In this document: positions 1-57,097 of the stretch, one piece after another
Layout of the letters: each line of letters starts with the position of its first letter
Position numbering within the stretch: the first letter of the stretch is position 1
IMG/VR virus record: IMGVR_UViG_3300031977_001254
Location: 1-57,097 of that record
DNA from: a virus
DNA: 57,097 nucleotides
Reading direction: 5' to 3' (one strand)
The notes under the pieces: model-generated
Database searches by the model: none
Told to the model about the DNA's origin: nothing
The model's input: the letters and a program-made list of their open reading frames with translations, nothing else
Made by a program: the position numbers and the translations under genes

Positions 1-1062
1 AAAGAATGGCAGTATCCAAAGTCTGTTGGTCTCGTTTATACTACAGTCACCAAGTTCTTAGGTTTACGTCCATTAGAAGATGAATACGTCGTTATGGGTC
101 TTTCTGCTTACCACGATACTTCGCCAGAATCTAAAGAGATATCTGATTGGTTGATTGCTTGGTGGGATGACCTAGAAGATTTAGCTCCTGAACTTGCTGA
201 AGGTATTCCTATCGGCGATATGGAAAAGTCTCAACGTGAACGGGATAGAATCCAGTTCCGTGAAAGATTGAGAGACCGAGTATTAGCCGTAGAAGATAAA
301 GTTGCTGCTCGTGCGGTTCAAGACTTTGCTGAATATGCGATTATGCAGATTATGACCGAAGCAGCCAAGTATGGTAAGAAGTTATGTTATTCTGGTGGTT
401 GTGCTCAGAACGTTGTAATCAACTCACGCTTGTTTGAATTGTTTGATGAAGTACATATTGCTTGCTCACCTACTGATGCTGGTTCTGGTTTAGGTACAGC
501 TGCTCGCTCTTGGGCAAAAGCTACTGGTAAAGATAAGCTTGATTGGTCACCATATTGTGGTTATAATATCGACCGAGAAATTGATGTTCAAGCTGTTGTT
601 GACCATTTGATGGAGCATAAAGTTTGTGGTATCGCTAACGGTAAAGCCGAGTTTGGTCCACGTGCGTTAGGGAATCGTTCCCTTATCGCTGATGTACGTT
701 ATGATGTAAAAGATACAGTCAACACAATTAAACGTCGCCAGAAGTATCGTCCGTTCGCTCCTGCTATACTAGAAGAACACGCACACGAATACTTTGAAGG
801 TCCGATGAATGAACATATGCAGTTTACTTCTAAAGCGTTACACCCTTATTCATCGGTAACTCACGTTGATGGTACAGCACGTGTTCAGATAGTTAAGAAA
901 GATTGTGAGTCAGTATTCCGTAAGATTATCGAGGAATACTACAAGCGAACAGGAATTCCTATGCTACTAAATACCAGTCTAAACATACGTGGTCGCCCTA
1001 TGGTGAACGACGAACACGACGCTGAGTTGTGGGAACAAAAATACGGTGTGAAGGTATTCTAA
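1..1062 (+). CDS. Carbamoyltransferase, NodU/CmcH family (5' partial)
   Basis: The reading frame is open from base 1, so the start lies upstream of the window; 353 residues remain. The visible part holds the end of the N-terminal domain (EYVVMGLSAYH) and the C-terminal carbamoyltransferase signature: GGCAQNVVINSRLFE, the glycine-rich DAGSGLGTAA, then GKAEFGPRALGNRSLIAD and YRPFAPAILEE. Family members transfer a carbamoyl group from carbamoyl phosphate to a hydroxyl of a sugar or antibiotic precursor. Known copies in marine phages have no proven substrate. The following genes include glycosyltransferases and a radical SAM enzyme, so a role in modifying a sugar, or possibly DNA, is inferred and not shown. 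The next gene starts one base after the stop. Confidence 0.9.
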   Translation, partial: KEWQYPKSVGLVYTTVTKFLGLRPLEDEYVVMGLSAYHDTSPESKEISDWLIAWWDDLEDLAPELAEGIPIGDMEKSQRERDRIQFRERLRDRVLAVEDKVAARAVQDFAEYAIMQIMTEAAKYGKKLCYSGGCAQNVVINSRLFELFDEVHIACSPTDAGSGLGTAARSWAKATGKDKLDWSPYCGYNIDREIDVQAVVDHLMEHKVCGIANGKAEFGPRALGNRSLIADVRYDVKDTVNTIKRRQKYRPFAPAILEEHAHEYFEGPMNEHMQFTSKALHPYSSVTHVDGTARVQIVKKDCESVFRKIIEEYYKRTGIPMLLNTSLNIRGRPMVNDEHDAELWEQKYGVKVF

Positions 1063-1063
1063 A

Positions 1064-1228
1064 ATGAGTCATCTGAAGGAAATTGATTTGAGCTACTTAG
1101 AGCATCTAAGACGTGCTTGGACAATCTCCTTCGTCTCCTTTGTCCATGGAGTACTACCATGGGTTTGGGAAACCAAGACAAAAGAATTGGTTAATGGTGA
1201 TCCAAAAGACTTTAAGGTGAAGAAATGA
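1064..1228 (+). CDS. Small DUF6356-like phage protein (54 aa)
   Basis: A 54-residue ORF starts one base after the carbamoyltransferase stop and overlaps the next start codon (AAATGACT, ATG at 1225, TGA at 1226-1228), a typical translationally coupled arrangement. The protein begins MSHLKEIDLSYLEHLRRAW, has a short hydrophobic middle (TISFVSFVHGVLPWVW) and a charged end. The pattern 'YxEHLRxAW...HGxLPW' resembles small proteins of marine phages grouped as DUF6356; I assign this from memory of the pattern. The function is unknown. The hydrophobic middle could be a membrane-associated helix. Confidence 0.65.
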   Translation: MSHLKEIDLSYLEHLRRAWTISFVSFVHGVLPWVWETKTKELVNGDPKDFKVKK

Positions 1229-1551
1229 CTGAAGAAGTGCAAGCAGTAAAACGTAAAGTAGAACTTGAATTAGAGTTTGATACTACACAGAAAGAACAAC
1301 TAGAAAATAGATTTCAAGTTATGTTGGAATTGGCAGAAGCGGTCGATGCGTGGCGTATCTTCCCTCGTGCCTTTATTACAGTCTATATTGTATTATTATA
1401 TCAAACTGTAAATTGGTTTATGACATTAGCTGAACCTAATACAGCACAGGCTGGATTAATATCTGTTGTGGTAGGTGCTGGTGCTGCTTGGTTTGGCTTA
1501 TATGCGAATACAGGTTCTGGAAGACAACTAAAAAAACTCACTAAAGGTTAA
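1225..1551 (+). CDS. Small membrane protein with two TM segments
   Basis: A 108-residue protein with a charged N-terminal half that may form a helix (about residues 1-40, ending VMLELAEAVDAW). Two hydrophobic segments follow, around residues 46-68 (RAFITVYIVLLYQTVNWF) and 75-95 (AGLISVVVGAGAAWFGLYA), then a basic tail. This layout is common among marine phage holin or holin-accessory proteins, but a clearer 3-TM holin lies at 5110. It overlaps the preceding small gene by 4 bases and ends 1 base before the next start, so all appear to be one transcription unit. Holin function is a guess; membrane location is well supported. Confidence 0.7.
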   Translation: MTEEVQAVKRKVELELEFDTTQKEQLENRFQVMLELAEAVDAWRIFPRAFITVYIVLLYQTVNWFMTLAEPNTAQAGLISVVVGAGAAWFGLYANTGSGRQLKKLTKG

Positions 1552-1552
1552 C

Positions 1553-2428
1553 ATGAACAGAGAAAAGGTGAGTTGGCGTGGCACTCCTGGAGTCGGCGAC
1601 TTCATGTGGGCACTTAACTCTTGTTATACTTATGCAATGAAACAAGATGTATATGTAGAGCTAGAAATGCATTGGGAACATTCAGAAGATTATTATCATC
1701 ATTTTGAAGACCCAGAAACTATAATTGAACGTATGGAATACGTCCATAACTTCTACGTGAATAAAGAACGAGTAGAAGTAAGTCATGTTTTCAATTCAAC
1801 TGGAAGATACACAGACTGGAAATATGATGACGATGTTGTGCTAGAAGCAGATGGAAATAAACGTGTATCAGCTCGCTCAGGAAACAAACCAAAGAATCGG
1901 TTCTGGTTTGAATCTGGAGCATATGATGATTTAGATGGGACACCAGTTCCTAATAATCATGGGATATTCAGAGAAAGCGCTTTTCAACCAACAGCTAGGA
2001 AGCGTATCGTAATATGGACCCCTAATCAAAACGCAGAAGCACCAAGGACATGGAAAAGAATGTTTACCTTCCGTGATTGGAGAATGTTGATTAATGAGCT
2101 AAAAGATAAAGGATTTGAAGTTCACGAAATATCTTATCGCACCCCGATACGTGAAGCAATGTATTTAATCTCAACAGCTCGTATGTGTATCTGTTATGAT
2201 GGGATGTGGCACTATATGGCAAAAAACTTTGCCCGTCCTATGGCTGTGATTAGCCCAGAAGGAGTTACTATATATCATACTCCAAATGCTTTAAGGTGTC
2301 ATCCATTAGATACTGAGGAATTGAATATCTGGTGGTGGATGGATCACTTTAAAGACTTTTTAGGGCACAGTAAAATAAAAGCAATGAAATACGAAAAAAC
2401 TATGAGAGAACTTTATGGAACTGACTAG
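1553..2428 (+). CDS. Glycosyltransferase-like protein (GT9-type C-terminal half)
   Basis: A 291-residue protein. The N-terminal part starts with GTPGVGDFMWALNSCY, like the G-x-G-D loop of heptosyltransferase-type GT-B enzymes. The C-terminal half contains RIVIWTPNQNAEAPRTWKR, then WRMLINELKDKGFEV and a Rossmann-like tail (LISTARMCICYDGMWHYMA, then RPMAVISPEG), matching the nucleotide-sugar-binding half of GT family 9. The predicted job is sugar transfer or sugar-nucleotide binding in the cytoplasm. It lies in a run of glycosyl genes and overlaps the next gene by 14 bases. The family placement rests on motif layout only, because the first half is divergent. Confidence 0.6.
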   Translation: MNREKVSWRGTPGVGDFMWALNSCYTYAMKQDVYVELEMHWEHSEDYYHHFEDPETIIERMEYVHNFYVNKERVEVSHVFNSTGRYTDWKYDDDVVLEADGNKRVSARSGNKPKNRFWFESGAYDDLDGTPVPNNHGIFRESAFQPTARKRIVIWTPNQNAEAPRTWKRMFTFRDWRMLINELKDKGFEVHEISYRTPIREAMYLISTARMCICYDGMWHYMAKNFARPMAVISPEGVTIYHTPNALRCHPLDTEELNIWWWMDHFKDFLGHSKIKAMKYEKTMRELYGTD

Positions 2429-3407
2429 AGAAACATTTCACATTGATCGAGCAGTAATTGAAGTTGCGGGTGGATGTAACTATTCTTGCTCTATGTGTCC
2501 ACAGGACCTTAGAGAAGGCGGTCGCGATAAGCGATTCCGTCGTATTATGAAGCTAGATGAATTTGAGAAATACGTAGCAGATTGTGCTCAGCATGGTTTA
2601 CGAGTAGTAAACTTAGATGGCTCAGGTGAAGCTACTATGGCAAAGAACTTACCTGAGTATATCAAAGTCGTTAAGAAGTATGGCGCTCAGGCTATCATCT
2701 TCTCTAACGGGTTTAAGATGGAAGGTCAATATATGAAGGACTGCGTCGATGCTGGCTTAGACTTTTATAGATTCTCTTTCATCGGATCTACTGGTGAAGA
2801 TTATACGAAGTGGATGTATAACAGCATCGGAGGAGCTTATGAAAAAATCAAACAGAACATCAAGGATATGGTGGCATACGTCGAGGAGAGCGGAGCGGAT
2901 TGCACGGTTGCGACATATCACCTCATTACGGACAACGAGAAGATTGAACAAGAACTAGAGCAATACAAAGCGCTAGTTAATGAGCTTGGTGTTAAGACTG
3001 AGATCTGGAAAATGCATAACTGGTCTGGCGTCTATGATATTGGCGATAACGCTCGTACAGGTAACACTAAGACGTGTGGACGTCCGTTCTCTCCTGACCT
3101 AGTAATACGTGCTGGTGGTATGGAAAAGGGTAAGACAGGCGCTGTACACCCTTGCTGTCAGGTGCTAGGTCAAGACGAGAATGCAGTACTAGGTCACGCA
3201 TCTGAAGAATCAGTTATTGATATCTTCTTTGGTGAAGAGTATGAAGCGTTACGTGAAGGTCATCGTACAGGAAACTATCCTGACTATTGTAAGACTTGTG
3301 ACTTCTTGATTGATGATCCTGAGACGTTAGTCTACAGCAATCATGATCGAGACTTACACAAGATGATGGGAACTAACTTCTCACTTGATGACTTTAGACC
3401 TGACTGA
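2415..3407 (+). CDS. Radical SAM protein with SPASM-like C-terminus
   Basis: A 330-residue protein with the radical SAM cluster motif CNYSCSMC (Cys21, Cys25, Cys28), which binds a 4Fe-4S cluster and S-adenosylmethionine. Further TIM-barrel features are LDGSGEATMAKNL (the GE motif region) and IIFSNGFKM. The C-terminal part has more cysteines (CGRPFSPDLVIRAGG, HPCCQVLGQ, CKTCDFL), the layout of a SPASM auxiliary-cluster domain. Relatives act on peptides, sugars or cofactors; the substrate here is unknown. It starts inside the preceding gene (14-base overlap) and is followed by a strong terminator, so it closes the first operon of the window. Confidence 0.88.
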   Translation: MELTRETFHIDRAVIEVAGGCNYSCSMCPQDLREGGRDKRFRRIMKLDEFEKYVADCAQHGLRVVNLDGSGEATMAKNLPEYIKVVKKYGAQAIIFSNGFKMEGQYMKDCVDAGLDFYRFSFIGSTGEDYTKWMYNSIGGAYEKIKQNIKDMVAYVEESGADCTVATYHLITDNEKIEQELEQYKALVNELGVKTEIWKMHNWSGVYDIGDNARTGNTKTCGRPFSPDLVIRAGGMEKGKTGAVHPCCQVLGQDENAVLGHASEESVIDIFFGEEYEALREGHRTGNYPDYCKTCDFLIDDPETLVYSNHDRDLHKMMGTNFSLDDFRPD

Positions 3408-3424
3408 TTAAAATACTACGTAAT

Positions 3425-3451
3425 AAAGGCAGACTTGGTTCTGCCTTTTTT
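3425..3451 (+). terminator. Rho-independent terminator after the radical SAM gene
   Basis: The stem AAGGCAGA (3426-3433) pairs with TCTGCCTT (3440-3447) around a 6-base loop and runs into a T tract to 3451. It lies 18 bases after the stop codon at 3407. Confidence 0.88.
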
Positions 3452-3470
3452 ATGTCTAAGAGTTTCCCTA

Positions 3471-3478
3471 TATAAAGT
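3471..3478 (+). promoter_or_regulatory. T4 late-like promoter (TATAAAGT variant)
   Basis: TATAAAGT differs from the T4 late consensus TATAAATA in its last two positions. It lies between the terminator and the GroES-like gene, with a predicted transcript start near 3484, 18 bases before the ATG. The position is good, but the match is imperfect. Confidence 0.45.
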
Positions 3479-3501
3479 ACAAATTAATTATAGGATGAAC
3501 G

Positions 3502-3768
3502 ATGAAAGTTTTACATAATAATGTACTCGTGACGCAAGATACTCAAAAGGAAACCACTACAGCAAGTGGACTTATTATCTCTGGAGCAAAACCAACTGGA
3601 CATAAACCTGCAAAGGTGATTGGTATGAGCATGGAAGTTGCTCAGATAGGCACACTCTCTGCAGGGAATACCGTTATATTTGATTGGGGTAATGCCATTG
3701 CAGTTGAGCTTGACGGCGTACAATGCGCTGTAATAGACTATGACGAGATAAAGCTTATACTAGATTGA
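3502..3768 (+). CDS. GroES-like co-chaperonin (T4 gp31 functional analogue)
   Basis: An 88-residue protein with the Cpn10 layout. It begins MKVLHNNVLVTQDTQKETTT, followed by the mobile-loop region TASGLIISGAKPTGHKPAKV. Next come the beta-barrel core GTLSAGNTVIFDWGNAIAVE and the closing strand YDEIKLIL. Cpn10 proteins cap GroEL. T4 gp31 replaces GroES to fold the major capsid protein, so the same role is inferred here. The length is close to GroES (97) and shorter than T4 gp31 (111). It stands behind its own promoter and terminator, and the next gene begins one base after its stop. Confidence 0.82.
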   Translation: MKVLHNNVLVTQDTQKETTTASGLIISGAKPTGHKPAKVIGMSMEVAQIGTLSAGNTVIFDWGNAIAVELDGVQCAVIDYDEIKLILD

Positions 3769-3769
3769 T

Positions 3770-4423
3770 ATGAAGTATTTTGTAATTACTATACCACACC
3801 ACAAAGGTTCGCGAGAGAATGCCGAACGGTGTATTGAATCAGGCAAACGTTATGGCATTGACATACAAACGTTTGATGCTATTACTCCAGAGACCCATGA
3901 CGTAGAAGGCATATTCAGACAACAAGGTATTTCTACCAGTAATTTCTCTACGAAGTATTCTAGGTGGGAAAATGTGTTGGCGTGTTTCTTATCGCACTAC
4001 ACGTTATGGATGTCATGCGTTAATAATAAAACAGAAGCATACACTATATTTGAACATGACGCTGTCATAAATTCACCTCTCCCATCTAAACCACCTATGT
4101 TTGTTGGCACGTTTGGAAAACCTTCATATGGTAAGTATATTACTCCATCACATTTAGGTTGGGATAGTCTAACATCTAAACCATACTTCCCTGGAGCGCA
4201 TGCATACACAGTTACAACAATGGGTGCTAAGATGCTAGTGGAAGCAGCAAAAGAAGAGGCATGCACGCCAGACCTCTTTCTTAACCGACGTAGATTTCCA
4301 TGGCTGCAGGAATTTTATCCATGGTGTGCGTATGTAGATGATTCGTTTAGTACAATCCAGAAAGTAGAAGGATGTTTGGCAAAACATAACTTTAGTTCAG
4401 AATTTGAATATTTGGAGCAATAA
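3770..4423 (+). CDS. Glycosyltransferase family 25-like protein
   Basis: A 217-residue protein that opens with KYFVITIPHHKGSRENAERC, the usual GT25 (LPS biosynthesis) start. It continues with GIDIQTFDAITPE, NVLACFLSHYTLWM and the acidic strand TIFEHDAVI (an E-H-D form of the E-x-D catalytic motif). Later GAHAYTVTTMGAKMLVEAA matches the family's 'AYxIS..GAxKLL' block. GT25 enzymes add galactose or similar sugars to lipooligosaccharide or proteins. Its TAATG junction (1-base overlap) with the next glycosyltransferase implies coupled expression. The substrate cannot be inferred. Confidence 0.82.
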   Translation: MKYFVITIPHHKGSRENAERCIESGKRYGIDIQTFDAITPETHDVEGIFRQQGISTSNFSTKYSRWENVLACFLSHYTLWMSCVNNKTEAYTIFEHDAVINSPLPSKPPMFVGTFGKPSYGKYITPSHLGWDSLTSKPYFPGAHAYTVTTMGAKMLVEAAKEEACTPDLFLNRRRFPWLQEFYPWCAYVDDSFSTIQKVEGCLAKHNFSSEFEYLEQ

Positions 4424-5100
4424 TGGTTAATGTAGTATGTGTATTCTCTGGTACAAAATTCAGCAAGGATTATGTTTATAATCTAAAGAATGCGGTTGAA
4501 CGTAATACAACAGTCCCACACAGATTCATCTGTCTATCAGATTTAAACACTGAATTACCTGGAATTGATACAATGCAATTAAAGCCTGGATATTCTGGTT
4601 GGTGGAACAAAATACAATTGTTTGATGGTAGATTGAAAGGGCAGGTTGTCTACCTTGATCTTGATACTCTGATTACAGGTAACATAGACTGGTTACTAAA
4701 TCACAGAGGATTCTTCGCAGGCATTGAAGACCTAGGAGCAATCAACTCTCATCAACCATGGCTCAAAGGTAGATTACAAAGTGGCATTTTATCTTTTAAC
4801 GCAGACCAATTTGGTTGGGTTTGGACAGACTTCATATTATCAATATCAAGTGTTATGAAAACACACAGAGGTGATGGTGAATATCTCAACTCTCTAATCA
4901 CTAAAAGAGAGTTGCTTCAAAATATATATCCGGACGCTATAAAATCTTATAAGTACCAAGTATATCCTGACAATATTGGGAATGCGTCTATCGTGTGTTT
5001 TCACGGCAGACCAAGCATCATTCAATCAATGTCAGAAACGATTACAACACCCAAAGCTGTATATGAACCTCAGCTTTGGGTTAAAGAATATTGGAAATAG
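4423..5100 (+). CDS. GT8-like glycosyltransferase (GT-A fold)
   Basis: A 225-residue protein starting VNVVCVFSGTKFSKDYVYNL. It has WWNKIQLFD followed by GQVVYLDLDTLITGNID, where DLDT is the DxD motif that binds the metal and nucleotide-sugar in GT-A enzymes. The later PDNIGNASIVCFHGRP is typical of the family 8-like C-terminal His block (here FHGRP). Predicted to transfer a sugar in the cytoplasm. It is the second of a coupled glycosyltransferase pair and ends 9 bases before the holin gene, preceded by a GGAG ribosome-binding site. Confidence 0.8.
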   Translation: MVNVVCVFSGTKFSKDYVYNLKNAVERNTTVPHRFICLSDLNTELPGIDTMQLKPGYSGWWNKIQLFDGRLKGQVVYLDLDTLITGNIDWLLNHRGFFAGIEDLGAINSHQPWLKGRLQSGILSFNADQFGWVWTDFILSISSVMKTHRGDGEYLNSLITKRELLQNIYPDAIKSYKYQVYPDNIGNASIVCFHGRPSIIQSMSETITTPKAVYEPQLWVKEYWK

Positions 5101-5109
5101 GAGTAAATT

Positions 5110-5577
5110 ATGATCAGTGGATTAATTGGTTCTTTGCTTGGGTTCGGTTCTTCCGTTGTCCCAGCAATAACAGACCACTTCAAATCAAAGCGACAATATG
5201 AATTTGAGTTGGCCAAGATGGATAAAGTTGCTGAGTTAACAGCAAAAGGTTATGACCAAGAAATTAAACGATTCCAAGAAATGGGATTACACGAAGAACA
5301 ACAAGCGTTATTGCGACACGATACTGCTATCTCTGAAGGAACTGGCTTTATGTCAGCACTACAGAAGTCAGTACGACCAGTAATAACATACGCATTCTTT
5401 ATTCTATTTGCCACAATAGAGTTAATGCTATTAAGAGAAGCATTAAATGGTGGTATGGAATTAACTGATGCATTATTAATATTGTGGGATGAGGACACAG
5501 AAGCAATCTTTGCTGCGGTAGTATCATTCTGGTTTGGTTCACGAGCTATAGAAAAGGCTAGAGGAAGAACATTATGA
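5110..5577 (+). CDS. Holin, GTA 3-TM type
   Basis: A 155-residue protein whose layout matches the 'holin of 3TMs' family (GTA_holin_3TM). It has a hydrophobic N-terminus (MISGLIGSLLGFGSSVV), a long charged helix (about 22-80), then SVRPVITYAFFILFATIELM and, near the end, WDEDTEAIFAAVVSFWFGSR with a basic tail. Holins open the inner membrane at the end of infection so that lytic enzymes escape. It has a clear GGAG ribosome-binding site and overlaps the next gene by 4 bases. No endolysin is recognisable next to it. Confidence 0.8.
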   Translation: MISGLIGSLLGFGSSVVPAITDHFKSKRQYEFELAKMDKVAELTAKGYDQEIKRFQEMGLHEEQQALLRHDTAISEGTGFMSALQKSVRPVITYAFFILFATIELMLLREALNGGMELTDALLILWDEDTEAIFAAVVSFWFGSRAIEKARGRTL

Positions 5578-5774
5578 GAGAACAAATTTTAGAAACACTT
5601 AGGTCTCATGCGGTTGGTAAAATCAATAAGCATAAGATGAACGTTGAAATATACTTAGCTAATCCAGTAGGTATTGGCGAGCATTCAGACTTAATGGAAT
5701 CAATTGAAGTTGAATTGAAAGCTATTTCTGAGTATGAAGACCAGCTTGAAGTGTTATCAAAGTATTTCGGTTAG
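5574..5774 (+). CDS. Small conserved phage protein (66 aa)
   Basis: A 66-residue, mostly helical protein starting MREQILETLRSHAVGKINKH, with LANPVGIGEHSDLMESIEVE in the middle and a coiled end (ELKAISEYEDQLEVLSKYF). It overlaps the holin gene by 4 bases (ATGA). Similar short proteins ('...NPVGIGEHxD...') accompany lysis or structural genes in marine T4-like phages, as I recall. No function is known. Confidence 0.75.
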   Translation: MREQILETLRSHAVGKINKHKMNVEIYLANPVGIGEHSDLMESIEVELKAISEYEDQLEVLSKYFG

Positions 5775-5778
5775 TAAG

Positions 5779-6120
5779 ATGTATGAATATAATTGTAAAG
5801 TTCTTAGAGTCGTTGACGGTGATACTGTCGACGTTGATATTGACCTTGGCTTTTCTGTTGTCCTTCGTAATCAGCGTATTCGTTTACTTGGCATTGATGC
5901 TCCTGAGTCTCGTACTCGTGACCTTGAAGAAAAGAAGTTGGGTAAAAACGCCACCAGATTCCTTGAGGGCATCTTGGGAGAAACATGTATCCTCAGAACA
6001 ACGCTTGACAAAAAGGGAAAATACGGACGAATCTTAGGGACGTTGTATGACAATCCTTATGATATCAGTATTAATGAACAGATGGTCCAAGCAGGACACG
6101 CAACGTGGTATGAGTCATGA
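5779..6120 (+). CDS. Thermonuclease (staphylococcal nuclease homologue)
   Basis: A 113-residue nuclease with the SNase motif set: VLRVVDGDTVDVDIDLGF, IRLLGIDAPESRT (the metal/catalytic Arg and Asp positions), KYGRILGTLYD, and the C-terminal NEQMVQAGHATWY. SNase-fold enzymes cut DNA and RNA with calcium. I chose the ATG at 5779 because the family begins just before Y-x-x-x-V-x-x-V-x-D-G-D; an upstream in-frame ATG at 5734 lies inside the previous gene. No signal peptide is seen, so it acts in the host cytoplasm, perhaps in host DNA breakdown. It overlaps the next gene by 4 bases. Confidence 0.9.
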   Translation: MYEYNCKVLRVVDGDTVDVDIDLGFSVVLRNQRIRLLGIDAPESRTRDLEEKKLGKNATRFLEGILGETCILRTTLDKKGKYGRILGTLYDNPYDISINEQMVQAGHATWYES

Positions 6121-6464
6121 AAAAGATATTAGCTATAGCCATAGTTCTACTTACTATAAGTTGTACAGACGCAGATAAAAGTACTGGTATAGAAGGCACT
6201 CATGATGTAAGTTCTGATGCATTTACAATAGTAGTACACGTATTTGATACTAAAAATGAAATGTGGAAAAGACTTAAAGAAGAAGGACTAGACCGAAGAA
6301 AGGTTGAAGGTAAAGCAGCATGGACTATTTCCAGAGATATGTCACAGCTTTATGGTTGCGATATATATGTGACAAAGCCAAAAACTGTAAATGACAGTAA
6401 CACAATGGAGACTTGGGGGCATGAGTTAGCCCATTGTGTATACGGAACATATCACCCTGAGTAG
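6117..6464 (+). CDS. Putative lipoprotein with HExxH zinc-protease motif
   Basis: A 115-residue protein with a lipoprotein-type signal: KK, a hydrophobic core (ILAIAIVLLTIS) and Cys16 as the likely lipidated residue. The -3 residue is Thr, which is not the favoured Leu. Near the C-terminus WGHELAHCVYGTYH holds HELAH, the zinc-binding HExxH of metallopeptidases, with a later His in the same stretch. It therefore looks like a small zinc protease anchored to a membrane facing the periplasm. It follows the holin and nuclease genes, so a lysis or envelope role is possible but unproven. Confidence 0.75.
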   Translation: MKKILAIAIVLLTISCTDADKSTGIEGTHDVSSDAFTIVVHVFDTKNEMWKRLKEEGLDRRKVEGKAAWTISRDMSQLYGCDIYVTKPKTVNDSNTMETWGHELAHCVYGTYHPE

Positions 6465-6471
6465 GAAATTT

Positions 6472-7119
6472 ATGAGAGTTAATGTATTAGGAAACGGAGA
6501 TCACTGGAAGCTTTATAAGCGAGGAACGGAAGGGAAGCTATTAGTATGCAACGCGCCACCAATATCGCTTGATTCGTCAGAAGTCTATGCTACTTGTATG
6601 GTAGACTTTAAAATGATGAAAGCTTTACAAGAAGGTAAAAGCGATCTTGGTAAGTATGATTGGGTTCTCGGCACGCGCCCACGTAAGTGGATGGAAATGC
6701 AGCCGACATTCTATTTGAAGTATTCGCAGAACATTAAGGGATTTCATAAACACGTTCCGACGTATGCTCAGCTTCCAGGACACACTTTAGCTCAAGCAGC
6801 GACTAACTATTCTTGTGGTCATATGGCGGTAGACTATGCTTGTCGTACTATGAAAGCTACAGAGGTTCACTTGTATGGCTTCGATTCTATGTTTGATATG
6901 AATCTTAAAAGTCATACAGATAACTTTTTACAGAGTGACCGAAGCGCATTAAACACGCATCGTATGGCAAGTAACTGGCGACCTATTTGGCACAAATTCT
7001 TCAGAGAGTTTGACAAAGTACAATTTTTCATATATCATAGTCACGATGGTTTGAAGTTCAAAGCACCTGATAATGTAACTGTTATTGTTGAGGAAATTAA
7101 GAGTGAAGAAAGTAATTGA
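6472..7119 (+). CDS. Sialyltransferase-like / Rossmann glycosyl protein
   Basis: A 215-residue protein; the ATG at 6472 has a good upstream AGGAA, whereas an in-frame ATG at 6436 would lie inside the lipoprotein gene. It starts MRVNVLGNGDHWKLY (a G-N-G nucleotide-binding turn) and has CNAPPISL, YDWVLGTRPRKW, and SCGHMAVDYACRTMKATEVH followed by LYGFDSMFD. This motif order (GxG, NxP, DxxLGTR, SGxMAxxxA, ExxLYGFD) is that of bacterial and phage sialyltransferase-like or DUF115-like proteins. The substrate is unknown. It extends the sugar cassette. Confidence 0.6.
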   Translation: MRVNVLGNGDHWKLYKRGTEGKLLVCNAPPISLDSSEVYATCMVDFKMMKALQEGKSDLGKYDWVLGTRPRKWMEMQPTFYLKYSQNIKGFHKHVPTYAQLPGHTLAQAATNYSCGHMAVDYACRTMKATEVHLYGFDSMFDMNLKSHTDNFLQSDRSALNTHRMASNWRPIWHKFFREFDKVQFFIYHSHDGLKFKAPDNVTVIVEEIKSEESN

Positions 7120-7222
7120 TTTTGTTAAGCTAACCGCGATTGATTTTAAAACGTGTTGGGAGTATTATCCTAACGTTATAATCTGGATGGGTGTGGTAGC
7201 GATCATTGCATTAGCAATATAA
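7103..7222 (+). CDS. Tiny single-TM protein (39 aa, GTG start)
   Basis: An ORF with a GTG start at 7103, overlapping the previous gene by 17 bases and preceded by GAGGAAA about 8 bases upstream. It encodes VKKVIDFVKLTAIDFKTCWE followed by a hydrophobic segment (NVIIWMGVVAIIALAI) that reaches the C-terminus. It looks like a small tail-anchored membrane peptide. Support is the ribosome-binding site, the coupling and the intact hydrophobic helix running up to the terminator. Length alone is not convincing. Confidence 0.5.
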   Translation: MKKVIDFVKLTAIDFKTCWEYYPNVIIWMGVVAIIALAI

Positions 7223-7225
7223 AAA

Positions 7226-7246
7226 AAGGGAGCGTTTAGCTCCCTT
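7226..7246. terminator. Bidirectional terminator between convergent genes
   Basis: AAGGGAGC (7226-7233) pairs perfectly with GCTCCCTT (7239-7246) around GTTTA. Runs of A before and T after allow termination in both directions. It lies between the plus-strand sugar/lysis cassette and the minus-strand gene ending at 7254. Confidence 0.9.
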
Positions 7247-7253
7247 CTTGTTT

Positions 7254-8120
7254 TTAGTAGACGTTAAATATCCGCTTAAAGATATCTAATTCTTCTGGAC
7301 GTCCACCGTCCTCTTGGAAGTTTTCTTCCCACTGAGCACGTGTAGTCCAAACGATATCTGCATCAACAGAATTATCTTTTGGCTCACCGCCAACGAAACG
7401 ACCTTCATCTGGTACACCATACCATAGATCAATCATCTCGAACCCTTCTTTACAGAATGGTGCGAATACGTCACGAACTTCACCAGCACTAAAGTCTTGG
7501 CCATCATTCTTAGGTACACCCAAGAATACAACAGCGTCAAAACGTTCACCTTCTGGCATATCAATCTTAAGATCTTCTGCCGACATTCCATGACGGTATT
7601 GGCTAACTGTTTTTACCATTCCACTACGTAGACCATTAAGATCATATAATGAGTGCATTACACCACGGTGACGGTTAGCATCTGGTGATGTATAACAGAA
7701 CCCACCTTTATAGCCATACATTTTAGCTACAAGTGGTAAGAACTGAAACACAACGTGCATATCAGCAACCGTATCCAACTCAGCTCTTTCTGGCGGTAGA
7801 GCGTCAGGAAGGCGATCTGACTTAGTTGACATAATCCAACTTGTTTGATCTTGGTTAAAGTGACCCACGAAAAGAACACTTTGATGTCCACGGTTCTTAA
7901 TTGCATTAAGAAACATAGGCGCACGGTTAAGACCTTCCTCAATCGTGTTAACGTCAGGAGACGAATGCATTAAGCGAATGTTGTGGTTTGCTAACTCAGC
8001 GCCAAGTTGGCCATTGAGTTTACGAGCGACTTCTTCTTTCTCATGAGATTGGACGTATTGATAAACATGTCCTTCTGAAGTATCACGTAGGATTTTTTCA
8101 TTTAATAGGTTGAAAAACAT
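7254..8120 (-). CDS. Conserved protein of unknown function (288 aa)
   Basis: A 288-residue protein I do not recognise. It starts MFFNLLNEKILRDTSEG and has two short Rossmann-like strands (SVLFVGHFN and FDAVVFLGVPKND). Other segments are ADMHVVFQFLPLVAKMYGY, GFCYTSPDANRHRG and a C-terminal WTTRAQWEENF. There is no signal peptide or TM helix. It is well composed (mixed alpha/beta, all amino acids used) and has GGGAAAT upstream of its start, so it is a real gene. It is the second gene of a two-gene minus-strand unit that ends at a shared bidirectional terminator. Confidence 0.8.
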   Translation of the reverse strand: MFFNLLNEKILRDTSEGHVYQYVQSHEKEEVARKLNGQLGAELANHNIRLMHSSPDVNTIEEGLNRAPMFLNAIKNRGHQSVLFVGHFNQDQTSWIMSTKSDRLPDALPPERAELDTVADMHVVFQFLPLVAKMYGYKGGFCYTSPDANRHRGVMHSLYDLNGLRSGMVKTVSQYRHGMSAEDLKIDMPEGERFDAVVFLGVPKNDGQDFSAGEVRDVFAPFCKEGFEMIDLWYGVPDEGRFVGGEPKDNSVDADIVWTTRAQWEENFQEDGGRPEELDIFKRIFNVY

Positions 8121-8125
8121 TAGTG

Positions 8126-8380
8126 TTATTTCCCTTGGTAGATGTTAAGAATATATTCTTCAAATTCCTCGATCTTGTCTAAACGGTTTGGCCATAAGAT
8201 GTAATCCTTCTCAGGGTTACTCTTTAAGTTTGCTAGCAGTGGCTGTATAGCGTTGTAGAGATTATCGAGTCGGTCTTGGGTATCACTGGCTGCTGAAGTC
8301 AGTTGCTCAACCTGTTGTACAGATTCAAGCTCCTGTTCGTCTACAATCGTAAACCCAAAATCGAATAGTTCATTTTTCAT
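8126..8380 (-). CDS. Small conserved phage protein, probably leaderless (84 aa)
   Basis: An 84-residue acidic, helical protein starting MKNELFDFGFTIVDEQELES, with DTQDRLDNLYNAIQPLLANL and NPEKDYILWPNRLDKIEEF. Short proteins with 'FDFGF...NPEKxYIxWPNR' recur in marine T4-like phages as I recall; no function is known. A minus-strand TATAAATA occupies 8394-8387. With T4 late spacing the transcript would start at about 8381, one base before the ATG, and I see no ribosome-binding site. The gene is 5 bases from the next minus-strand gene. Confidence 0.75.
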   Translation of the reverse strand: MKNELFDFGFTIVDEQELESVQQVEQLTSAASDTQDRLDNLYNAIQPLLANLKSNPEKDYILWPNRLDKIEEFEEYILNIYQGK

Positions 8381-8386
8381 ACATGT

Positions 8387-8394
8387 TATTTATA
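8387..8394 (-). promoter_or_regulatory. T4 late promoter TATAAATA (minus strand)
   Basis: An exact TATAAATA read on the minus strand, 7 bases from the start codon at 8380. It should drive the 8126-8380 and 7254-8120 pair. It is back to back with the plus-strand sigma70-like promoter at 8408-8436. Confidence 0.65.
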
Positions 8395-8407
8395 TTAAAA
8401 ATAATTG

Positions 8408-8436
8408 TTGTCGAACCGCCAAACATAAGATATAAT
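8408..8436 (+). promoter_or_regulatory. Sigma70-like early promoter
   Basis: TTGTCG (8408-8413), a 17-base spacer, then a perfect TATAAT (8431-8436). The next gene begins at 8476, with AGGA at 8464-8467 as its ribosome-binding site. Divergent from the minus-strand late promoter. Confidence 0.65.
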
Positions 8437-8475
8437 ATATTCTCTTCCCCAGTGGGAATACTATAGGATTATATT

Positions 8476-9039
8476 ATGAATATTTTTATGTTAGACGAAG
8501 ATCCAGTCACGGCTGCAGTATCTCAATGTGACAAACATGTAGTTAAAATGATTGTCGAATCTGCTCAAATGCTATCAACAGCACACCGTATGTTAGATGG
8601 CAGTATGGAAATTCGCTTATCTAAATCTGGTAAGAGAAATATAAAATACTACAACCACCCATATTTAGACAATGTTTTATATAAGGCTGTGCACCATGGA
8701 CATCCTTCTACTGTATGGACTATGGAGTCTCTAGACAATTATATATGGCATTACGAACACTTTGTTGCCCTGTGTGACGAGTATCAATACCGTTATGGCA
8801 AAAAACACTTGACGGACACTTTACTTAGGGATACACTAAGAACATATCCTAAAAACATACCTCAGATTGGATTTACTCCTATCAAGCTTGCGATGGGTAG
8901 TAATCCAGAGTGTATGTTTCCGGAAGATCCTGTTAAGTCATATCGTCTGTTCTATCAGACCAAGCAGGATCGGTTCAAGATGGTATGGTCTAAGCGTGAC
9001 GTGCCACATTGGTTTAATGTTTTGGAGAATGCAGCATGA
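8476..9039 (+). CDS. Conserved marine-phage protein (187 aa)
   Basis: A 187-residue protein starting NIFMLDEDPVTAA, followed by CDKHVVKMIVESAQMLSTAH. Later come HPSTVWTMESLDNYIWHYEH, CDEYQYRYGKKH and WSKRDVPHWF near the end. The conserved His, Asp and Trp residues suggest an enzyme. The 'HPxxxWxxxSxxNYxW ... EYxxRYGKxH' part recalls small DNA glycosylase-like (Pyr_excise-type) proteins, but I am not sure of that link. It is the first gene behind a sigma70-like promoter, so it is probably expressed early. It overlaps the next gene by 4 bases. Confidence 0.8.
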   Translation: MNIFMLDEDPVTAAVSQCDKHVVKMIVESAQMLSTAHRMLDGSMEIRLSKSGKRNIKYYNHPYLDNVLYKAVHHGHPSTVWTMESLDNYIWHYEHFVALCDEYQYRYGKKHLTDTLLRDTLRTYPKNIPQIGFTPIKLAMGSNPECMFPEDPVKSYRLFYQTKQDRFKMVWSKRDVPHWFNVLENAA

Positions 9040-9347
9040 TACATGGTGATATGAGAACGTATTCTAATGGACGTAAAAAGAAATACAATGCATGGAGCAA
9101 GAAAAGTGATGAGTCTAAACAAAGTAAGAGACCTTTTGTTGAATATAAACCCAGTTCACAGGGATACCGTCGTGGCGATACTAGCCACATTCCTTCTTAT
9201 GTGGGGACTGGACATTCCTGTGGAAGGATTGATTCACCCGTTTATTCAGGGACGCTTGTAAAAGGCATCAGCACGATGCATAAGTCTAACGCTGTACCAA
9301 TCATTGATGAGCAGGAAGCTAAAGATCATGCGAGTATGCGCCGATGA
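9036..9347 (+). CDS. Conserved marine-phage protein (103 aa)
   Basis: A 103-residue hydrophilic, basic protein. Its N-terminal half (NGRKKKYNAWSKKSDESKQS) looks disordered. It then has VEYKPSSQGYRRGDTSHIPS and a C-terminal block TLVKGISTMHKSNAVPIID with QEAKDHASMRR at the end. The 'YKPS...YxGTLVKGIxTMHKSNAVPxI' pattern recurs in marine T4-like phages in my recollection; no function is known. ATGA overlaps couple it to the genes on both sides. Confidence 0.78.
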   Translation: MIHGDMRTYSNGRKKKYNAWSKKSDESKQSKRPFVEYKPSSQGYRRGDTSHIPSYVGTGHSCGRIDSPVYSGTLVKGISTMHKSNAVPIIDEQEAKDHASMRR

Positions 9348-9460
9348 TTTCTATATTCTATGCAATTGACTTTTGGTTGTATAAGTTGAATAGGAATCAG
9401 AGTAATCGTGATCTTGGCAGGCACCATTGCGTAGATGAAGATTTCTACAATAATTATTAA
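9344..9460 (+). CDS. Possible tiny gene (38 aa)
   Basis: An ATGA-coupled ORF following the 9036 gene. It encodes MISIFYAIDFWLYKLNRNQS and ends DEDFYNNY. It fills the space before the next promoter. Support is the coupled start and the position only. Confidence 0.4.
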   Translation: MISIFYAIDFWLYKLNRNQSNRDLGRHHCVDEDFYNNY

Positions 9461-9466
9461 AAAGTT

Positions 9467-9508
9467 GTTGACTATTGTTTTCAATACAGGTATACTTCGT
9501 CTTGTAAA
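9467..9508 (+). repeat. Duplicated promoter segment, copy 1 (copy 2 at 10099-10140)
   Basis: A 42-base segment from GTTGACTATTG through CTTCGTCTTGTAAA is identical to 10099-10140. Similarity continues imperfectly for about 12 more bases into the ribosome-binding region (AAGGA here, GAGGA in copy 2). The identity spans the -35, spacer, -10 and start region. Confidence 0.92.
9468..9496 (+). promoter_or_regulatory. Sigma70-like promoter (duplicated copy 1)
   Basis: TTGACT (9468-9473), a 17-base spacer and TATACT (9491-9496) upstream of the small gene at 9529. Confidence 0.8.
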
Positions 9509-9528
9509 CTGAATTAAGGAATTTTATT

Positions 9529-9699
9529 ATGGCTAAAGTGACTCGTGTTAAGTATTCAAGCAAGAAGTTTGAACAGGTGTTTGGTGAGCGTCCTATTATG
9601 GAAGCACCAGAGGTGAAGCATTCTTTCTCTAAGAAGTTAAAGTTCAATGCTTGGGAACGTCAGTTTTGTACTCCAGGTTTAAAGTATTCATTTAATTAG
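9529..9699 (+). CDS. Small basic protein (56 aa)
   Basis: A 56-residue protein behind a strong sigma70-like promoter and AAGGA ribosome-binding site. It starts MAKVTRVKYSSKKFEQVFGE and ends with KLKFNAWERQFCTPGLKYSF. It is basic, without TM or signal peptide, and not recognised. The promoter, ribosome-binding site and close spacing to the MazG-like gene (8 bases) support it as a real early gene. Confidence 0.72.
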   Translation: MAKVTRVKYSSKKFEQVFGERPIMEAPEVKHSFSKKLKFNAWERQFCTPGLKYSFN

Positions 9700-9707
9700 G
9701 AAGTTCT

Positions 9708-9965
9708 ATGTTAAGACATAATGATAGTTGTACTGAGTTACTCACCATACTCCAAGAAGAGTGTGCTGAGGTAATCGTTGCTGCGTCTAAGATAAAACGT
9801 TTTGGACAAGACCGTGAATCCCTCAATAGACTTGCACGAGAGTTGGGTGATCTCCAATGTATGATAAACCTTTGTCAAGAATATGACTTAGTGTCATTTA
9901 CTGCTATCGATGATTATGCTGAGATGAAGCGAGAAAAACTAAAAGAATGGTCTAATCTAATATGA
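9708..9965 (+). CDS. MazG-like nucleotide pyrophosphohydrolase
   Basis: An 85-residue protein with the MazG-type all-alpha NTP pyrophosphatase motifs: LQEECAEVIVAASKIKRFG (the E-E-x-x-E metal-binding helix) and ARELGDLQCMINL (the E-x-x-D pair). It ends with EMKREKLKEWSNL. Family members hydrolyse (d)NTPs to the monophosphates; in phages they may tune nucleotide pools or the stringent response. The length fits a single MazG-like domain. It overlaps the next small gene by 4 bases. Confidence 0.82.
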   Translation: MLRHNDSCTELLTILQEECAEVIVAASKIKRFGQDRESLNRLARELGDLQCMINLCQEYDLVSFTAIDDYAEMKREKLKEWSNLI

Positions 9966-10096
9966 ACAATATGTGTGAAGAACGTACTTACATAATTGAA
10001 GCTATCAAACAAGGTAAGACCAACGAACAGATAAAATTTGGTCGTATCAACGATGCTTTAATTAATCATTATAGAATCACTTTATTTTCAAAATAA
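9962..10096 (+). CDS. Tiny protein (44 aa)
   Basis: An ATGA-coupled ORF encoding MNNMCEERTYIIEAIKQGKT, with NEQIKFGRINDALINHY near the end. It ends just before the second copy of the duplicated promoter. It is not recognised. Tight coupling to the MazG-like gene is the main support. Confidence 0.55.
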   Translation: MNNMCEERTYIIEAIKQGKTNEQIKFGRINDALINHYRITLFSK

Positions 10097-10098
10097 GT

Positions 10099-10140
10099 GT
10101 TGACTATTGTTTTCAATACAGGTATACTTCGTCTTGTAAA
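10099..10140 (+). repeat. Duplicated promoter segment, copy 2
   Basis: Identical over 42 bases to 9467-9508, 632 bases downstream. It contains a complete promoter. Confidence 0.92.
10100..10128 (+). promoter_or_regulatory. Sigma70-like promoter (duplicated copy 2)
   Basis: TTGACT (10100-10105), a 17-base spacer and TATACT (10123-10128) ahead of the peptidase gene at 10160, whose ribosome-binding site is GAGGA. Confidence 0.8.
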
Positions 10141-10159
10141 TTGAGTTGAGGATATAAAA

Positions 10160-10609
10160 ATGTATAATATGATTATCAAAGGTACTACGAGTAAAAAGCT
10201 ACTATCATATATAGAGCGAGTTTACGACCACTTAGGTTTAGCAGAGTACCAAGATTGCGATTTTGAAGTAAACCTAGTACCTAAATGTCACGCAAACGCA
10301 GGCGGTTTTTGTAACGGAGACGACGAGTTCGTTGAAGTAGAACTAGCACGTAGCGACGCAGCAGGACGTATTCCGACAGAAGAGCTTAAAATAAACATAG
10401 CTCATGAATTAGTTCACGCCCAACAGTTAGCAAGCGGAAGATTAGTTAACAAGGGATTTGCTTTACGTACTAACGAACAAGGCGAACAGACTTTAACTAC
10501 TCAACAAGTATTTGACGGAGTTAACTATATTGGGGTAGAATATAAAGACCAGCCTTGGGAGATTGAGGCATATGAAAAAGAAAGCAAAATCTACGAAGCT
10601 TGCAGGTAA
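10160..10609 (+). CDS. Zinc metallopeptidase-like protein (HELVH)
   Basis: A 149-residue protein with NIAHELVHAQQLASG: His82, Glu83 and His86 form the HExxH zinc motif. A downstream acidic stretch (QPWEIEAYEKE, about 131-141) can supply the third ligand, the layout of small gluzincin-type peptidases. The N-terminal part (KKLLSYIERVYDHLGL) is helical. There is no signal peptide, so it acts in the cytoplasm. The target is unknown. It is driven by the second copy of the duplicated promoter, and its 3' end overlaps a small lysine-rich ORF by 38 bases. Confidence 0.78.
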   Translation: MYNMIIKGTTSKKLLSYIERVYDHLGLAEYQDCDFEVNLVPKCHANAGGFCNGDDEFVEVELARSDAAGRIPTEELKINIAHELVHAQQLASGRLVNKGFALRTNEQGEQTLTTQQVFDGVNYIGVEYKDQPWEIEAYEKESKIYEACR

Positions 10610-10709
10610 GATAAACCCTGTAAAGAAAAACATGGACAAATTTACTCGTCCTTCTACACATTTAGATAAGAAAAAAGAGGCAAAGAAAAATGGGGAATTC
10701 TACTTATAG
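10572..10709 (+). CDS. Small lysine-rich protein (45 aa)
   Basis: A very basic ORF: MKKKAKSTKLAGKINPVKKN, then MDKFTRPSTHLDKKKEAKKN and GEFYL. It overlaps the peptidase gene by 38 bases and the next gene by 20. The lysine-rich, low-hydrophobic composition suggests a nucleic-acid or membrane-surface binder. It is not recognised, and the overlaps on both sides lower confidence. Confidence 0.55.
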   Translation: MKKKAKSTKLAGKINPVKKNMDKFTRPSTHLDKKKEAKKNGEFYL

Positions 10710-10914
10710 CGCTGAGCACTTATTGTTGTCAATGTATGTGGTATTACTACTGGTTGATTTGGCAACTGCTTATCGAAATAAAATTAGGCATAAGATAAAG
10801 TACTTCTATGAAGTCTCTTATGCAAGTTGTTTTTATACCGAACACCGATGGACTTTTGTTGGTATCGTTGGGTTCTATGTAATGATGAATATTTTTTCAT
10901 ATTTTTTTCAATAA
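10690..10914 (+). CDS. Small two-TM membrane protein (74 aa)
   Basis: A 74-residue protein with a hydrophobic segment at about 8-27 (HLLLSMYVVLLLVDLATAY). A basic, aromatic loop follows (RNKIRHKIKYFYEVSYASCF), then a second hydrophobic segment at the C-terminus (WTFVGIVGFYVMMNIFSYFF). It is predicted to sit in the inner membrane as a hairpin. No function is recognised. Confidence 0.65.
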   Translation: MGNSTYSAEHLLLSMYVVLLLVDLATAYRNKIRHKIKYFYEVSYASCFYTEHRWTFVGIVGFYVMMNIFSYFFQ

Positions 10915-10949
10915 AAGCTTTACTTTTTAAATCTACTGGAGTATAATAT

Positions 10950-11174
10950 ATGAACATTAGTAAAGAAGAGCGTTATGCGATTATTCGCCGAGCAGCTTTG
11001 AAAGTGCAAAAGCAGAGTAAAATTATCAAGTCTAATAAGAAACTCGCTGAGGAAGTTATTAGATTGGATAACGATACTACTAACAATGATGTTAACTATG
11101 AAACGAATGACGCTTATATTAGCGCTTACTTTTCTGATGTAATTTCTGCCAACAACCAAGAGGAAACTTTATAA
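10950..11174 (+). CDS. Unknown small protein (74 aa)
   Basis: A 74-residue hydrophilic protein with a basic N-terminal helix (KEERYAIIRRAALKVQKQSK) and an acidic, Asn-rich C-terminal half (LDNDTTNNDVNYETNDAYIS). There is a TGGAG ribosome-binding site about 9 bases before the ATG. It overlaps the next start by one base (TAATG). Not recognised. Confidence 0.68.
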   Translation: MNISKEERYAIIRRAALKVQKQSKIIKSNKKLAEEVIRLDNDTTNNDVNYETNDAYISAYFSDVISANNQEETL

Positions 11175-11467
11175 TGGCTGAACAACAAATGGAAAACCTA
11201 ATCGATTTAGGTAAATACCCACGCAACGATGTAGAACTAATTGCTCGTGAATTCCTTCGCGTCGTTTATCTTGAAACCCTTGATCAGTACGTACAAGAGC
11301 AACAGCAAGAAACTCCTGATACTACTGTAACAGGTAATATGGAAGATGCTTTGAAAGGTCTTGAAACTTCTATCATTATTCTTGATGGTGGTCCAGAGTT
11401 CCTTGAGTATGTGCATGCAGACGCTGACACCTCTGCGGAGAATGACGACGAATTTGATCGTTTCTAA
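11174..11467 (+). CDS. Unknown acidic protein (97 aa)
   Basis: A 97-residue, strongly acidic protein. It has a predicted helix NDVELIAREFLRVVYLETLD and a C-terminal acidic tail (DADTSAENDDEFDRF). There is no signal or TM. It is coupled to the preceding gene by TAATG and followed after 11 bases by the WYL_2-like gene with an AAGGAGAA ribosome-binding site. Not recognised. Confidence 0.68.
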   Translation: MAEQQMENLIDLGKYPRNDVELIAREFLRVVYLETLDQYVQEQQQETPDTTVTGNMEDALKGLETSIIILDGGPEFLEYVHADADTSAENDDEFDRF

Positions 11468-11478
11468 GGAGAACTGTC

Positions 11479-11736
11479 ATGGGTGAACTTACTTTTGAAA
11501 CATTAATCAATCAACTAAAGTCTGCTGTGTATGAAGTCACTTTCATGAAGGTGAATGGAGAGAAGCGAGTAATGCCGTGTACTCTACTTTCTGAGTATCT
11601 TCCTGAATCTGATTCGACCAAAGTGCACAATAACGCTGAAGTCAATAAATCTGTCATTAGAGCATATGCTATTGACAAACAAGCTTGGCGTTCATTTAAA
11701 GTTGAGAATGTAATCTCAACGAGTCTGGTAGATTGA
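11479..11736 (+). CDS. WYL_2 / SH3-like beta-barrel phage protein
   Basis: An 85-residue protein whose pattern matches the small phage WYL_2 (DUF2693) family: VYEVTFMKVNGEKRVMPCTL followed by a spacer and IRAYAIDKQAWRSFKVENV. The fold is an Sm-like/SH3 beta-barrel thought to bind nucleic acid or a ligand. The function in phages is unknown. It has a strong ribosome-binding site (AAGGAGAA) and a TGATG junction with the gp33-like gene, linking it to early/middle gene regulation. Confidence 0.75.
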   Translation: MGELTFETLINQLKSAVYEVTFMKVNGEKRVMPCTLLSEYLPESDSTKVHNNAEVNKSVIRAYAIDKQAWRSFKVENVISTSLVD

Positions 11737-11972
11737 TGCCAGAATCTAATGACGTTTTTCTTACAAAGAAAACTTTCTCTCGCATGGTCGAGAACCTAGT
11801 GAGAGAAAGTAATAATGTCTCCTATATGGATGCCATTATTCATATTTGTGAGAAAAACGGAATAGAGCTAGAAGATATTAAGAAGTTCTTAACAGCTTCA
11901 TTGGTCGGTCGGCTTGAGGCAGAAGCCAGAGGTCTTAATTATCTTCCAAGGGTTAACACTCTCGATGTTTAG
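11736..11972 (+). CDS. 33: Late-transcription co-activator, gp33-like
   Basis: A 78-residue helical protein: FLTKKTFSRMVENLVRESNN, YMDAIIHICEKNGIELEDIK, and a C-terminal AEARGLNYLPRVNTLDV. The pattern (KKxFSxxVE, YxDAxxxxCExNxIExEDxxK, EAxxLNxLPxxNTL) is that of the late-transcription accessory protein gp33 of marine T4-like phages. T4 gp33 joins RNA polymerase with gp55 and couples late promoters to the sliding clamp. The ATG at 11736 is preferred over a TTG one codon earlier. Its place shortly before gp32 matches the T4 33-59-32 order, and the window's TATAAATA promoters fit the role. Confidence 0.68.
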   Translation: MPESNDVFLTKKTFSRMVENLVRESNNVSYMDAIIHICEKNGIELEDIKKFLTASLVGRLEAEARGLNYLPRVNTLDV

Positions 11973-12471
11973 TATTATTAAATTAATTCCTGACGATCTT
12001 ATAGATGATCTCTTGGTATATGGCGACACTTCTCGTCAATATAAAGTGGGGGTTATGAATAATGGAGAGAACACTTATAATCCAAGTTTGCGTAGCACGA
12101 CTGGAATAAGAATCAATCCAAAATTATTCACAGAAGTAAATGAACTTCTCGAAACTTATATTGACGATGATAGTGTTGTTAACCAATTTGATTTCTTGAT
12201 ATATCATAAAGGTGATTTCTTCAGAAGGCATGTTGATACCTTTTCTGAACCTCATCTTAAAGATGCTCGTGTGTGGACAACCATCACGATGCTTGAACGA
12301 TCGGAAGACTTAGAAGGCGGTGGATTGATAGTGGGAGATAGTGATCCTATCCATTTAAAGAATGGTGAGACTATTATCTTTAAATCTAATCTTGAGCATG
12401 AAGCGTTAGAAGTCTTACAAGGCACTAGAAAGGTTTTGGTGGCTTGGTTAGGAATGTATAAATATGATTGA
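11965..12471 (+). CDS. 2-oxoglutarate/Fe(II) oxygenase, prolyl 4-hydroxylase type
   Basis: A 168-residue protein with the double-stranded beta-helix motifs: GDFFRRHVDTF (His89 and Asp91 of HxD), EGGGLIVGD, and SNLEHEALEVLQGTRKVLVA (His145 as the third iron ligand and Arg155 for 2-oxoglutarate). Enzymes of this type hydroxylate proteins, nucleic acids or small molecules; the substrate is unknown. The ATG at 11965 overlaps the gp33-like gene by 8 bases; an earlier in-frame start at 11914 lies inside it. It occupies the position that gene 59, the helicase loader, has in T4. Confidence 0.85.
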   Translation: MFSIIKLIPDDLIDDLLVYGDTSRQYKVGVMNNGENTYNPSLRSTTGIRINPKLFTEVNELLETYIDDDSVVNQFDFLIYHKGDFFRRHVDTFSEPHLKDARVWTTITMLERSEDLEGGGLIVGDSDPIHLKNGETIIFKSNLEHEALEVLQGTRKVLVAWLGMYKYD

Positions 12472-12496
12472 CTTTATGTCAAAAATATACGATAAT
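12457..12496 (+). promoter_or_regulatory. Overlapping late and sigma70-like promoters of gp32
   Basis: TATAAATA at 12457-12464 (inside the end of the oxygenase gene) is followed by TTGACT (12468-12473), a 17-base spacer and GATAAT (12491-12496). The sigma70-like element is well placed for gp32. The late element falls in codons for Tyr-Lys-Tyr and could be chance. Confidence 0.55.
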
Positions 12497-12557
12497 ACAA
12501 TCTGTAATATAACTGTTAATATTTAAGTAATACAATTTAATATATAAGGAATACAAT
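12494..12557 (+). repeat. Three AATACAAT direct repeats in the gp32 leader
   Basis: AATACAAT occurs at 12494-12501, 12529-12536 and 12550-12557, the last directly abutting the gp32 ATG. The leader is AT-rich and looks unstructured. T4 gp32 represses its own translation by binding an unstructured AU-rich leader, so an autogenous operator is a reasonable inference. Confidence 0.55.
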
Positions 12558-13502
12558 ATGTCTTTTGCAAACCTCAAGTCCAAATCTATGGACATCAACT
12601 CTCTAGTATCTGCTGCACAACAAGCATCAGGATCTACTAAAACTACAAACAAATATCAAGACGACCGTAAATGGAAGCCAACCGTTGATGATAACGGCAA
12701 TGGTTACGCTGTATTGCGTTTCCTTCCTGCTGGCGATGGTCAAGACCTTCCTTGGGTACGTTACTGGGATCATGCATTTAAAGGTCCAACTGGCCAATGG
12801 TATATCGAGCGTTCTTTGACAACTCTTGGTCAAGCTGACCCAGTAGGTGAGATGAACTCTCGTCTATGGAACAGCGGTATCGAAGCTGATAAAGAAACAG
12901 CCCGTACACAGAAACGTCGTCTTCACTATGTCACTAACGTTCTAATCGTTAATGATCCAGCAAACCCTGCTAACAATGGCAAGGTGATGTTATACGAATT
13001 CGGTAAGAAGATCTTTGATAAAATCATGGATATGATGCAGCCTGAATTCCCTGGAGAGACTCCAGTTAATCCTTTCGACTTCTGGAAGGGTGCTGACTTT
13101 GAATTGAAGATTCGTAAAGTTGAAGGCTATCGTAACTACGACAAGTCTGGCTTTAAAGCTCCTTCTCCATTGTTCGACGGTGACGACGGCAAGCTTGAAT
13201 CAACATATAACGCAATGTACGACTTGAATGAGTTCACCACTCCTAACTTCCCTGGAGCGCATGATCCTAATTACTTTAAGTCTTATGAAGAACTTAAAGC
13301 TCGTTTGGAAACTGTACTAGGTATGGCAACTGGTGTAGGTGCTACTTTGAAGAATGAAGGAATTGCGCAGTCTGCTGAGACAGCTCCGATTAAGGAAGCT
13401 TCTGAGCCAACGATTGTTGCTGCTGAACCTGCTCCTGTGGCAAGTGCTTCGGATGAAGATGATACATTATCTTACTTCGCGCAGATGGCTCAGGAAGATT
13501 AA
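12558..13502 (+). CDS. 32: Single-stranded DNA-binding protein, gp32-like
   Basis: A 314-residue T4-type ssDNA-binding protein that coats replication and recombination intermediates. Visible parts are a basic N-terminus for cooperativity (LKSKSMDINSLVS) and core blocks (YAVLRFLPAGDGQDLPWVRY; FKGPTGQWYIERS; NDPANPANNGKVMLYEFGKK). A low-complexity Ala/Glu linker leads to an acidic C-terminal tail (SDEDDTLSYFAQMAQED) for partner binding. The length is close to T4 gp32 (301). I see no cysteine anywhere, so the zinc site of T4 gp32 is absent. It has its own promoter and a UUCG terminator. Confidence 0.92.
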   Translation: MSFANLKSKSMDINSLVSAAQQASGSTKTTNKYQDDRKWKPTVDDNGNGYAVLRFLPAGDGQDLPWVRYWDHAFKGPTGQWYIERSLTTLGQADPVGEMNSRLWNSGIEADKETARTQKRRLHYVTNVLIVNDPANPANNGKVMLYEFGKKIFDKIMDMMQPEFPGETPVNPFDFWKGADFELKIRKVEGYRNYDKSGFKAPSPLFDGDDGKLESTYNAMYDLNEFTTPNFPGAHDPNYFKSYEELKARLETVLGMATGVGATLKNEGIAQSAETAPIKEASEPTIVAAEPAPVASASDEDDTLSYFAQMAQED

Positions 13503-13526
13503 TTCTGACACCCCATGACGTCCTTT

Positions 13527-13552
13527 AGCCACCTTCGGGTGGCTTTTTTTTT
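13527..13552 (+). terminator. UUCG-tetraloop terminator after gp32
   Basis: AGCCACC (13527-13533), loop TTCG, GGTGGCT (13538-13544), then a T tract to 13552. The C(UUCG)G tetraloop is typical of T4-type terminators. It abuts the stop of the convergent minus-strand gene. Confidence 0.95.
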
Positions 13553-15125
13553 ATCTAGTGCCTTGATCAAATGTATCCATAGATGACATACTACCACCAA
13601 TAGATAATGACATTGGAGCGCTGTTATTAACTGTGCTAGTTGGAGCGCTGACAATAACAGGCGCTTGTTTGTTATTCATTGAAGTCAATGTTGTTGTAGT
13701 GGTAGTAATTGTTTGCCCTGCAGTGTTAGGTTGAACCCCAGCAATTTGAGAAATACCAGTAAGTTGAGCAGTAGCATCTTCGATAACACCAGACTTCAAT
13801 CCAGGTTGGAAGTTCATTTCAGGTAATCCATCAAACCAACCTGAACCAACTGTAGACCCTTCCCACATAGCATTTAGAAGATAGATAGTCTTAGCTGTTG
13901 CTTCAGAGAATGCTGTCATTTGATCTGAGTAATTATCAAAGTCAATTGAGTTAACGTTGGCAATACCTGCGCCAAGATCATTGAATGCACTAGCTAGTAA
14001 AGTGATACGTCCTATCTTCTCAGGATCAATATCAAGAGCATCTAGCGACTTTCTTGTTTTGGTAAAGATGTCGTCATCTTCGCTTTTACCGAAGATCCAA
14101 TCCATCGCACCACCTATTAGATCGCCAATAGCACCAATACCTTTAGCGCCATACAATGCTGCGATACCAGCACCAACAGCAATCATACCACCGCCAACAG
14201 CAAGTAGGTTTACGCCGTCTATCTCTGTGAGTGGATTTAAACCTTCTGCAGTATTTTTGAGTAGAGGAGCAAGTTCTTCACCTGTGATCCCCATCGCAGC
14301 AATTATTTTGCCCATTCCAGCGAAGCTACCAAAGAATCCCCCAACAGCTGCACCCATTAAAGTCATTGCAACAACGCCTTTTGGATTACCAAGTAACTTA
14401 CTTGCCGCAAATATCGCACCTAAAGCAATTAGAGATGAATCGGAGAATGCGTTAAGACCTTCACCAACAGACTTCATCATGCCAGCTACTTTGGCTCCAT
14501 CTGTTTCCAGAAGATTCATGCCTGCGTCACCAAGAGCAAGACCAGCAAAGAATCCGCCGATACCAGCACCCATTGCTGTCATACCAGCAGCTGCTTTCAT
14601 AGAGTTACCAACTCCAGCTAATGCGCCAAGGATACCACCACCAGCCATGATGCCCCCCATGATCATTAAACCACGTTCTGGAGTTTCAGCTAAAGCTTCA
14701 CCAAGGGTAATCATATTACGTTTGGTTGCTTGCATATCAGTATTGATCAACGCTTGAGCTTTATCGCCCATTGCAAGACCAGTGAAGAATCCACCGATAC
14801 CAAAACCAAGTGCTGCAAGACCAACCCCTGCGCCAACGCCCATAGCGCCAACTTTAACACCAGAACCAACCGCACTAGCAATAGACTTAGCCATAGCGCC
14901 GTCTTTCTTACCACCACCACCACCGCCACCAGATCCAGCAGGCGCTCCTGCAGGTGCACCAGACTGATTGTTGTCTCGTTGACTCTCAAGATCATCTAGT
15001 CTTCGTTGTTCTTCCTTAATGGATTCAGCTTCAAGGTGCTCGTGTATATTACCGACGATACTGTTAGTATCTACAGCGATATAATTCGACTCCTTCATCT
15101 CTTGGACAACTTGTGCGATTGACAT
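13551..15125 (-). CDS. Tail/hub structural protein, tape-measure candidate (524 aa)
   Basis: A 524-residue protein with an N-terminal coiled region (about 30-50), a Gly/Ala-rich linker (GAPAGAPAGSGGGGGGGKK) and then three or four copies of an ~80-residue hydrophobic unit. Each unit contains a motif like GIGGFFAGLALGD or GIGGFFTGLAMGD, followed by an amphipathic helix (MKSVGEGLNAF and relatives). The C-terminal part is Thr/Ser/Asn-rich. Hydrophobic Gly-rich repeats, length (T4 gp29 is 590) and position next to gp51/gp26-like genes suggest a tape-measure or hub-associated protein. This is inference; I recognise no specific family. Confidence 0.6.
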   Translation of the reverse strand: MSIAQVVQEMKESNYIAVDTNSIVGNIHEHLEAESIKEEQRRLDDLESQRDNNQSGAPAGAPAGSGGGGGGGKKDGAMAKSIASAVGSGVKVGAMGVGAGVGLAALGFGIGGFFTGLAMGDKAQALINTDMQATKRNMITLGEALAETPERGLMIMGGIMAGGGILGALAGVGNSMKAAAGMTAMGAGIGGFFAGLALGDAGMNLLETDGAKVAGMMKSVGEGLNAFSDSSLIALGAIFAASKLLGNPKGVVAMTLMGAAVGGFFGSFAGMGKIIAAMGITGEELAPLLKNTAEGLNPLTEIDGVNLLAVGGGMIAVGAGIAALYGAKGIGAIGDLIGGAMDWIFGKSEDDDIFTKTRKSLDALDIDPEKIGRITLLASAFNDLGAGIANVNSIDFDNYSDQMTAFSEATAKTIYLLNAMWEGSTVGSGWFDGLPEMNFQPGLKSGVIEDATAQLTGISQIAGVQPNTAGQTITTTTTTLTSMNNKQAPVIVSAPTSTVNNSAPMSLSIGGSMSSMDTFDQGTR

Positions 15126-15131
15126 CTGTTA

Positions 15132-15320
15132 TTAACCTTTTTGCTTAGACCTTTCAGTCTTTTCTTTAATATCTTCTATTAACATAGTGAGATATATCTC
15201 CCTCTCCCAAGGCATCATCGTTTCAACTTCATCTAGTGAATAATGGTAGTTATTCATTAACTGAAAATTAACCTGATAATAATTTGTCAAGTTATCATGA
15301 GAGAGGTTGATTAAAAAAAA
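15132..15320 (-). CDS. 51: gp51-like baseplate hub assembly protein (start unresolved)
   Basis: An open frame of up to 62 codons. It reads INLSHDNLTNYYQVNFQLM, then NNYHYSLDEVETMMPWERE and IYLTMLIEDIKEKTERSKQK. The 'LTxYYxxNFxLM..YSLxExExMxPWEREIYxxxL' pattern is that of the short gp51 hub-assembly proteins of marine T4-likes. There is no ATG before the conserved N-terminus: candidates are a TTG (first base 15290) or ATG (15257) inside it. The frame opens at the run of eight T's that also ends gp26, so a frameshift, transcript slippage or non-standard start is possible. Confidence 0.62.
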   Translation of the reverse strand, partial: FFLINLSHDNLTNYYQVNFQLMNNYHYSLDEVETMMPWEREIYLTMLIEDIKEKTERSKQKG

Positions 15321-16018
15321 TCATCCATTCCCTTTAACGTCCGAACGTTATCATGCCCACAACTTGTACAAGTATATTTGATGTCTTGGAACACAAACGG
15401 AATACCATTTATGAAGTTAGCCATCATATCATATTGACTTGTTGTCATAGACTCAATAAACGCTATAACGTCTTCACGCGATTCTTCTTTCATCGAAATA
15501 CGTTCTTCTTCCGTATGTACCGATTCCATACAAATTAGCATGAGTTCGAATATAGCTTCGGCGCTTGTCTTTGCTTGAGAAAGTGCTTCGTTATTTAAAA
15601 ATTCTTCATATGTTGGATATCTCATCTTCACTGCGATATCCGGAGTTATTTGTAAAACAGGATCTACGACTTCATTAGAGATCTCTGACTTATCAAGATC
15701 TACTTTGACGTTGTTTCTTGTTTCACATTCACTACACGGTATTTCAATTTCTACCGTTTCGCCCACTGACTTTGATCTAATCATCGTAAACAGATAATCA
15801 ATATCAAACGTAGTCAATGGTGTTTTAACTTCAACTTCTAAACAGGACTTTATTGTTCTTGTGATAGCTCGAAGTAAATCCTTTCTATCTTGTGTCTCAA
15901 GAGCAATCAATAAATTCTTCTGTTCTTTCACTAGGAATGGGCGGTATGTTGCCAACTGTCCAGTGGAAGGAATTGTCACTTCATAACTCGGTGTAGAGTT
16001 TAATTTAGGTAATGCCAT
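15311..16018 (-). CDS. 26: Baseplate hub protein, gp26-like
   Basis: A 235-residue protein matching the T4 gp26 hub family: SYEVTIPSTGQLATYRPFLV at the start, KNLLIALETQDRKDLLRAIT, TFDIDYLFTMIRSKSVGE, then paired cysteines (CSEC and CTSC, about residues 94 and 217) that could bind zinc, and KGMDDFF at the end. T4 gp26 (208 aa) is needed to assemble the central baseplate hub. Its last codons are TTT TTT TAA inside a T8 run that is shared with the start of the gp51-like frame. Confidence 0.88.
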   Translation of the reverse strand: MALPKLNSTPSYEVTIPSTGQLATYRPFLVKEQKNLLIALETQDRKDLLRAITRTIKSCLEVEVKTPLTTFDIDYLFTMIRSKSVGETVEIEIPCSECETRNNVKVDLDKSEISNEVVDPVLQITPDIAVKMRYPTYEEFLNNEALSQAKTSAEAIFELMLICMESVHTEEERISMKEESREDVIAFIESMTTSQYDMMANFINGIPFVFQDIKYTCTSCGHDNVRTLKGMDDFF

Positions 16019-16033
16019 TTTATAGTCCCATTG

Positions 16034-16666
16034 TTAAATGTCGAACTTGATTCCTCGGTTCAACGTTGATAATAAATCTCTCTTGACTTCCCAGTTTGTA
16101 TATGAAAACTGAACTGTCATTTCAACTAACCCATCTGGGTCATTTGTTAATTCTATTCCTGATATAGTAGTTGGGAATGCATCTATCAACTCAACTGTAT
16201 AGATTGAGTTAGCAAAGAAGTCAAACCCGATATTAAATATACCACCAATACTTATCTCTTTGCTATACTCCTGTCCAAGTATGCCTGTACCGTCTGGTTT
16301 GCGTAGTTGGTGTATAGTAACGCGCTTGGCGTAATCTTTCTTATAACCAACCTCACCGCGTTTCTCTCCGACCATTAGCTTACGCCACTCATCGAAATAC
16401 AGCTTAGTGTGGTAATCATTAAGGACGTAGAATGTCATAGACACATCATCAACAAGGAAACCATCAACAATCTTTTCATTATAAAGACCAATGTTAAGAT
16501 CCTTTGTGGTGACCTGCTTTCCAGGCATGGTGACGCTTTTACACATAAGGTTTAATGTGCGTCCAGTAAATCCACCAATCGTTGGTAGCTGAACAGCAAA
16601 CTGGTTGGTCATCGCCACACCATTTGCTCTATTCATCTGGGACTTTAATTGTTCTATACTAGCCAT
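16034..16666 (-). CDS. 54: Baseplate tail-tube protein, gp54/gp19 fold
   Basis: A 210-residue protein of the T4 gp19/gp54 tail-tube family: NQFAVQLPTIGGF, LMCKSVTMPGKQVTTKDLNI, FLVDDVSMTFYVLNDYHTKL, FDEWRKLMVG and VQFSYTNWEV near the end. gp19 forms the tail tube and gp54 starts it on the baseplate. Because it lies among hub and baseplate genes, away from any sheath gene in this window, I prefer gp54. A minor gp19 paralogue cannot be excluded. It overlaps the gp2-like gene by 8 bases. Confidence 0.72.
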   Translation of the reverse strand: MASIEQLKSQMNRANGVAMTNQFAVQLPTIGGFTGRTLNLMCKSVTMPGKQVTTKDLNIGLYNEKIVDGFLVDDVSMTFYVLNDYHTKLYFDEWRKLMVGEKRGEVGYKKDYAKRVTIHQLRKPDGTGILGQEYSKEISIGGIFNIGFDFFANSIYTVELIDAFPTTISGIELTNDPDGLVEMTVQFSYTNWEVKRDLLSTLNRGIKFDI

Positions 16667-17249
16667 TGATCATCTTCCTACTGTCTGAATATACTTTCTG
16701 ACTATTACTCTTACGGAAATCAGCAGTTGGCAAGAACGTCGCTATCTCCCATTCTGGTGCAGGCACCAACGCAAAGTTACCTTGTACTTGGCTATTAAGG
16801 TAATGCTTAACGCATGGTTTAAAGTACTTCAGTTTTGCGGTTGAAGCTAACAACGCATATGTTGCTTTAAATCTAGTTGCGTTGGTAAACTTCTTATCTG
16901 ATGTAATATCCATTAAGCCATCAAGCATCTTAGCTCGTAGCTGTGGTGGTAGGTAATGAAGGTTCAACCCAAGGAATCCACCTTCGGCTGGACCAATCAC
17001 AACAACCAACGGAAATCTATCATAATACGGCAGAGTGTCTTTATGCTTCGGATCGTAGAAGAACATATACATTGAACCAACTATCTCACTACTTGTCTGT
17101 TTTAGTGGTTCAGACTTCATTAAGTTATCTCGGTTGATACTGCGCATATTTTTAATCTTGTTCATGAACCAAGCGCGGGATTCCTTTGTGCGTGGCGTGA
17201 TACCAGCACGGAATGCTTCGATCTCTAGTTTTTGAAATAGATTAGACAC
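16659..17249 (-). CDS. 2: DNA end-protector protein, gp2-like
   Basis: A 196-residue protein with GSMYMFFYDPKHKDTLPYYD, FPLVVVIGPAEGGFLGLNLH followed by YLPPQLRAKMLDGLMDI, and LKYFKPCVKHYLNSQVQGNF. These blocks are those I associate with the gp2 DNA end-protector of marine T4-likes, which stays on the packaged DNA ends and blocks RecBCD. The neighbouring gene encodes gp4, which also follows gene 2 in T4. The assignment rests on remembered pattern and synteny. A minus-strand late promoter lies 28 bases upstream. Confidence 0.66.
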   Translation of the reverse strand: MSNLFQKLEIEAFRAGITPRTKESRAWFMNKIKNMRSINRDNLMKSEPLKQTSSEIVGSMYMFFYDPKHKDTLPYYDRFPLVVVIGPAEGGFLGLNLHYLPPQLRAKMLDGLMDITSDKKFTNATRFKATYALLASTAKLKYFKPCVKHYLNSQVQGNFALVPAPEWEIATFLPTADFRKSNSQKVYSDSRKMING

Positions 17250-17276
17250 TTATGTCTCCGTTAAAAAATATAAATC

Positions 17277-17284
17277 TATTTATA
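17277..17284 (-). promoter_or_regulatory. T4 late promoter TATAAATA (minus strand)
   Basis: An exact TATAAATA on the minus strand, 28 bases upstream of the gp2-like start at 17249, between gp4 and gp2. Confidence 0.75.
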
Positions 17285-17285
17285 A

Positions 17286-17807
17286 CTATTTTTTAGATTT
17301 CTTTCTCGGAGTGAACTTCTTTAGTGGTTTGAATGCGAACTTGCCCTTGGGTTTTTGAGTTGACTTGGGCATAATACCCATAGCGGTGAGTTCTTTCTCT
17401 GTCCATATCTCAAAATGCCAACCACGGTCAAGAGCAAATGCTTTGGCTGCATGCCATTTAGATTGGTTCTTTATGTATGTCATACTCTCATTCAATAATG
17501 TTTGCCGACGTTTACCTTGTTTCTTTTCTGGTTTTAATGTCTGGGCATATGGCTTAACTTCAACCAGAATCTTCTTACCATCAGAGAACTGAATCGCAAA
17601 GTCCATAAAGTATCGATGTGGCTTCTTATCAGTCTGACAGATATAAGGTATGACAACTTCTTCAGAGACCCATTGAGTGACGTTGGTATTTTCGTCGCAC
17701 CACTTCATAACGTGACGCTCCCACATGCTTCTGTACACTACATTATCAGGATCGCCTGCATATTTTTTAGGGTTCTTTGGTTTGTATCTTCCTTTATATG
17801 TTTTCAT
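17286..17807 (-). CDS. 4: Head completion nuclease, gp4-like
   Basis: A 173-residue protein of the gp4 head-completion family with a TnsA-like PD-(D/E)xK nuclease core: YRSMWERHVMKWCDEN (Glu), RYFMDFAIQF (Asp) and KKILVEVKPYAQTLK (E-V-K). The termini are basic (MKTYKGRYKPKNPKKY; KKFTPRKKSKK). T4 gp4 is 150 residues and is needed to finish packaged heads. I chose the ATG at 17807, because an upstream in-frame start at 17882 would run through the promoter region and into the divergent gp48 gene. Confidence 0.87.
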   Translation of the reverse strand: MKTYKGRYKPKNPKKYAGDPDNVVYRSMWERHVMKWCDENTNVTQWVSEEVVIPYICQTDKKPHRYFMDFAIQFSDGKKILVEVKPYAQTLKPEKKQGKRRQTLLNESMTYIKNQSKWHAAKAFALDRGWHFEIWTEKELTAMGIMPKSTQKPKGKFAFKPLKKFTPRKKSKK

Positions 17808-17821
17808 TATTATTATTTTGT

Positions 17822-17846
17822 TATAAATAGTTAACAAGTATTTATA
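17822..17846. promoter_or_regulatory. Palindromic pair of face-to-face T4 late promoters
   Basis: A plus-strand TATAAATA (17822-17829) and a minus-strand TATAAATA (17846-17839) form a perfect dyad centred on 17834 in GTTAAC. With T4 late spacing the plus transcript would start near 17835 (to gp48 at 17860) and the minus transcript near 17833 (to gp4 at 17807). The two polymerase footprints overlap. Confidence 0.78.
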
Positions 17847-17859
17847 CCGAGAGCCAAAA

Positions 17860-19059
17860 ATGGAAACTATTGAAGTAAACACAAGCGGACCAAAAGTAGG
17901 TGACGTATTAGATGAACAGAAAGATGACGTAGAGACAACATCAGAATACGAGCCACCAGAAAAAACAGAAACTGCTTCTGAAACTGATTTGCTCGATGGT
18001 CCATTGCGTTATCCTCTTGATCATCAGGATAGATATCAAGCATTCATTAAGTTCAGCCAATATGAGATTGAAGCTGCTACTGGTAGTGACGCTACACAAG
18101 ACGCACTTGAAGGCGGAATAAATGCTACAGCAAAAGCTGTTTCCACAGCTGCTGACGAATCTTCTGGATTTCTTGACTTCGTGGGGGGTTTACTTAGTGA
18201 TGCTGGTGATGCTATTTCAGATGCTATTTTTGGAGATGATGAAGAACCTCAAGACGCTGCCTCGGTTGATGGTAAAGATCCGGATAGTTCACCAATTATA
18301 GTAAACAGACGCGTGACTGGTAAAGGAGATCCAATTACACTATATTTACCAACCGCGTTGACATTTAATGATGGGTTACAATATGATAAACCAGCACTTG
18401 GGTTAGCAGGCGCAACTGCCTTTGAAGCAGCTTCACAAGGCGGTGGAATGTTAGAAGCATTAGGAAATGCAATTACTCAAGAAGCTAAAAGTATGTCCGA
18501 AATGTTTAGTGGTTCTGCAAGTGTGGGCGACTTGGCTAGACTTGGGTCAATTCGTGCTATGTCAAGACTTCCAGGTGCAGGTGCTCTACAAGAAGGTGCT
18601 TCCATTGCCTTCGGCGTAACTCTCAACCCTAATGTACGTGCTTCTTTTAAGGGTGTAACTCTACGTGAATTTACTTTCCAATTTAAGTTTATTCCAAAGT
18701 CTAAAGAAGAATCCAAAGTCGTTGAAGATATTATAAAACGTTTTCGCTATGCTGCATACCCAAATACAATAGCACTAGATGGAACTATCGAAGATGGAGA
18801 CGCATCGGTCGAAACTTCTTTGTCTGCTGGCTATAAGTATCCTGACCTATTTGATATACAAGTTAAATACAAAACAAAGGGGGGAGAAGTTAGAGTAGGT
18901 AATAAATTCCAGAAATGTTTCTTGCAATCAATCTCAACTAATTATAATCCAGGTTCTATGTCATTTCATAAAGATGGTAAACCTGTAGAGATTGACCTGA
19001 CGTTGAACTTTGTAGAAGAAAAAACAATAGACAGAAACTCTATTATGCAAGGATATTAA
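17860..19059 (+). CDS. 48: Baseplate tail-tube cap, gp48-like
   Basis: A 399-residue protein. The acidic N-terminal part (about 1-45) is probably disordered. The C-terminal half has the gp48 signature: ITLYLPTALTFNDGLQYD, NPNVRASFKGVTLREFTFQF followed by KFIPKSKEES, IIKRFRYAAYPN and a final DLTLNFVEEKTI. gp48 joins the tail-tube start to the hub and baseplate. T4 gp48 is 364 residues. It is the first gene of the plus-strand structural block, directly behind the face-to-face late promoters, and is followed by gp53 after 2 bases. Confidence 0.87.
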   Translation: METIEVNTSGPKVGDVLDEQKDDVETTSEYEPPEKTETASETDLLDGPLRYPLDHQDRYQAFIKFSQYEIEAATGSDATQDALEGGINATAKAVSTAADESSGFLDFVGGLLSDAGDAISDAIFGDDEEPQDAASVDGKDPDSSPIIVNRRVTGKGDPITLYLPTALTFNDGLQYDKPALGLAGATAFEAASQGGGMLEALGNAITQEAKSMSEMFSGSASVGDLARLGSIRAMSRLPGAGALQEGASIAFGVTLNPNVRASFKGVTLREFTFQFKFIPKSKEESKVVEDIIKRFRYAAYPNTIALDGTIEDGDASVETSLSAGYKYPDLFDIQVKYKTKGGEVRVGNKFQKCFLQSISTNYNPGSMSFHKDGKPVEIDLTLNFVEEKTIDRNSIMQGY

Positions 19060-19061
19060 TA

Positions 19062-19820
19062 ATGGCATATTTTAGTAAATTCCCTAAAACACTATATTCT
19101 TTTGGAGACGGTAAAGTAGCACTTGCACAGAATTTAACTGTGTATGCCGAAATCATAGACGAATTAAAACAGAATAGTGCTTACTATAAACCATATAATA
19201 TTATAACAGGAGAACGTCCTGATCAAGTAGCATTCAAGTTATATAAAGACCCTAATCTTTATTGGACATTATTCTTATTGAATGACACGTTAAGAGAAAA
19301 GGGATGGCCACTAGATCATTCTGAAGTAATACAAAAAGCTAAAAAAGACTTTCCTGATTATGTTATCCATACTCATGACGAGATCTTTGATAAATTACAA
19401 GTCGGCGAATCAATAATCTGCACTCGTTCTGGTTTACACGGAGACATTGTATATCGTAATTTAAAGAATGGTGATATTACTATTACTAATCTAAGAAAAC
19501 TTCAGGGTGACACATATGTCCCTGTGTTATTCTCGGATACTGATATAAGAGAAGGCGATGAAATAAGAAGCATTAATACTGATGAAACCATTATTGCAGA
19601 GTACTTCACTCCAGAATATTATGCTGCTCGCCACCACATAGACAGCGACGGGAATATTGTTGATTACCTACCATTTACTGGTGTTGGCGAAGATATTGAA
19701 AGAGTAACCAATTTAGAATACTACACTCAAGAAAATGATAAGCTAAAACAAATAAATGTAATTAAACCAATAGTAATCACAAAGGTTGTTAGCGCATTTA
19801 ATGATTCTGTGAGATCGTAA
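19062..19820 (+). CDS. 53: Baseplate wedge protein, gp53-like
   Basis: A 252-residue protein with the typical gp53 N-terminus: FSKFPKTLYSFGDGKVALAQ, then YYKPYNIITGERPDQVAFKL, YKDPNLYWTLFLLNDTLREK and GWPLDHSEVIQKA. gp53 links wedge units of the baseplate. T4 gp53 is 196 residues; the extra length is in the C-terminal half, where EYYAARHHIDSDGNI and DDxxR-like segments occur. It overlaps the next gene by one base. Confidence 0.93.
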   Translation: MAYFSKFPKTLYSFGDGKVALAQNLTVYAEIIDELKQNSAYYKPYNIITGERPDQVAFKLYKDPNLYWTLFLLNDTLREKGWPLDHSEVIQKAKKDFPDYVIHTHDEIFDKLQVGESIICTRSGLHGDIVYRNLKNGDITITNLRKLQGDTYVPVLFSDTDIREGDEIRSINTDETIIAEYFTPEYYAARHHIDSDGNIVDYLPFTGVGEDIERVTNLEYYTQENDKLKQINVIKPIVITKVVSAFNDSVRS

Positions 19821-21136
19821 TGAGTAATTTTGCGCCTGAAACTGCCACCCCAGTATTGATTGAAGAAGTACTTATAACTTCTCCGATGAATCCAATTAAA
19901 ATTAATATCGCTAATACTACGGTGGAACTTGAAATATATGAGCATATAGACAAGCCATATACAACTGGATTATTAACTTTTATAGACGGCGACAGGGTAA
20001 TGTCATCACTTAATGTGAGTGGGGCTGAGACTGTAGATATTAAACTTAAAGCCAATACTATCATTTCTAAATCTCGAAACGCTAGATTTTATATTGATCG
20101 AGTTATTACCACCAAGAAAAGTAATGAAAGCAATGAGATGATTCTTCTGCATTTGACTGAAGATATTAACTATCATTCTAATCTACAAAATGTTAACTCT
20201 GCTTATAGTGGTACTCCAACTTCTATAATGAGTAAGATTGCCTCGGATTTCTTAAATACTAAATTTAGTCCAAGCAAAGAACCACCTCAAGCCACGAAAG
20301 TAATTATCCCTAACCTTACTCCATTAAATGCTATGTGTTGGATTAAGAACAAGTTATGTACCGAAAAGGGATATCCGTTCTATATGTTCTCACACTTTGG
20401 TGGTGATGGTTTATACATGGTTGATCTAAAAACCATGATAGATAGACCAGCTATGAATAAGGGTAAACCATATTTGTATTCACAGGCAGTTATATCTGCA
20501 GGTGGCGATGCACCAAACCCAACTGTTATGCGCCGAGTGATGCTAGATTATCAAGTTAATAATACAGAGAATTTGTATAACCTTATAGACCAAGGGATGA
20601 TTGGCGCTACACACCAATCTATAGATGTGACTAAGAATACTAAGTTCGATCATAAACATGATATGAATAAAGTTGTTCAAACCATGGCAGAGGATAACTT
20701 AATAAAACGTAATCCATTATTCTCTGAAAAATATAAGCTTGGTACTGAATCTTATAATAAGATACAAAGCAGACATATATCCCAGATTACAAGTACTGAA
20801 GCATTTGAGGGTTTTAATTCTTATGGCCAAAGTCCTACTAATGGTGAGTATAAATTAAACTCAACTCAAAGGGCAATGGATTCTTTGTTTAAAAAACAAC
20901 CACTAGATATTAAGGTTAATGGACTAGACTTCATAGAAGTTGAGGGAAACAACACTATTGGTAATAAAATAGAAATTAAATTTCCAGCTAACTTAAATGA
21001 TGAAGGTAATAGTTCCGAAAGGTTTGATACTAAAAAATCTGGTGATTATTTAATATATTCAGCTAAACATATTTTCACAACAAATAGCTATGTTGTGTCG
21101 TTAACATGCCTGAAACTTTCAAATGGTGAAGTATGA
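19820..21136 (+). CDS. 27: Baseplate hub protein, gp27-like
   Basis: A 438-residue protein: ANTTVELEIYEHIDKPYTTG, LLTFIDGDRVMSSLNVSGAE, FYIDRVITTKKSNESNEMIL, then LNAMCWIKNKLCTEKGYPFY, typical of the beta-rich domains of gp27-type hub proteins. Its C-terminal part ends in a beta-rich domain (FIEVEGNNTIGNKIEIKFP; GDYLIYSAKHIF). Length (T4 gp27 is 391) and a 4-base overlap with the gp5-like spike gene support the hub role, since gp27 and gp5 form the hub-spike complex. Sequence similarity to T4 gp27 itself is not obvious by eye. Confidence 0.72.
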   Translation: MSNFAPETATPVLIEEVLITSPMNPIKINIANTTVELEIYEHIDKPYTTGLLTFIDGDRVMSSLNVSGAETVDIKLKANTIISKSRNARFYIDRVITTKKSNESNEMILLHLTEDINYHSNLQNVNSAYSGTPTSIMSKIASDFLNTKFSPSKEPPQATKVIIPNLTPLNAMCWIKNKLCTEKGYPFYMFSHFGGDGLYMVDLKTMIDRPAMNKGKPYLYSQAVISAGGDAPNPTVMRRVMLDYQVNNTENLYNLIDQGMIGATHQSIDVTKNTKFDHKHDMNKVVQTMAEDNLIKRNPLFSEKYKLGTESYNKIQSRHISQITSTEAFEGFNSYGQSPTNGEYKLNSTQRAMDSLFKKQPLDIKVNGLDFIEVEGNNTIGNKIEIKFPANLNDEGNSSERFDTKKSGDYLIYSAKHIFTTNSYVVSLTCLKLSNGEV

Positions 21137-21753
21137 TTCCACAAACTTATATTGATTACTATGGTGATGCGGTACGTTGGTTCGTAGGACACGTTGTAGA
21201 CGTCGAGAATGATCCGTTAAAGATCGGTCGTGTCAAAGTAAGGGCGTTGGGCGTATATGATAATATCAAAGACAAAGACCTGCCTTGGGCGCAGATAGTC
21301 GTACCTATTACACAAGGCGTACACGAAGGCAAGGGGCAGTATCTAGGTGTTCTTAAAGACACCCAAGTATTTGGTATATTCTTAGATGGACAAAACTCAC
21401 AACTGCCTATGGTGATAGGAACTATCCCTAAGAAGGGTGATGCTAACGCTAAAGCTGAAGGCAACTATCCATTTAATAAAGTATATGAGACGGAGTCTGG
21501 TCATTATAAAGAATGGGATGATACGGAAGATAATGGGCGAATTAAAGAAGTCCATAGATCAGGTTCGTATTATGAATTCATGCATGATGGTTCACGTACT
21601 ACTCTTATCCAAGAAAATGACACTTTAGTAATAACAGGAAACATGAATATTGTTGTCATAGGTGATGCTAATATTAGCTGTAATAACACTGTTAACCTTC
21701 AAGGAAAGAATGTTAATATTAGTGCGGGCGAAGAAATTAGAATTAATTCATAG
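21133..21753 (+). CDS. 5: Central spike protein, gp5-like without lysozyme domain
   Basis: A 206-residue protein with an N-terminal OB-fold as in gp5/VgrG: WFVGHVVDVENDPLKIGRVK, VRALGVYDNIKDKDLPWAQI, and FGIFLDGQNSQLPMVIGTIP. It then has a gp5-type linker (YPFNKVYETESGHYKEWDD), followed by a beta-helix needle with alternating polar residues (ISCNNTVNLQGKNVNISAGE). The spike pierces the outer membrane during infection. T4 gp5 (575 aa) has an internal lysozyme domain; nothing like it fits here, so cell-wall digestion would need another protein. Confidence 0.85.
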   Translation: MIPQTYIDYYGDAVRWFVGHVVDVENDPLKIGRVKVRALGVYDNIKDKDLPWAQIVVPITQGVHEGKGQYLGVLKDTQVFGIFLDGQNSQLPMVIGTIPKKGDANAKAEGNYPFNKVYETESGHYKEWDDTEDNGRIKEVHRSGSYYEFMHDGSRTTLIQENDTLVITGNMNIVVIGDANISCNNTVNLQGKNVNISAGEEIRINS

Positions 21754-21761
21754 GAAATATT

Positions 21762-21956
21762 ATGTTAGATATAGATGCGAGTATTGCTGATGCGCTAAGA
21801 GACCAGAACAATCGTGAAGACGCTTCTGGTTTAATGACAGCAAAAATGATTTGGACTGGAACTCAAGCAGAGTATGATGAACTTGATAGTTACGATGACC
21901 AGATGTTGTACTTTATTGTGGCTGAAACTGGCACAGGTTCTGTTGCTTCAAGTTAA
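21762..21956 (+). CDS. Small fibre/baseplate-associated protein (64 aa)
   Basis: A 64-residue acidic protein: MLDIDASIADALRDQNNRED, then ASGLMTAKMIWTGTQAEYDE and QMLYFIVAETGTG. The 'xWTGTQAEYDxLxxYDxxxLYFIV' motif occurs as a short C-terminal element in many phage tail fibre and upper-collar proteins. It lies between the spike and an unknown structural gene. Its partner is unknown. Confidence 0.7.
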   Translation: MLDIDASIADALRDQNNREDASGLMTAKMIWTGTQAEYDELDSYDDQMLYFIVAETGTGSVASS

Positions 21957-21965
21957 GGAATTATA

Positions 21966-23345
21966 ATGGCGTCTATTCAAAAGGTATATCTTGGTTCTAA
22001 ACAGATAAAAACAATATATCTTGGTGAAGAAATTGTTACGATGGGTATCGGCTCGGACGCAACGTCGGGCGGTATCTTCACGCCTGACTTACCTTCAATT
22101 CCTAATCCTGTAGCTTCGATGGTTCCGAAGATACCAAACTCTAATCTAAAATCAACTACCTCTCAAGGACTTGCCGTACTTGGTCAACTTGGACTTGATT
22201 CTAGCATACTCACCGCTACAATCGAAATACCTTGTGACGGTGGGTTCCCAACGAAAGCTGATATTGTCAATGAGTTTAATAAGATAGCTCAGATTCCTGG
22301 GAAACTTAAACAAGCATTGATAGAGAAGGCTGAGGATCTTACTGAAGACGTCGTAGCTGACATCAGGGCGCTTATTAAAGACGTAGAGGAATTAGTTAAG
22401 AAGATTGAAGATTTACTCTCTCCGTATTGGGAGAAGGGTAAGATTCGTAATTGGCAGAAAGAAGCGAAAGACGCTTGGGATGAATTGATTCAAGAGTTTC
22501 ATATATTCATTCCTGTCAAGATGTTAGAAATGATTAGTAAGCTAATACCAATTGACTTCAATATTAACATTCTTGGTATCGAGATTAACTTACTCAAGAT
22601 ATTCACTGAAGAAGAACAAACACGAATCAAGACTGAAATCATTAAAAAGATTCCAAAACTACCTGACCCATATGATAGAATGTTCAACGGTGAGTTTGGC
22701 GTTGTTTGTGATGAATGGCGAGCAAAGTACACTTGGCAATATATCAAGAATGAAATCATTCAATGGTGTACCAACGCTTTATTTAAAGCATTTGAAGCAT
22801 TAATCAAAAAGTTTAAGAAGATATGGAAGGCATTAGGTCTCCCAGCAATCCCTGACATTCTATCATTTGACATTGATGCTTGGATGAAGGAACTTATAGA
22901 CAGGCTAAAAGAAGAAGCGTTGGCCAAGGTCAGGGCAATACAAGAAGAACTCGAGGGATATCTCCAACAAGCCGAGAAATTCGCTGAAGATGTCCAGGAA
23001 AAAATAACTAAGCTTCAAGAAGATATAAAGAACTTTAGTGTCACAGGGTACATTATATCTGAACTTGAACAGGTAGAAATATTTGATAAGAAGCTGATTG
23101 ATATAATCGGTGGACCAATAGACGAAAACGTAAAGACTGGTGAAGAGATCATTGCTGACCTAATGAGACAAGCTAAAGAATGGTTTGCTCAGTGGCAGAA
23201 AGAGTTGTTTATGATGTGGGTCAGAAAGATTAAAAAGTTTTTGAAGAAAATTGGACTGGATAAACTGCTTGAACTACTCACCCTAGACTTCTGTGATGTA
23301 TTAAAACTCATAGGAATCCCAACCACGTTTACTTTTTCTGTATAA
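21966..23345 (+). CDS. Virion structural protein, largely helical (459 aa)
   Basis: A 459-residue protein I do not recognise. Its first residues MASIQKVYLGSKQIKTIYLG form two short KxIYLG-type beta repeats seen at the start of phage tail proteins. A Pro-rich linker (FTPDLPSIPNPVASMVPKIP) follows, then mostly long amphipathic, Lys/Glu-rich helices (for example DVEELVKKIEDLLSPYWEKG; LEGYLQQAEKFAEDVQEKI). The helical body could act as a tape-measure-like or hub-linked protein. It stands between the spike gene and gp25, ending at the late promoter of gp25. Confidence 0.65.
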   Translation: MASIQKVYLGSKQIKTIYLGEEIVTMGIGSDATSGGIFTPDLPSIPNPVASMVPKIPNSNLKSTTSQGLAVLGQLGLDSSILTATIEIPCDGGFPTKADIVNEFNKIAQIPGKLKQALIEKAEDLTEDVVADIRALIKDVEELVKKIEDLLSPYWEKGKIRNWQKEAKDAWDELIQEFHIFIPVKMLEMISKLIPIDFNINILGIEINLLKIFTEEEQTRIKTEIIKKIPKLPDPYDRMFNGEFGVVCDEWRAKYTWQYIKNEIIQWCTNALFKAFEALIKKFKKIWKALGLPAIPDILSFDIDAWMKELIDRLKEEALAKVRAIQEELEGYLQQAEKFAEDVQEKITKLQEDIKNFSVTGYIISELEQVEIFDKKLIDIIGGPIDENVKTGEEIIADLMRQAKEWFAQWQKELFMMWVRKIKKFLKKIGLDKLLELLTLDFCDVLKLIGIPTTFTFSV

Positions 23346-23348
23346 ATA
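23341..23348 (+). promoter_or_regulatory. T4 late promoter TATAAATA before gp25
   Basis: An exact TATAAATA overlapping the stop of the preceding gene. The predicted start is near 23354, 19 bases before the gp25 ATG at 23373. Confidence 0.8.
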
Positions 23349-23372
23349 AAACAAAAAGAGTTTAACACTACT

Positions 23373-23816
23373 ATGGCAAAAGCATTTTCTATCGAAGATG
23401 GTAACTTGTCAAATAAACCAATCACTACTACTAAGTCAAGAACTTATAAAGATATTGATTGCTCATTTGAAAAGAAACTAACTTCTGGTGACATCTATAA
23501 AAAAACAGACGCAGATGCTGTGAAGCAATCTGTGCGTAATCTATTGCTCACCAATAAAGGAGAAAAGCCCTTTCAGCCATACTTCGGTTCACGTCTTCAG
23601 CGTCTAATGTTTTCATTGGATATGGAAACAGACGAGAGTGACGTTGAAGATATTGTTCGTGAGGCAATCAAAAACTATGAGCCAAGAGCAACAGTGTTGA
23701 AAGTAAAGGCTAATTTTTCACCAGATTATAATTCTGCTAACGTTACTGTGTTCTTAAGAATCCGTAATACGATGCAAGATGTGTCAGTGACAGTAACTAT
23801 TGCGAGGGTACGATAA
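23373..23816 (+). CDS. 25: Baseplate wedge protein, gp25 (GPW/gp25 family)
   Basis: A 147-residue protein with the gp25 signature: YKDIDCSFEKKLTSGDIYKK, DADAVKQSVRNLLLTNKGEK and PFQPYFGSRLQRLMFSLDME. The ending is EPRATVLKVKANFSPDYNSA followed by strands of the C-terminal sheet. gp25 is a conserved wedge core subunit that clamps the gp6 ring and starts sheath assembly. Length equals the family norm (T4 132). It is followed immediately by gp6, which is the standard pairing. Confidence 0.93.
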   Translation: MAKAFSIEDGNLSNKPITTTKSRTYKDIDCSFEKKLTSGDIYKKTDADAVKQSVRNLLLTNKGEKPFQPYFGSRLQRLMFSLDMETDESDVEDIVREAIKNYEPRATVLKVKANFSPDYNSANVTVFLRIRNTMQDVSVTVTIARVR

Positions 23817-25586
23817 ATGTCAATCTCAACTTCTGATCTAGATTTTGAAAAGATTAAAACTAAGTTAAAAACATACTTCAAACAAAGTGATGAGTTTACG
23901 GATTATGATTTTGACGCGAGCGGTCTTTCTAACATACTAGACGTGCTTGCATATAACACACATGTAAATGGCTTGACCGCTAATATGGCGATCAATGAGT
24001 CTTTTTTGTCTACTGCGCAACTAAGGTCTTCCATACTACATCACGCAGAAGCGCTTGGATATTATCCAAAGTCAGCAACCGCTTCATCTGCATACCTTAA
24101 TGTATCTGTAAATATACCAAGTGGTCCAGGAAGAATAGTACTGCCAGAGAATACGCAATTTAGAGCAGATGCTAATGAGAATTCATTTATCTTCAGATCA
24201 GTCTCTAACGTTGGCGCACCAAAGATTGACGGCACATATACATTTGACATTCAAGTTAAAGAAGGCGAACCAAAAGTAAGAACTTTTGTGGTCGGCGCTC
24301 ATGATGATGATCAGGTATTTGTTATTCCAGATGAGAATCTAGATAGCAGCACTGTTGTAGTTAAAGTATTTGATAACTTCAACACAGTAAACTATACTCC
24401 TTATGTTAATGTAAATGAAGCGCTTACTATAAACGAAGATTCTAACGTTTATATGTTAAGAGAAGTTGCTAAAGGTCATTATGAATTATTCTTTGGTGAT
24501 GGCAATGTGTTGGGTAAAGCTCCAGTCGCAGGTAATAAGATACGTGTAGAATATTTATCTACTCGAGGTGCTGCTGCAAACACAGCTAGTGATTTCATCG
24601 GAAGTCTATTATCTGTAGGCGCAGAAGAATATCCTATTGTAGTAAATCAGGCAACTGAATCATCAGGCGGTTCGGATAAAGAATCCAACGCATCAATTAA
24701 AAGAAATGCTCCTGCATTACACGCTACTCAAAAGAGATTAGTTACTGCTCAAGATTATAAATCTTTAATTGGTTCTACGTTCTCTCAGTATCTTGATGAT
24801 GTGGTTGCTTGGGGCGGAGAGGACAATGATCCTCCTAAGTTTGGTACAGTATTCGCTTCACTTAACTTTAAAGATGGGTTGAGCGATCAAGCAAAGACAG
24901 AGGTTCAGAGATTAATTAAAGACCAATTGACTTCCAACGTTTCTATAATGTCTATTGATACTGAATTTGTAGATCCTAATTTCTCTTACCTTGAATTATC
25001 TGTATCTTTTAACATAGACACATCAAAGACTACCTTGTCAGCTCAGTCTGCAGAAATACAGGTGAGTCAATTAGTACAAGCGTACTTTACAAATAACTTA
25101 GAAACGTTTGATGCTACATTTAGACGTTCTAATATTCTTTCCCGTATAGATGATATCTCTCCAGCGATTCTAAATTCTAGAATGGATGTTAAGCTACAGC
25201 AACGCATTGACGATGTGTTGGCTGGTTATGATAAGAACTATACGTTGACATATCCTGTTTCTTTATCTTCTCCTGATAAAGACCACCATGTTATAACAAC
25301 ATCTGTTATTAGGTCGTTAGGGCAAGATGTAATTATTAAAAATGAGTTAGGTTCAACTAGACTACAAATGCTCAATATGGACAATGAGGTAGTGTTGGTG
25401 AATATCGGCGAATATGATCCTGTTACGGGCGTTGTTAATATCAACGCATTGAACGTTGAAAGCAATGATGTAATCAAGGTGAGTGTAATTCCTGCTAACA
25501 CAAGTACAATAAAACCACCAAGGAACTATATACTTTCATTAGACGCTAACATGTTAAATGTCTCTGGTGTTAGAGAGGATTCATAA
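23817..25586 (+). CDS. 6: Baseplate wedge protein, gp6 (baseplate J-like)
   Basis: A 589-residue protein of the gp6/J family: DASGLSNILDVLAYNTHVNG, LTANMAINESFLSTAQLRSS, ILHHAEALGYYPKSATASSA at the N-terminus, then beta domains and NAPALHATQKRLVTAQDYKS in the conserved middle. gp6 dimers form the inner ring of the baseplate. T4 gp6 is 660 residues. It overlaps the next wedge gene by one base (TAATG). Confidence 0.93.
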   Translation: MSISTSDLDFEKIKTKLKTYFKQSDEFTDYDFDASGLSNILDVLAYNTHVNGLTANMAINESFLSTAQLRSSILHHAEALGYYPKSATASSAYLNVSVNIPSGPGRIVLPENTQFRADANENSFIFRSVSNVGAPKIDGTYTFDIQVKEGEPKVRTFVVGAHDDDQVFVIPDENLDSSTVVVKVFDNFNTVNYTPYVNVNEALTINEDSNVYMLREVAKGHYELFFGDGNVLGKAPVAGNKIRVEYLSTRGAAANTASDFIGSLLSVGAEEYPIVVNQATESSGGSDKESNASIKRNAPALHATQKRLVTAQDYKSLIGSTFSQYLDDVVAWGGEDNDPPKFGTVFASLNFKDGLSDQAKTEVQRLIKDQLTSNVSIMSIDTEFVDPNFSYLELSVSFNIDTSKTTLSAQSAEIQVSQLVQAYFTNNLETFDATFRRSNILSRIDDISPAILNSRMDVKLQQRIDDVLAGYDKNYTLTYPVSLSSPDKDHHVITTSVIRSLGQDVIIKNELGSTRLQMLNMDNEVVLVNIGEYDPVTGVVNINALNVESNDVIKVSVIPANTSTIKPPRNYILSLDANMLNVSGVREDS

Positions 25587-26506
25587 TGGCAGACTTTAGA
25601 AACAACACAAGAAGGTTGCCGACAAAGTTCCATCAAAGTCTTGTTTCCCACATTTTACCTGAGATATTTTCTCAGGATTATCCTAAACTTATATCCTTCT
25701 TAGAAACTTATTATGAGTATGAAGGTGATTTAGGAGAACAATCATTTGACTCTATTATCCGTGAGTTATTTGATATAAGAGATATTTCTTCAACTTCGCT
25801 AGAACACCTTGATTATATCCTATATGAGATTGGTGATGGCTTAGACCATACTCAGTTTGCTGCTAATCCTAGATTGATGGCCAAATTAGTCTCTGCTTTG
25901 TATAGAGCAAAGGGTACACAAATATCTGCTGAGCAGTTCTTCAAGTCATTTTATAATGAGGCTGTTGAGGTTGTGTATCCAAAGTACAACTTATTTGTAC
26001 TCAACTCAAGCTTGATTGGACCACAGTACTTACACTTCATACAAGATGATAAGCGATATCAAATATTCTCTGTTGTTTTGAAAACAGGGTTATCAATATC
26101 TGATTATGAGAAGTTATATAAAAAGTTTATACACCCAGCTGGCTGGCATTTGTCAGCAGATGTTGTTACACAATCAAACGTTGATGTTAATATTTCGGCA
26201 GGTGAACCTGTAGATCCGCTAGAAATACCTAATTATCCAATTGTAATGGGTAACTCTGTAGACGTCGACGCGAATGTTGAATATACATTACTTACTATGA
26301 GGGAGACAGATGTTGCTGATGCTGATATCATTATTAGTTCAGTACCGTTAATGTCAACATATGCAGACCAATCATTTGAATCACTACAAACCGAAGGGTA
26401 TCAAACGTTTGGTGATTTAGTTGACCTTAATACACCAGCAACAATCGATGCTGCTATTTCAGCATCTAGCGTGACACAAACGTTAGATGAAGACGAATAC
26501 AAATAA
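25586..26506 (+). CDS. Baseplate wedge protein, tail protein I-like (gp7 position)
   Basis: A 306-residue protein: LPTKFHQSLVSHILPEIFSQ, DYPKLISFLETYYEYEGDLG, LEHLDYILYEIGDGLDHTQF and KLVSALYRAKGTQISAEQFF, followed by IHPAGWHLSADVV. This is the layout of tail protein I-type wedge proteins, which correspond to part of T4 gp7 (1,032 aa). It should bind gp6 and gp25 in the wedge. The short C-terminal part is acidic and divergent. The assignment to gp7 rests on gene order and length class. Confidence 0.7.
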   Translation: MADFRNNTRRLPTKFHQSLVSHILPEIFSQDYPKLISFLETYYEYEGDLGEQSFDSIIRELFDIRDISSTSLEHLDYILYEIGDGLDHTQFAANPRLMAKLVSALYRAKGTQISAEQFFKSFYNEAVEVVYPKYNLFVLNSSLIGPQYLHFIQDDKRYQIFSVVLKTGLSISDYEKLYKKFIHPAGWHLSADVVTQSNVDVNISAGEPVDPLEIPNYPIVMGNSVDVDANVEYTLLTMRETDVADADIIISSVPLMSTYADQSFESLQTEGYQTFGDLVDLNTPATIDAAISASSVTQTLDEDEYK

Positions 26507-26517
26507 AGAGAACTAAA

Positions 26518-29500
26518 ATGGCTAGACTTATTCTTAATACTGGTATTGGGGCAAACGACGGGAGCGGTGATACGCTACGCGATGCAACCAATAAAATAAA
26601 CGCTAACTTTACCGAGCTATACAGTCTTGTATCGCTTGGTGATGGACTTACACCTGAAGCTCTATCTGCAATGATACTTGACACTGTAAATGAACAGTTG
26701 GTCAACGTCGATGTAGAAAATTCTCCGAGCGTGGTAACATTAGGCGACCGTATAACACAGCACGATTCAATCCTAACTCAATTGCAGCAAGAAGTCTCCT
26801 TACTTGACTCGGAAAATACTGCGCTTGATGTTATATTGTCAGACCAAGCTATCCAAGTCGCATCACTATCCGCACTACTAGATCTCAATGAAGATGCTTT
26901 GAGTGAAGTCGCAGCAAGAATAACTTCTCTTGAAAATACTGATGTATCGGTATCTGACTCTGATGTTCAAGCAGCAGTAGCAGTAGCGGTCGCAGAACTT
27001 AATGCTCGTCTTGCAGCTGACTCTGATGCGTTAACTGCTCTTGCCAATAACTTTAATCTGTTATCATCGCAAGCAACTCAGACGGATAATGAGGTTGAAT
27101 CTCTAGCTCAACAGATTAGTGTATTGGGCGCAGCGCTTGATGCGGTTGATTCTGATTACATTCTTGACGCAACGAATACAGCATTATCTGCTCTTACAAC
27201 TAGAATAAACCAAGATAGTGATTCACTTACAACCCTAGCCAACCAAGTGACTCAACTATCAACTCAGCTTAGTAATCTTGATATTAACGGAGATGCACTT
27301 ACCGCTACAGCTGACCTATTCAATCAAGTACATAGTCGTATTGACCTTGATAGCGCAAGATTAGATGTTGTCTCTCAAGACCTTACTACTTTACAATCTA
27401 CTCTTTCTACAGATATCGTAGACGCAACTGCAGCTTTACAAGGTACGTTGACCACACAAATAAGTGATGTTGATAGCGACTTAGCCATACTAGCACAAGA
27501 CTTAGTACAACTAGAAGCTGACCTACAAGGCGATATAACATCAGCGGTATCAACGGCTGAGTTACAGCTAAACACTCGTATAGATCAAGACAGTGCTGCC
27601 CTACAAGCAGTTTCACAACAACTTATTCAACTTGAAACTGATTTCCAATCATTGGATATTTCAGGTCAAGCAATTGCAGCAACATCATCTGCGGTTAATA
27701 ATTTACAAACTCAGATTACCGCTACTGATAGCGATGTAACCGCATTATCGCAAGACTTAACTGAACTGTCAAGTCAATTAGACACTTTAGATATAGCAGG
27801 CGAAGCAGTTGCTGCCACAGCCGACGCTATTAACAATCTACAGACTCAGATTACTGCGAGTGATAGTGGAATTGAAACTGTCGCGAATGATGTGACTACA
27901 TTAGAAGCATCATTAACTTCTACGCAAAATAACTTGACTTCTACGTCAAATGCGTTACAATCATTAGAGACTCGAGTAAATCAAGATAGTGATCGACTCA
28001 CTTCAGAATCTTCAAGGCTAACTCAACTAGAAACTGTGGTACAAGCCATTGATTCTGACTTCCTATTATCAGGAACTGCAGCTGCTCGTGATGAATTACG
28101 TACATTAATAGAGCAGGGTGATAGCGCGATTGCTTTACTTGCCGAAGATATTACGACTCTTGAAGTTGCTCTTGCTAACGCTGGACTAGATTCAGCATTC
28201 GTTTCAGACTTAGTTGCTTCCGCAGAACAAACATTAAATGCTCGTATAGATGCAACGGATAGTTCTTTATCAGCTGTATCTTCAGATGTGACTACACTCA
28301 CAGCAGACCTTGCTCAACTAGAAACTGACTTATCTGGCTTAGACTTATCAGGTATTGATGCGAATGCGACAGCGCTTAACGATCTTACTGCCCGTGTAGA
28401 TGTTACTGATAGTGGTTTATCATCACTTGCTTCGGACGTTACTAGCCTATCTGCTACGGTTGATGGATTAGATTTCTCTGGCATATCAGCTAATGCTACT
28501 GCAATTGATGCCTTAGAAGTATCTGTTTTAGAAACAGACAGCGCTCTCACAGCAGTTGCTCAAGACGTTACTCAACTAGCAATTGACTTGAATGACCTAG
28601 ATGGTCGTGCTGCAAGCGCTACTGCGTTGAACAACTTAACGACTCGTGTAACATCTACCGAATCATCTATTATATCAAACGCTTCTGATATTACTACGCT
28701 TCAGACTCAAGTAGACAACATTGATGTTGCAGGGGAAGCGGTTGCTGCTACAGCAGACGCAATTACTAATTTACAAACACAGATTACCGCTACTGATAGT
28801 GACTTATCAGTCGTCGCTTCGGATGTAACTCAATTATCAGCAGACCTATCGGGTATTGATCTATCTGGAATTACCGCAAACGCTGATGCTATAACATCAC
28901 TCACTACTCGTGTTGACGCTGACTCTGACTCTCTATCTGTAGTTGCTTCAGATGTTACTCAGCTACAAGCTGACTTGGGTGCAATTGACTTATCAGGTAT
29001 TGCTGCGAATGCTACAGCGCTTGAGTCTCTTGAGACTCGTGTTGATCAAGATAGCGATTCACTTTCTACAGTCGCAAGTCGTGTAACTTCTCTTGAAGCA
29101 ACATTAGCTGAAGGTTTGGACTCAGACGAGATTCTACAAGCAGTTGGCGGAGCGCTTGCTTCTCTAGAAACACGTGTTGATCAAGATAGTGATGCCCTTG
29201 TAATTCTATCCCAAGACGTTACTACATTAAGCGGTTCTTTAGTTGATGCACAAAACGATATCGTAGCGAACACTAATGCTCAAAATGTATTGAGTAATCG
29301 TATTACTGCTACTGATAGTGACTTGATTGCTGTTGCTTCGGACGTTACTCGTTTAGAAGCTGACCTTGGTTCAATTGACTTATCTGGCATCCAAGCAAAT
29401 GCTACTGCCATACAAGGTCTATCAACTACCGTCCAAGATAACATCAATGGTATCAGTACTGTATCGCAATCAGTTACTCAACTTGAAGCAGAGTTTGATG

Positions 29501-32500
29501 CGTTAGATATCTCAGGTATCCAAGCAAATGCCACCACATTGGCTGAACTTACTGCTCGAGTAGATCAAGATAGTGATTCTCTTAACGTATTAACCAGTGA
29601 TGTGGTACAATTATCAACAGAATTATCTGATCTTGATAGTAACACAGGTGCTTCTTTATTCGCATTATCTGATGCGGTATCAACTTTACAATCAAGTGTT
29701 TCACAAACAGATAGCTCTTTATCAATTGTTTCTTCAGAAGTAACTCAGTTAAGTGCTGATCTAGATGCAATTGACTTATCTGGAATTGCCTCAAACGCAA
29801 CTGCGATTCAGTCATTAACAACTAAGGTTCTACAAGATAGCGACCGTCTTACTTCTGTTGCTTCAGACGTGACTGAACTATCAGCTGAACTTGATGCGAT
29901 TGACCTATCTGGAATTACAGCAAATGCAACCGCAATAAGCTCATTAGAGACTTCGGTCCAAAGCACCGATAGTAGTTTAACTGCTCTTGCTTCAGATGTT
30001 ACTGCTATCTCGGCTGAACTTGATGGATTAGACTTATCTGGTATCGCTGCGAATGCTGATGCGTTAGAATCTTTAGATACTCGCGTAACATCTACTGAAG
30101 GAACTGTTACAAGTCAAGCAACCAAACTTGTTAACTTAGAAGCAGCAATTAACGCTGTTGACTTATCAGGTATTGATTCTAACTGGACTTCTATTACAGC
30201 AAACGCTGCTTCACTATCAGATTTAACATCTCGTGTTACTGCGACAGAGGGAAGTGTAACTTCTATATCTGAAGACGTAACTCAATTACAAACTGACTTA
30301 GCAAATGCTGATTCATCATTAGCAGTTACGCAGACAGCCCTTAATACATTAACCTCTCGTGTTGATTTAGATAGCGCAAGTTTAGTTTCTGTTCAATCCG
30401 ACATCACTTCACTCCAAGCAGACGTTACTGGACTGAATAGTTCAAAGGCTACAACAACGGCAGTTAATGCTTTAACCTCTCGTGTAACAGCTACTGAAGG
30501 TGATATTACTGCGGTACAAGGTGATGTTACAACCCTCGAATCTAGCGTAACCGCATTAGATGGAGCCAAAGCAAGTAATACGGCAGTGAACGCTTTAACA
30601 TCTCGTGTTACTGCTACTGAAGGTTCAATCACCTCTGCTCAATCGGACATTACTACATTACAGACCGACGTATCAAATGCTGAAGGAACATTAGCTACAC
30701 AAGGTACAGCGATTGCTGGATTACGTACAGATGTTGATGCTACTGATAGCGCTCTAAGTGTAGCTCAATCAGATATTACTACTCTTGAAACTTCGGTTAC
30801 TGGATTGAATAATTCTAAAGCTACCACAACTGCTGTCAATGCCCTGACTTCTCGTGTAACAGCTACTGAATCAGACATTACGGCGGTCCAAGGTGACATT
30901 ACTACGTTAGGGACTACTGTCGACGGCAAGGCGTCTACGACTGCCGTGAACGCTCTAACGACCCGTGTAACGGCTACTGAGGGCGAGATTAGTACAGTAC
31001 AGGGCGACTTAACATCTCTATCAACTACGGTTGATGGTAAAGCAAGTACAGCAGCACTCAGTAATCTAACAACTCGTGTTACTGCTACTGAAGGTTCAAT
31101 CACTTCTATCAATGAAGACATTGTTGATCTCGGTACTGATATTGATGGTAAGGCAAGTACAGGCGCATTGAGTGCGTTGACTGATCGTGTTGACGCTGAC
31201 AGCGATCGTCTAACAAGCACACAGTCTGACATTACTTCGCTTACTACCACTGTGAATGGTAAGGCATCTTCCTCTGCGGTAAGCGCATTAACAACTCGTA
31301 TGACTGCTGCTGAAGGTGAGATTGATACTGTTCAGTCAGATATCACCACGTTGACTAATAACGTAAATGGTAAAGCAAGCACAACTGCGTTGAATTCATT
31401 AACGACTCGTGTGACAGCTACTGAAGGTGATATTGAAGCTGTTCAAGAAGATGTTACACAACTAACAACTGACCTTGGTACTAAAGCTTCAACAACTGCC
31501 TTGAACACGTTATCAAATCGTGTAACTGAAACTGAAGGTGATATTACTGCGGTTCAGGGAGATATAACATCCCTGACTGCTACCGTCGGCACTAAAGCTT
31601 CAACCACAGCGTTGAATGCTTTACAACAACAAGTAACTTCGGAAGCTGGATTACTTGATACACTACAGACTGATGTTACTAACTTAACAAGTACTGTTGG
31701 CGGTAAGGCTTCAACAACTGCATTGAATACTCTGACGAACCGTGTAACGGCTACTGAGGGTGATATCTCTACGGTTCAATCTGACATCACTAGCTTAACA
31801 AGTACTGTTGGAACTAAAGCTTCAACTAGCGCATTAACATCCCTATCTAATACCGTAAATGATACTGAAACTGGTTTGTCTGCGGTTAATACTAAAGTCA
31901 CCAACTTGTCAACGACAGTTAGTGGTAAAGCAGATACTAGCGCATTAACTACTTTATCTAATACTGTGAATGATACTGAAACTGGATTATCCGCAGTTAA
32001 CACTAAATTGACCAATTTAAGTACAACGGTTGAAGGTAAAGCAACAACTGGAGCAGTAGAAACTTTATCTAATACCGTAAATGATACTGAAACTGGTTTG
32101 TCTGCGGTTAACACTAAACTGACAAGCTTAACTGCGACCGTCGGTACTAAAGCAGCAACTAGCGCATTAACAGCTCTATCTAATCAAATAAATGATAGCG
32201 AAACTGGACTTGAAGCTTTACAAGGTAGTATAACTTCTCTATCAGCTGACCTTGGCAATAAGGCTGAAGCTTCTGCTGTTACTGGGTTAACACAACGTGT
32301 AACTGCTACTGAAGGTAAACAGACCCAAGTAGAACAACGCCACTTTGTTAACTTAGATGCTAACGGACGTGTTGCTGGTACTGAATTATATAATGGAACT
32401 GGTGGTTCTGCGTTTAAAGTTGTAGCCGATAAATTCCAAATATTTAATGGAACTTCAGATGTTTCTCCGTTTACTGTAGCGAATGGTCAGATTAATATGA

Positions 32501-32631
32501 GCGGTGCTACGGTCACTGGCCAGCTAGATGTTAAGTCTGCTACGAGTGGTCAACGTATGGAAATTAACAACTCAACGATTACCATTTATGACGCGTCAGG
32601 AAACATTCGAGTAAAACTTGGAGATATCTAA
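26518..32631 (+). CDS. Giant repetitive tail fibre protein with gpJ-type C-terminus (2,037 aa)
   Basis: The N-terminus LILNTGIGANDGSGDTLRDA followed by TNKINANFTELY is a baseplate-attachment element common in T4-like fibres. The body is a very long coiled, low-complexity repeat. The first part uses a ~43-residue unit (LSGIxANATALxxLTARVDxxDSxLSxLASDVTxL). The second part, from about nt 30900, uses a 37-residue unit (ALTTRVTATEGDIxxVQ; GDITxLTTTVxGKAST). The last ~95 residues (VNLDANGRVAGTELYN, ATVTGQLDV, YDASGNIRVKLGD) resemble the DUF1983 end of lambda-type gpJ. It is likely a trimeric fibre or stalk with a receptor-binding tip. A near-identical tip is in the 39549 gene. Confidence 0.85.
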   Translation: MARLILNTGIGANDGSGDTLRDATNKINANFTELYSLVSLGDGLTPEALSAMILDTVNEQLVNVDVENSPSVVTLGDRITQHDSILTQLQQEVSLLDSENTALDVILSDQAIQVASLSALLDLNEDALSEVAARITSLENTDVSVSDSDVQAAVAVAVAELNARLAADSDALTALANNFNLLSSQATQTDNEVESLAQQISVLGAALDAVDSDYILDATNTALSALTTRINQDSDSLTTLANQVTQLSTQLSNLDINGDALTATADLFNQVHSRIDLDSARLDVVSQDLTTLQSTLSTDIVDATAALQGTLTTQISDVDSDLAILAQDLVQLEADLQGDITSAVSTAELQLNTRIDQDSAALQAVSQQLIQLETDFQSLDISGQAIAATSSAVNNLQTQITATDSDVTALSQDLTELSSQLDTLDIAGEAVAATADAINNLQTQITASDSGIETVANDVTTLEASLTSTQNNLTSTSNALQSLETRVNQDSDRLTSESSRLTQLETVVQAIDSDFLLSGTAAARDELRTLIEQGDSAIALLAEDITTLEVALANAGLDSAFVSDLVASAEQTLNARIDATDSSLSAVSSDVTTLTADLAQLETDLSGLDLSGIDANATALNDLTARVDVTDSGLSSLASDVTSLSATVDGLDFSGISANATAIDALEVSVLETDSALTAVAQDVTQLAIDLNDLDGRAASATALNNLTTRVTSTESSIISNASDITTLQTQVDNIDVAGEAVAATADAITNLQTQITATDSDLSVVASDVTQLSADLSGIDLSGITANADAITSLTTRVDADSDSLSVVASDVTQLQADLGAIDLSGIAANATALESLETRVDQDSDSLSTVASRVTSLEATLAEGLDSDEILQAVGGALASLETRVDQDSDALVILSQDVTTLSGSLVDAQNDIVANTNAQNVLSNRITATDSDLIAVASDVTRLEADLGSIDLSGIQANATAIQGLSTTVQDNINGISTVSQSVTQLEAEFDALDISGIQANATTLAELTARVDQDSDSLNVLTSDVVQLSTELSDLDSNTGASLFALSDAVSTLQSSVSQTDSSLSIVSSEVTQLSADLDAIDLSGIASNATAIQSLTTKVLQDSDRLTSVASDVTELSAELDAIDLSGITANATAISSLETSVQSTDSSLTALASDVTAISAELDGLDLSGIAANADALESLDTRVTSTEGTVTSQATKLVNLEAAINAVDLSGIDSNWTSITANAASLSDLTSRVTATEGSVTSISEDVTQLQTDLANADSSLAVTQTALNTLTSRVDLDSASLVSVQSDITSLQADVTGLNSSKATTTAVNALTSRVTATEGDITAVQGDVTTLESSVTALDGAKASNTAVNALTSRVTATEGSITSAQSDITTLQTDVSNAEGTLATQGTAIAGLRTDVDATDSALSVAQSDITTLETSVTGLNNSKATTTAVNALTSRVTATESDITAVQGDITTLGTTVDGKASTTAVNALTTRVTATEGEISTVQGDLTSLSTTVDGKASTAALSNLTTRVTATEGSITSINEDIVDLGTDIDGKASTGALSALTDRVDADSDRLTSTQSDITSLTTTVNGKASSSAVSALTTRMTAAEGEIDTVQSDITTLTNNVNGKASTTALNSLTTRVTATEGDIEAVQEDVTQLTTDLGTKASTTALNTLSNRVTETEGDITAVQGDITSLTATVGTKASTTALNALQQQVTSEAGLLDTLQTDVTNLTSTVGGKASTTALNTLTNRVTATEGDISTVQSDITSLTSTVGTKASTSALTSLSNTVNDTETGLSAVNTKVTNLSTTVSGKADTSALTTLSNTVNDTETGLSAVNTKLTNLSTTVEGKATTGAVETLSNTVNDTETGLSAVNTKLTSLTATVGTKAATSALTALSNQINDSETGLEALQGSITSLSADLGNKAEASAVTGLTQRVTATEGKQTQVEQRHFVNLDANGRVAGTELYNGTGGSAFKVVADKFQIFNGTSDVSPFTVANGQINMSGATVTGQLDVKSATSGQRMEINNSTITIYDASGNIRVKLGDI
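30900..32310 (+). repeat. 37-residue (111-base) tandem repeat array
   Basis: About twelve units of roughly 111 bases, each coding for a helix 'LTxRVTATEGDIxxVQGDITxL' and a 'TTVxGKASTxAL' turn. Codons vary between copies, so the repeat is conserved mainly at protein level. Boundaries are approximate. Confidence 0.8.
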
Positions 32632-32632
32632 A

Positions 32633-32663
32633 AAAAATCGTATAAATACCTTATATGATTTTT
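32633..32663 (+). promoter_or_regulatory. Late promoter inside a terminator-like hairpin, before gp8
   Basis: AAAAATCGTATAA (32633-32645) pairs with TTATATGATTTTT (32651-32663), 13 pairs with one G-U, ending in five T's. TATAAATA occupies 32641-32648, within the left arm and loop. Transcripts from it (start near 32654) lack the left arm. The next gene starts at 32678. Confidence 0.75.
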
Positions 32664-32677
32664 AACAGGATATTAAA

Positions 32678-34015
32678 ATGCCAGCTATAATTCGACAAAC
32701 AATGAGCAGGAACCTCGCAAGAGACCTGCTCAATGACGTCACAGATAATTCTAACAATAGTAACTATTATATCGGTATTGGTAAATCCGATGTATTCAAT
32801 GATGAAGATACAGTAATTGCACCAGTTGACAGTATTCTTGAAGAACAAGAATTCAGAAACAACCTTCAATCAATCAAGAAAGTAGAAGGTGCTACATTTG
32901 TAGCTAAACGTTACAACTGGTCATCTGGTTCTGTTTATTCTGGAACTAGCAATGCACTAGGATCATCTACTCCATATCCGTTCTATGTATTAAATGACGC
33001 AAAAGAAGTTTATATTTGCCTCGAGACAGGAACGACTGAGACTGGAGAAGTAAACGTTTCTACTATTGAACCAAACTATGGTACACTAGGCGTTGATCAT
33101 ACTATTCAGTTTAGAACTGGAGACGGATATGTCTGGAAATTCTTATTTTCACTAACTCCCGAAAACATCTATCAGCATTTATCGTCTAACTGGATTCCTG
33201 TTGACCTTCCGGAAGAATCACTAGCTGGCGGTGACTCTATCGAAGATCTACAATTTGAAGTTAAGTCGGCTGCTGTTGGCGGTCAAATAATTCGCAGTGA
33301 GATTATTAATCCTGGATCTAACTTCACCAACGCTCCTACAATAACAATAGAAGGTGATGGCGAAGGTGCTTCTGCGACTGCATATATTAATAATGGTTCT
33401 ATCTCTAAAATCGCAATGGATAGTTATGGCCATGGTTATTCATATGCAACAATTGTTGTAAATGGTGACGGTCAAGATGCTAAATTAAGAGCGGTTATTA
33501 CTGATTCTAATGGTATCGGATATGATCCAATTAATGATTTAAAAATAAGCTCCGTTATGTTTAACATTAAACCAAATGGCGAAGAAGGCGGTGAGTTCAT
33601 CGTTGAAAACTCTTTCCGTCAAATGGGTCTTATGAAGAATCCAAATACTCCGACAGGCATCCCATTTACTGCTTCGGTAGCGAAAGTATTACCAACGCTT
33701 GAACTTTCTTCAACTTCACCGTTTCAATCTGGTAAGACTATTACTGGAATGCAATCTGGTGCGGTCGCATATTTAAACCAGTCTGAAGATAATATATTAC
33801 ATTATCACCAAAATGAATCTACTGGGTTCTTACCTTTCCAAAATGGAGAAAGTATATCTCAAGAAGGTGTATCAACGATAGCAACCTTATCCCAGAAACA
33901 AGACAAGAATGGTATAGACCGTTTTTCAGGTGACGTGCTTTATATTGAGAATAGATATCGTATCAGAAGAGACGCTGAACAGCAAGAAGATATCAAAATA
34001 GTTATCACACTTTAG
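32678..34015 (+). CDS. 8: Baseplate wedge protein, gp8-like
   Basis: A 445-residue protein with the gp8 family N-terminus: RNLARDLLNDVTDNSNNSNY, YIGIGKSDVFNDEDTVIAP, EFRNNLQSIKKVEGATFVAK, and TGDGYVWKFLFSLTPENIYQ. gp8 is a wedge subunit near gp7 and gp10. It is longer than T4 gp8 (334), with an inserted Gly-rich beta domain in the middle (NPGSNFTNAPTITIEGDGEG). The end RDAEQQEDIKIVITL is the usual terminal strand. Confidence 0.88.
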   Translation: MPAIIRQTMSRNLARDLLNDVTDNSNNSNYYIGIGKSDVFNDEDTVIAPVDSILEEQEFRNNLQSIKKVEGATFVAKRYNWSSGSVYSGTSNALGSSTPYPFYVLNDAKEVYICLETGTTETGEVNVSTIEPNYGTLGVDHTIQFRTGDGYVWKFLFSLTPENIYQHLSSNWIPVDLPEESLAGGDSIEDLQFEVKSAAVGGQIIRSEIINPGSNFTNAPTITIEGDGEGASATAYINNGSISKIAMDSYGHGYSYATIVVNGDGQDAKLRAVITDSNGIGYDPINDLKISSVMFNIKPNGEEGGEFIVENSFRQMGLMKNPNTPTGIPFTASVAKVLPTLELSSTSPFQSGKTITGMQSGAVAYLNQSEDNILHYHQNESTGFLPFQNGESISQEGVSTIATLSQKQDKNGIDRFSGDVLYIENRYRIRRDAEQQEDIKIVITL

Positions 34016-34023
34016 GATACCCG

Positions 34024-37000
34024 ATGAGCAATTTTACTAATAAAACATTTAAAGAAACATATCGTGATTCCTTCGATAAAACAAACGGCTATCATCGTGT
34101 ATTATTTAATGCAGGTAAGGCGCTACAAGCAAGAGAACTAAATGAGCTACAATCTATCTTCCATGAAGAACTTGCTCAATTTGGTCGTAACATCTTTAAA
34201 GAAGGCGCTATGGTCCATGCTGGTGGTTCTATGGTGGATAATTCTAAAGAATATATCCGACTACAACCAAGCAGTTTAGTACCAGACAATATTGTAGGTC
34301 AAGAATATCAAAACAGTCAAGGGATTAAATTCTTAATTGAAGAGTATCATCAAGCAACTGATACTGCACCCCAAACTCTCATTGTAAAATATACAGATAC
34401 AACAGCTGTATCTGATGCGTCAGAAGCACCACGTGTGTCTGCTAATCAGACATTAACTCCTGTGGGCGCAACTACATTCCCATTAACTGTAGCAAGCGAT
34501 GACGCTATCCCTGCAGTTGGAACGGGTACACTTATCTCAATTAGTGAAGGTGTATTTTTCGTAGATGGTCACTTCGTACAAGTAGAACAACAGTCAATAT
34601 ACATTGACATGTATAATTCAAAACCAACTGTTGACTTTGGTTTTAAAATAGTAGAAACTATAGTTACAGAAAGTGAAGATGATGGCTTGTATGATAACCA
34701 AGGAGAATTTCCAAATACTGCTGCTCCAGGTGCTCATAGATTTAAAATTGAACTTACTCCAGCAACAAGAGATCAAGTTCCAGAAGAAGAAAACTTCGTA
34801 TTTGTTGCTCGCATAGTTAACGGTGTTATTACTCGCGAAGTTGAAAGTAACGATGCATATAACATTATTAATGACTTGCTCGCTACCCGCACAAAAGAAG
34901 AATCTGGCGATTACGTAGCAAAAGAATTTAAAACTGTTGTTAATGAAAAAGACGATAGTAATTTAGATTTAGAAGTAACCCCTGGAACTGCTTACGTTGA
35001 TGGATATCGACTAGACTTTGGTACTACAAATTTAGATTTAGAAAAGGCTCGTGATACAGACAGTCTAAACAACGATAGCGTAATTGCTCAATATGGCAAC
35101 TATGTTGTTATCGATGAAGCATTAAGCACAGGTCTTTCTGAATTATCAACATTCGGTGAAGTAAGTTTAGGTGGTTCAAGTACTGCTAATGTAAGAGCTA
35201 TTGAAAATGTTGGCGGAGAATATAGACTATATCTCTTCAATATTAATATGGAAGTGGGTTCAAGCTTCAGAGACGTTACTACTATTACAGGTTCTAATGG
35301 TTCTGTTACAGTTAAGTCTTCAGGATTGTTAGGTGGTATCGATAATACATTATTGTTCCCATTATCTAATCCACGCCCTCAAGCGATAACTGACACTAAC
35401 TATACAGCACAACGTACAATTGAAGCATCGTCAGACGCATCGGGTGAAGTATTTATCTCTGAGACTGTTGACGCATCATACAACCCAGTTATATTTGAGG
35501 TTGGTGTTGGTCCTGCTACTGGTTGGTCTGTCTCTTCTAATAAAATAACAGGGTTATCTCCTTCAACAGCATATATTATAACATATTACTTTGCTGTTCC
35601 TTCTCCTGCAGTAAGATCAAAAGGTATGGCAACCGTAACCGAGAGTGTAACTCTAGGCTCTGGTGCTGCCCCTATAGATGGTCCAAACTTTACCCAAGGC
35701 GAAACTATGTGGCGTGTAGAAAACTCTACAGGCGCTGCGAGCATTGTCTGGAACGGAGAATTAATAACATCTGCGAGTTCAGCAAGTGGAATCACTACAC
35801 TAAATGCTGAGGGTTATCAATACACTCGCGGAAGCGCACAAACTCCAACGTTTACTCAATCATTTGCCCCTACATTTACAAATACAACATATGTAAACTT
35901 TGTGGGGAATTACACTAGGGATTTAAGCTTTACTGCCAGCAGAACAAGTAGCTATACGGCTTCTTATGCTGGAGAAAGGGTTCAATACTTTACTCGCTTT
36001 GGTGGTAATCCTAGAGAACCTATTTTCATAATAACTTCATCTGTGGTTCCTGGAACATTTACTGGAACACCATCAACCCGTGCGTTCACAAGTGACTTCA
36101 CTCGTTCATCTTCATATACTAGATCCCGTGCAAGTTCATACACTGGAACGTATACCCAAGGTGGAGATACTGGTACCAACGGAAACTTTACATATTATGA
36201 AGTTTCTCGTCAAGCATTGGCAAGTAGTACTTCAGACGCTTCTGTAATTGAACTTGATTATGCCGATGGTATTGAATTACTTTCTGTTTTAGATGATAGT
36301 GGTACTAACGTTACAGCTTCATTTGAATTTGATGGTGGTCAACGTGATAACTTCTATGGACCAATTAAGCTGAGACTTAAATCTGGTCTTACAGCTCAAG
36401 CAGGTTCTACATATACGGTACAATTCTCTCACTTCTATCATGAAGAAGGAGATTATTTCAGCGTGGAATCATATCCACAAGACTATGGTTTAATCCCATC
36501 ATATAAGAATTCCGCAGGTAATACAATCGCATTAACAGACGTTCTTGATTTCCGTCCAGTGGTTTTACCTTCTGGTGTAGATACTAACAGCATTAATGTA
36601 CTACCTAAGAATAAAAGTATTATTAGTGTAGACGCTACTTACTATCTACCACGTATCGATACTCTTGTTGCTAATACGTTAGACGCTAAAGGCAGAATTG
36701 GTACTGGCCGACTACAACTAATTCAAGGTGAGTCTTCATTAGACCCACGTCCACCTCAAATTCCAACTGGTTCATTACCATTATTCCAGTTTGATTTGAA
36801 TCCTTACACTGTAGACAAGACGGACTTAACAGTTACTAAGATTCCACACAAGCGTTTCACTATGAAAGATATCGCTAAGTTGGAAGAACGTGTTGAAGAA
36901 CTGTATGAATTAACGACTCTTAGTTTACTTGAAGCTGATACAGCTTCTCTTATGGTATTGGATGAGAATGGCAATAACCGCACTAAGTCTGGTTTTATTG

Positions 37001-39345
37001 CAGACAACTTTAACAGCTTAAACTTCTGTGATCTCAGCAATCCTGATTATCGCGCTTCAGTTGAGCCTGTTAATGGCGAACTAATGCCATCATTTAGAGA
37101 GAACTCAATTCGCTTATCAATGCGTGCTAATTCAACTGCACGTAAACAAGGCGATGTTGCTATATTACCATATACTAACGATTTAATGGCTTCTCAGTTA
37201 TTGGCGACTGGTAAGATGAATGTTAACCCATTTGCGGTTATCACTCAAACTGGCCACATGACACTATCACCTGCTTCAGATGAGTGGGTTGAAGTTCGTA
37301 AACTTCCAGATATTATGCAAAGCAATATCCGTAGAGTACGTACTGACAACAGAGCAACAACTAGAGGTAAACGTATTCGCACTCGTGTAGTTGAAAGAAC
37401 TATCCAAGAATTCTTGGGCGAGCAAGTTGTAGATGTTGAAGTAGTACCATTTATGCGTTCACGTGAAGTATTCTTCCGTGTTGAAGGTCTACGTCCTAAC
37501 ACTAATATGTTTGCTTTCTTTGGTAACAAACCAGTACAAGATTGGGTTCGTCAAGAAATTCGATTCAAGCACTTCTCTGACAATCCTAAAGAATATGGAA
37601 GCGAGTTTGCTAATGCTACCAGCCACCCAAGTGGAAACACTGAATTGGTAACTGATGAAAATGGTATGCTAATTGGTTCTTTCTTCTTACCAAATACCCC
37701 TAGCTTGTCATTCCGTACTGGACAGCAAGAATTTAAACTACTTGATATTGTAGTGAATGACGATGAGAATGCTATTGCTTCTTCACGTGCTATGTATGAA
37801 TCTGTAGGTCGTATTGACTCAGTACAACGTACAATTCGCTCAACCCGTATCGTAGAAAGTATTACAGAAAGATATGACCCATTAGCTCAAACGTTCTTTG
37901 TTGATCAGATTGAGAATCCAAATGGATTGTATCTATCTAAAGTAAGAATCTTCATGGAAAGTAAAGATGATACTATTCCTTTACAAGTACAAATTCGTCC
38001 TGTAGAAAATGGTATTCCGACTACACGTTTGGTTCCAGGTTCTTCTAAGTTTATATCTCCTTCTCTCATCAACGTAACACCGATGACGGATCAGACTGAT
38101 ATTGCTGACATCAGAACACAAGGCGGTACTGATGTTCAATTTGATGAACCAGTTTACTTATCTCCAGGCGAAGAATATGCAGTAGTACTATTAGCAGAGT
38201 CTGTTAAGTATAACGCATATGTTGCTGAAACTTATGAATTCATTCTTGGTCCAAACCGACGCGAAGGACGTGTTAACAAGCAACCAACTCTTGGTTCTTT
38301 ATTCTTATCGCAGAATGGTTCTACTTGGACAGCAGACCAAACTAAAGACTTGATGTTTGAATTATATAACGCATCGTTCTCGACTTCTGCTAACGTGGTT
38401 TTATCTAATGTAGAAGTTCCTAAGATTACTCTTGGTAATGATCCTATTTCAGTTGAACGTAGTAGTGCTTTGGTTCATATCGCGCATCAAGGACATGGAT
38501 TTAACGCTAATGATGAAGTTGAAATCTCAGGCGTACAAGGTACAATTGGTGGGGTAAGCGCATCAAGTATTAACGGCAATCATATTATCGCAAGTGTTTC
38601 TTGGGATGGTTATACAATTAATGCTGGCACAGTCGCTACTTCATCTGTATTAGGTGGTGGTGATCAGGTTGTAGTTAATGAACAAATTATGATTGATGAG
38701 TTGATCCCTAACATCGCTAACATCATTCCAAATGGAACAAGCATTACTGCTACAGTCCGCCAGACTTCTGGCGCTTCTTATGGCGGTAATCGTAACAATC
38801 CATTGTATAATAACTCATATTCTTCGGTTGCGTCTAAGCAGGTATTCCTGAATGACTCTAACCTAAATGATAAGCCAACTATTGTTGCTTCTCCTGAAGA
38901 TATGGAATTTGTTGTAACGTTGTCAACAAATGATACTAAAGTATCTCCTTTGATTGACCTTCAACGAACTTCTGTAATGACTATAGAAAATGTTATAGAT
39001 ATGAATGATGCTGCTCAACATATCACAACTCCAGTAATCTTAGATGAAGCTGCTGAAGGACTTAAAATATTGTTCTCTGCGCACCGTCCAAGTGATGCTC
39101 AGTTTGATGTGTATGTTAAAACTGCCACAGACGATTCATCTTTAGAGATCGCTGATTGGGTTAAAGTTGATATTGAAGCTGAAGTTCCAAGCGATGAAAG
39201 TCGTGATGTTGTACGTGAATACTCATACAGCATAGAAACTCTAGACCAATTTAGCATATTCCAAACTAAGCTTGTTATGAAATCAACTAACTCAAGTAAA
39301 GTTCCTATTGTTACTGATTTCAGAACTATAGCGCTGGCGGTATAA
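34024..39345 (+). CDS. DUF4815/VrlC-like baseplate structural protein with a tetrapeptide-repeat insertion (1,773 aa)
   Basis: The N-terminus FKETYRDSFDKTNGYHRVLF, NAGKALQARELNELQSIFHE and GRNIFKEGAMVHAGGSMVDN matches the large DUF4815 (VrlC-like) structural proteins of marine T4-likes, placed at the gp9/gp10 position of the baseplate. The C-terminal half has DPLAQTFFVDQIENPNGLYL and SPGEEYAVVLLAESVKYNAY. Around residues 599-722 the normal beta-rich sequence is interrupted by a Tyr/Arg/Phe/Gly-rich stretch (FVGNYTRDLSFTASRTSSYT, then SSYTRSRASSYTGTYTQGG). This is the same repeat type as in the 43942 protein. Probably a large baseplate or fibre-anchor protein. Confidence 0.85.
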   Translation: MSNFTNKTFKETYRDSFDKTNGYHRVLFNAGKALQARELNELQSIFHEELAQFGRNIFKEGAMVHAGGSMVDNSKEYIRLQPSSLVPDNIVGQEYQNSQGIKFLIEEYHQATDTAPQTLIVKYTDTTAVSDASEAPRVSANQTLTPVGATTFPLTVASDDAIPAVGTGTLISISEGVFFVDGHFVQVEQQSIYIDMYNSKPTVDFGFKIVETIVTESEDDGLYDNQGEFPNTAAPGAHRFKIELTPATRDQVPEEENFVFVARIVNGVITREVESNDAYNIINDLLATRTKEESGDYVAKEFKTVVNEKDDSNLDLEVTPGTAYVDGYRLDFGTTNLDLEKARDTDSLNNDSVIAQYGNYVVIDEALSTGLSELSTFGEVSLGGSSTANVRAIENVGGEYRLYLFNINMEVGSSFRDVTTITGSNGSVTVKSSGLLGGIDNTLLFPLSNPRPQAITDTNYTAQRTIEASSDASGEVFISETVDASYNPVIFEVGVGPATGWSVSSNKITGLSPSTAYIITYYFAVPSPAVRSKGMATVTESVTLGSGAAPIDGPNFTQGETMWRVENSTGAASIVWNGELITSASSASGITTLNAEGYQYTRGSAQTPTFTQSFAPTFTNTTYVNFVGNYTRDLSFTASRTSSYTASYAGERVQYFTRFGGNPREPIFIITSSVVPGTFTGTPSTRAFTSDFTRSSSYTRSRASSYTGTYTQGGDTGTNGNFTYYEVSRQALASSTSDASVIELDYADGIELLSVLDDSGTNVTASFEFDGGQRDNFYGPIKLRLKSGLTAQAGSTYTVQFSHFYHEEGDYFSVESYPQDYGLIPSYKNSAGNTIALTDVLDFRPVVLPSGVDTNSINVLPKNKSIISVDATYYLPRIDTLVANTLDAKGRIGTGRLQLIQGESSLDPRPPQIPTGSLPLFQFDLNPYTVDKTDLTVTKIPHKRFTMKDIAKLEERVEELYELTTLSLLEADTASLMVLDENGNNRTKSGFIADNFNSLNFCDLSNPDYRASVEPVNGELMPSFRENSIRLSMRANSTARKQGDVAILPYTNDLMASQLLATGKMNVNPFAVITQTGHMTLSPASDEWVEVRKLPDIMQSNIRRVRTDNRATTRGKRIRTRVVERTIQEFLGEQVVDVEVVPFMRSREVFFRVEGLRPNTNMFAFFGNKPVQDWVRQEIRFKHFSDNPKEYGSEFANATSHPSGNTELVTDENGMLIGSFFLPNTPSLSFRTGQQEFKLLDIVVNDDENAIASSRAMYESVGRIDSVQRTIRSTRIVESITERYDPLAQTFFVDQIENPNGLYLSKVRIFMESKDDTIPLQVQIRPVENGIPTTRLVPGSSKFISPSLINVTPMTDQTDIADIRTQGGTDVQFDEPVYLSPGEEYAVVLLAESVKYNAYVAETYEFILGPNRREGRVNKQPTLGSLFLSQNGSTWTADQTKDLMFELYNASFSTSANVVLSNVEVPKITLGNDPISVERSSALVHIAHQGHGFNANDEVEISGVQGTIGGVSASSINGNHIIASVSWDGYTINAGTVATSSVLGGGDQVVVNEQIMIDELIPNIANIIPNGTSITATVRQTSGASYGGNRNNPLYNNSYSSVASKQVFLNDSNLNDKPTIVASPEDMEFVVTLSTNDTKVSPLIDLQRTSVMTIENVIDMNDAAQHITTPVILDEAAEGLKILFSAHRPSDAQFDVYVKTATDDSSLEIADWVKVDIEAEVPSDESRDVVREYSYSIETLDQFSIFQTKLVMKSTNSSKVPIVTDFRTIALAV
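35818..36190 (+). repeat. Tetrapeptide-repeat insertion within the DUF4815-like gene
   Basis: About 124 codons rich in Tyr, Phe, Arg, Ser, Thr and Gly, with YxG-/YxR-type tetrads (for example FTSDFTRSSSYTRSRASSYT). The flanks are ordinary fibre sequence (Asp/Val/Ile-rich). Limits are approximate. Confidence 0.7.
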
Positions 39346-39346
39346 C

Positions 39347-39547
39347 ATGTTACAAAAAGTGAAAGGTCATACTAATTTAATGAGAGACAAAAGAACTGGC
39401 GCGATCCTTAATACCGATCGCGCTGGTATAGCCCAAGCAAAGGCACGTAAATTGGCAAGAATCCAAGAAGCGCAAAGATTAGATAAATTAGAGAAAGATG
39501 TAACCGATATAAAAGCATTACTCTCTCAAATAGCGGAGAAACTTTAG
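39347..39547 (+). CDS. Small conserved structural-region protein (66 aa)
   Basis: A 66-residue protein: LQKVKGHTNLMRDKRTGAIL, NTDRAGIAQAKARKLARIQE, then a coiled end (LDKLEKDVTDIKALLSQIAE). The 'KGxxxLxRDxxxGAIxNxDxxxY' type start followed by a heptad coil is common next to fibre genes of marine T4-likes, as I recall. It may be an adaptor or assembly factor. It begins 1 base after the preceding stop and ends 1 base before the next start. Confidence 0.8.
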   Translation: MLQKVKGHTNLMRDKRTGAILNTDRAGIAQAKARKLARIQEAQRLDKLEKDVTDIKALLSQIAEKL

Positions 39548-39548
39548 A

Positions 39549-41207
39549 ATGTCATTCCAAATAATAAATCTAACAGACCATATCAATGCTGGTATAGACA
39601 AGATTAATGAAAACTTTGAATTGGCGAGTTGGGTAGTAGATAGTGATGCTATCGAAAATGTATTTAATAGCTACATTAACAGCGATACTATTAATAACTA
39701 TATTGACCAAAGTACATTTATTAATATAATAGACTCTGATTATATCCAGTCAATCATATTCAATACTGAAATTCAAGGACAAATAGACTCTGGTCAAATC
39801 TACGATATAATAGCCGAGACTGGAATAGTATCAAGGATTGATAGTGTTGAAGGTGGATTCATTCTACTTGCTCAAGACTTCACTAACTTGTCAACTAGCT
39901 ACAATGATCTTAATACAGGGTTATCGGCACTCGCCACAGCAAATAGTTCATTGACTGCTCAAATATCGGTACTTGATAGTGGTATTGAGGTGCTGGCTCA
40001 AGACTTAGTTGATCTTCAAGCTGAGTTTACTGGTAGTATCGATATAGACTCTGCTACTATAGTTGAAGCTGTTGGTGGCGCAATCAGTACATTAGAAACA
40101 AGAATCAATGCTAACTCAGATGAGATTAGTGTTGTATCTCAGTCAGTTACAGACTTATCTGCAGATCTATCATTACTTGATAGTAACTTAACTCCACTCA
40201 TACAAGCCAATGCAACTGCTATATCAAACCTTGTTGCTGCAGCTTCAGCCACTGATAGTGGAATTGAAGTCTTATCTGGTCGCTTTGATAGCTTCCAAGT
40301 ATCTCTACAGCAAGCTCTTGACAGCGGATTAGAAGTTAATCCAGAAGATGTCGCGAATGCGGTTGGCGGTATTACAGATGACCTATATGCTCGAATACAT
40401 GCTAACAGTGATTCGATCACCGTAGTAACAGCAGACATCACTACACTAAATTCAAAACTAACATTGCTCGACAGTAATGGCGCATTGTTTGATGTCATTG
40501 CGACAGCTGATCAAACATTACGATCTGAAGTAATCAGACGTGACTCGGATAACCTAGTCCAAGCTATCTCAGAATTCAATACTGCATTAGAATCTTATAT
40601 AGATGAAGATGCTTTATCAACAGCTGATCAAAACCTTCGTACATATGTAAGACAACAAGATTCAGACAACCTAGTCCAAGCTATCTCAGAATTCAATACT
40701 GCACTTAGCTCATATGTAACAGGAGCTGCTGCAGCAACAGCCGATCAAGCTCTCCGTACATTTGTCACTCAAGGAGATACTGCGACATTAGCCAGCGCTA
40801 GATCAGAATTCACAACAGCATTATCAACATATGTAGATTCGGCTCAGTTCGCCACGGCAACAGAAGAACTCTACACTGCCATCGGAGAAGCTGGCACAGA
40901 AGTAGGCTATACACTAAACCTAAATGCTAACAACCATGTTGCTGGTATTGAGTTTAATAATGACGGCGCGACTGCTGATATGGTTATCATTGCTGATAAG
41001 TTTGGTATCGTGAACGCATCAAATAATGCTGTTAAGCCATTCACAGTAGATGGCGACCAAGTATTACTCTCAAATGCTACTGTTACTGGACAGCTAAATA
41101 TAAGCTCTACTGGTAATAATGGTTCTATGACGATGACTAATGATGTAATGAATATTTTTGATGGGTCGGGTAACTTACGTGTTAAGTTTGGTCGACTTAC
41201 AGCATAA
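39549..41207 (+). CDS. Tail fibre with gpJ-type C-terminus (552 aa)
   Basis: The N-terminus FQIINLTDHINAGIDKINEN resembles that of the 2,037-residue fibre (fibre 'NxNF' attachment element). The body is a coiled repeat like the first part of that fibre (IEVLAQDLVDLQAEFTGSID; ISVVSQSVTDLSADLSLLDS). A direct duplication SDNLVQAISEFNTAL occurs twice, about 45 residues apart. The C-terminal ~100 residues (LNLNANNHVAGIEFNNDGAT, VIIADKFGIVN, NATVTGQLNI, GSGNLRVKFG) match the last domain of the 26518 gene closely. It is likely a shorter fibre with the same tip type. Confidence 0.82.
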   Translation: MSFQIINLTDHINAGIDKINENFELASWVVDSDAIENVFNSYINSDTINNYIDQSTFINIIDSDYIQSIIFNTEIQGQIDSGQIYDIIAETGIVSRIDSVEGGFILLAQDFTNLSTSYNDLNTGLSALATANSSLTAQISVLDSGIEVLAQDLVDLQAEFTGSIDIDSATIVEAVGGAISTLETRINANSDEISVVSQSVTDLSADLSLLDSNLTPLIQANATAISNLVAAASATDSGIEVLSGRFDSFQVSLQQALDSGLEVNPEDVANAVGGITDDLYARIHANSDSITVVTADITTLNSKLTLLDSNGALFDVIATADQTLRSEVIRRDSDNLVQAISEFNTALESYIDEDALSTADQNLRTYVRQQDSDNLVQAISEFNTALSSYVTGAAAATADQALRTFVTQGDTATLASARSEFTTALSTYVDSAQFATATEELYTAIGEAGTEVGYTLNLNANNHVAGIEFNNDGATADMVIIADKFGIVNASNNAVKPFTVDGDQVLLSNATVTGQLNISSTGNNGSMTMTNDVMNIFDGSGNLRVKFGRLTA

Positions 41208-41217
41208 GGATTAAATA

Positions 41218-41688
41218 ATGGCTGATTATACTTTATCATATACAAGGACATTATCATTTGCTGGTAATTATGTTGCCGTAACTTCTTCTCGGGATTATAC
41301 CAGATATCGCGACAGTACATTTTCGCAAGGTTTTACAACAAGCTATGACGGCACGTATTCAAGGGATTATATAGGAAACTATTCAAGGGATTATACAGGC
41401 TATTATAGCAGATCCTTTTCGCGTACAAGAATAGAATCATATGCGGGCGATAGAACACAGAACTTTACTGCTGTCAGAACATCTGTAACAAGTACAAGAT
41501 TCGACGAAGATTACTTTAGTAGAACGCTAAACTATACTACTTATTATTCAAGAGCTAGAGCACAGAACTTCCTAAGAGATTATACCGCATTTTATGGCGG
41601 TTCATACACACGTGTTTGTACTCGTTCATCTGAAGTTGTTACTTGTACAGTGTTTGTTGGCGCGCCACCAGGATTCCAGGAGAACTAA
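41218..41688 (+). CDS. Tetrapeptide-repeat fibre protein (156 aa)
   Basis: A 156-residue protein almost entirely of the Tyr/Arg tetrad type: YDGT YSRD YIGN YSRD YTGY YSRS FSRT RIES. Short breaks are followed by SVTSTRFDEDYFSRTLN. The end (VCTRSSEVVTCTVFVGAPPG) is non-repetitive and holds the only two cysteines. It has no signal peptide. Arg codons include AGA/AGG, unlike the CGT-rich giant copy at 43942. The TAATG junction with the following related gene implies coupled translation. The function is unknown; probably a virion fibre component. Confidence 0.8.
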   Translation: MADYTLSYTRTLSFAGNYVAVTSSRDYTRYRDSTFSQGFTTSYDGTYSRDYIGNYSRDYTGYYSRSFSRTRIESYAGDRTQNFTAVRTSVTSTRFDEDYFSRTLNYTTYYSRARAQNFLRDYTAFYGGSYTRVCTRSSEVVTCTVFVGAPPGFQEN

Positions 41689-42473
41689 TGCCAACTTACG
41701 ATTATACAACCACTCAATATTTTTCCAGAACTATAACACGTGCTGGTGGAACATCAGCTGATTTTACTGGGTTTAGTAGAACTGGATACTTTTCAAGATA
41801 CCGCCCTGAAGTCACGAGTACTCGTATTGGTACATACGCCCGAAGTTATTATAATCCCCAAGGCGAACCAAATATATTATTCTACGCTACCTCATACACC
41901 GGAGATTTCGTAGGTAATTTTACTCGAACTACATATGGATACTTTAGTAGAACATCTGTTGAAGATTATACTGGATATTATTCTAGAGCCTTTATCGGGA
42001 ATTACTCTAGAGATTTTGTAGGCACATATTCTAGATCTTCGACTGGAGTCTTTACTGGAACATTCACAAGATCGTATAGCAGAAACTTTACTAGAGATTA
42101 TACAATAACATCTACCAGAACAAGTACATACACACGTACAATATCAGGTGGTTCTGGGGAAGCTCCTACATATACAGCATCGTCAGGTTCTGATGCTGAA
42201 TACGGATTAGTTGTATATGGTCCAGATGGTACTACAGAAATAATTAATCCTACAACGCGAGTTATTAATTTGGCATTCTACGGAACTGTTGCGGTTAACG
42301 CTAACTCATCAGCTACCGTAACAATCGAAGATGTTGGTGATCCTAGTAAAGTCACAGTATCCTTAGTTGTATTCTATGAGGGTATTAATTTAACAACATC
42401 GGGCAATACGTTGACAGTTACTAATACTAGAAATTACAATGTTAGTCCTACCTTAATTGCGATAAGGATTTAG
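41688..42473 (+). CDS. Tetrapeptide-repeat fibre protein with C-terminal beta domain (261 aa)
   Basis: The ATG at 41688 has a strong AGGAGAA upstream; an earlier in-frame start at 41643 would lie inside the previous gene. Residues 1-150 carry Tyr/Phe/Arg tetrads (YTGD FVGN FTRT; YTGY YSRA FIGN YSRD FVGT YSRS). The rest is a compact beta domain: AEYGLVVYGPDGTTEIINPT, then VSLVVFYEGINLTTSGN. The next gene begins with a similar 'YGLxVxxxDxxG' strand, so the C-terminal part looks like a small adhesin or tip module joined to a repeat shaft. Confidence 0.8.
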   Translation: MPTYDYTTTQYFSRTITRAGGTSADFTGFSRTGYFSRYRPEVTSTRIGTYARSYYNPQGEPNILFYATSYTGDFVGNFTRTTYGYFSRTSVEDYTGYYSRAFIGNYSRDFVGTYSRSSTGVFTGTFTRSYSRNFTRDYTITSTRTSTYTRTISGGSGEAPTYTASSGSDAEYGLVVYGPDGTTEIINPTTRVINLAFYGTVAVNANSSATVTIEDVGDPSKVTVSLVVFYEGINLTTSGNTLTVTNTRNYNVSPTLIAIRI

Positions 42474-42476
42474 AAA

Positions 42477-43220
42477 ATGAGTTACGGATTACAGGTTCAA
42501 TCATATGATAGTGGTGGCAATGTCATCACTCAAATTGATACAGAAAAAGGTTACGTCCAGTATGTAGTAACTCACATTGGAACAGGAAGTTCTGTAAATG
42601 TGACAGGCATTAGCCCAAGAGCTAAAATATTGGTGAAGCCATTACTTAATACTGCTGGAACAGGATATGCTGCTGTACAAACATTTACTGGCGGTGCATT
42701 AGGTGACTATCCTTTATGCATAAAAGCTGGAACTAGAAATGGTCCAACTTTGAAGTTCGTTACCAGTGATTCTGGTGCATACTATGGCGATGGTATGGCT
42801 TGGAATGATGCATTTAATCCTGTTGCTTGTAACTACATGATAATTCAAGATGTTACTGATGTCACTCCAACAGGCGACTATGGATTACAAACATTAACTG
42901 CAGCTGGTGCTAGTTCATTTGATTCGCGTAAAATAAAATATAATACTAAAGTGACTATCAATTCAATTATACCAGCTAGATCAGTGGGTGGAGCAGGCAA
43001 CGCTTCTGACCAGATAAGTAACAATCTAAATAATTATATTGATATGAGTGGTTCGTTCTGGGACACGTTAGGTAGTTATAGTGGACTACGAGTAATAGCT
43101 GATACTACATCAGTAAGATACGTTCATCAATATCAAAATGAACCATCACCAACAGAAAATTTTAATCCGATATACTATTATGATAATTATGGTACTATCT
43201 GGATTGCAGGAATATCTTAA
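42477..43220 (+). CDS. Fibre tip/adhesin-like protein (247 aa)
   Basis: A 247-residue beta-rich protein starting SYGLQVQSYDSGGNVITQID, which resembles the beta domain of the 41688 protein. It continues with TGISPRAKILVKPLLNTAG, NYMIIQDVTDVTPTGDYGLQ and a Tyr-rich end (PIYYYDNYGTIWIAGIS). There are no tetrad repeats. Gly/Ser/Thr/Asn-rich beta sequence and the position between repeat-fibre genes and a tail-assembly chaperone suggest a distal, receptor-facing protein. Not recognised as a named family. Confidence 0.7.
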   Translation: MSYGLQVQSYDSGGNVITQIDTEKGYVQYVVTHIGTGSSVNVTGISPRAKILVKPLLNTAGTGYAAVQTFTGGALGDYPLCIKAGTRNGPTLKFVTSDSGAYYGDGMAWNDAFNPVACNYMIIQDVTDVTPTGDYGLQTLTAAGASSFDSRKIKYNTKVTINSIIPARSVGGAGNASDQISNNLNNYIDMSGSFWDTLGSYSGLRVIADTTSVRYVHQYQNEPSPTENFNPIYYYDNYGTIWIAGIS

Positions 43221-43237
43221 TTAGAGGAAATGATAAA

Positions 43238-43708
43238 ATGAGTAAAGTAGTAAAATATGTGGCTACTATTGAGGAAAGTACAGGTCGCATTATGAATGTA
43301 GAATTTCCTCAAGCAACATTAAAGCCAGAAGGTACAACGGATGGGATGACGGTAATCCATATTACTGAAGATAACATGCCAGAAGGGTTCATGAACATTG
43401 GGTGGAATCCAATGCTTCACTTTTGGGATGGTGAGACATTCATTCACGTAGGTACACCGCCTAATCGTCACGCTATATATAATGGTACAGATTGGGAATG
43501 GGATCAAGAGTTATTGGTGAGTGATGTTAGAACACATCGTGACCGTTTACTAGCTCAAAGCGATTGGACTCAAATGCCAGACGCTCCATTCACAGAAGAA
43601 GAAAAGACTGCTTGGCAAGCATATCGTCAAGAACTCAGAGACTTTATGTCTAGTCTACCAAATGAATTTGATTCTGTGCAATCATTATCATGGCCAATTC
43701 AACCATAG
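43238..43708 (+). CDS. Tail fibre assembly chaperone-like protein
   Basis: A 156-residue protein with the phage tail-assembly chaperone (TAC) ending: VRTHRDRLLAQSDWTQMPDA, PFTEEEKTAWQAYRQELRDF. The front (YVATIEESTGRIMNVEF, PEGFMNIGWNPMLHFWDGE) is of the DUF4376/fibre-chaperone type. Such proteins bind fibres during folding and are often not in the virion. It follows the fibre genes and has GAGGAAA upstream of its ATG. Confidence 0.85.
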   Translation: MSKVVKYVATIEESTGRIMNVEFPQATLKPEGTTDGMTVIHITEDNMPEGFMNIGWNPMLHFWDGETFIHVGTPPNRHAIYNGTDWEWDQELLVSDVRTHRDRLLAQSDWTQMPDAPFTEEEKTAWQAYRQELRDFMSSLPNEFDSVQSLSWPIQP

Positions 43709-43719
43709 TATCTGAACAA

Positions 43720-43737
43720 GGGAGTCTCTGTACTCCC
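43720..43737 (+). terminator. Probable terminator after the chaperone-like gene
   Basis: GGGAGT (43720-43725) pairs with ACTCCC (43732-43737) around a 6-base loop, followed by TATTCTCTTTCCCC, a pyrimidine-rich but imperfect T tract. It lies 11 bases after the stop. Confidence 0.6.
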
Positions 43738-43806
43738 TATTCTCTTTCCCCTTTCTACAAGAATATTATATACTATAAATTCAATTTAGTCAAGTTATTT
43801 TTTACC

Positions 43807-43902
43807 TTTACTTTACATCCTAAATAAGTTATACTATCAGGTGTGTGTGTTAAAGCATTCACTGATTTTTGATATCCCTACTGGGTAAAATTTATATAAA
43901 TA
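43807..43902 (+). promoter_or_regulatory. Promoter region of the giant tetrapeptide-repeat gene
   Basis: An intergenic stretch (43738-43941) holding two candidate promoters. One is sigma70-like, TTTACT (43807-43812), 17 bases, TATACT (43830-43835). The other is an exact T4 late TATAAATA at 43895-43902 (predicted start near 43908, 34 bases before the GTG). A (GT)5 tract follows the sigma70-like element. The late promoter is the better supported. Confidence 0.72.
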
Positions 43903-43941
43903 AACGCATCCTATTAACTTTTAAAAAAGAGAGCGATTAAA

Positions 43942-46900
43942 GTGTCAGCATCTAGTATCCCATTAAAAATACTAAATTCAGATGGTGACCTGAGGGAATT
44001 CACGCCAATAGAAGAAAACTATTTGGCGTATGCAGTCGGACAAGCATTATTGACACCAGATACTGGCTCATTAACTCTTGATCCTAGTGGCGTTGCGGTT
44101 GGTTCATATGTTGATACATATTTCAACGAATCACCTGGAACTCACCCTGCTAGTCAGATCACATCTGGATCAACTACTACGACCTTGCGTCAAGTGGCTG
44201 GACCAGCAAGTGAATCTGGTCAGAATATTCCTGTAGGTTACTACGAACAAGACCCAAATCCAGGCTTCTACGAAATGGTAGACGCGGATTTAACTAATCT
44301 CGCTAAACGTGTATTGGGTAATATGGTCGAAAATGACTATATTGGAACATACAGATTAGCATCTTCTTCTCCAGGTTCTGATTATTCTATTCACATTTCT
44401 AATGTGTTTTCAGATACCCGTGGCGACGGAGCATCAACTAACTATCACATCTATGTCCGTAATTCAATGGCATCTGTTGCAGCAACTCGTCCTGTTCGTA
44501 TTCGTTATGACGGTTCAAGCTTCGACGGCTTCCAAGAAATGACAGACGCTGAGATCCAACAAGTATTGGGTCAACGCATTAAAACATTAAGAGCAAGTGC
44601 AGGCGAGATTGGTTCATACCAGTTACGTTCTTCAGCACAAGGTGCTCCAATCGGTGGTGGTGTATGGAGAGCAGTTGGTACAGCTTTTAATACAAAATTA
44701 ACAACAGCACAGATTGACTATACTCGCACACGTAACTCTGCTTATGTTCAGACTCGCGTGTCGGCATATACTCGTAACCGTATTTCAACTTTTGTTGGTA
44801 CATACTCAAGAACAACAAGCAATGTATTCGCAGGTAACTACATTGGAAACTACTCACGTGGTTTTACTGGTAACTACTCACGTGGTTTTGCTGGTGAATA
44901 CACTGGTGATTTCATTGGCGTATATTCTCGTCTACGTTCTTCTGCATATTCTGCAAACTATACTCGCGAAAGAATTTCAACATATACTGGAACTTATTCA
45001 CGTACTCGTGTAAGCACATACGTTGGTAACTATGCTCGCGCATTTGCTGGCGAATACACTCGTGGGTTTGCTGGTAACTATACTGGTGAGTTTACTCGTA
45101 CTCGTATAAGCTCTTATGTTGGTGTATATGCGCGTACACGTACATCTACTTACTCAGGTAACTACTCAAGAAACTTTGCGGGCAACTATTCTCGTGGATT
45201 TACTGGTGAATACTCTCGTGCATATACTCGCGAACGTATCTCATCATACACAGGAACCTATTCGCGCACTCGTGTAAGTACATATGCTGGTAACTATTCT
45301 CGTGGATTTGCTGGCAACTATAGCCGTGGATTTGCTGGTAACTATAGCCGTGCATTTACTCGTAGCCGTGTATCAGCTTATGCTGGAACATATTCTAGAG
45401 ATCGTGTAAGTACATATGCTGGCAACTACGCTCGCAACTTTATAGGTAATTACTCACGTGCATTTGCTGGTAACTATAGCCGTGCATTTACTCGTGGTCG
45501 TGTTTCTACGTTTACTGGAACATATTCACGTACACGTAATTCATCTTATGCTGGTACTTACTCTCGTGGATTCACAGGCAACTACAGCCGTGCGTTCGGC
45601 GGTAACTATGCTCGTGCGTTTACACGTGGTCGCGTTTCTACCTTTACTGGTGAATATGCTCGTACTCGTAACTCAGCTTACTCAGGTACATATGCCCGTG
45701 GATTCGTAGGTAACTATGCTCGTGGATTCGTTGGTAACTACGCTCGTGCGTATACTCGTGGTCGTGTTTCTACTTTCAGTGGTACATATTCACGTACTCG
45801 CCCATCTAGCTACTCTGCAGACTACACGCGTAATCGTGTAAGCACATATGCTGGTACTTACTCACGTAACCGCGTTTCAGTTTATTCACGTAACCGTGTT
45901 TCTGCTTATGCAGGTACATATGCTCGTAACCGTGTAAGCTCTTATGCTGGTACATATTCACGTAACCGTGTATCATCTTACGCTGGTACTTACGTTAGAA
46001 CTCGTTCAAGCGCATACTCGCGCGTTCGCTTAACTGCGTTTGCTGCTGATTACACAGGCGTTTATACTCGTGCTCGCGCTTCAGTTTATACTCGTGCTCG
46101 TGTAAGTTCATACGCTGCTGATTACACAGGCGTTTACTCACGTAACCGTGTAAGCACATACGCCCGTACTCGTACTTCTGCTTATGCTGCTGACTACACT
46201 GGCACATATTCACGTAATCGTGTAAGTACATATGCTCGTACTCGTAGCTCTGCTTATGCTGGTACATATACAGGCGTTTATTCACGCAACCGTGTATCAA
46301 CATACTCGCGTGCTCGTACATCAGCTTATGCTCGTGACCGTGTAACGAACTTTGCTGGTAACTTTATCGGTAACTATTCACGTGGGTTTGCTGGTAACTA
46401 TTCTCGTGGATTCGTTGGTAACTATTCTCGTGGGTTTGCTGGTAACTATATCGGTAACTATGCAAGAACAAGTACTCGTACTTCTACGCGTGGTCGTGTT
46501 TCATCTTACGCTCGTACTCGTGTTACTAACTATGTTGGCGACTTTACTAGAAACAGACTTGTAACATATACTGGCGATTTCATCGGTAATTATGCAACTA
46601 CATTTACTGGTGACTTCGTAGGCAACTATGCTCGTAACTATGTTGGCGATTTTGCTGGTAACTTTACTGGTAATTATGCAACTACGTTTACTGGCGACTT
46701 TGTTGGTAACTATGCTCGTGGATACGCAGGCAACTATGCTGGTAACTTTGTTGGCGAATATGCCCGTACACGCGTTACTGACTATGCTGGCGATTTCGTA
46801 GGTAACTATGCAACTACATTTACTGGTGACTTCGTAGGTAACTATGCTCGTGGATATGCTGGTAACTTTGCTGGTAACTTTGTTGGTGAATATGCTCGTA

Positions 46901-49900
46901 CACGTGTTACTAACTCAACACGTACTTCTACTCGTACACTAGCTTATACTCGTACATTGTATTACACTGGTAACTATGCTCGCGCATTTGCTCGTACACG
47001 TGTTACTAACTATACAACTACACCTTCATACAGCCGTACTCGTGTAACAAACTATACAACCTCACCTTCGTATAGCCGTGAGCGTCCTTATTACCCAACG
47101 TACTCACGTGAACGTGGTTTCTACTACACTGGCAACTACTCACGCACATTGTATTATGCTGGCAACTATGCTCGTACATTGTATTACACAGGTAATTACG
47201 CTCGTACATTGTATTACACTGGCAACTATGCTCGTACATTGTATTACACAGGTAATTACGCTCGTACAGTTTACTATACTGGTAACTATGCTCGTACAGG
47301 TTATTATGCTGGTAACTATACTCGTCCGATAACTTCGACTAGAACTTCAACGAGAGTCTCTACTCGATATGGACCACCAATGGGTCCAGATCCAGGTGAT
47401 ATTGAGTTCTATACTAGCTACTATACTGGTAACTTCGTTGGAACTGGATATTATACGCGTACTTCAACTCGTTCATTAGTATACACTCGTGCACGCGGTA
47501 TTACTCCATCATATTCTCGTGACCGTGCTTACTATCCATCATATGCTCGTGACCGTGCTTACTATCCATCATATGCTCGTGACCGTGCTTACTATCCAGC
47601 ATATACTCGTAACCGCCCATACTACCCATCGTATGCTCGTGACCGTTTAAGCTACTATACTGGTAACTATGCGCGTACTTACTACTATACTGGTAACTAT
47701 GCTCGTACATTAGTATATACTGGTGACTTCGTAGGTAACTATGCTCGTACGAATGTCTATACTGGCGACTTCGTTGGTAACTATGCTCGCGCATACGCTG
47801 CTGATTATACTCGTACAGGTTATTATACTCGTACAGGTTACTACACTGGTGACTTCGTAGGCGACTTCGTAGGTAACTACGCTCGTACTTCAACGCGTAC
47901 ATCTACACGTACTCGTTACAGTGCATACGCTCGTACTCGTATCACAAACTATGTTGGTGACTTTACGCGTAACCGTGTAACAAACTTTGCTGGTAACTTC
48001 GTTGGTAACTACGCAAGAACTTCTACTAGAACTTCTACACGTACTCGTTACAGTGCATACGCTCGTACTCGTATCACAAACTATGTTGGTGACTTTACTC
48101 GAGTTTCTACACGTAACTCTACCCGTAATCGTTATAGCGCTTATGCTCGTACTCGTATTACCAACTATGTTGGTGACTTCACGCGCAACCGTACAGCAGG
48201 CTATGTTGGTGACTTTGTTGGTAACTATGCGACTACATTCGCAGGTAACTTCGTCGGTAACTATGCTAGAACGTTTGCTGGTGAATATGCAGGTAACTTT
48301 GTTGGCGAATACGCTCGTACTTCTACTCGTACTCGTTACAGCGCTTATGTCCGTACTCGTGTTTCAGCTTATGCTCGCAACCGTGTCTCAACATATGCTC
48401 GTGATCGTGTAACTAACTTTGCTGGCAACTTCGTAGGAAACTACGCAAGAACATTCACTGGTAACTATGCTCGTGGATTCGCTGGTGAGTACACTGGTAA
48501 CTACGTCGGCAACTATGCTCGCAACTATGTTGGTAACTATGCTCGTGGATTCTCTGGTCAGTATGTTGGTAACTACGTTGGCAACTATGCGCGCAACTAT
48601 GTTGGTAACTATGCTCGCGGTTTCTCTGGTCAATACACTGGTAACTACGTCGGCAACTATGCTCGTACATTCGGCGGTAACTACGCAAGAACATTTGCTG
48701 GTAATTACACTGGTAACTATGTCGGTAACTACACTGGCGACTTTACTGGTAACTATAGCCGTGGATTCGTAGGTGAGTACACTGGTACTTACTCAAGAGG
48801 ATTCTCTGGTCAGTATGCTGGCACATATAACCGTACATTTGTCGGTGAATACACTGGTACTTACTCTCGTGGATTCTCTGGTCAGTATACCCGTGGATTC
48901 TCTGGTCAATACGTAGGTAACTATGCTCGTGGATTTGCTGGTAACTATGTTGGTAACTATTCACGTAACTTCGTCGGTGAGTACACAGGCGCTTATGCTA
49001 CCACTTATACTGGTAACTATGCTCGTGGCTTTACTCGTACTCGTGTAAGTTCTTATGCTCGCACACGTACTTCGACATATGCTGGTAACTATTCACGTAA
49101 CTTTGCTGGCGAATATACTGGTGCGTATGCAACTACATACACTGGTAATTATTCTCGCAACTATACACGTTCACGCGTTTCTGCTTACGCTCGAGTTCGT
49201 TCTTCTGCTTACGCAGGTAACTACTCTCGTGACTTTGTAGGTGAATACACTGGTACATATGCGACAACATATACTGGCAACTACTCTCGCAACTATACAC
49301 GTTCACGTGTTTCTGCTTATGCTCGAGTTCGTCCGTCAACATATGCTGGTAACTATGCTAGAACGTTTACTGGTGAATACACTGGTACATATAACCGTGC
49401 CTTTGCTGGTAACTACTCACGTAATTACTCACGTAACCGCGTATCTGTATATGCTCGCACTCGTGTTTCTGCTTATGCAGGTACATATGCTCGTAACTTT
49501 GTAGGTGAATACACTGGTACTTACTCTCGCGGATTCGCAGGTAACTACTCACGTGACTTCACTCGCTTACGTATGTCAACTTACACTCGTTCACGTCCAT
49601 CTGCTTATGCAGGTACATATGCTCGTAACTTTGTAGGTGAATACACTGGTTACTATAGCCGTGGGTTTGCTGGTAACTATTCGCGTGACTTTACACGTAA
49701 CCGTATCAGCACATACTCACGTACTCGTTTCTCAACATATGCTGGCAACTATGCTCGCAACTTTGCTGGCGAATACACTGGAACTTATTCTCGTGGCTTC
49801 GCAGGTGATTATGTTGGTAACTATAGTCGTGGTTTTGCTGGTGAATATACTGGTAACTACACAAGCGTGTTCTCACGTACTCGTGTAAGTGCATATTCTC

Positions 49901-50121
49901 GTTTACGTACTTCAGCTTATAGTGCTGATTATACTCGTGATCGTGTATCAACTTATGTTGGTAACTACATTGGTGAATATGCTACTGGATACACTGGTAA
50001 TTATTCGCGCGACTTTATAGGAAACTATTCAAGAGCGTTTGTAGGTAACTACACTGGTATGACTATCCAACCTACATTTAACATTGTTGAAACATACACG
50101 TTATATGTAAGGGTTGCTTAA
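43942..50121 (+). CDS. Giant tetrapeptide-repeat protein (2,059 aa)
   Basis: GTG start with AAGAGAG upstream and no internal stop over 6.2 kb. Residues 1-259 form an ordinary globular domain (SIPLKILNSDGDLREFTPIE; PGFYEMVDADLTNLAKRVLG). From Tyr260 almost everything is in tetrads [YFR]-[STAV]-[GRSA]-[any]: YSRG FAGN YSRG FAGE, or YSRN RVST YART RTSA. A middle zone has decapeptides (YARTLYYTGN; SYARDRAYYP) and one non-repeat break (YGPPMGPDPGDIEF). The end is MTIQPTFNIVETYTLYVRVA. I see no Lys, Cys, His or Trp in the repeat part. It is very basic through Arg. Probably a virion fibre or surface protein; no family recognised. Confidence 0.85.
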   Translation: MSASSIPLKILNSDGDLREFTPIEENYLAYAVGQALLTPDTGSLTLDPSGVAVGSYVDTYFNESPGTHPASQITSGSTTTTLRQVAGPASESGQNIPVGYYEQDPNPGFYEMVDADLTNLAKRVLGNMVENDYIGTYRLASSSPGSDYSIHISNVFSDTRGDGASTNYHIYVRNSMASVAATRPVRIRYDGSSFDGFQEMTDAEIQQVLGQRIKTLRASAGEIGSYQLRSSAQGAPIGGGVWRAVGTAFNTKLTTAQIDYTRTRNSAYVQTRVSAYTRNRISTFVGTYSRTTSNVFAGNYIGNYSRGFTGNYSRGFAGEYTGDFIGVYSRLRSSAYSANYTRERISTYTGTYSRTRVSTYVGNYARAFAGEYTRGFAGNYTGEFTRTRISSYVGVYARTRTSTYSGNYSRNFAGNYSRGFTGEYSRAYTRERISSYTGTYSRTRVSTYAGNYSRGFAGNYSRGFAGNYSRAFTRSRVSAYAGTYSRDRVSTYAGNYARNFIGNYSRAFAGNYSRAFTRGRVSTFTGTYSRTRNSSYAGTYSRGFTGNYSRAFGGNYARAFTRGRVSTFTGEYARTRNSAYSGTYARGFVGNYARGFVGNYARAYTRGRVSTFSGTYSRTRPSSYSADYTRNRVSTYAGTYSRNRVSVYSRNRVSAYAGTYARNRVSSYAGTYSRNRVSSYAGTYVRTRSSAYSRVRLTAFAADYTGVYTRARASVYTRARVSSYAADYTGVYSRNRVSTYARTRTSAYAADYTGTYSRNRVSTYARTRSSAYAGTYTGVYSRNRVSTYSRARTSAYARDRVTNFAGNFIGNYSRGFAGNYSRGFVGNYSRGFAGNYIGNYARTSTRTSTRGRVSSYARTRVTNYVGDFTRNRLVTYTGDFIGNYATTFTGDFVGNYARNYVGDFAGNFTGNYATTFTGDFVGNYARGYAGNYAGNFVGEYARTRVTDYAGDFVGNYATTFTGDFVGNYARGYAGNFAGNFVGEYARTRVTNSTRTSTRTLAYTRTLYYTGNYARAFARTRVTNYTTTPSYSRTRVTNYTTSPSYSRERPYYPTYSRERGFYYTGNYSRTLYYAGNYARTLYYTGNYARTLYYTGNYARTLYYTGNYARTVYYTGNYARTGYYAGNYTRPITSTRTSTRVSTRYGPPMGPDPGDIEFYTSYYTGNFVGTGYYTRTSTRSLVYTRARGITPSYSRDRAYYPSYARDRAYYPSYARDRAYYPAYTRNRPYYPSYARDRLSYYTGNYARTYYYTGNYARTLVYTGDFVGNYARTNVYTGDFVGNYARAYAADYTRTGYYTRTGYYTGDFVGDFVGNYARTSTRTSTRTRYSAYARTRITNYVGDFTRNRVTNFAGNFVGNYARTSTRTSTRTRYSAYARTRITNYVGDFTRVSTRNSTRNRYSAYARTRITNYVGDFTRNRTAGYVGDFVGNYATTFAGNFVGNYARTFAGEYAGNFVGEYARTSTRTRYSAYVRTRVSAYARNRVSTYARDRVTNFAGNFVGNYARTFTGNYARGFAGEYTGNYVGNYARNYVGNYARGFSGQYVGNYVGNYARNYVGNYARGFSGQYTGNYVGNYARTFGGNYARTFAGNYTGNYVGNYTGDFTGNYSRGFVGEYTGTYSRGFSGQYAGTYNRTFVGEYTGTYSRGFSGQYTRGFSGQYVGNYARGFAGNYVGNYSRNFVGEYTGAYATTYTGNYARGFTRTRVSSYARTRTSTYAGNYSRNFAGEYTGAYATTYTGNYSRNYTRSRVSAYARVRSSAYAGNYSRDFVGEYTGTYATTYTGNYSRNYTRSRVSAYARVRPSTYAGNYARTFTGEYTGTYNRAFAGNYSRNYSRNRVSVYARTRVSAYAGTYARNFVGEYTGTYSRGFAGNYSRDFTRLRMSTYTRSRPSAYAGTYARNFVGEYTGYYSRGFAGNYSRDFTRNRISTYSRTRFSTYAGNYARNFAGEYTGTYSRGFAGDYVGNYSRGFAGEYTGNYTSVFSRTRVSAYSRLRTSAYSADYTRDRVSTYVGNYIGEYATGYTGNYSRDFIGNYSRAFVGNYTGMTIQPTFNIVETYTLYVRVA
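44719..50060 (+). repeat. 12-base / tetrapeptide repeat array
   Basis: About 5.3 kb of degenerate 12-base units (roughly 440 tetrads), commonly GGTAACTATGCTCGT-like. Synonymous codons vary from copy to copy (GGT/GGC, AAC/AAT, TAT/TAC), while the residue pattern stays. The arrays 44719-46910 and 47740-50060 are tetrads. The centre 46910-47740 has 30-base units and the break at about 47335-47405. Edges are approximate. Confidence 0.9.
47902..48098 (+). repeat. Exact 65-base direct repeat (47902-47966 and 48034-48098)
   Basis: Both copies read from TCTACACGTACTCGT to GTTGGTGACTTTAC without a difference and start 132 bases apart, eleven 12-base units. Recent in-register duplication is the simplest reading. 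Confidence 0.9.
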
Positions 50122-50148
50122 TTGTACTCTTTATAGTATAATAGGAAC

Positions 50149-50172
50149 AAGTGGGTCAAGGAAGACCCACTT
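50149..50172 (+). terminator. Terminator after the giant repeat gene
   Basis: AAGTGGGTC (50149-50157) and GACCCACTT (50164-50172) form a perfect 9-bp stem with an AAGGAA loop. The following TATTATAC is only weakly T-rich. Confidence 0.75.
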
Positions 50173-50228
50173 TATTATACGACTATATAATGACTGAAAT
50201 GAATTTTTAATACCAATTGGAGTTTATA

Positions 50229-50675
50229 ATGGCTAGTAAAAAATGGCTGGATAATGCGTTCTGGGAAACAGAAGAAAAAAATCAACTTAACTGTATCTTA
50301 GAAATTGTTGACGATGAAGGTCGAGAAATTCGACAAGTTATGAAATTAAACCGCAATGAACGTGATGGTTCGCCAAACGAAATGTTTGATGAGGTTGTAG
50401 CTACACTAGGTGAAGAAGCTATTGACCGCGAAACTGCAGAACGTGTAGAGCGTAAAAAAGCTGAAGCTGAAGAAAACAAACAACGTGACCTTGAGCATCA
50501 GAAAGCAAGAAAATTAGAAAAACTTTTCAACTATAAACTAGAAGCGTTTGAAGTTGAAGAGATTAAAAACTCAAAGAACCGAAAACTTAAAGGTAAGTTG
50601 CGTCGAGCTAAATCTCGAATAGAAGTAGATCTATACTCTATTATGATTTTACAAGAATCGCTTGAGGTTGAGTAA
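50229..50675 (+). CDS. Unknown charged coiled protein (148 aa)
   Basis: A 148-residue protein; the ATG at 50229 is used rather than a TTG four codons earlier. The N-terminal part is mixed (SKKWLDNAFWETEEKNQLNC; ILEIVDDEGREIRQVMKLN). The C-terminal half is a strongly charged helix (AERVERKKAEAEENKQRDLE; RKLEKLFNYKLEAFEVEEIK). Similar proteins lie next to fibre genes in marine T4-likes and may be assembly factors, but I do not recognise a family. The next gene starts 1 base after its stop. Confidence 0.68.
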   Translation: MASKKWLDNAFWETEEKNQLNCILEIVDDEGREIRQVMKLNRNERDGSPNEMFDEVVATLGEEAIDRETAERVERKKAEAEENKQRDLEHQKARKLEKLFNYKLEAFEVEEIKNSKNRKLKGKLRRAKSRIEVDLYSIMILQESLEVE

Positions 50676-50676
50676 A

Positions 50677-51417
50677 ATGGAAAATAAAAGTAAAGGGTTT
50701 GTTATCGTCGCGAGTCGCAATCGCAACTTTTATTTGTATGCTATTAATCTAGCAGAATCGCTTCGAGACTTTTATGAACCTGAAGACGAGTGTAACATTT
50801 GTATTGTTACCGAAGAAAGATTTATTGACGATCGTGGATACGATGTTGCAGATCAAGTTATTTTCTGTGATGACCACTATCGAGCGAAATTGTGGGGTAT
50901 GGCAAGATCGCCATATGACCTTACAATGTATATTGATGCTGATATGGAATGTGAGCACGAAGATATCGTTAAAGTTTGGGATGAGATGAAAGACCATGAT
51001 ATGGTATTCTCTGAACTAACTGATGATCGTGACTACATATATGCAGAACGTGATTTTGATACACCAGAAGGCAAAGCTAAATTTGTCCTTTGTGGTGGCG
51101 TTTGTTTGTATGATATGTCTAAACCAATTGTGCGCGAATTCATGCAAGATTGGTGGGACTTAACCCAAAGGCAGATGAACGATACTTGGTGGCCAGAAGG
51201 TTATGCTGACTCCCTTAAATCTTGGGATCAGTTTAGCTTGTGGTGGTTGACCGAGAAAGAAGAAAAATATAAAGATCTTAAAGTCGGTATCTTTGATGAC
51301 GACTTACGGTGGAACTATTACAACGCTCTTAATTGGGCAAGAACTCAGCCTAAAGATGGACCAGTGATTTTACGTCACTTCTCTGCTGGCTTAGAAAAGG
51401 ATAAACCAATCTTATGA
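50677..51417 (+). CDS. Glycosyltransferase-like protein (GT-A fold)
   Basis: A 246-residue protein: GFVIVASRNRNFYLYAINLA, CNICIVTEERFIDD, YDLTMYIDADMECEHEDIVK. DAD is the metal/nucleotide-sugar DxD motif in the position typical of GT-A enzymes. Later WWPEGYADSLKSWDQFSLWW and PVILRHFSAGLEKDKP resemble GT8-like C-terminal blocks with a His. The predicted role is sugar transfer. It overlaps the oxygenase-like gene by 4 bases; this pair sits among fibre genes and could modify virion or cell-surface components. Confidence 0.78.
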   Translation: MENKSKGFVIVASRNRNFYLYAINLAESLRDFYEPEDECNICIVTEERFIDDRGYDVADQVIFCDDHYRAKLWGMARSPYDLTMYIDADMECEHEDIVKVWDEMKDHDMVFSELTDDRDYIYAERDFDTPEGKAKFVLCGGVCLYDMSKPIVREFMQDWWDLTQRQMNDTWWPEGYADSLKSWDQFSLWWLTEKEEKYKDLKVGIFDDDLRWNYYNALNWARTQPKDGPVILRHFSAGLEKDKPIL

Positions 51418-52121
51418 CACAGATTAACGACTCATATCTCAAGCACGTGGATGTCAACAATCCAGAACTGTTAGAGATTCTAAACGAATACGCAAGCCTT
51501 CACCAGATGGAAGGGTTTGTTGAAAATTGTCATCTAACAGCAGAAGAACATGCACGTCAACGTCCTCATTGGATGGGTGATACGTATCGTCAAGAAGTTG
51601 TTGATCAAGGATCTGCCCATGAAGGCTTCCCTGATATGTTGGTGGCATATAACTTTAAACTGTCTGAACGCGCTCATACCTTTTTCAAAGGTGATGCTGA
51701 CCCAGTATTCAAACGCGACATGACCCAAAAGCTAGGCGAGCTTAATGACCGCATGATGAACTTCTTGTCGGTTAAGCATAACGCATTGTGTGCAGTATAT
51801 CCTCCAGGTGGATTCATTTCATGGCACAACAACGCAAATGCTCCAGGTTATAACCTAGTCTTTACTTGGTCTGAAACTGGCGACGGGCACTTCTCTTATA
51901 TTCACCCTGAGACAAAAGAAATTGTCAAGTGTGAAGATAGTGCTGGTAAATGGACTTGCAAAGCTGCTTATTTTGGTTCTCATGCTGAACCTGAAAAGCA
52001 ACTGTACCATGCTGCTGAGAGTGAATGTTGGCGCGTTACTGTTTCTTATGTATTTGACTGGAGTGATACTTCAGAAGAATTCCGTGAAATGGTATTAGAA
52101 GATATATCTTCGGAAGTTTAA
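51414..52121 (+). CDS. 2OG-Fe(II) oxygenase-like protein with an HxN site
   Basis: A 235-residue protein with a cupin-like core: LCAVYPPGGFISWHNNANAP, GYNLVFTWSETGDGHFSYIH, and YHAAESECWRVTVSYVFDW. The layout is that of 2OG-Fe(II) oxygenases (first His, then a distal His and Arg). The usual HxD motif reads H-N-N here (His about residue 138), so the carboxylate ligand seems replaced. It could be a divergent oxygenase or a non-catalytic relative. It is coupled by ATGA to the glycosyltransferase-like gene before it. Confidence 0.72.
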   Translation: MTQINDSYLKHVDVNNPELLEILNEYASLHQMEGFVENCHLTAEEHARQRPHWMGDTYRQEVVDQGSAHEGFPDMLVAYNFKLSERAHTFFKGDADPVFKRDMTQKLGELNDRMMNFLSVKHNALCAVYPPGGFISWHNNANAPGYNLVFTWSETGDGHFSYIHPETKEIVKCEDSAGKWTCKAAYFGSHAEPEKQLYHAAESECWRVTVSYVFDWSDTSEEFREMVLEDISSEV

Positions 52122-52135
52122 TTTAATAAAACATA

Positions 52136-52204
52136 AAAATCCTAGTTTCTAATTCTTATAAATACATTTAACTGTTTTGTAGGAATTTAGAACTAGGATT
52201 TTTT
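52136..52204 (+). promoter_or_regulatory. Late promoter enclosed by a terminator/RBS-blocking hairpin
   Basis: The arm 52136-52155 (AAAATCCTAGTTTCTAATTC) pairs with 52184-52203 apart from a small internal bulge, and the right arm runs into seven T's. TATAAATA is at 52157-52164, in the loop. The right arm also contains AGGA (52195-52198), the ribosome-binding site of the gene at 52207. Read-through RNA would form the stem; late RNA (start near 52170) lacks the left arm. Confidence 0.72.
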
Positions 52205-52206
52205 TA

Positions 52207-52566
52207 ATGTCAACAACTTATGAAGACTTTACTATATCTCAAGGTTCGGACGTAGCGTTTGAACTTGAGCTTGTAGAACTTGATGGTTCTACAAAAGACC
52301 TCACTGGATACGCTGTTGAAGCGAAGATGAAAAAGTCTTTCAACAGTGACACCGATAAGACTATTGACTTTACTGCTATCGTTTCTCAACCTGCGACCGA
52401 TGGTATTGTAGTCCTTTCCCTTACAAACGAACAAACAGACGATTTATCTACAAGAGGTAGGTATGTTTATGACGTTGAATTAAGTTACAGCGATAGTGAC
52501 GGTAATTTAATGGTAGAACGCATTCTAGAAGGTAAGATTAAAGTCTCTCCTTCAGTAACAAGGTAA
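52207..52566 (+). CDS. Fibre-associated beta-sandwich protein (119 aa)
   Basis: A 119-residue beta-rich protein: YEDFTISQGSDVAFELELVE, LDGSTKDLTGYAVEAKMKKS, TDGIVVLSLTNEQTDDLSTR and VERILEGKIKVSPSVTR. The pattern 'QGxDxxFxLxLxxxDGSxxDLTGYxVxAxxK' is that of the N-terminal domains of phage fibre/baseplate proteins such as BppU-like and marine phage structural proteins. It lies at the head of a fibre operon. Its expression is likely restricted to late transcripts by the hairpin upstream. Confidence 0.78.
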   Translation: MSTTYEDFTISQGSDVAFELELVELDGSTKDLTGYAVEAKMKKSFNSDTDKTIDFTAIVSQPATDGIVVLSLTNEQTDDLSTRGRYVYDVELSYSDSDGNLMVERILEGKIKVSPSVTR

Positions 52567-52570
52567 GCGC

Positions 52571-52843
52571 ATGCCAGTCAGAAAGATATCTAAATCGAAC
52601 TCAGACACGAAACATATCGTCTCAGGAGTTTCAACAGGCACAACAACTAAAGTTAAAAGAGTTACTCTTGGTCGACCTGTTCGCCGTGTGACTTCAGATA
52701 ACGGTACATTGTCTGGTCTGAATGATATCAACCTAAATGGCGGTCCAACAGAAGGGGATGTCTTAGTATATCACGAAAGTGATGAAGCTTGGCATGCTCA
52801 AAAATTATTAGAGAAGCAAGAAATTAATGGAGGTCAGTACTAA
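52571..52843 (+). CDS. Small fibre-operon protein (90 aa)
   Basis: A 90-residue protein with a basic first half (VRKISKSNSDTKHIVSGVST; KVKRVTLGRPVRRVTSDNG) and then LSGLNDINLNGGPTEGDVLV and YHESDEAWHAQKLLEK, the 'GDVLVYxxxxxxW' strand-turn seen in phage fibre proteins. It overlaps the next fibre gene by one base. Probably a minor structural protein or linker. Confidence 0.75.
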   Translation: MPVRKISKSNSDTKHIVSGVSTGTTTKVKRVTLGRPVRRVTSDNGTLSGLNDINLNGGPTEGDVLVYHESDEAWHAQKLLEKQEINGGQY

Positions 52844-54132
52844 TGGCATCACTCATTAGGATTAAACGTTCCGGAGTCCAGGGAAATCCCTCGCTACTAG
52901 GACAAGGTGAATTAGCCTATTCATATTATAATGGCGAAGGTGGTGATAGATTATATATCGGTACTGGCGTCGAAACTAATGGCGACGCGATAAATCACGA
53001 AGTCATCGGTGGTAAATACTTTGTTGACCTATTAGGCGGTGAAGGACAAGCACCCTTTGGTCAACTAACACCAAATACGGCACTTATCGTTGACGCTGAC
53101 GGTAAAGTAAATGAGTTTAAAGTTGATGACTTAGTCTTTGACGGAAATGTAATTTCAACTACTGCTGGTGATATTGTATTCACTCCAGCTGCTGGTCAGA
53201 ATATTGACGTTAGTGGGACTCGTATTACGAATCTCGCTGAACCAGTTGATTCTGCTGACGCGACAACCAAATTCTATGTTGACAATACATTAGCCAATTA
53301 TGTTGCTGATGCTATTGCCCCTACAGGCGTTGTTGCAGGTTCGTATGGTTCTGAAACTGAAATACCTACATTTACTGTAGACTCAGACGGACGCTTGTCT
53401 GCTGCTGGTTCAGTTGACATAGCGACCAATTTAACAATTAATGGTGATGCGATTTCACTATTAGATTCAGACCTATCATTTACAGGTTCTGATAATGTTG
53501 AAGTCACATATGACTCTCTAACAAATACTATTAATGCTGCGTTATCCAGCGAAGTTACTGACTTAACAAAAGTTGAAGTTGGTAATTTAAAATTAGAAGG
53601 AAATACACTTTCTTCTACAGATAGCTCAAACACTATGTACATCGACCCTGCTCCGACGGATTCGGACGGTGGTACATTAATTATTCGTGGTGACTTAGTC
53701 GTACAAGGTACACAGACTATAATCAACTCTACGGTAATGTCGGTTAATGACCTAACACTTACCCTAGCTGATTCTGCCACAACTCCAGCCGAAGCAGACG
53801 GTGCTGGAATATTCATCGCTGGCGCTGACGTATCAATCGTTTATGATGCGACACGCGACCAAGTAAATATCGATAAAGGTCTTAACGTACTTGCTCCACT
53901 TTCAATTAATGATATTGAGATTGGCGAGTTTATTGATGACCGTGTTTCAAATCTATTTACTGCAGGCGAAGGAATTGACCTAGCATATAATGATGTAAAC
54001 GACGAATTAATCGTTTCTGCTGAATTTGCTTCTACAACTAATGCTGGTATTGCTAAATTTGATTCAGACCAATTTACAGTTTCTGCTGAAGGTCTTACAC
54101 ATGTCTATCAAATAGACGGTGGAACATATTAA
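52843..54132 (+). CDS. Tail fibre-like protein (429 aa)
   Basis: A 429-residue protein whose start ASLIRIKRSGVQGNPSLLGQ, GELAYSYYNGEGGDRLYIGT is the fibre N-terminus common in marine T4-likes ('LIxxKRSxxxGxPxxLxxGELAYS...RLYIG'). It continues with repeated beta units (DSADATTKFYVDNTL; LTINGDAISLLDSDLSFTGS; GDLVVQGTQTIINST) and ends SDQFTVSAEGLTHVYQIDGG. It is likely trimeric, part of a long fibre. The first ~40 residues resemble those of the next gene. Confidence 0.82.
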   Translation: MASLIRIKRSGVQGNPSLLGQGELAYSYYNGEGGDRLYIGTGVETNGDAINHEVIGGKYFVDLLGGEGQAPFGQLTPNTALIVDADGKVNEFKVDDLVFDGNVISTTAGDIVFTPAAGQNIDVSGTRITNLAEPVDSADATTKFYVDNTLANYVADAIAPTGVVAGSYGSETEIPTFTVDSDGRLSAAGSVDIATNLTINGDAISLLDSDLSFTGSDNVEVTYDSLTNTINAALSSEVTDLTKVEVGNLKLEGNTLSSTDSSNTMYIDPAPTDSDGGTLIIRGDLVVQGTQTIINSTVMSVNDLTLTLADSATTPAEADGAGIFIAGADVSIVYDATRDQVNIDKGLNVLAPLSINDIEIGEFIDDRVSNLFTAGEGIDLAYNDVNDELIVSAEFASTTNAGIAKFDSDQFTVSAEGLTHVYQIDGGTY

Positions 54133-54152
54133 TAAATAAGATTGTTACATAA

Positions 54153-54206
54153 TTCGTATATACGAAGTGACACATATTATTTTAAATTACAACCCTTATA
54201 TAAGGG
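54153..54206 (+). promoter_or_regulatory. Two perfect 14-bp palindromes in the leader of the 768-aa fibre gene
   Basis: TTCGTATATACGAA (54153-54166) and CCCTTATATAAGGG (54193-54206) are both fully self-complementary, their start points 40 bases apart. They lie between the stop at 54132 and the TTG start at 54232. They could be RNA hairpins or protein-binding sites. I see no exact late promoter here. Confidence 0.6.
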
Positions 54207-54231
54207 ATGACTGAAGTAGGAGTAGCCTAAA

Positions 54232-56538
54232 TTGGCTCGCAATGTAGATATTAAACTGCGTCGTTCCGCAGTCCCAGGAAGAGTACCGTTAGTTGACCAA
54301 CTAAACTTAGGTGAGTTGGCGGTTAACACGGCTGACGGTAAACTATACTTAAAACGTGCTTATGATGGTGTTGAACAAGTCATCGAAGTTGGCGGTGACG
54401 CTCGCTCTGGACTTGTCAGTACTTTCAATACGTATATCTACACATCTGACGGTACGCTACAAAATATTACTGGCGCAGATGATTACGGCAATTATCTCTC
54501 TTACGATTTAGCATCCCCTAGACGAATTCAAGTTTACCTCAATGGTGTATTACTCCACCAAGGAATCGATTATACTGCTATTGACGGCTCTTCAATCTCT
54601 CTGGGTTATCCAGTTGATGAAGGAATGGTCGTTCAAATCGCAGCATATAACTCAGACGGCGCATCAATCGACGCGGATTTAATCTTAGATGACGGATTCT
54701 CGTTTACCGTTGGTACTGATGAAGAAACTAAATTTTATCATAACGGTTCTAACACAGTAATCAAGCATAATGCGTATGGCGACAATACGTTTAAGATGTT
54801 ATGGCGAGATTCAGATAGACTTGAAATGGGTGAGTTTGGAATCTCACTAACTGGCAATTTAACCATTAATGGCAACACCGTTGTAACAGATTCAGATGTT
54901 CTTGTTTCTATTAATGATGTTGTAACTAAGCAATATGTCGAAGATTTAAACTTAGATGCTGGCGCTATAGCGTTTGACGATACTGGTACGGATATGAATT
55001 CTACCAACGTCCAAGAAGCTATTGACCATTTACATTCTACTAAATTAGATATCAACTCTCTTACCTCTGCGATTACTTTCTTCCCTACAACTACGTTTGT
55101 GGATATTGATGGCGGTTACACTCAGATGGTAACGTCGTTAGATGATTCTGATTTTAATACAACTCCTGTTGATATTAATACGGGCTTGATTGATTCAGAT
55201 AGAACCTTTATTGCGCAGTTAGTTTCTGATGCTGGTGTTCTTGTTGGTTCAACTGGTATCATAAATGTTCATACTGTTGGTAATGTTCGCAGACACGAAG
55301 CTGATGGAACTGGTGACGCTGAGTTCTTCTTTGAAGTTTATAAAATTGATTCAGATTTAAATGAGACTTTACTCGCAACCAGTTCTATGACTGACGTTGT
55401 TAGTGATATTCAATATGGCGAGTTTCAAGCTGACGCATTATTACAGAATACGCTATTTAATGAAGGCGACCGTGTAGCATTTAAATACTATGGTGTAAGT
55501 CGTAGTTCTAATATCACTTCATTTGATTTTCAGTTTGGTGGTTCTCAACCAGTTCGCTCAACGTTCCCTGTACCTTTATCAGTAATTCCTCAAGAAGCTA
55601 AGTTTGCTTCTGACATTATTTCGCTTACAGCTAACTTTGATGGTGTACTATCTGGTAATGATGATACTGTTCAAAAGGCATTAGAAACGATTGATGGAAT
55701 GACAACATCTGTTGTTACCGAAGGCAATAACTTATACTTTACAGATGAACGTGCTAGATTAGCTGTTGACGGATCTTCTACAATAGACTATAATAGTACA
55801 ACTGGTGTAATATCAGCTAACACAAATATCTTAGCGACAAGAAACTACGCTGAAGCATATGCTGAAGCTGTCTCTGATTCAGATTCACTTGTTACGCTTT
55901 TATCAGCTAACAACTACACAGACCAAGCTATCTCAGACTTGGACTCCGACTTTAATTCTGAACTTAATAATTTACAGTCTGCTGTTGATTCTGATTTACT
56001 TGTTTTAGAAACATCGCTACAATCTAACATCGATAGTGCTTATGATGGTGCTATTGCTCACGCTGATACAGTTGCTTTAAACGCGGTTACGACCGCTGAA
56101 ACTTATACTGACTCAGCTATCAGCCTAGCGCTTACTAACCTCGTAGACGGTGCTCCAGAGGTCTTGGACACATTAAATGAGTTAGCTGAAGCGATGGGTA
56201 ATGATTCTGATTTCGTTGGTACAGTTCAAAACTGGATTAACCAAAAATTAGACAAAACCGCTACAACTGATGTCATCACCGAAGGTGCTAACAATCAATA
56301 CTTCACCGAAGAACGCTCACGTAACTCTGTTTCAGCAGGTAATGGATTACTATATAATCCTGTTACTGGCGAGTTTTCTACTGATAGTTCCTATGATGCA
56401 GTGTTCAATTCAGTAACATCTTCTGTATTTGTAGGCGATCTAAATGGGACGGCAACCAACGCTAACCAGTTAGATGGACAAGACGGCTCATATTATCGTA
56501 TCAACGTATATGATCAAACAGGTAATTTGATAAATTAG
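54232..56538 (+). CDS. Tail fibre-like protein, TTG start (768 aa)
   Basis: A 768-residue protein with TTG start and a clear AGGAG 9 bases upstream. The N-terminus ARNVDIKLRRSAVPGRVPLV followed by LGELAVNTADGKLYLKRAYD is the same fibre attachment type as the preceding gene. The body has ESPxxIQVYLNGVLLHQGIDYT-type, LTINGNTVVTDSDVLVSIND and coil segments (DSDFNSELNNLQSAVDSDLL). The C-terminal part has EGNNLYFTDERARLAVDGSS and NAVTTAETYTDSAISLAL, then ATNANQLDGQDGSYYRINVY. It is probably a long trimeric fibre. Its stop codon lies in a 9-bp hairpin. Confidence 0.84.
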   Translation: MARNVDIKLRRSAVPGRVPLVDQLNLGELAVNTADGKLYLKRAYDGVEQVIEVGGDARSGLVSTFNTYIYTSDGTLQNITGADDYGNYLSYDLASPRRIQVYLNGVLLHQGIDYTAIDGSSISLGYPVDEGMVVQIAAYNSDGASIDADLILDDGFSFTVGTDEETKFYHNGSNTVIKHNAYGDNTFKMLWRDSDRLEMGEFGISLTGNLTINGNTVVTDSDVLVSINDVVTKQYVEDLNLDAGAIAFDDTGTDMNSTNVQEAIDHLHSTKLDINSLTSAITFFPTTTFVDIDGGYTQMVTSLDDSDFNTTPVDINTGLIDSDRTFIAQLVSDAGVLVGSTGIINVHTVGNVRRHEADGTGDAEFFFEVYKIDSDLNETLLATSSMTDVVSDIQYGEFQADALLQNTLFNEGDRVAFKYYGVSRSSNITSFDFQFGGSQPVRSTFPVPLSVIPQEAKFASDIISLTANFDGVLSGNDDTVQKALETIDGMTTSVVTEGNNLYFTDERARLAVDGSSTIDYNSTTGVISANTNILATRNYAEAYAEAVSDSDSLVTLLSANNYTDQAISDLDSDFNSELNNLQSAVDSDLLVLETSLQSNIDSAYDGAIAHADTVALNAVTTAETYTDSAISLALTNLVDGAPEVLDTLNELAEAMGNDSDFVGTVQNWINQKLDKTATTDVITEGANNQYFTEERSRNSVSAGNGLLYNPVTGEFSTDSSYDAVFNSVTSSVFVGDLNGTATNANQLDGQDGSYYRINVYDQTGNLIN

Positions 56539-56592
56539 TTCATTCCCAGTCGAACTAATTAAGCTTGTCGGCGTCTAAGATATGTATAAATA
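56533..56592 (+). promoter_or_regulatory. Hairpin at gene end, then T4 late promoter
   Basis: AATTAGTTC (56533-56541) pairs with GAACTAATT (56552-56560), covering the stop of the 768-aa gene; there is no T tract. TATAAATA is at 56585-56592, 38 bases before the next ATG. The leader after it has TTAACTGTTTGGTAG (56605-56619), nearly the same as 52168-52182. Confidence 0.68.
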
Positions 56593-56629
56593 CAGTCACC
56601 TATATTAACTGTTTGGTAGTGTTGTCTGT

Positions 56630-56989
56630 ATGATCAAAAATAAATCTTTTAATCGAGTCCTTGCGGAGTCACTTTTTAATTTGGCTAAGTCAAAGAAAAA
56701 TGTGATAGAAGCTGGGGACGGAAATGAAACAGAAATCTTTGACTTGATTGAAGGTACATCCTCATCTACAAATGATAATACAGCAATCCCAGAAGCGCAA
56801 TCTATTGTCGCTCCTGGAGATACTGCTGCATTCACTTTGAACGGTACACCAGCCCGAGCGGATCTTATTGACGTTTGGGTCAATGATGTACTGCAACATC
56901 CAGAAGAAACTTATGAAACTATAGGCAACGTTATACAATTTTATGAAATTCCAGCTTCTGGCTGGGACATCTATATTAAATTTCGTTAG
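56630..56989 (+). CDS. Small fibre-region structural protein (119 aa)
   Basis: A 119-residue protein. The N-terminus KNKSFNRVLAESLFNLAKSK is basic, followed by an acidic Asn/Thr-rich middle. The C-terminal beta domain (QSIVAPGDTAAFTLNGTPAR; VWVNDVLQHPEETYETIGNV) resembles the 'VYLNGVLLxxGxDY' domain found in the 768-aa fibre (about residue 105). It looks like a single fibre domain made as a separate protein. It is behind its own late promoter; no strong ribosome-binding site is visible. Confidence 0.7.
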   Translation: MIKNKSFNRVLAESLFNLAKSKKNVIEAGDGNETEIFDLIEGTSSSTNDNTAIPEAQSIVAPGDTAAFTLNGTPARADLIDVWVNDVLQHPEETYETIGNVIQFYEIPASGWDIYIKFR

Positions 56990-57046
56990 TATATTATTAT
57001 TTTAAACGTTTATAACAATCAATCAAACTAACTAGGAGATATCCGA

Positions 57047-57097
57047 ATGTCATTTAGACAGATTAAATCACCTGCATTAGCCGATAAAGCGGTCATC
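57047..57097 (+). CDS. Fibre-like protein (3' partial)
   Basis: ATG at 57047 with AGGAGAT upstream; 17 codons are in the window: MSFRQIKSPALADKAVI. The 'SFRQIKSPALADxAV' start is typical of phage fibre or structural proteins with repeated 'IxxxAVTxxKL' units. The rest lies beyond the window edge. Confidence 0.65.
   Translation, partial: MSFRQIKSPALADKAVI

What the first reader, a model, noticed from the sequence alone, without database searches (positions are those of the whole stretch)
43942..50121. A 2,059-residue phage protein built from about 440 Tyr/Arg tetrapeptides
From residue 260 to near the end the sequence falls into tetrads [YF or R]-[S/T/A/V]-[G/R/S]-[variable], with an 8-residue super-pattern such as YSRG-FAGN in which Arg and Gly alternate at the third place. 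The register holds over hundreds of units, although codons differ between copies, so selection acts on the protein. The repeat part contains no Lys, Cys, His or Trp that I can see and is strongly Arg-rich. With period 4, an extended strand would put aromatic/Arg side chains on one face at every second position. This could make a beta-solenoid, a silk-like sheet or a Tyr-Arg 'sticker' polymer. I know no named family with this repeat (it is neither pentapeptide, MORN nor collagen-like). A surface adhesive fibre is the simplest guess.
Basis: partly seen in the sequence, partly recalled or inferred. Interest (0 to 1): 0.87.

Follow-up and report, generated by a model that had tools for sequence, protein, structure and literature searches.

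The report
Giant self-zipping phage tail fibre
A marine T4-like virus of bacteria carries a roughly 2,000-residue fibre protein whose two halves appear to zip together along their whole length by a simple amino-acid matching rule, which would make a very long folded-back arm with a changeable tip, probably used to grip host cells.

Summary
The tetrads are real: ORF 43942-50121 (GTG, 2059 aa) has about 445 units of [Y/F/R]-small-[G/R/S]-x at aa 262-2040, without C, H, K or W and under strong purifying selection. The context is a T4-like tail/baseplate operon. The repeat is not in Pfam, PHROGs or the PDB, but more than 100 IMG/VR marine phage contigs and GenBank Phage C48C1 encode relatives. New result: residues equidistant from the N- and C-terminal anchors covary at one sharp axis. 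In the window the gap-free pairing is aa 253-1066 with aa 2044-1231, apex about aa 1148. Pairs follow a near-deterministic rule: Y:Y, F:R, R:G, R:S and T:G are enriched, and R:R is almost never seen (2 vs 108 and 26 vs 415 expected). Relative L004 lacks 288, 48 and 116 aa in one half and the mirror set 116, 48 and 288 aa in the other. AlphaFold predicts a confident N domain and a C-terminal strand that must dock on it. Best reading: a giant antiparallel beta hairpin, probably trimeric like the T4 gp37 needle but about 16 times longer, with a hypervariable distal tip, i.e. a receptor-binding fibre. A glycogenin-like glycosyltransferase gene accompanies the fibre gene wherever checkable.

The parts
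43942..44697 (+). N-terminal base domain (aa 1-252), start of the fibre gene
   Evidence: 66% identical to Phage C48C1; relatives in 20 IMG/VR loci; AlphaFold pLDDT mostly 85-95 in relative L004; no PDB or BFVD fold match
44698..47139 (+). Outgoing limb, aa 253-1066, tetrad repeats
   Evidence: Gap-free mirror pairing with aa 1231-2044, score 786 vs 427 for the next axis; 732 vs 287 with a rule trained on another clade
47140..47631 (+). Apex region, aa 1067-1230: paired decads and the chain reversal
   Evidence: Centre of symmetry; decads on both sides; phase change of the tetrads
47365..47409 (+). Tip loop RYGPPMGPDPGDIEF, aa 1142-1156, at the mirror axis (1-based residue sum 2297)
   Evidence: Axis position; relatives carry short loops or small non-tetrad domains here
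47632..50073 (+). Returning limb, aa 1231-2044, tetrad repeats
   Evidence: Same as the outgoing limb
50074..50118 (+). Conserved C-terminal strand ...ETYTLYVRVA, aa 2045-2059
   Evidence: Conserved in nearly all relatives; predicted strand with pLDDT 92 that can only pair with the N domain
43238..43708 (+). Phage tail assembly chaperone (PF16778), likely helper of fibre folding
   Evidence: Pfam E=2.6e-18; PHROG tail fiber assembly
50217..50675 (+). 152-aa protein of unknown function, first gene downstream in the conserved cassette
   Evidence: Present next to the fibre in nearly all loci with room
50677..51417 (+). GT-A glycosyltransferase, glycogenin-like fold, invariant DAD motif
   Evidence: Foldseek top hits human glycogenin-1, E about 2e-5; invariant residues; 73 of 75 testable GT loci have the tetrad fibre upstream
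51414..52121 (+). 2-oxoglutarate-oxygenase-like protein (invariant HNN...H...R), possible fibre hydroxylase
   Evidence: Conserved in the cassette; invariant residues; only C48C1 among 50,697 named phage records; family assignment is inference
52207..52566 (+). Beta-sandwich protein, L-shaped tail fibre assembly family
   Evidence: phrog_3304 E=4.4e-14; LtfC-like PF23926 weak
41218..41688 (+). Small protein with the same tetrads, no clear mirror axis
41643..42473 (+). Small protein with the same tetrads, no clear mirror axis
35650..36252 (+). Tetrad plus tip-domain-like insert in the phrog_358/DUF4815 tail protein (its aa 543-743), mostly absent from the C48C1 orthologue
   Evidence: pairwise alignment

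Best explanation
This is a virion fibre of a T4-like marine phage. The chain leaves a base domain, runs out about 890 residues as a tetrad-repeat beta strand, turns at aa about 1148 and runs back in strict register; the C-terminal strand completes the base domain. The limbs pair face to face by a steric and charge code: position 1 Y:Y or F:R, position 3 R:G, R:S or T:G, almost never R:R. This fixes the register over more than 800 residue pairs. Three such hairpins probably make a six-stranded needle like the T4 gp37 stem. Fully extended, each limb would be about 270-290 nm long. The variable apex is the distal receptor-contacting tip. Shown by computation: mirror pairing, code, paired indels, apex variability. 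Predicted: docking of the C-terminal strand on the N domain. Inferred: hairpin rather than antiparallel dimer, trimer, length, receptor binding, and modification (tyrosine glycosylation) by the linked glycosyltransferase.
For: Pooled mirror mutual information peaks at one axis (0.35 vs 0.163 +/- 0.032), and again in 22 dereplicated proteins (0.341 vs background maximum 0.218). Leave-one-out: 34 of 48 proteins choose the same axis (offset 8 or 9 of 601). A rule trained on another clade finds axis 2295 in the window, 732 vs 287; tetrad-shuffled control 163 +/- 37, maximum 303. Code tables. L004 lacks 288/48/116 and the mirror set 116/48/288 aa. 38 pairs with limb indels: 24 exactly equal in both halves, r=0.97. 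N domain and C-terminal strand both confident. Apex hypervariable: identity 0.62-0.73 vs 0.90-1.0 elsewhere. Short loop or small non-tetrad domain at the apex in relatives. Tail operon and chaperone. Precedent: T4 gp37 stem 882-931 + 960-1009 around tip 932-959, inserted into collar 811-881 + 1010-1026 (PMC6957217).
Against: AlphaFold (monomer, 25 sequences) does not fold the limbs: pLDDT about 25 and no secondary structure. No oligomer could be modelled. There is no virion proteomics, and no isolate with a known host carries it. There is no sequence or fold match to gp37. The gp37 iron-binding histidines are absent. An antiparallel dimer would give the same covariation.
Confidence: 0.76

Rival explanations
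1. Antiparallel homodimer (or higher antiparallel bundle): the limbs pair between two chains running in opposite directions, with the two-fold axis at aa 1148, and no chain folds back.
For: Mirror covariation and paired indels do not by themselves tell intra- from inter-chain pairing.
Against: The centre is an interruption of the tetrads, with Pro/Gly-rich loops or small inserted domains. This suits a turn, not a continuous strand through a two-fold axis. The centre is also the hypervariable part, as expected of a distal tip. A fibre with identical ends fits the tail poorly. The T4 gp37 precedent is a hairpin.
Confidence: 0.1
2. Disordered Tyr/Arg sticker-and-spacer polymer (adhesive or condensate-like coat).
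For: Composition: Tyr+Phe 372, Arg 243, net charge about +178; AlphaFold gives no structure for the repeats.
Against: Strict tetrad spacing, residue-level covariation at a single axis and indels compensated to the residue, including sizes that break the tetrad register equally in both halves (14, 30, 102 aa). None is expected of a disordered chain.
Confidence: 0.05
3. Beta-solenoid or silk-like sheet in which each half folds by itself, the halves being equal only by history (duplication or inversion).
For: Period 4/8/24 autocorrelation would suit a coil of 8 or 24 residues.
Against: The halves are complementary, not identical (RxS opposite [YF]xG, 257 of 257 in the window's group). There are no DNA inverted repeats. 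Indels stay mirrored in recent relatives. Same-direction pairing shows no such axis.
Confidence: 0.06

Closest known systems
T4 gp37 C-terminal needle (collar D10 plus stem/tip D11; Bartual et al. 2010 as cited in PMC6957217 and PMC9659904)
   Same: Chain runs out and back; two stem segments of equal length flank a central tip; N and C ends lie in one base domain; the tip binds receptor; a Gly of one strand faces a bulky residue of the other (G921-F970, whose sum 1891 equals 882+1009, i.e. an exact mirror pair)
   Different: Stem of 50 residues per limb against 814 or more; no tetrads, no Tyr/Arg code; iron-binding His in gp37, none in the repeats here; no sequence or fold match found
Phage C48C1 (OQ984149) CDS0201, 3347 aa 'hypothetical protein'
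   Same: N domain 66% identical, same tetrads, same C-terminus, same downstream cassette; limbs pair piecewise (859-1292:1372-1805, 575-851:2128-2404, 263-335:3256-3328)
   Different: Five large non-tetrad domains (104-230 aa) interrupt the returning limb only; a small apex domain
Mycobacteriophage Tweety gp54 tetrapeptide repeats (PMC2884959)
   Same: Phage protein with conserved ends and a variable number of tetrapeptides (48/26/15 in three phages)
   Different: AA[G/W/Q][S/Y]-type repeats; no mirror pairing reported; mycobacteriophage with a long flexible tail
Cyanophage GN[V/L]T / VTGN repeat structural proteins (e.g. S-RIM2 SWTG_00067)
   Same: Period-4 repeat in a T4-like marine phage structural protein
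   Different: Short stretch, Val/Leu instead of Tyr/Phe/Arg, only 31% identity over a repeat segment; mirror axis not tested
SMC/Rad50 antiparallel coiled-coil arms (from general knowledge)
   Same: Chain goes out and returns, termini meet, special domain at the apex, arms of matched length
   Different: Alpha-helical, unrelated sequence and function

Membership tests
T4 gp37 needle-type fibre tip | Out-and-back chain with two equal stem segments around a central tip | tested here: met
   Mirror axis and gap-free pairing aa 253-1066: 1231-2044; mirrored indels. Intra-chain pairing itself is inferred
T4 gp37 needle-type fibre tip | N- and C-flanking segments form one base (collar) domain | tested here: met
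   AlphaFold: residues 1-250 and the last 8 residues confident, nothing between; the C-terminal strand needs an N-domain partner. A prediction, on relative L004
T4 gp37 needle-type fibre tip | Sequence or fold homology to gp37 | tested here: not met
   No PDB sequence hit; no significant Foldseek hit in PDB or BFVD
T4 gp37 needle-type fibre tip | HxH iron sites along the stem | tested here: not met
   No His in the repeats
T4 gp37 needle-type fibre tip | Homotrimer, six-stranded antiparallel needle | not testable with these tools
   Only monomer prediction available
T4 gp37 needle-type fibre tip | Folding chaperone (gp38/gp57A type) | tested here: inconclusive
   PF16778 tail assembly chaperone gene immediately upstream; its client is unknown
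Named repeat families (pentapeptide, MORN, collagen-like and others in Pfam) | Match to the family profile | tested here: not met
   No Pfam match up to E=1 for the whole protein or its ends
Phage receptor-binding tail fibre (functional class) | Encoded among tail/baseplate genes with fibre assembly genes | tested here: met
   gp6, gp8, wedge proteins, chaperone, L-shaped fibre assembly
Phage receptor-binding tail fibre (functional class) | Hypervariable distal part | tested here: met
   In the L071 clade, identity 0.62-0.73 at aa 841-1080 around apex 960, 0.90-1.0 elsewhere
Phage receptor-binding tail fibre (functional class) | Present in the virion and binds the host surface | not tested
   No proteomics or binding data
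GT8/glycogenin-like glycosyltransferase (downstream gene) | GT-A fold with DxD motif | tested here: met
   Foldseek prob 1.00, E 2e-5 to human glycogenin-1; invariant D87-A88-D89. TM-scores are modest (0.45) and the model's mean pLDDT is 70

The most novel reading that the evidence does not exclude
A class of natural protein fibre in which register over some 800-1000 residue pairs is set by a small amino-acid complementarity code (Y:Y, F:R, R:G/S, T:G, no R:R), so that the two limbs behave like complementary strands. Length changes only by mirror-image insertions and deletions, and the phage's own tyrosine-type glycosyltransferase (and perhaps an oxygenase) decorates the fibre.
Probability: 0.5. 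Interest if true: 0.93.

Novelty: new variant of a known kind. Interest (0 to 1): 0.86.

Why it matters
If right, sequence alone gives the fold topology of one of the longest phage fibres and a readable pairing code. That offers a direct way to design programmable beta fibres, to locate the receptor-binding tip in hundreds of uncultivated marine phages, and to ask how mirror-image indels arise and how a chain of 2,000 residues finds its register. It also points to a possible phage system that glycosylates its own tail fibre.

Tried and rejected
Pfam, PHROGs and PDB searches of the whole protein and its ends: nothing significant. AlphaFold of the whole relative L004 to see the limbs directly: limbs unresolved. 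DNA inverted repeats as a cause of the mirror symmetry: none of 20 bp or more. Triple beta-helix with octads or 24-residue turns (considered from the autocorrelation): dropped because it does not predict mirror pairing. A mirror axis in the small tetrad proteins 41218-41688 and 41643-42473 and in the insert of 34024-39345: no clear axis. For C48C1 the whole-protein axis fails because of inserted domains; the pairing is clear only piecewise, and the three short segments between inserts are ambiguous. Pfam on the C48C1 inserts: nothing significant. Literature: no description of this repeat found; nothing on Phage C48C1 or its accession. The S-RIM2 BLAST hits come from a different VTGN-type repeat.
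Full report
OBSERVATION. The ORF 43942-50121 encodes 2059 residues from a GTG that relatives share. Residues about 262-2040 consist of tetrads. Autocorrelation is high at all multiples of 4 and low at odd lags. The repeat has no Cys, His, Lys or Trp and a net charge of about +178. Codons vary, and dN/dS against the relative in locus L004 is 0.05-0.08.

CONTEXT. The window is a T4-like tail region: baseplate tail tube cap, hub/lysozyme, gp6-like, wedge, gp8-like, a phrog_358/DUF4815 tail protein, a PF16778 tail assembly chaperone directly upstream of the fibre, and an L-shaped-tail-fibre-assembly homologue downstream. The nearest named phage is C48C1 (OQ984149, filed under Kyanoviridae, no host given); the gp6-like protein is 48% identical to C48C1 and about 33% to Methylophilales phage Melnitz and Pelagibacter phage HTVC008M. 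Neither the N domain nor the glycosyltransferase is found in any other of 50,697 phage records. In IMG/VR, 20 loci match the N domain, 102 stretches match the repeat and 240 the glycosyltransferase. Complete relatives run from 850 to 3884 aa with conserved N domain and C-terminus (ETYTLYVRVA) and very variable repeat length.

THE KEY RESULT: MIRROR PAIRING. Alignment of close relatives showed indels in equal-sized pairs, one in each half. Three tests followed. First, for 48 relatives I paired each residue i with the residue at the same distance from the other end, measured from a conserved N-domain motif and the C-terminal YTLYVR motif. Pooled mutual information peaks at one axis only (0.35 bits against 0.163 +/- 0.032 over 321 offsets), and the peak survives dereplication to 22 proteins (0.341 against a background maximum of 0.218). 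With leave-one-out scoring, 34 of 48 proteins choose offset 8 or 9 out of 601. A rule learned only from another clade finds axis sum 2295 (0-based) in the window with score 732 against 287 for the next axis; shuffling the tetrads of one limb gives 163 +/- 37, maximum 303 of 200 shuffles. The best gap-free pairing in the window is aa 253-1066 with aa 1231-2044.

Second, the pairs follow a code. RxS tetrads face [YF]xG tetrads (257 of 257 in the window's group, 112 expected; none face YxR or RxS). By position (3131 tetrad pairs, 33 proteins): position 1 Y:Y 1380 (931 expected), R:F 627 (214), F:R 344 (109), R:R 2 (108); position 3 R:G 932 (621), G:R 530 (308), R:S 314 (138), S:R 391 (132), T:G 277 (134), G:T 194 (70), S:G 6 (206), T:R 0 (85). 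The signal is strongest exactly in register (0.47 and 0.66 bits) and decays within about 12 residues. This looks like size and charge complementarity on one face of two paired strands.

Third, indels. Compared with the window, L004 (1189 aa) lacks window aa 340-627, 728-775 and 836-951 (288, 48, 116 aa) and aa 1343-1458, 1517-1564 and 1661-1948 (116, 48, 288 aa), an exact mirror set. In 38 related pairs with limb indels, 24 have exactly equal totals in the two limbs (r = 0.97). Several of the remainder have their partner inside the zone within 130 residues of the apex that the script left out, or involve non-tetrad inserts. Sizes that break the tetrad register (14, 30, 102 aa) are also matched. 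These relatives are not all independent; the distinct events include L012/L013 (two genes), L048/L056, L071/L083, L071/L085, L047/L060, L009/L035, L006/L009, L018/L078, L014/L018, L019/L015 and L004/window.

STRUCTURE. AlphaFold on L004 with 25 family sequences gives a confident domain at aa 1-250 (mostly pLDDT 85-95), nothing for aa 255-1176 (pLDDT about 25), and a confident strand at aa 1180-1187 (pLDDT 92). Since no other ordered strands exist in the model, that strand must pair with the N domain, i.e. both ends of the chain meet. I could not inspect the contacts directly. Foldseek finds no significant match. In the C48C1 fibre the limbs pair piecewise, and the five large non-tetrad domains all interrupt the returning limb. 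In the L071 clade the sequence is 0.90-1.0 identical along the limbs and 0.62-0.73 around the apex. The apex carries a short loop or a small non-tetrad domain, depending on the relative.

MECHANISM. I infer that the chain forms a giant antiparallel beta hairpin from a base domain and that three hairpins associate, as in the stem of T4 gp37, where residues 882-931 and 960-1009 flank the tip 932-959 and the whole is inserted into the collar domain 811-881 + 1010-1026 (PMC6957217; six-stranded needle, PMC9659904). In gp37 the contact G921-F970 is itself a mirror pair, a Gly facing a bulky residue. With 3.3 A per residue the paired limb here would be about 270-290 nm (an upper estimate that assumes fully extended strands). 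The distal, variable apex is the likely receptor-contacting part. Shown by computation: pairing, code, mirrored indels, apex variability. Predicted: C-terminal docking. Inferred: intra-chain rather than inter-chain pairing, trimer, length, receptor binding.

THE CASSETTE. Nearly every locus with room has, directly after the fibre, a 152-aa protein, a glycosyltransferase and an oxygenase-like protein. Of 75 glycosyltransferase loci with enough upstream sequence, 73 have the tetrad fibre within 3.2 kb; one of the other two (L162) has it one gene further away and the other (L161) is cut short by its contig end. The glycosyltransferase model matches human glycogenin-1 best (E 2e-5, probability 1.00, TM about 0.45). 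Glycogenin glucosylates its own tyrosine (general knowledge), which makes tyrosine glycosylation of this Tyr-rich fibre an attractive but untested idea. The oxygenase-like protein has invariant HNN...H...R residues. The Asn where 2-oxoglutarate oxygenases usually have Asp makes its activity uncertain.

COMPARISON AND NOVELTY. It works like the gp37 needle but fails the tests of homology and of the iron-binding histidines, so it is not filed as a gp37 member. As a phage fibre it is a known kind. The code-paired hairpin, the length, the mirrored indels and the linked glycosyltransferase are, as far as the held literature shows, not described. The main open points are the oligomeric state, proof that the hairpin is within one chain, and how mirror-image indels can arise when there is no DNA palindrome.

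Noticed in passing
window 50677-51417 and 51414-52121: Glycosyltransferase (glycogenin-like fold) and oxygenase-like genes linked to the tetrad fibre; among named phages only in C48C1. The oxygenase-like protein has HNN where HxD is usual.
   Followed up: partly
window 26518-32631: A 2037-aa tail protein of repetitive 'TDSDLSALAQDVTTL' type, probably a coiled-coil fibre with many Asp-Ser-Asp motifs; hits only to unrelated coiled-coil families.
   Followed up: no
window 35650-36252: The phrog_358/DUF4815 tail protein carries inserts of tetrads with a small domain resembling the apex domains of relatives; most of this is absent from the C48C1 orthologue.
   Followed up: partly
L012/L013, L030, L087, L090, L094: Some phages carry two tandem tetrad fibres with different N domains (e.g. 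MSLDKALK..., MAYSDIPIRIK...); several of the paralogues show a mirror axis too.
   Followed up: partly
L079:1859-5962, L053, L072: Relatives of the window gene 42477-43220 (MSYGF...) contain tetrads; in L079 they form nested, shorter mirror segments around one apex, so the hairpin module seems to move between tail genes.
   Followed up: partly
L094 (JAAXIF010000028.1): Two tetrad fibres and the same cassette lie on a contig binned as a Sphingobacteriales MAG; probably a phage contig, so not evidence of a host.
   Followed up: no
L003:3588-9326 (S-RIM2): Cyanophage structural protein with a GN[V/L]T period-4 repeat; whether such repeats also pair in mirror register was not tested.
   Followed up: no
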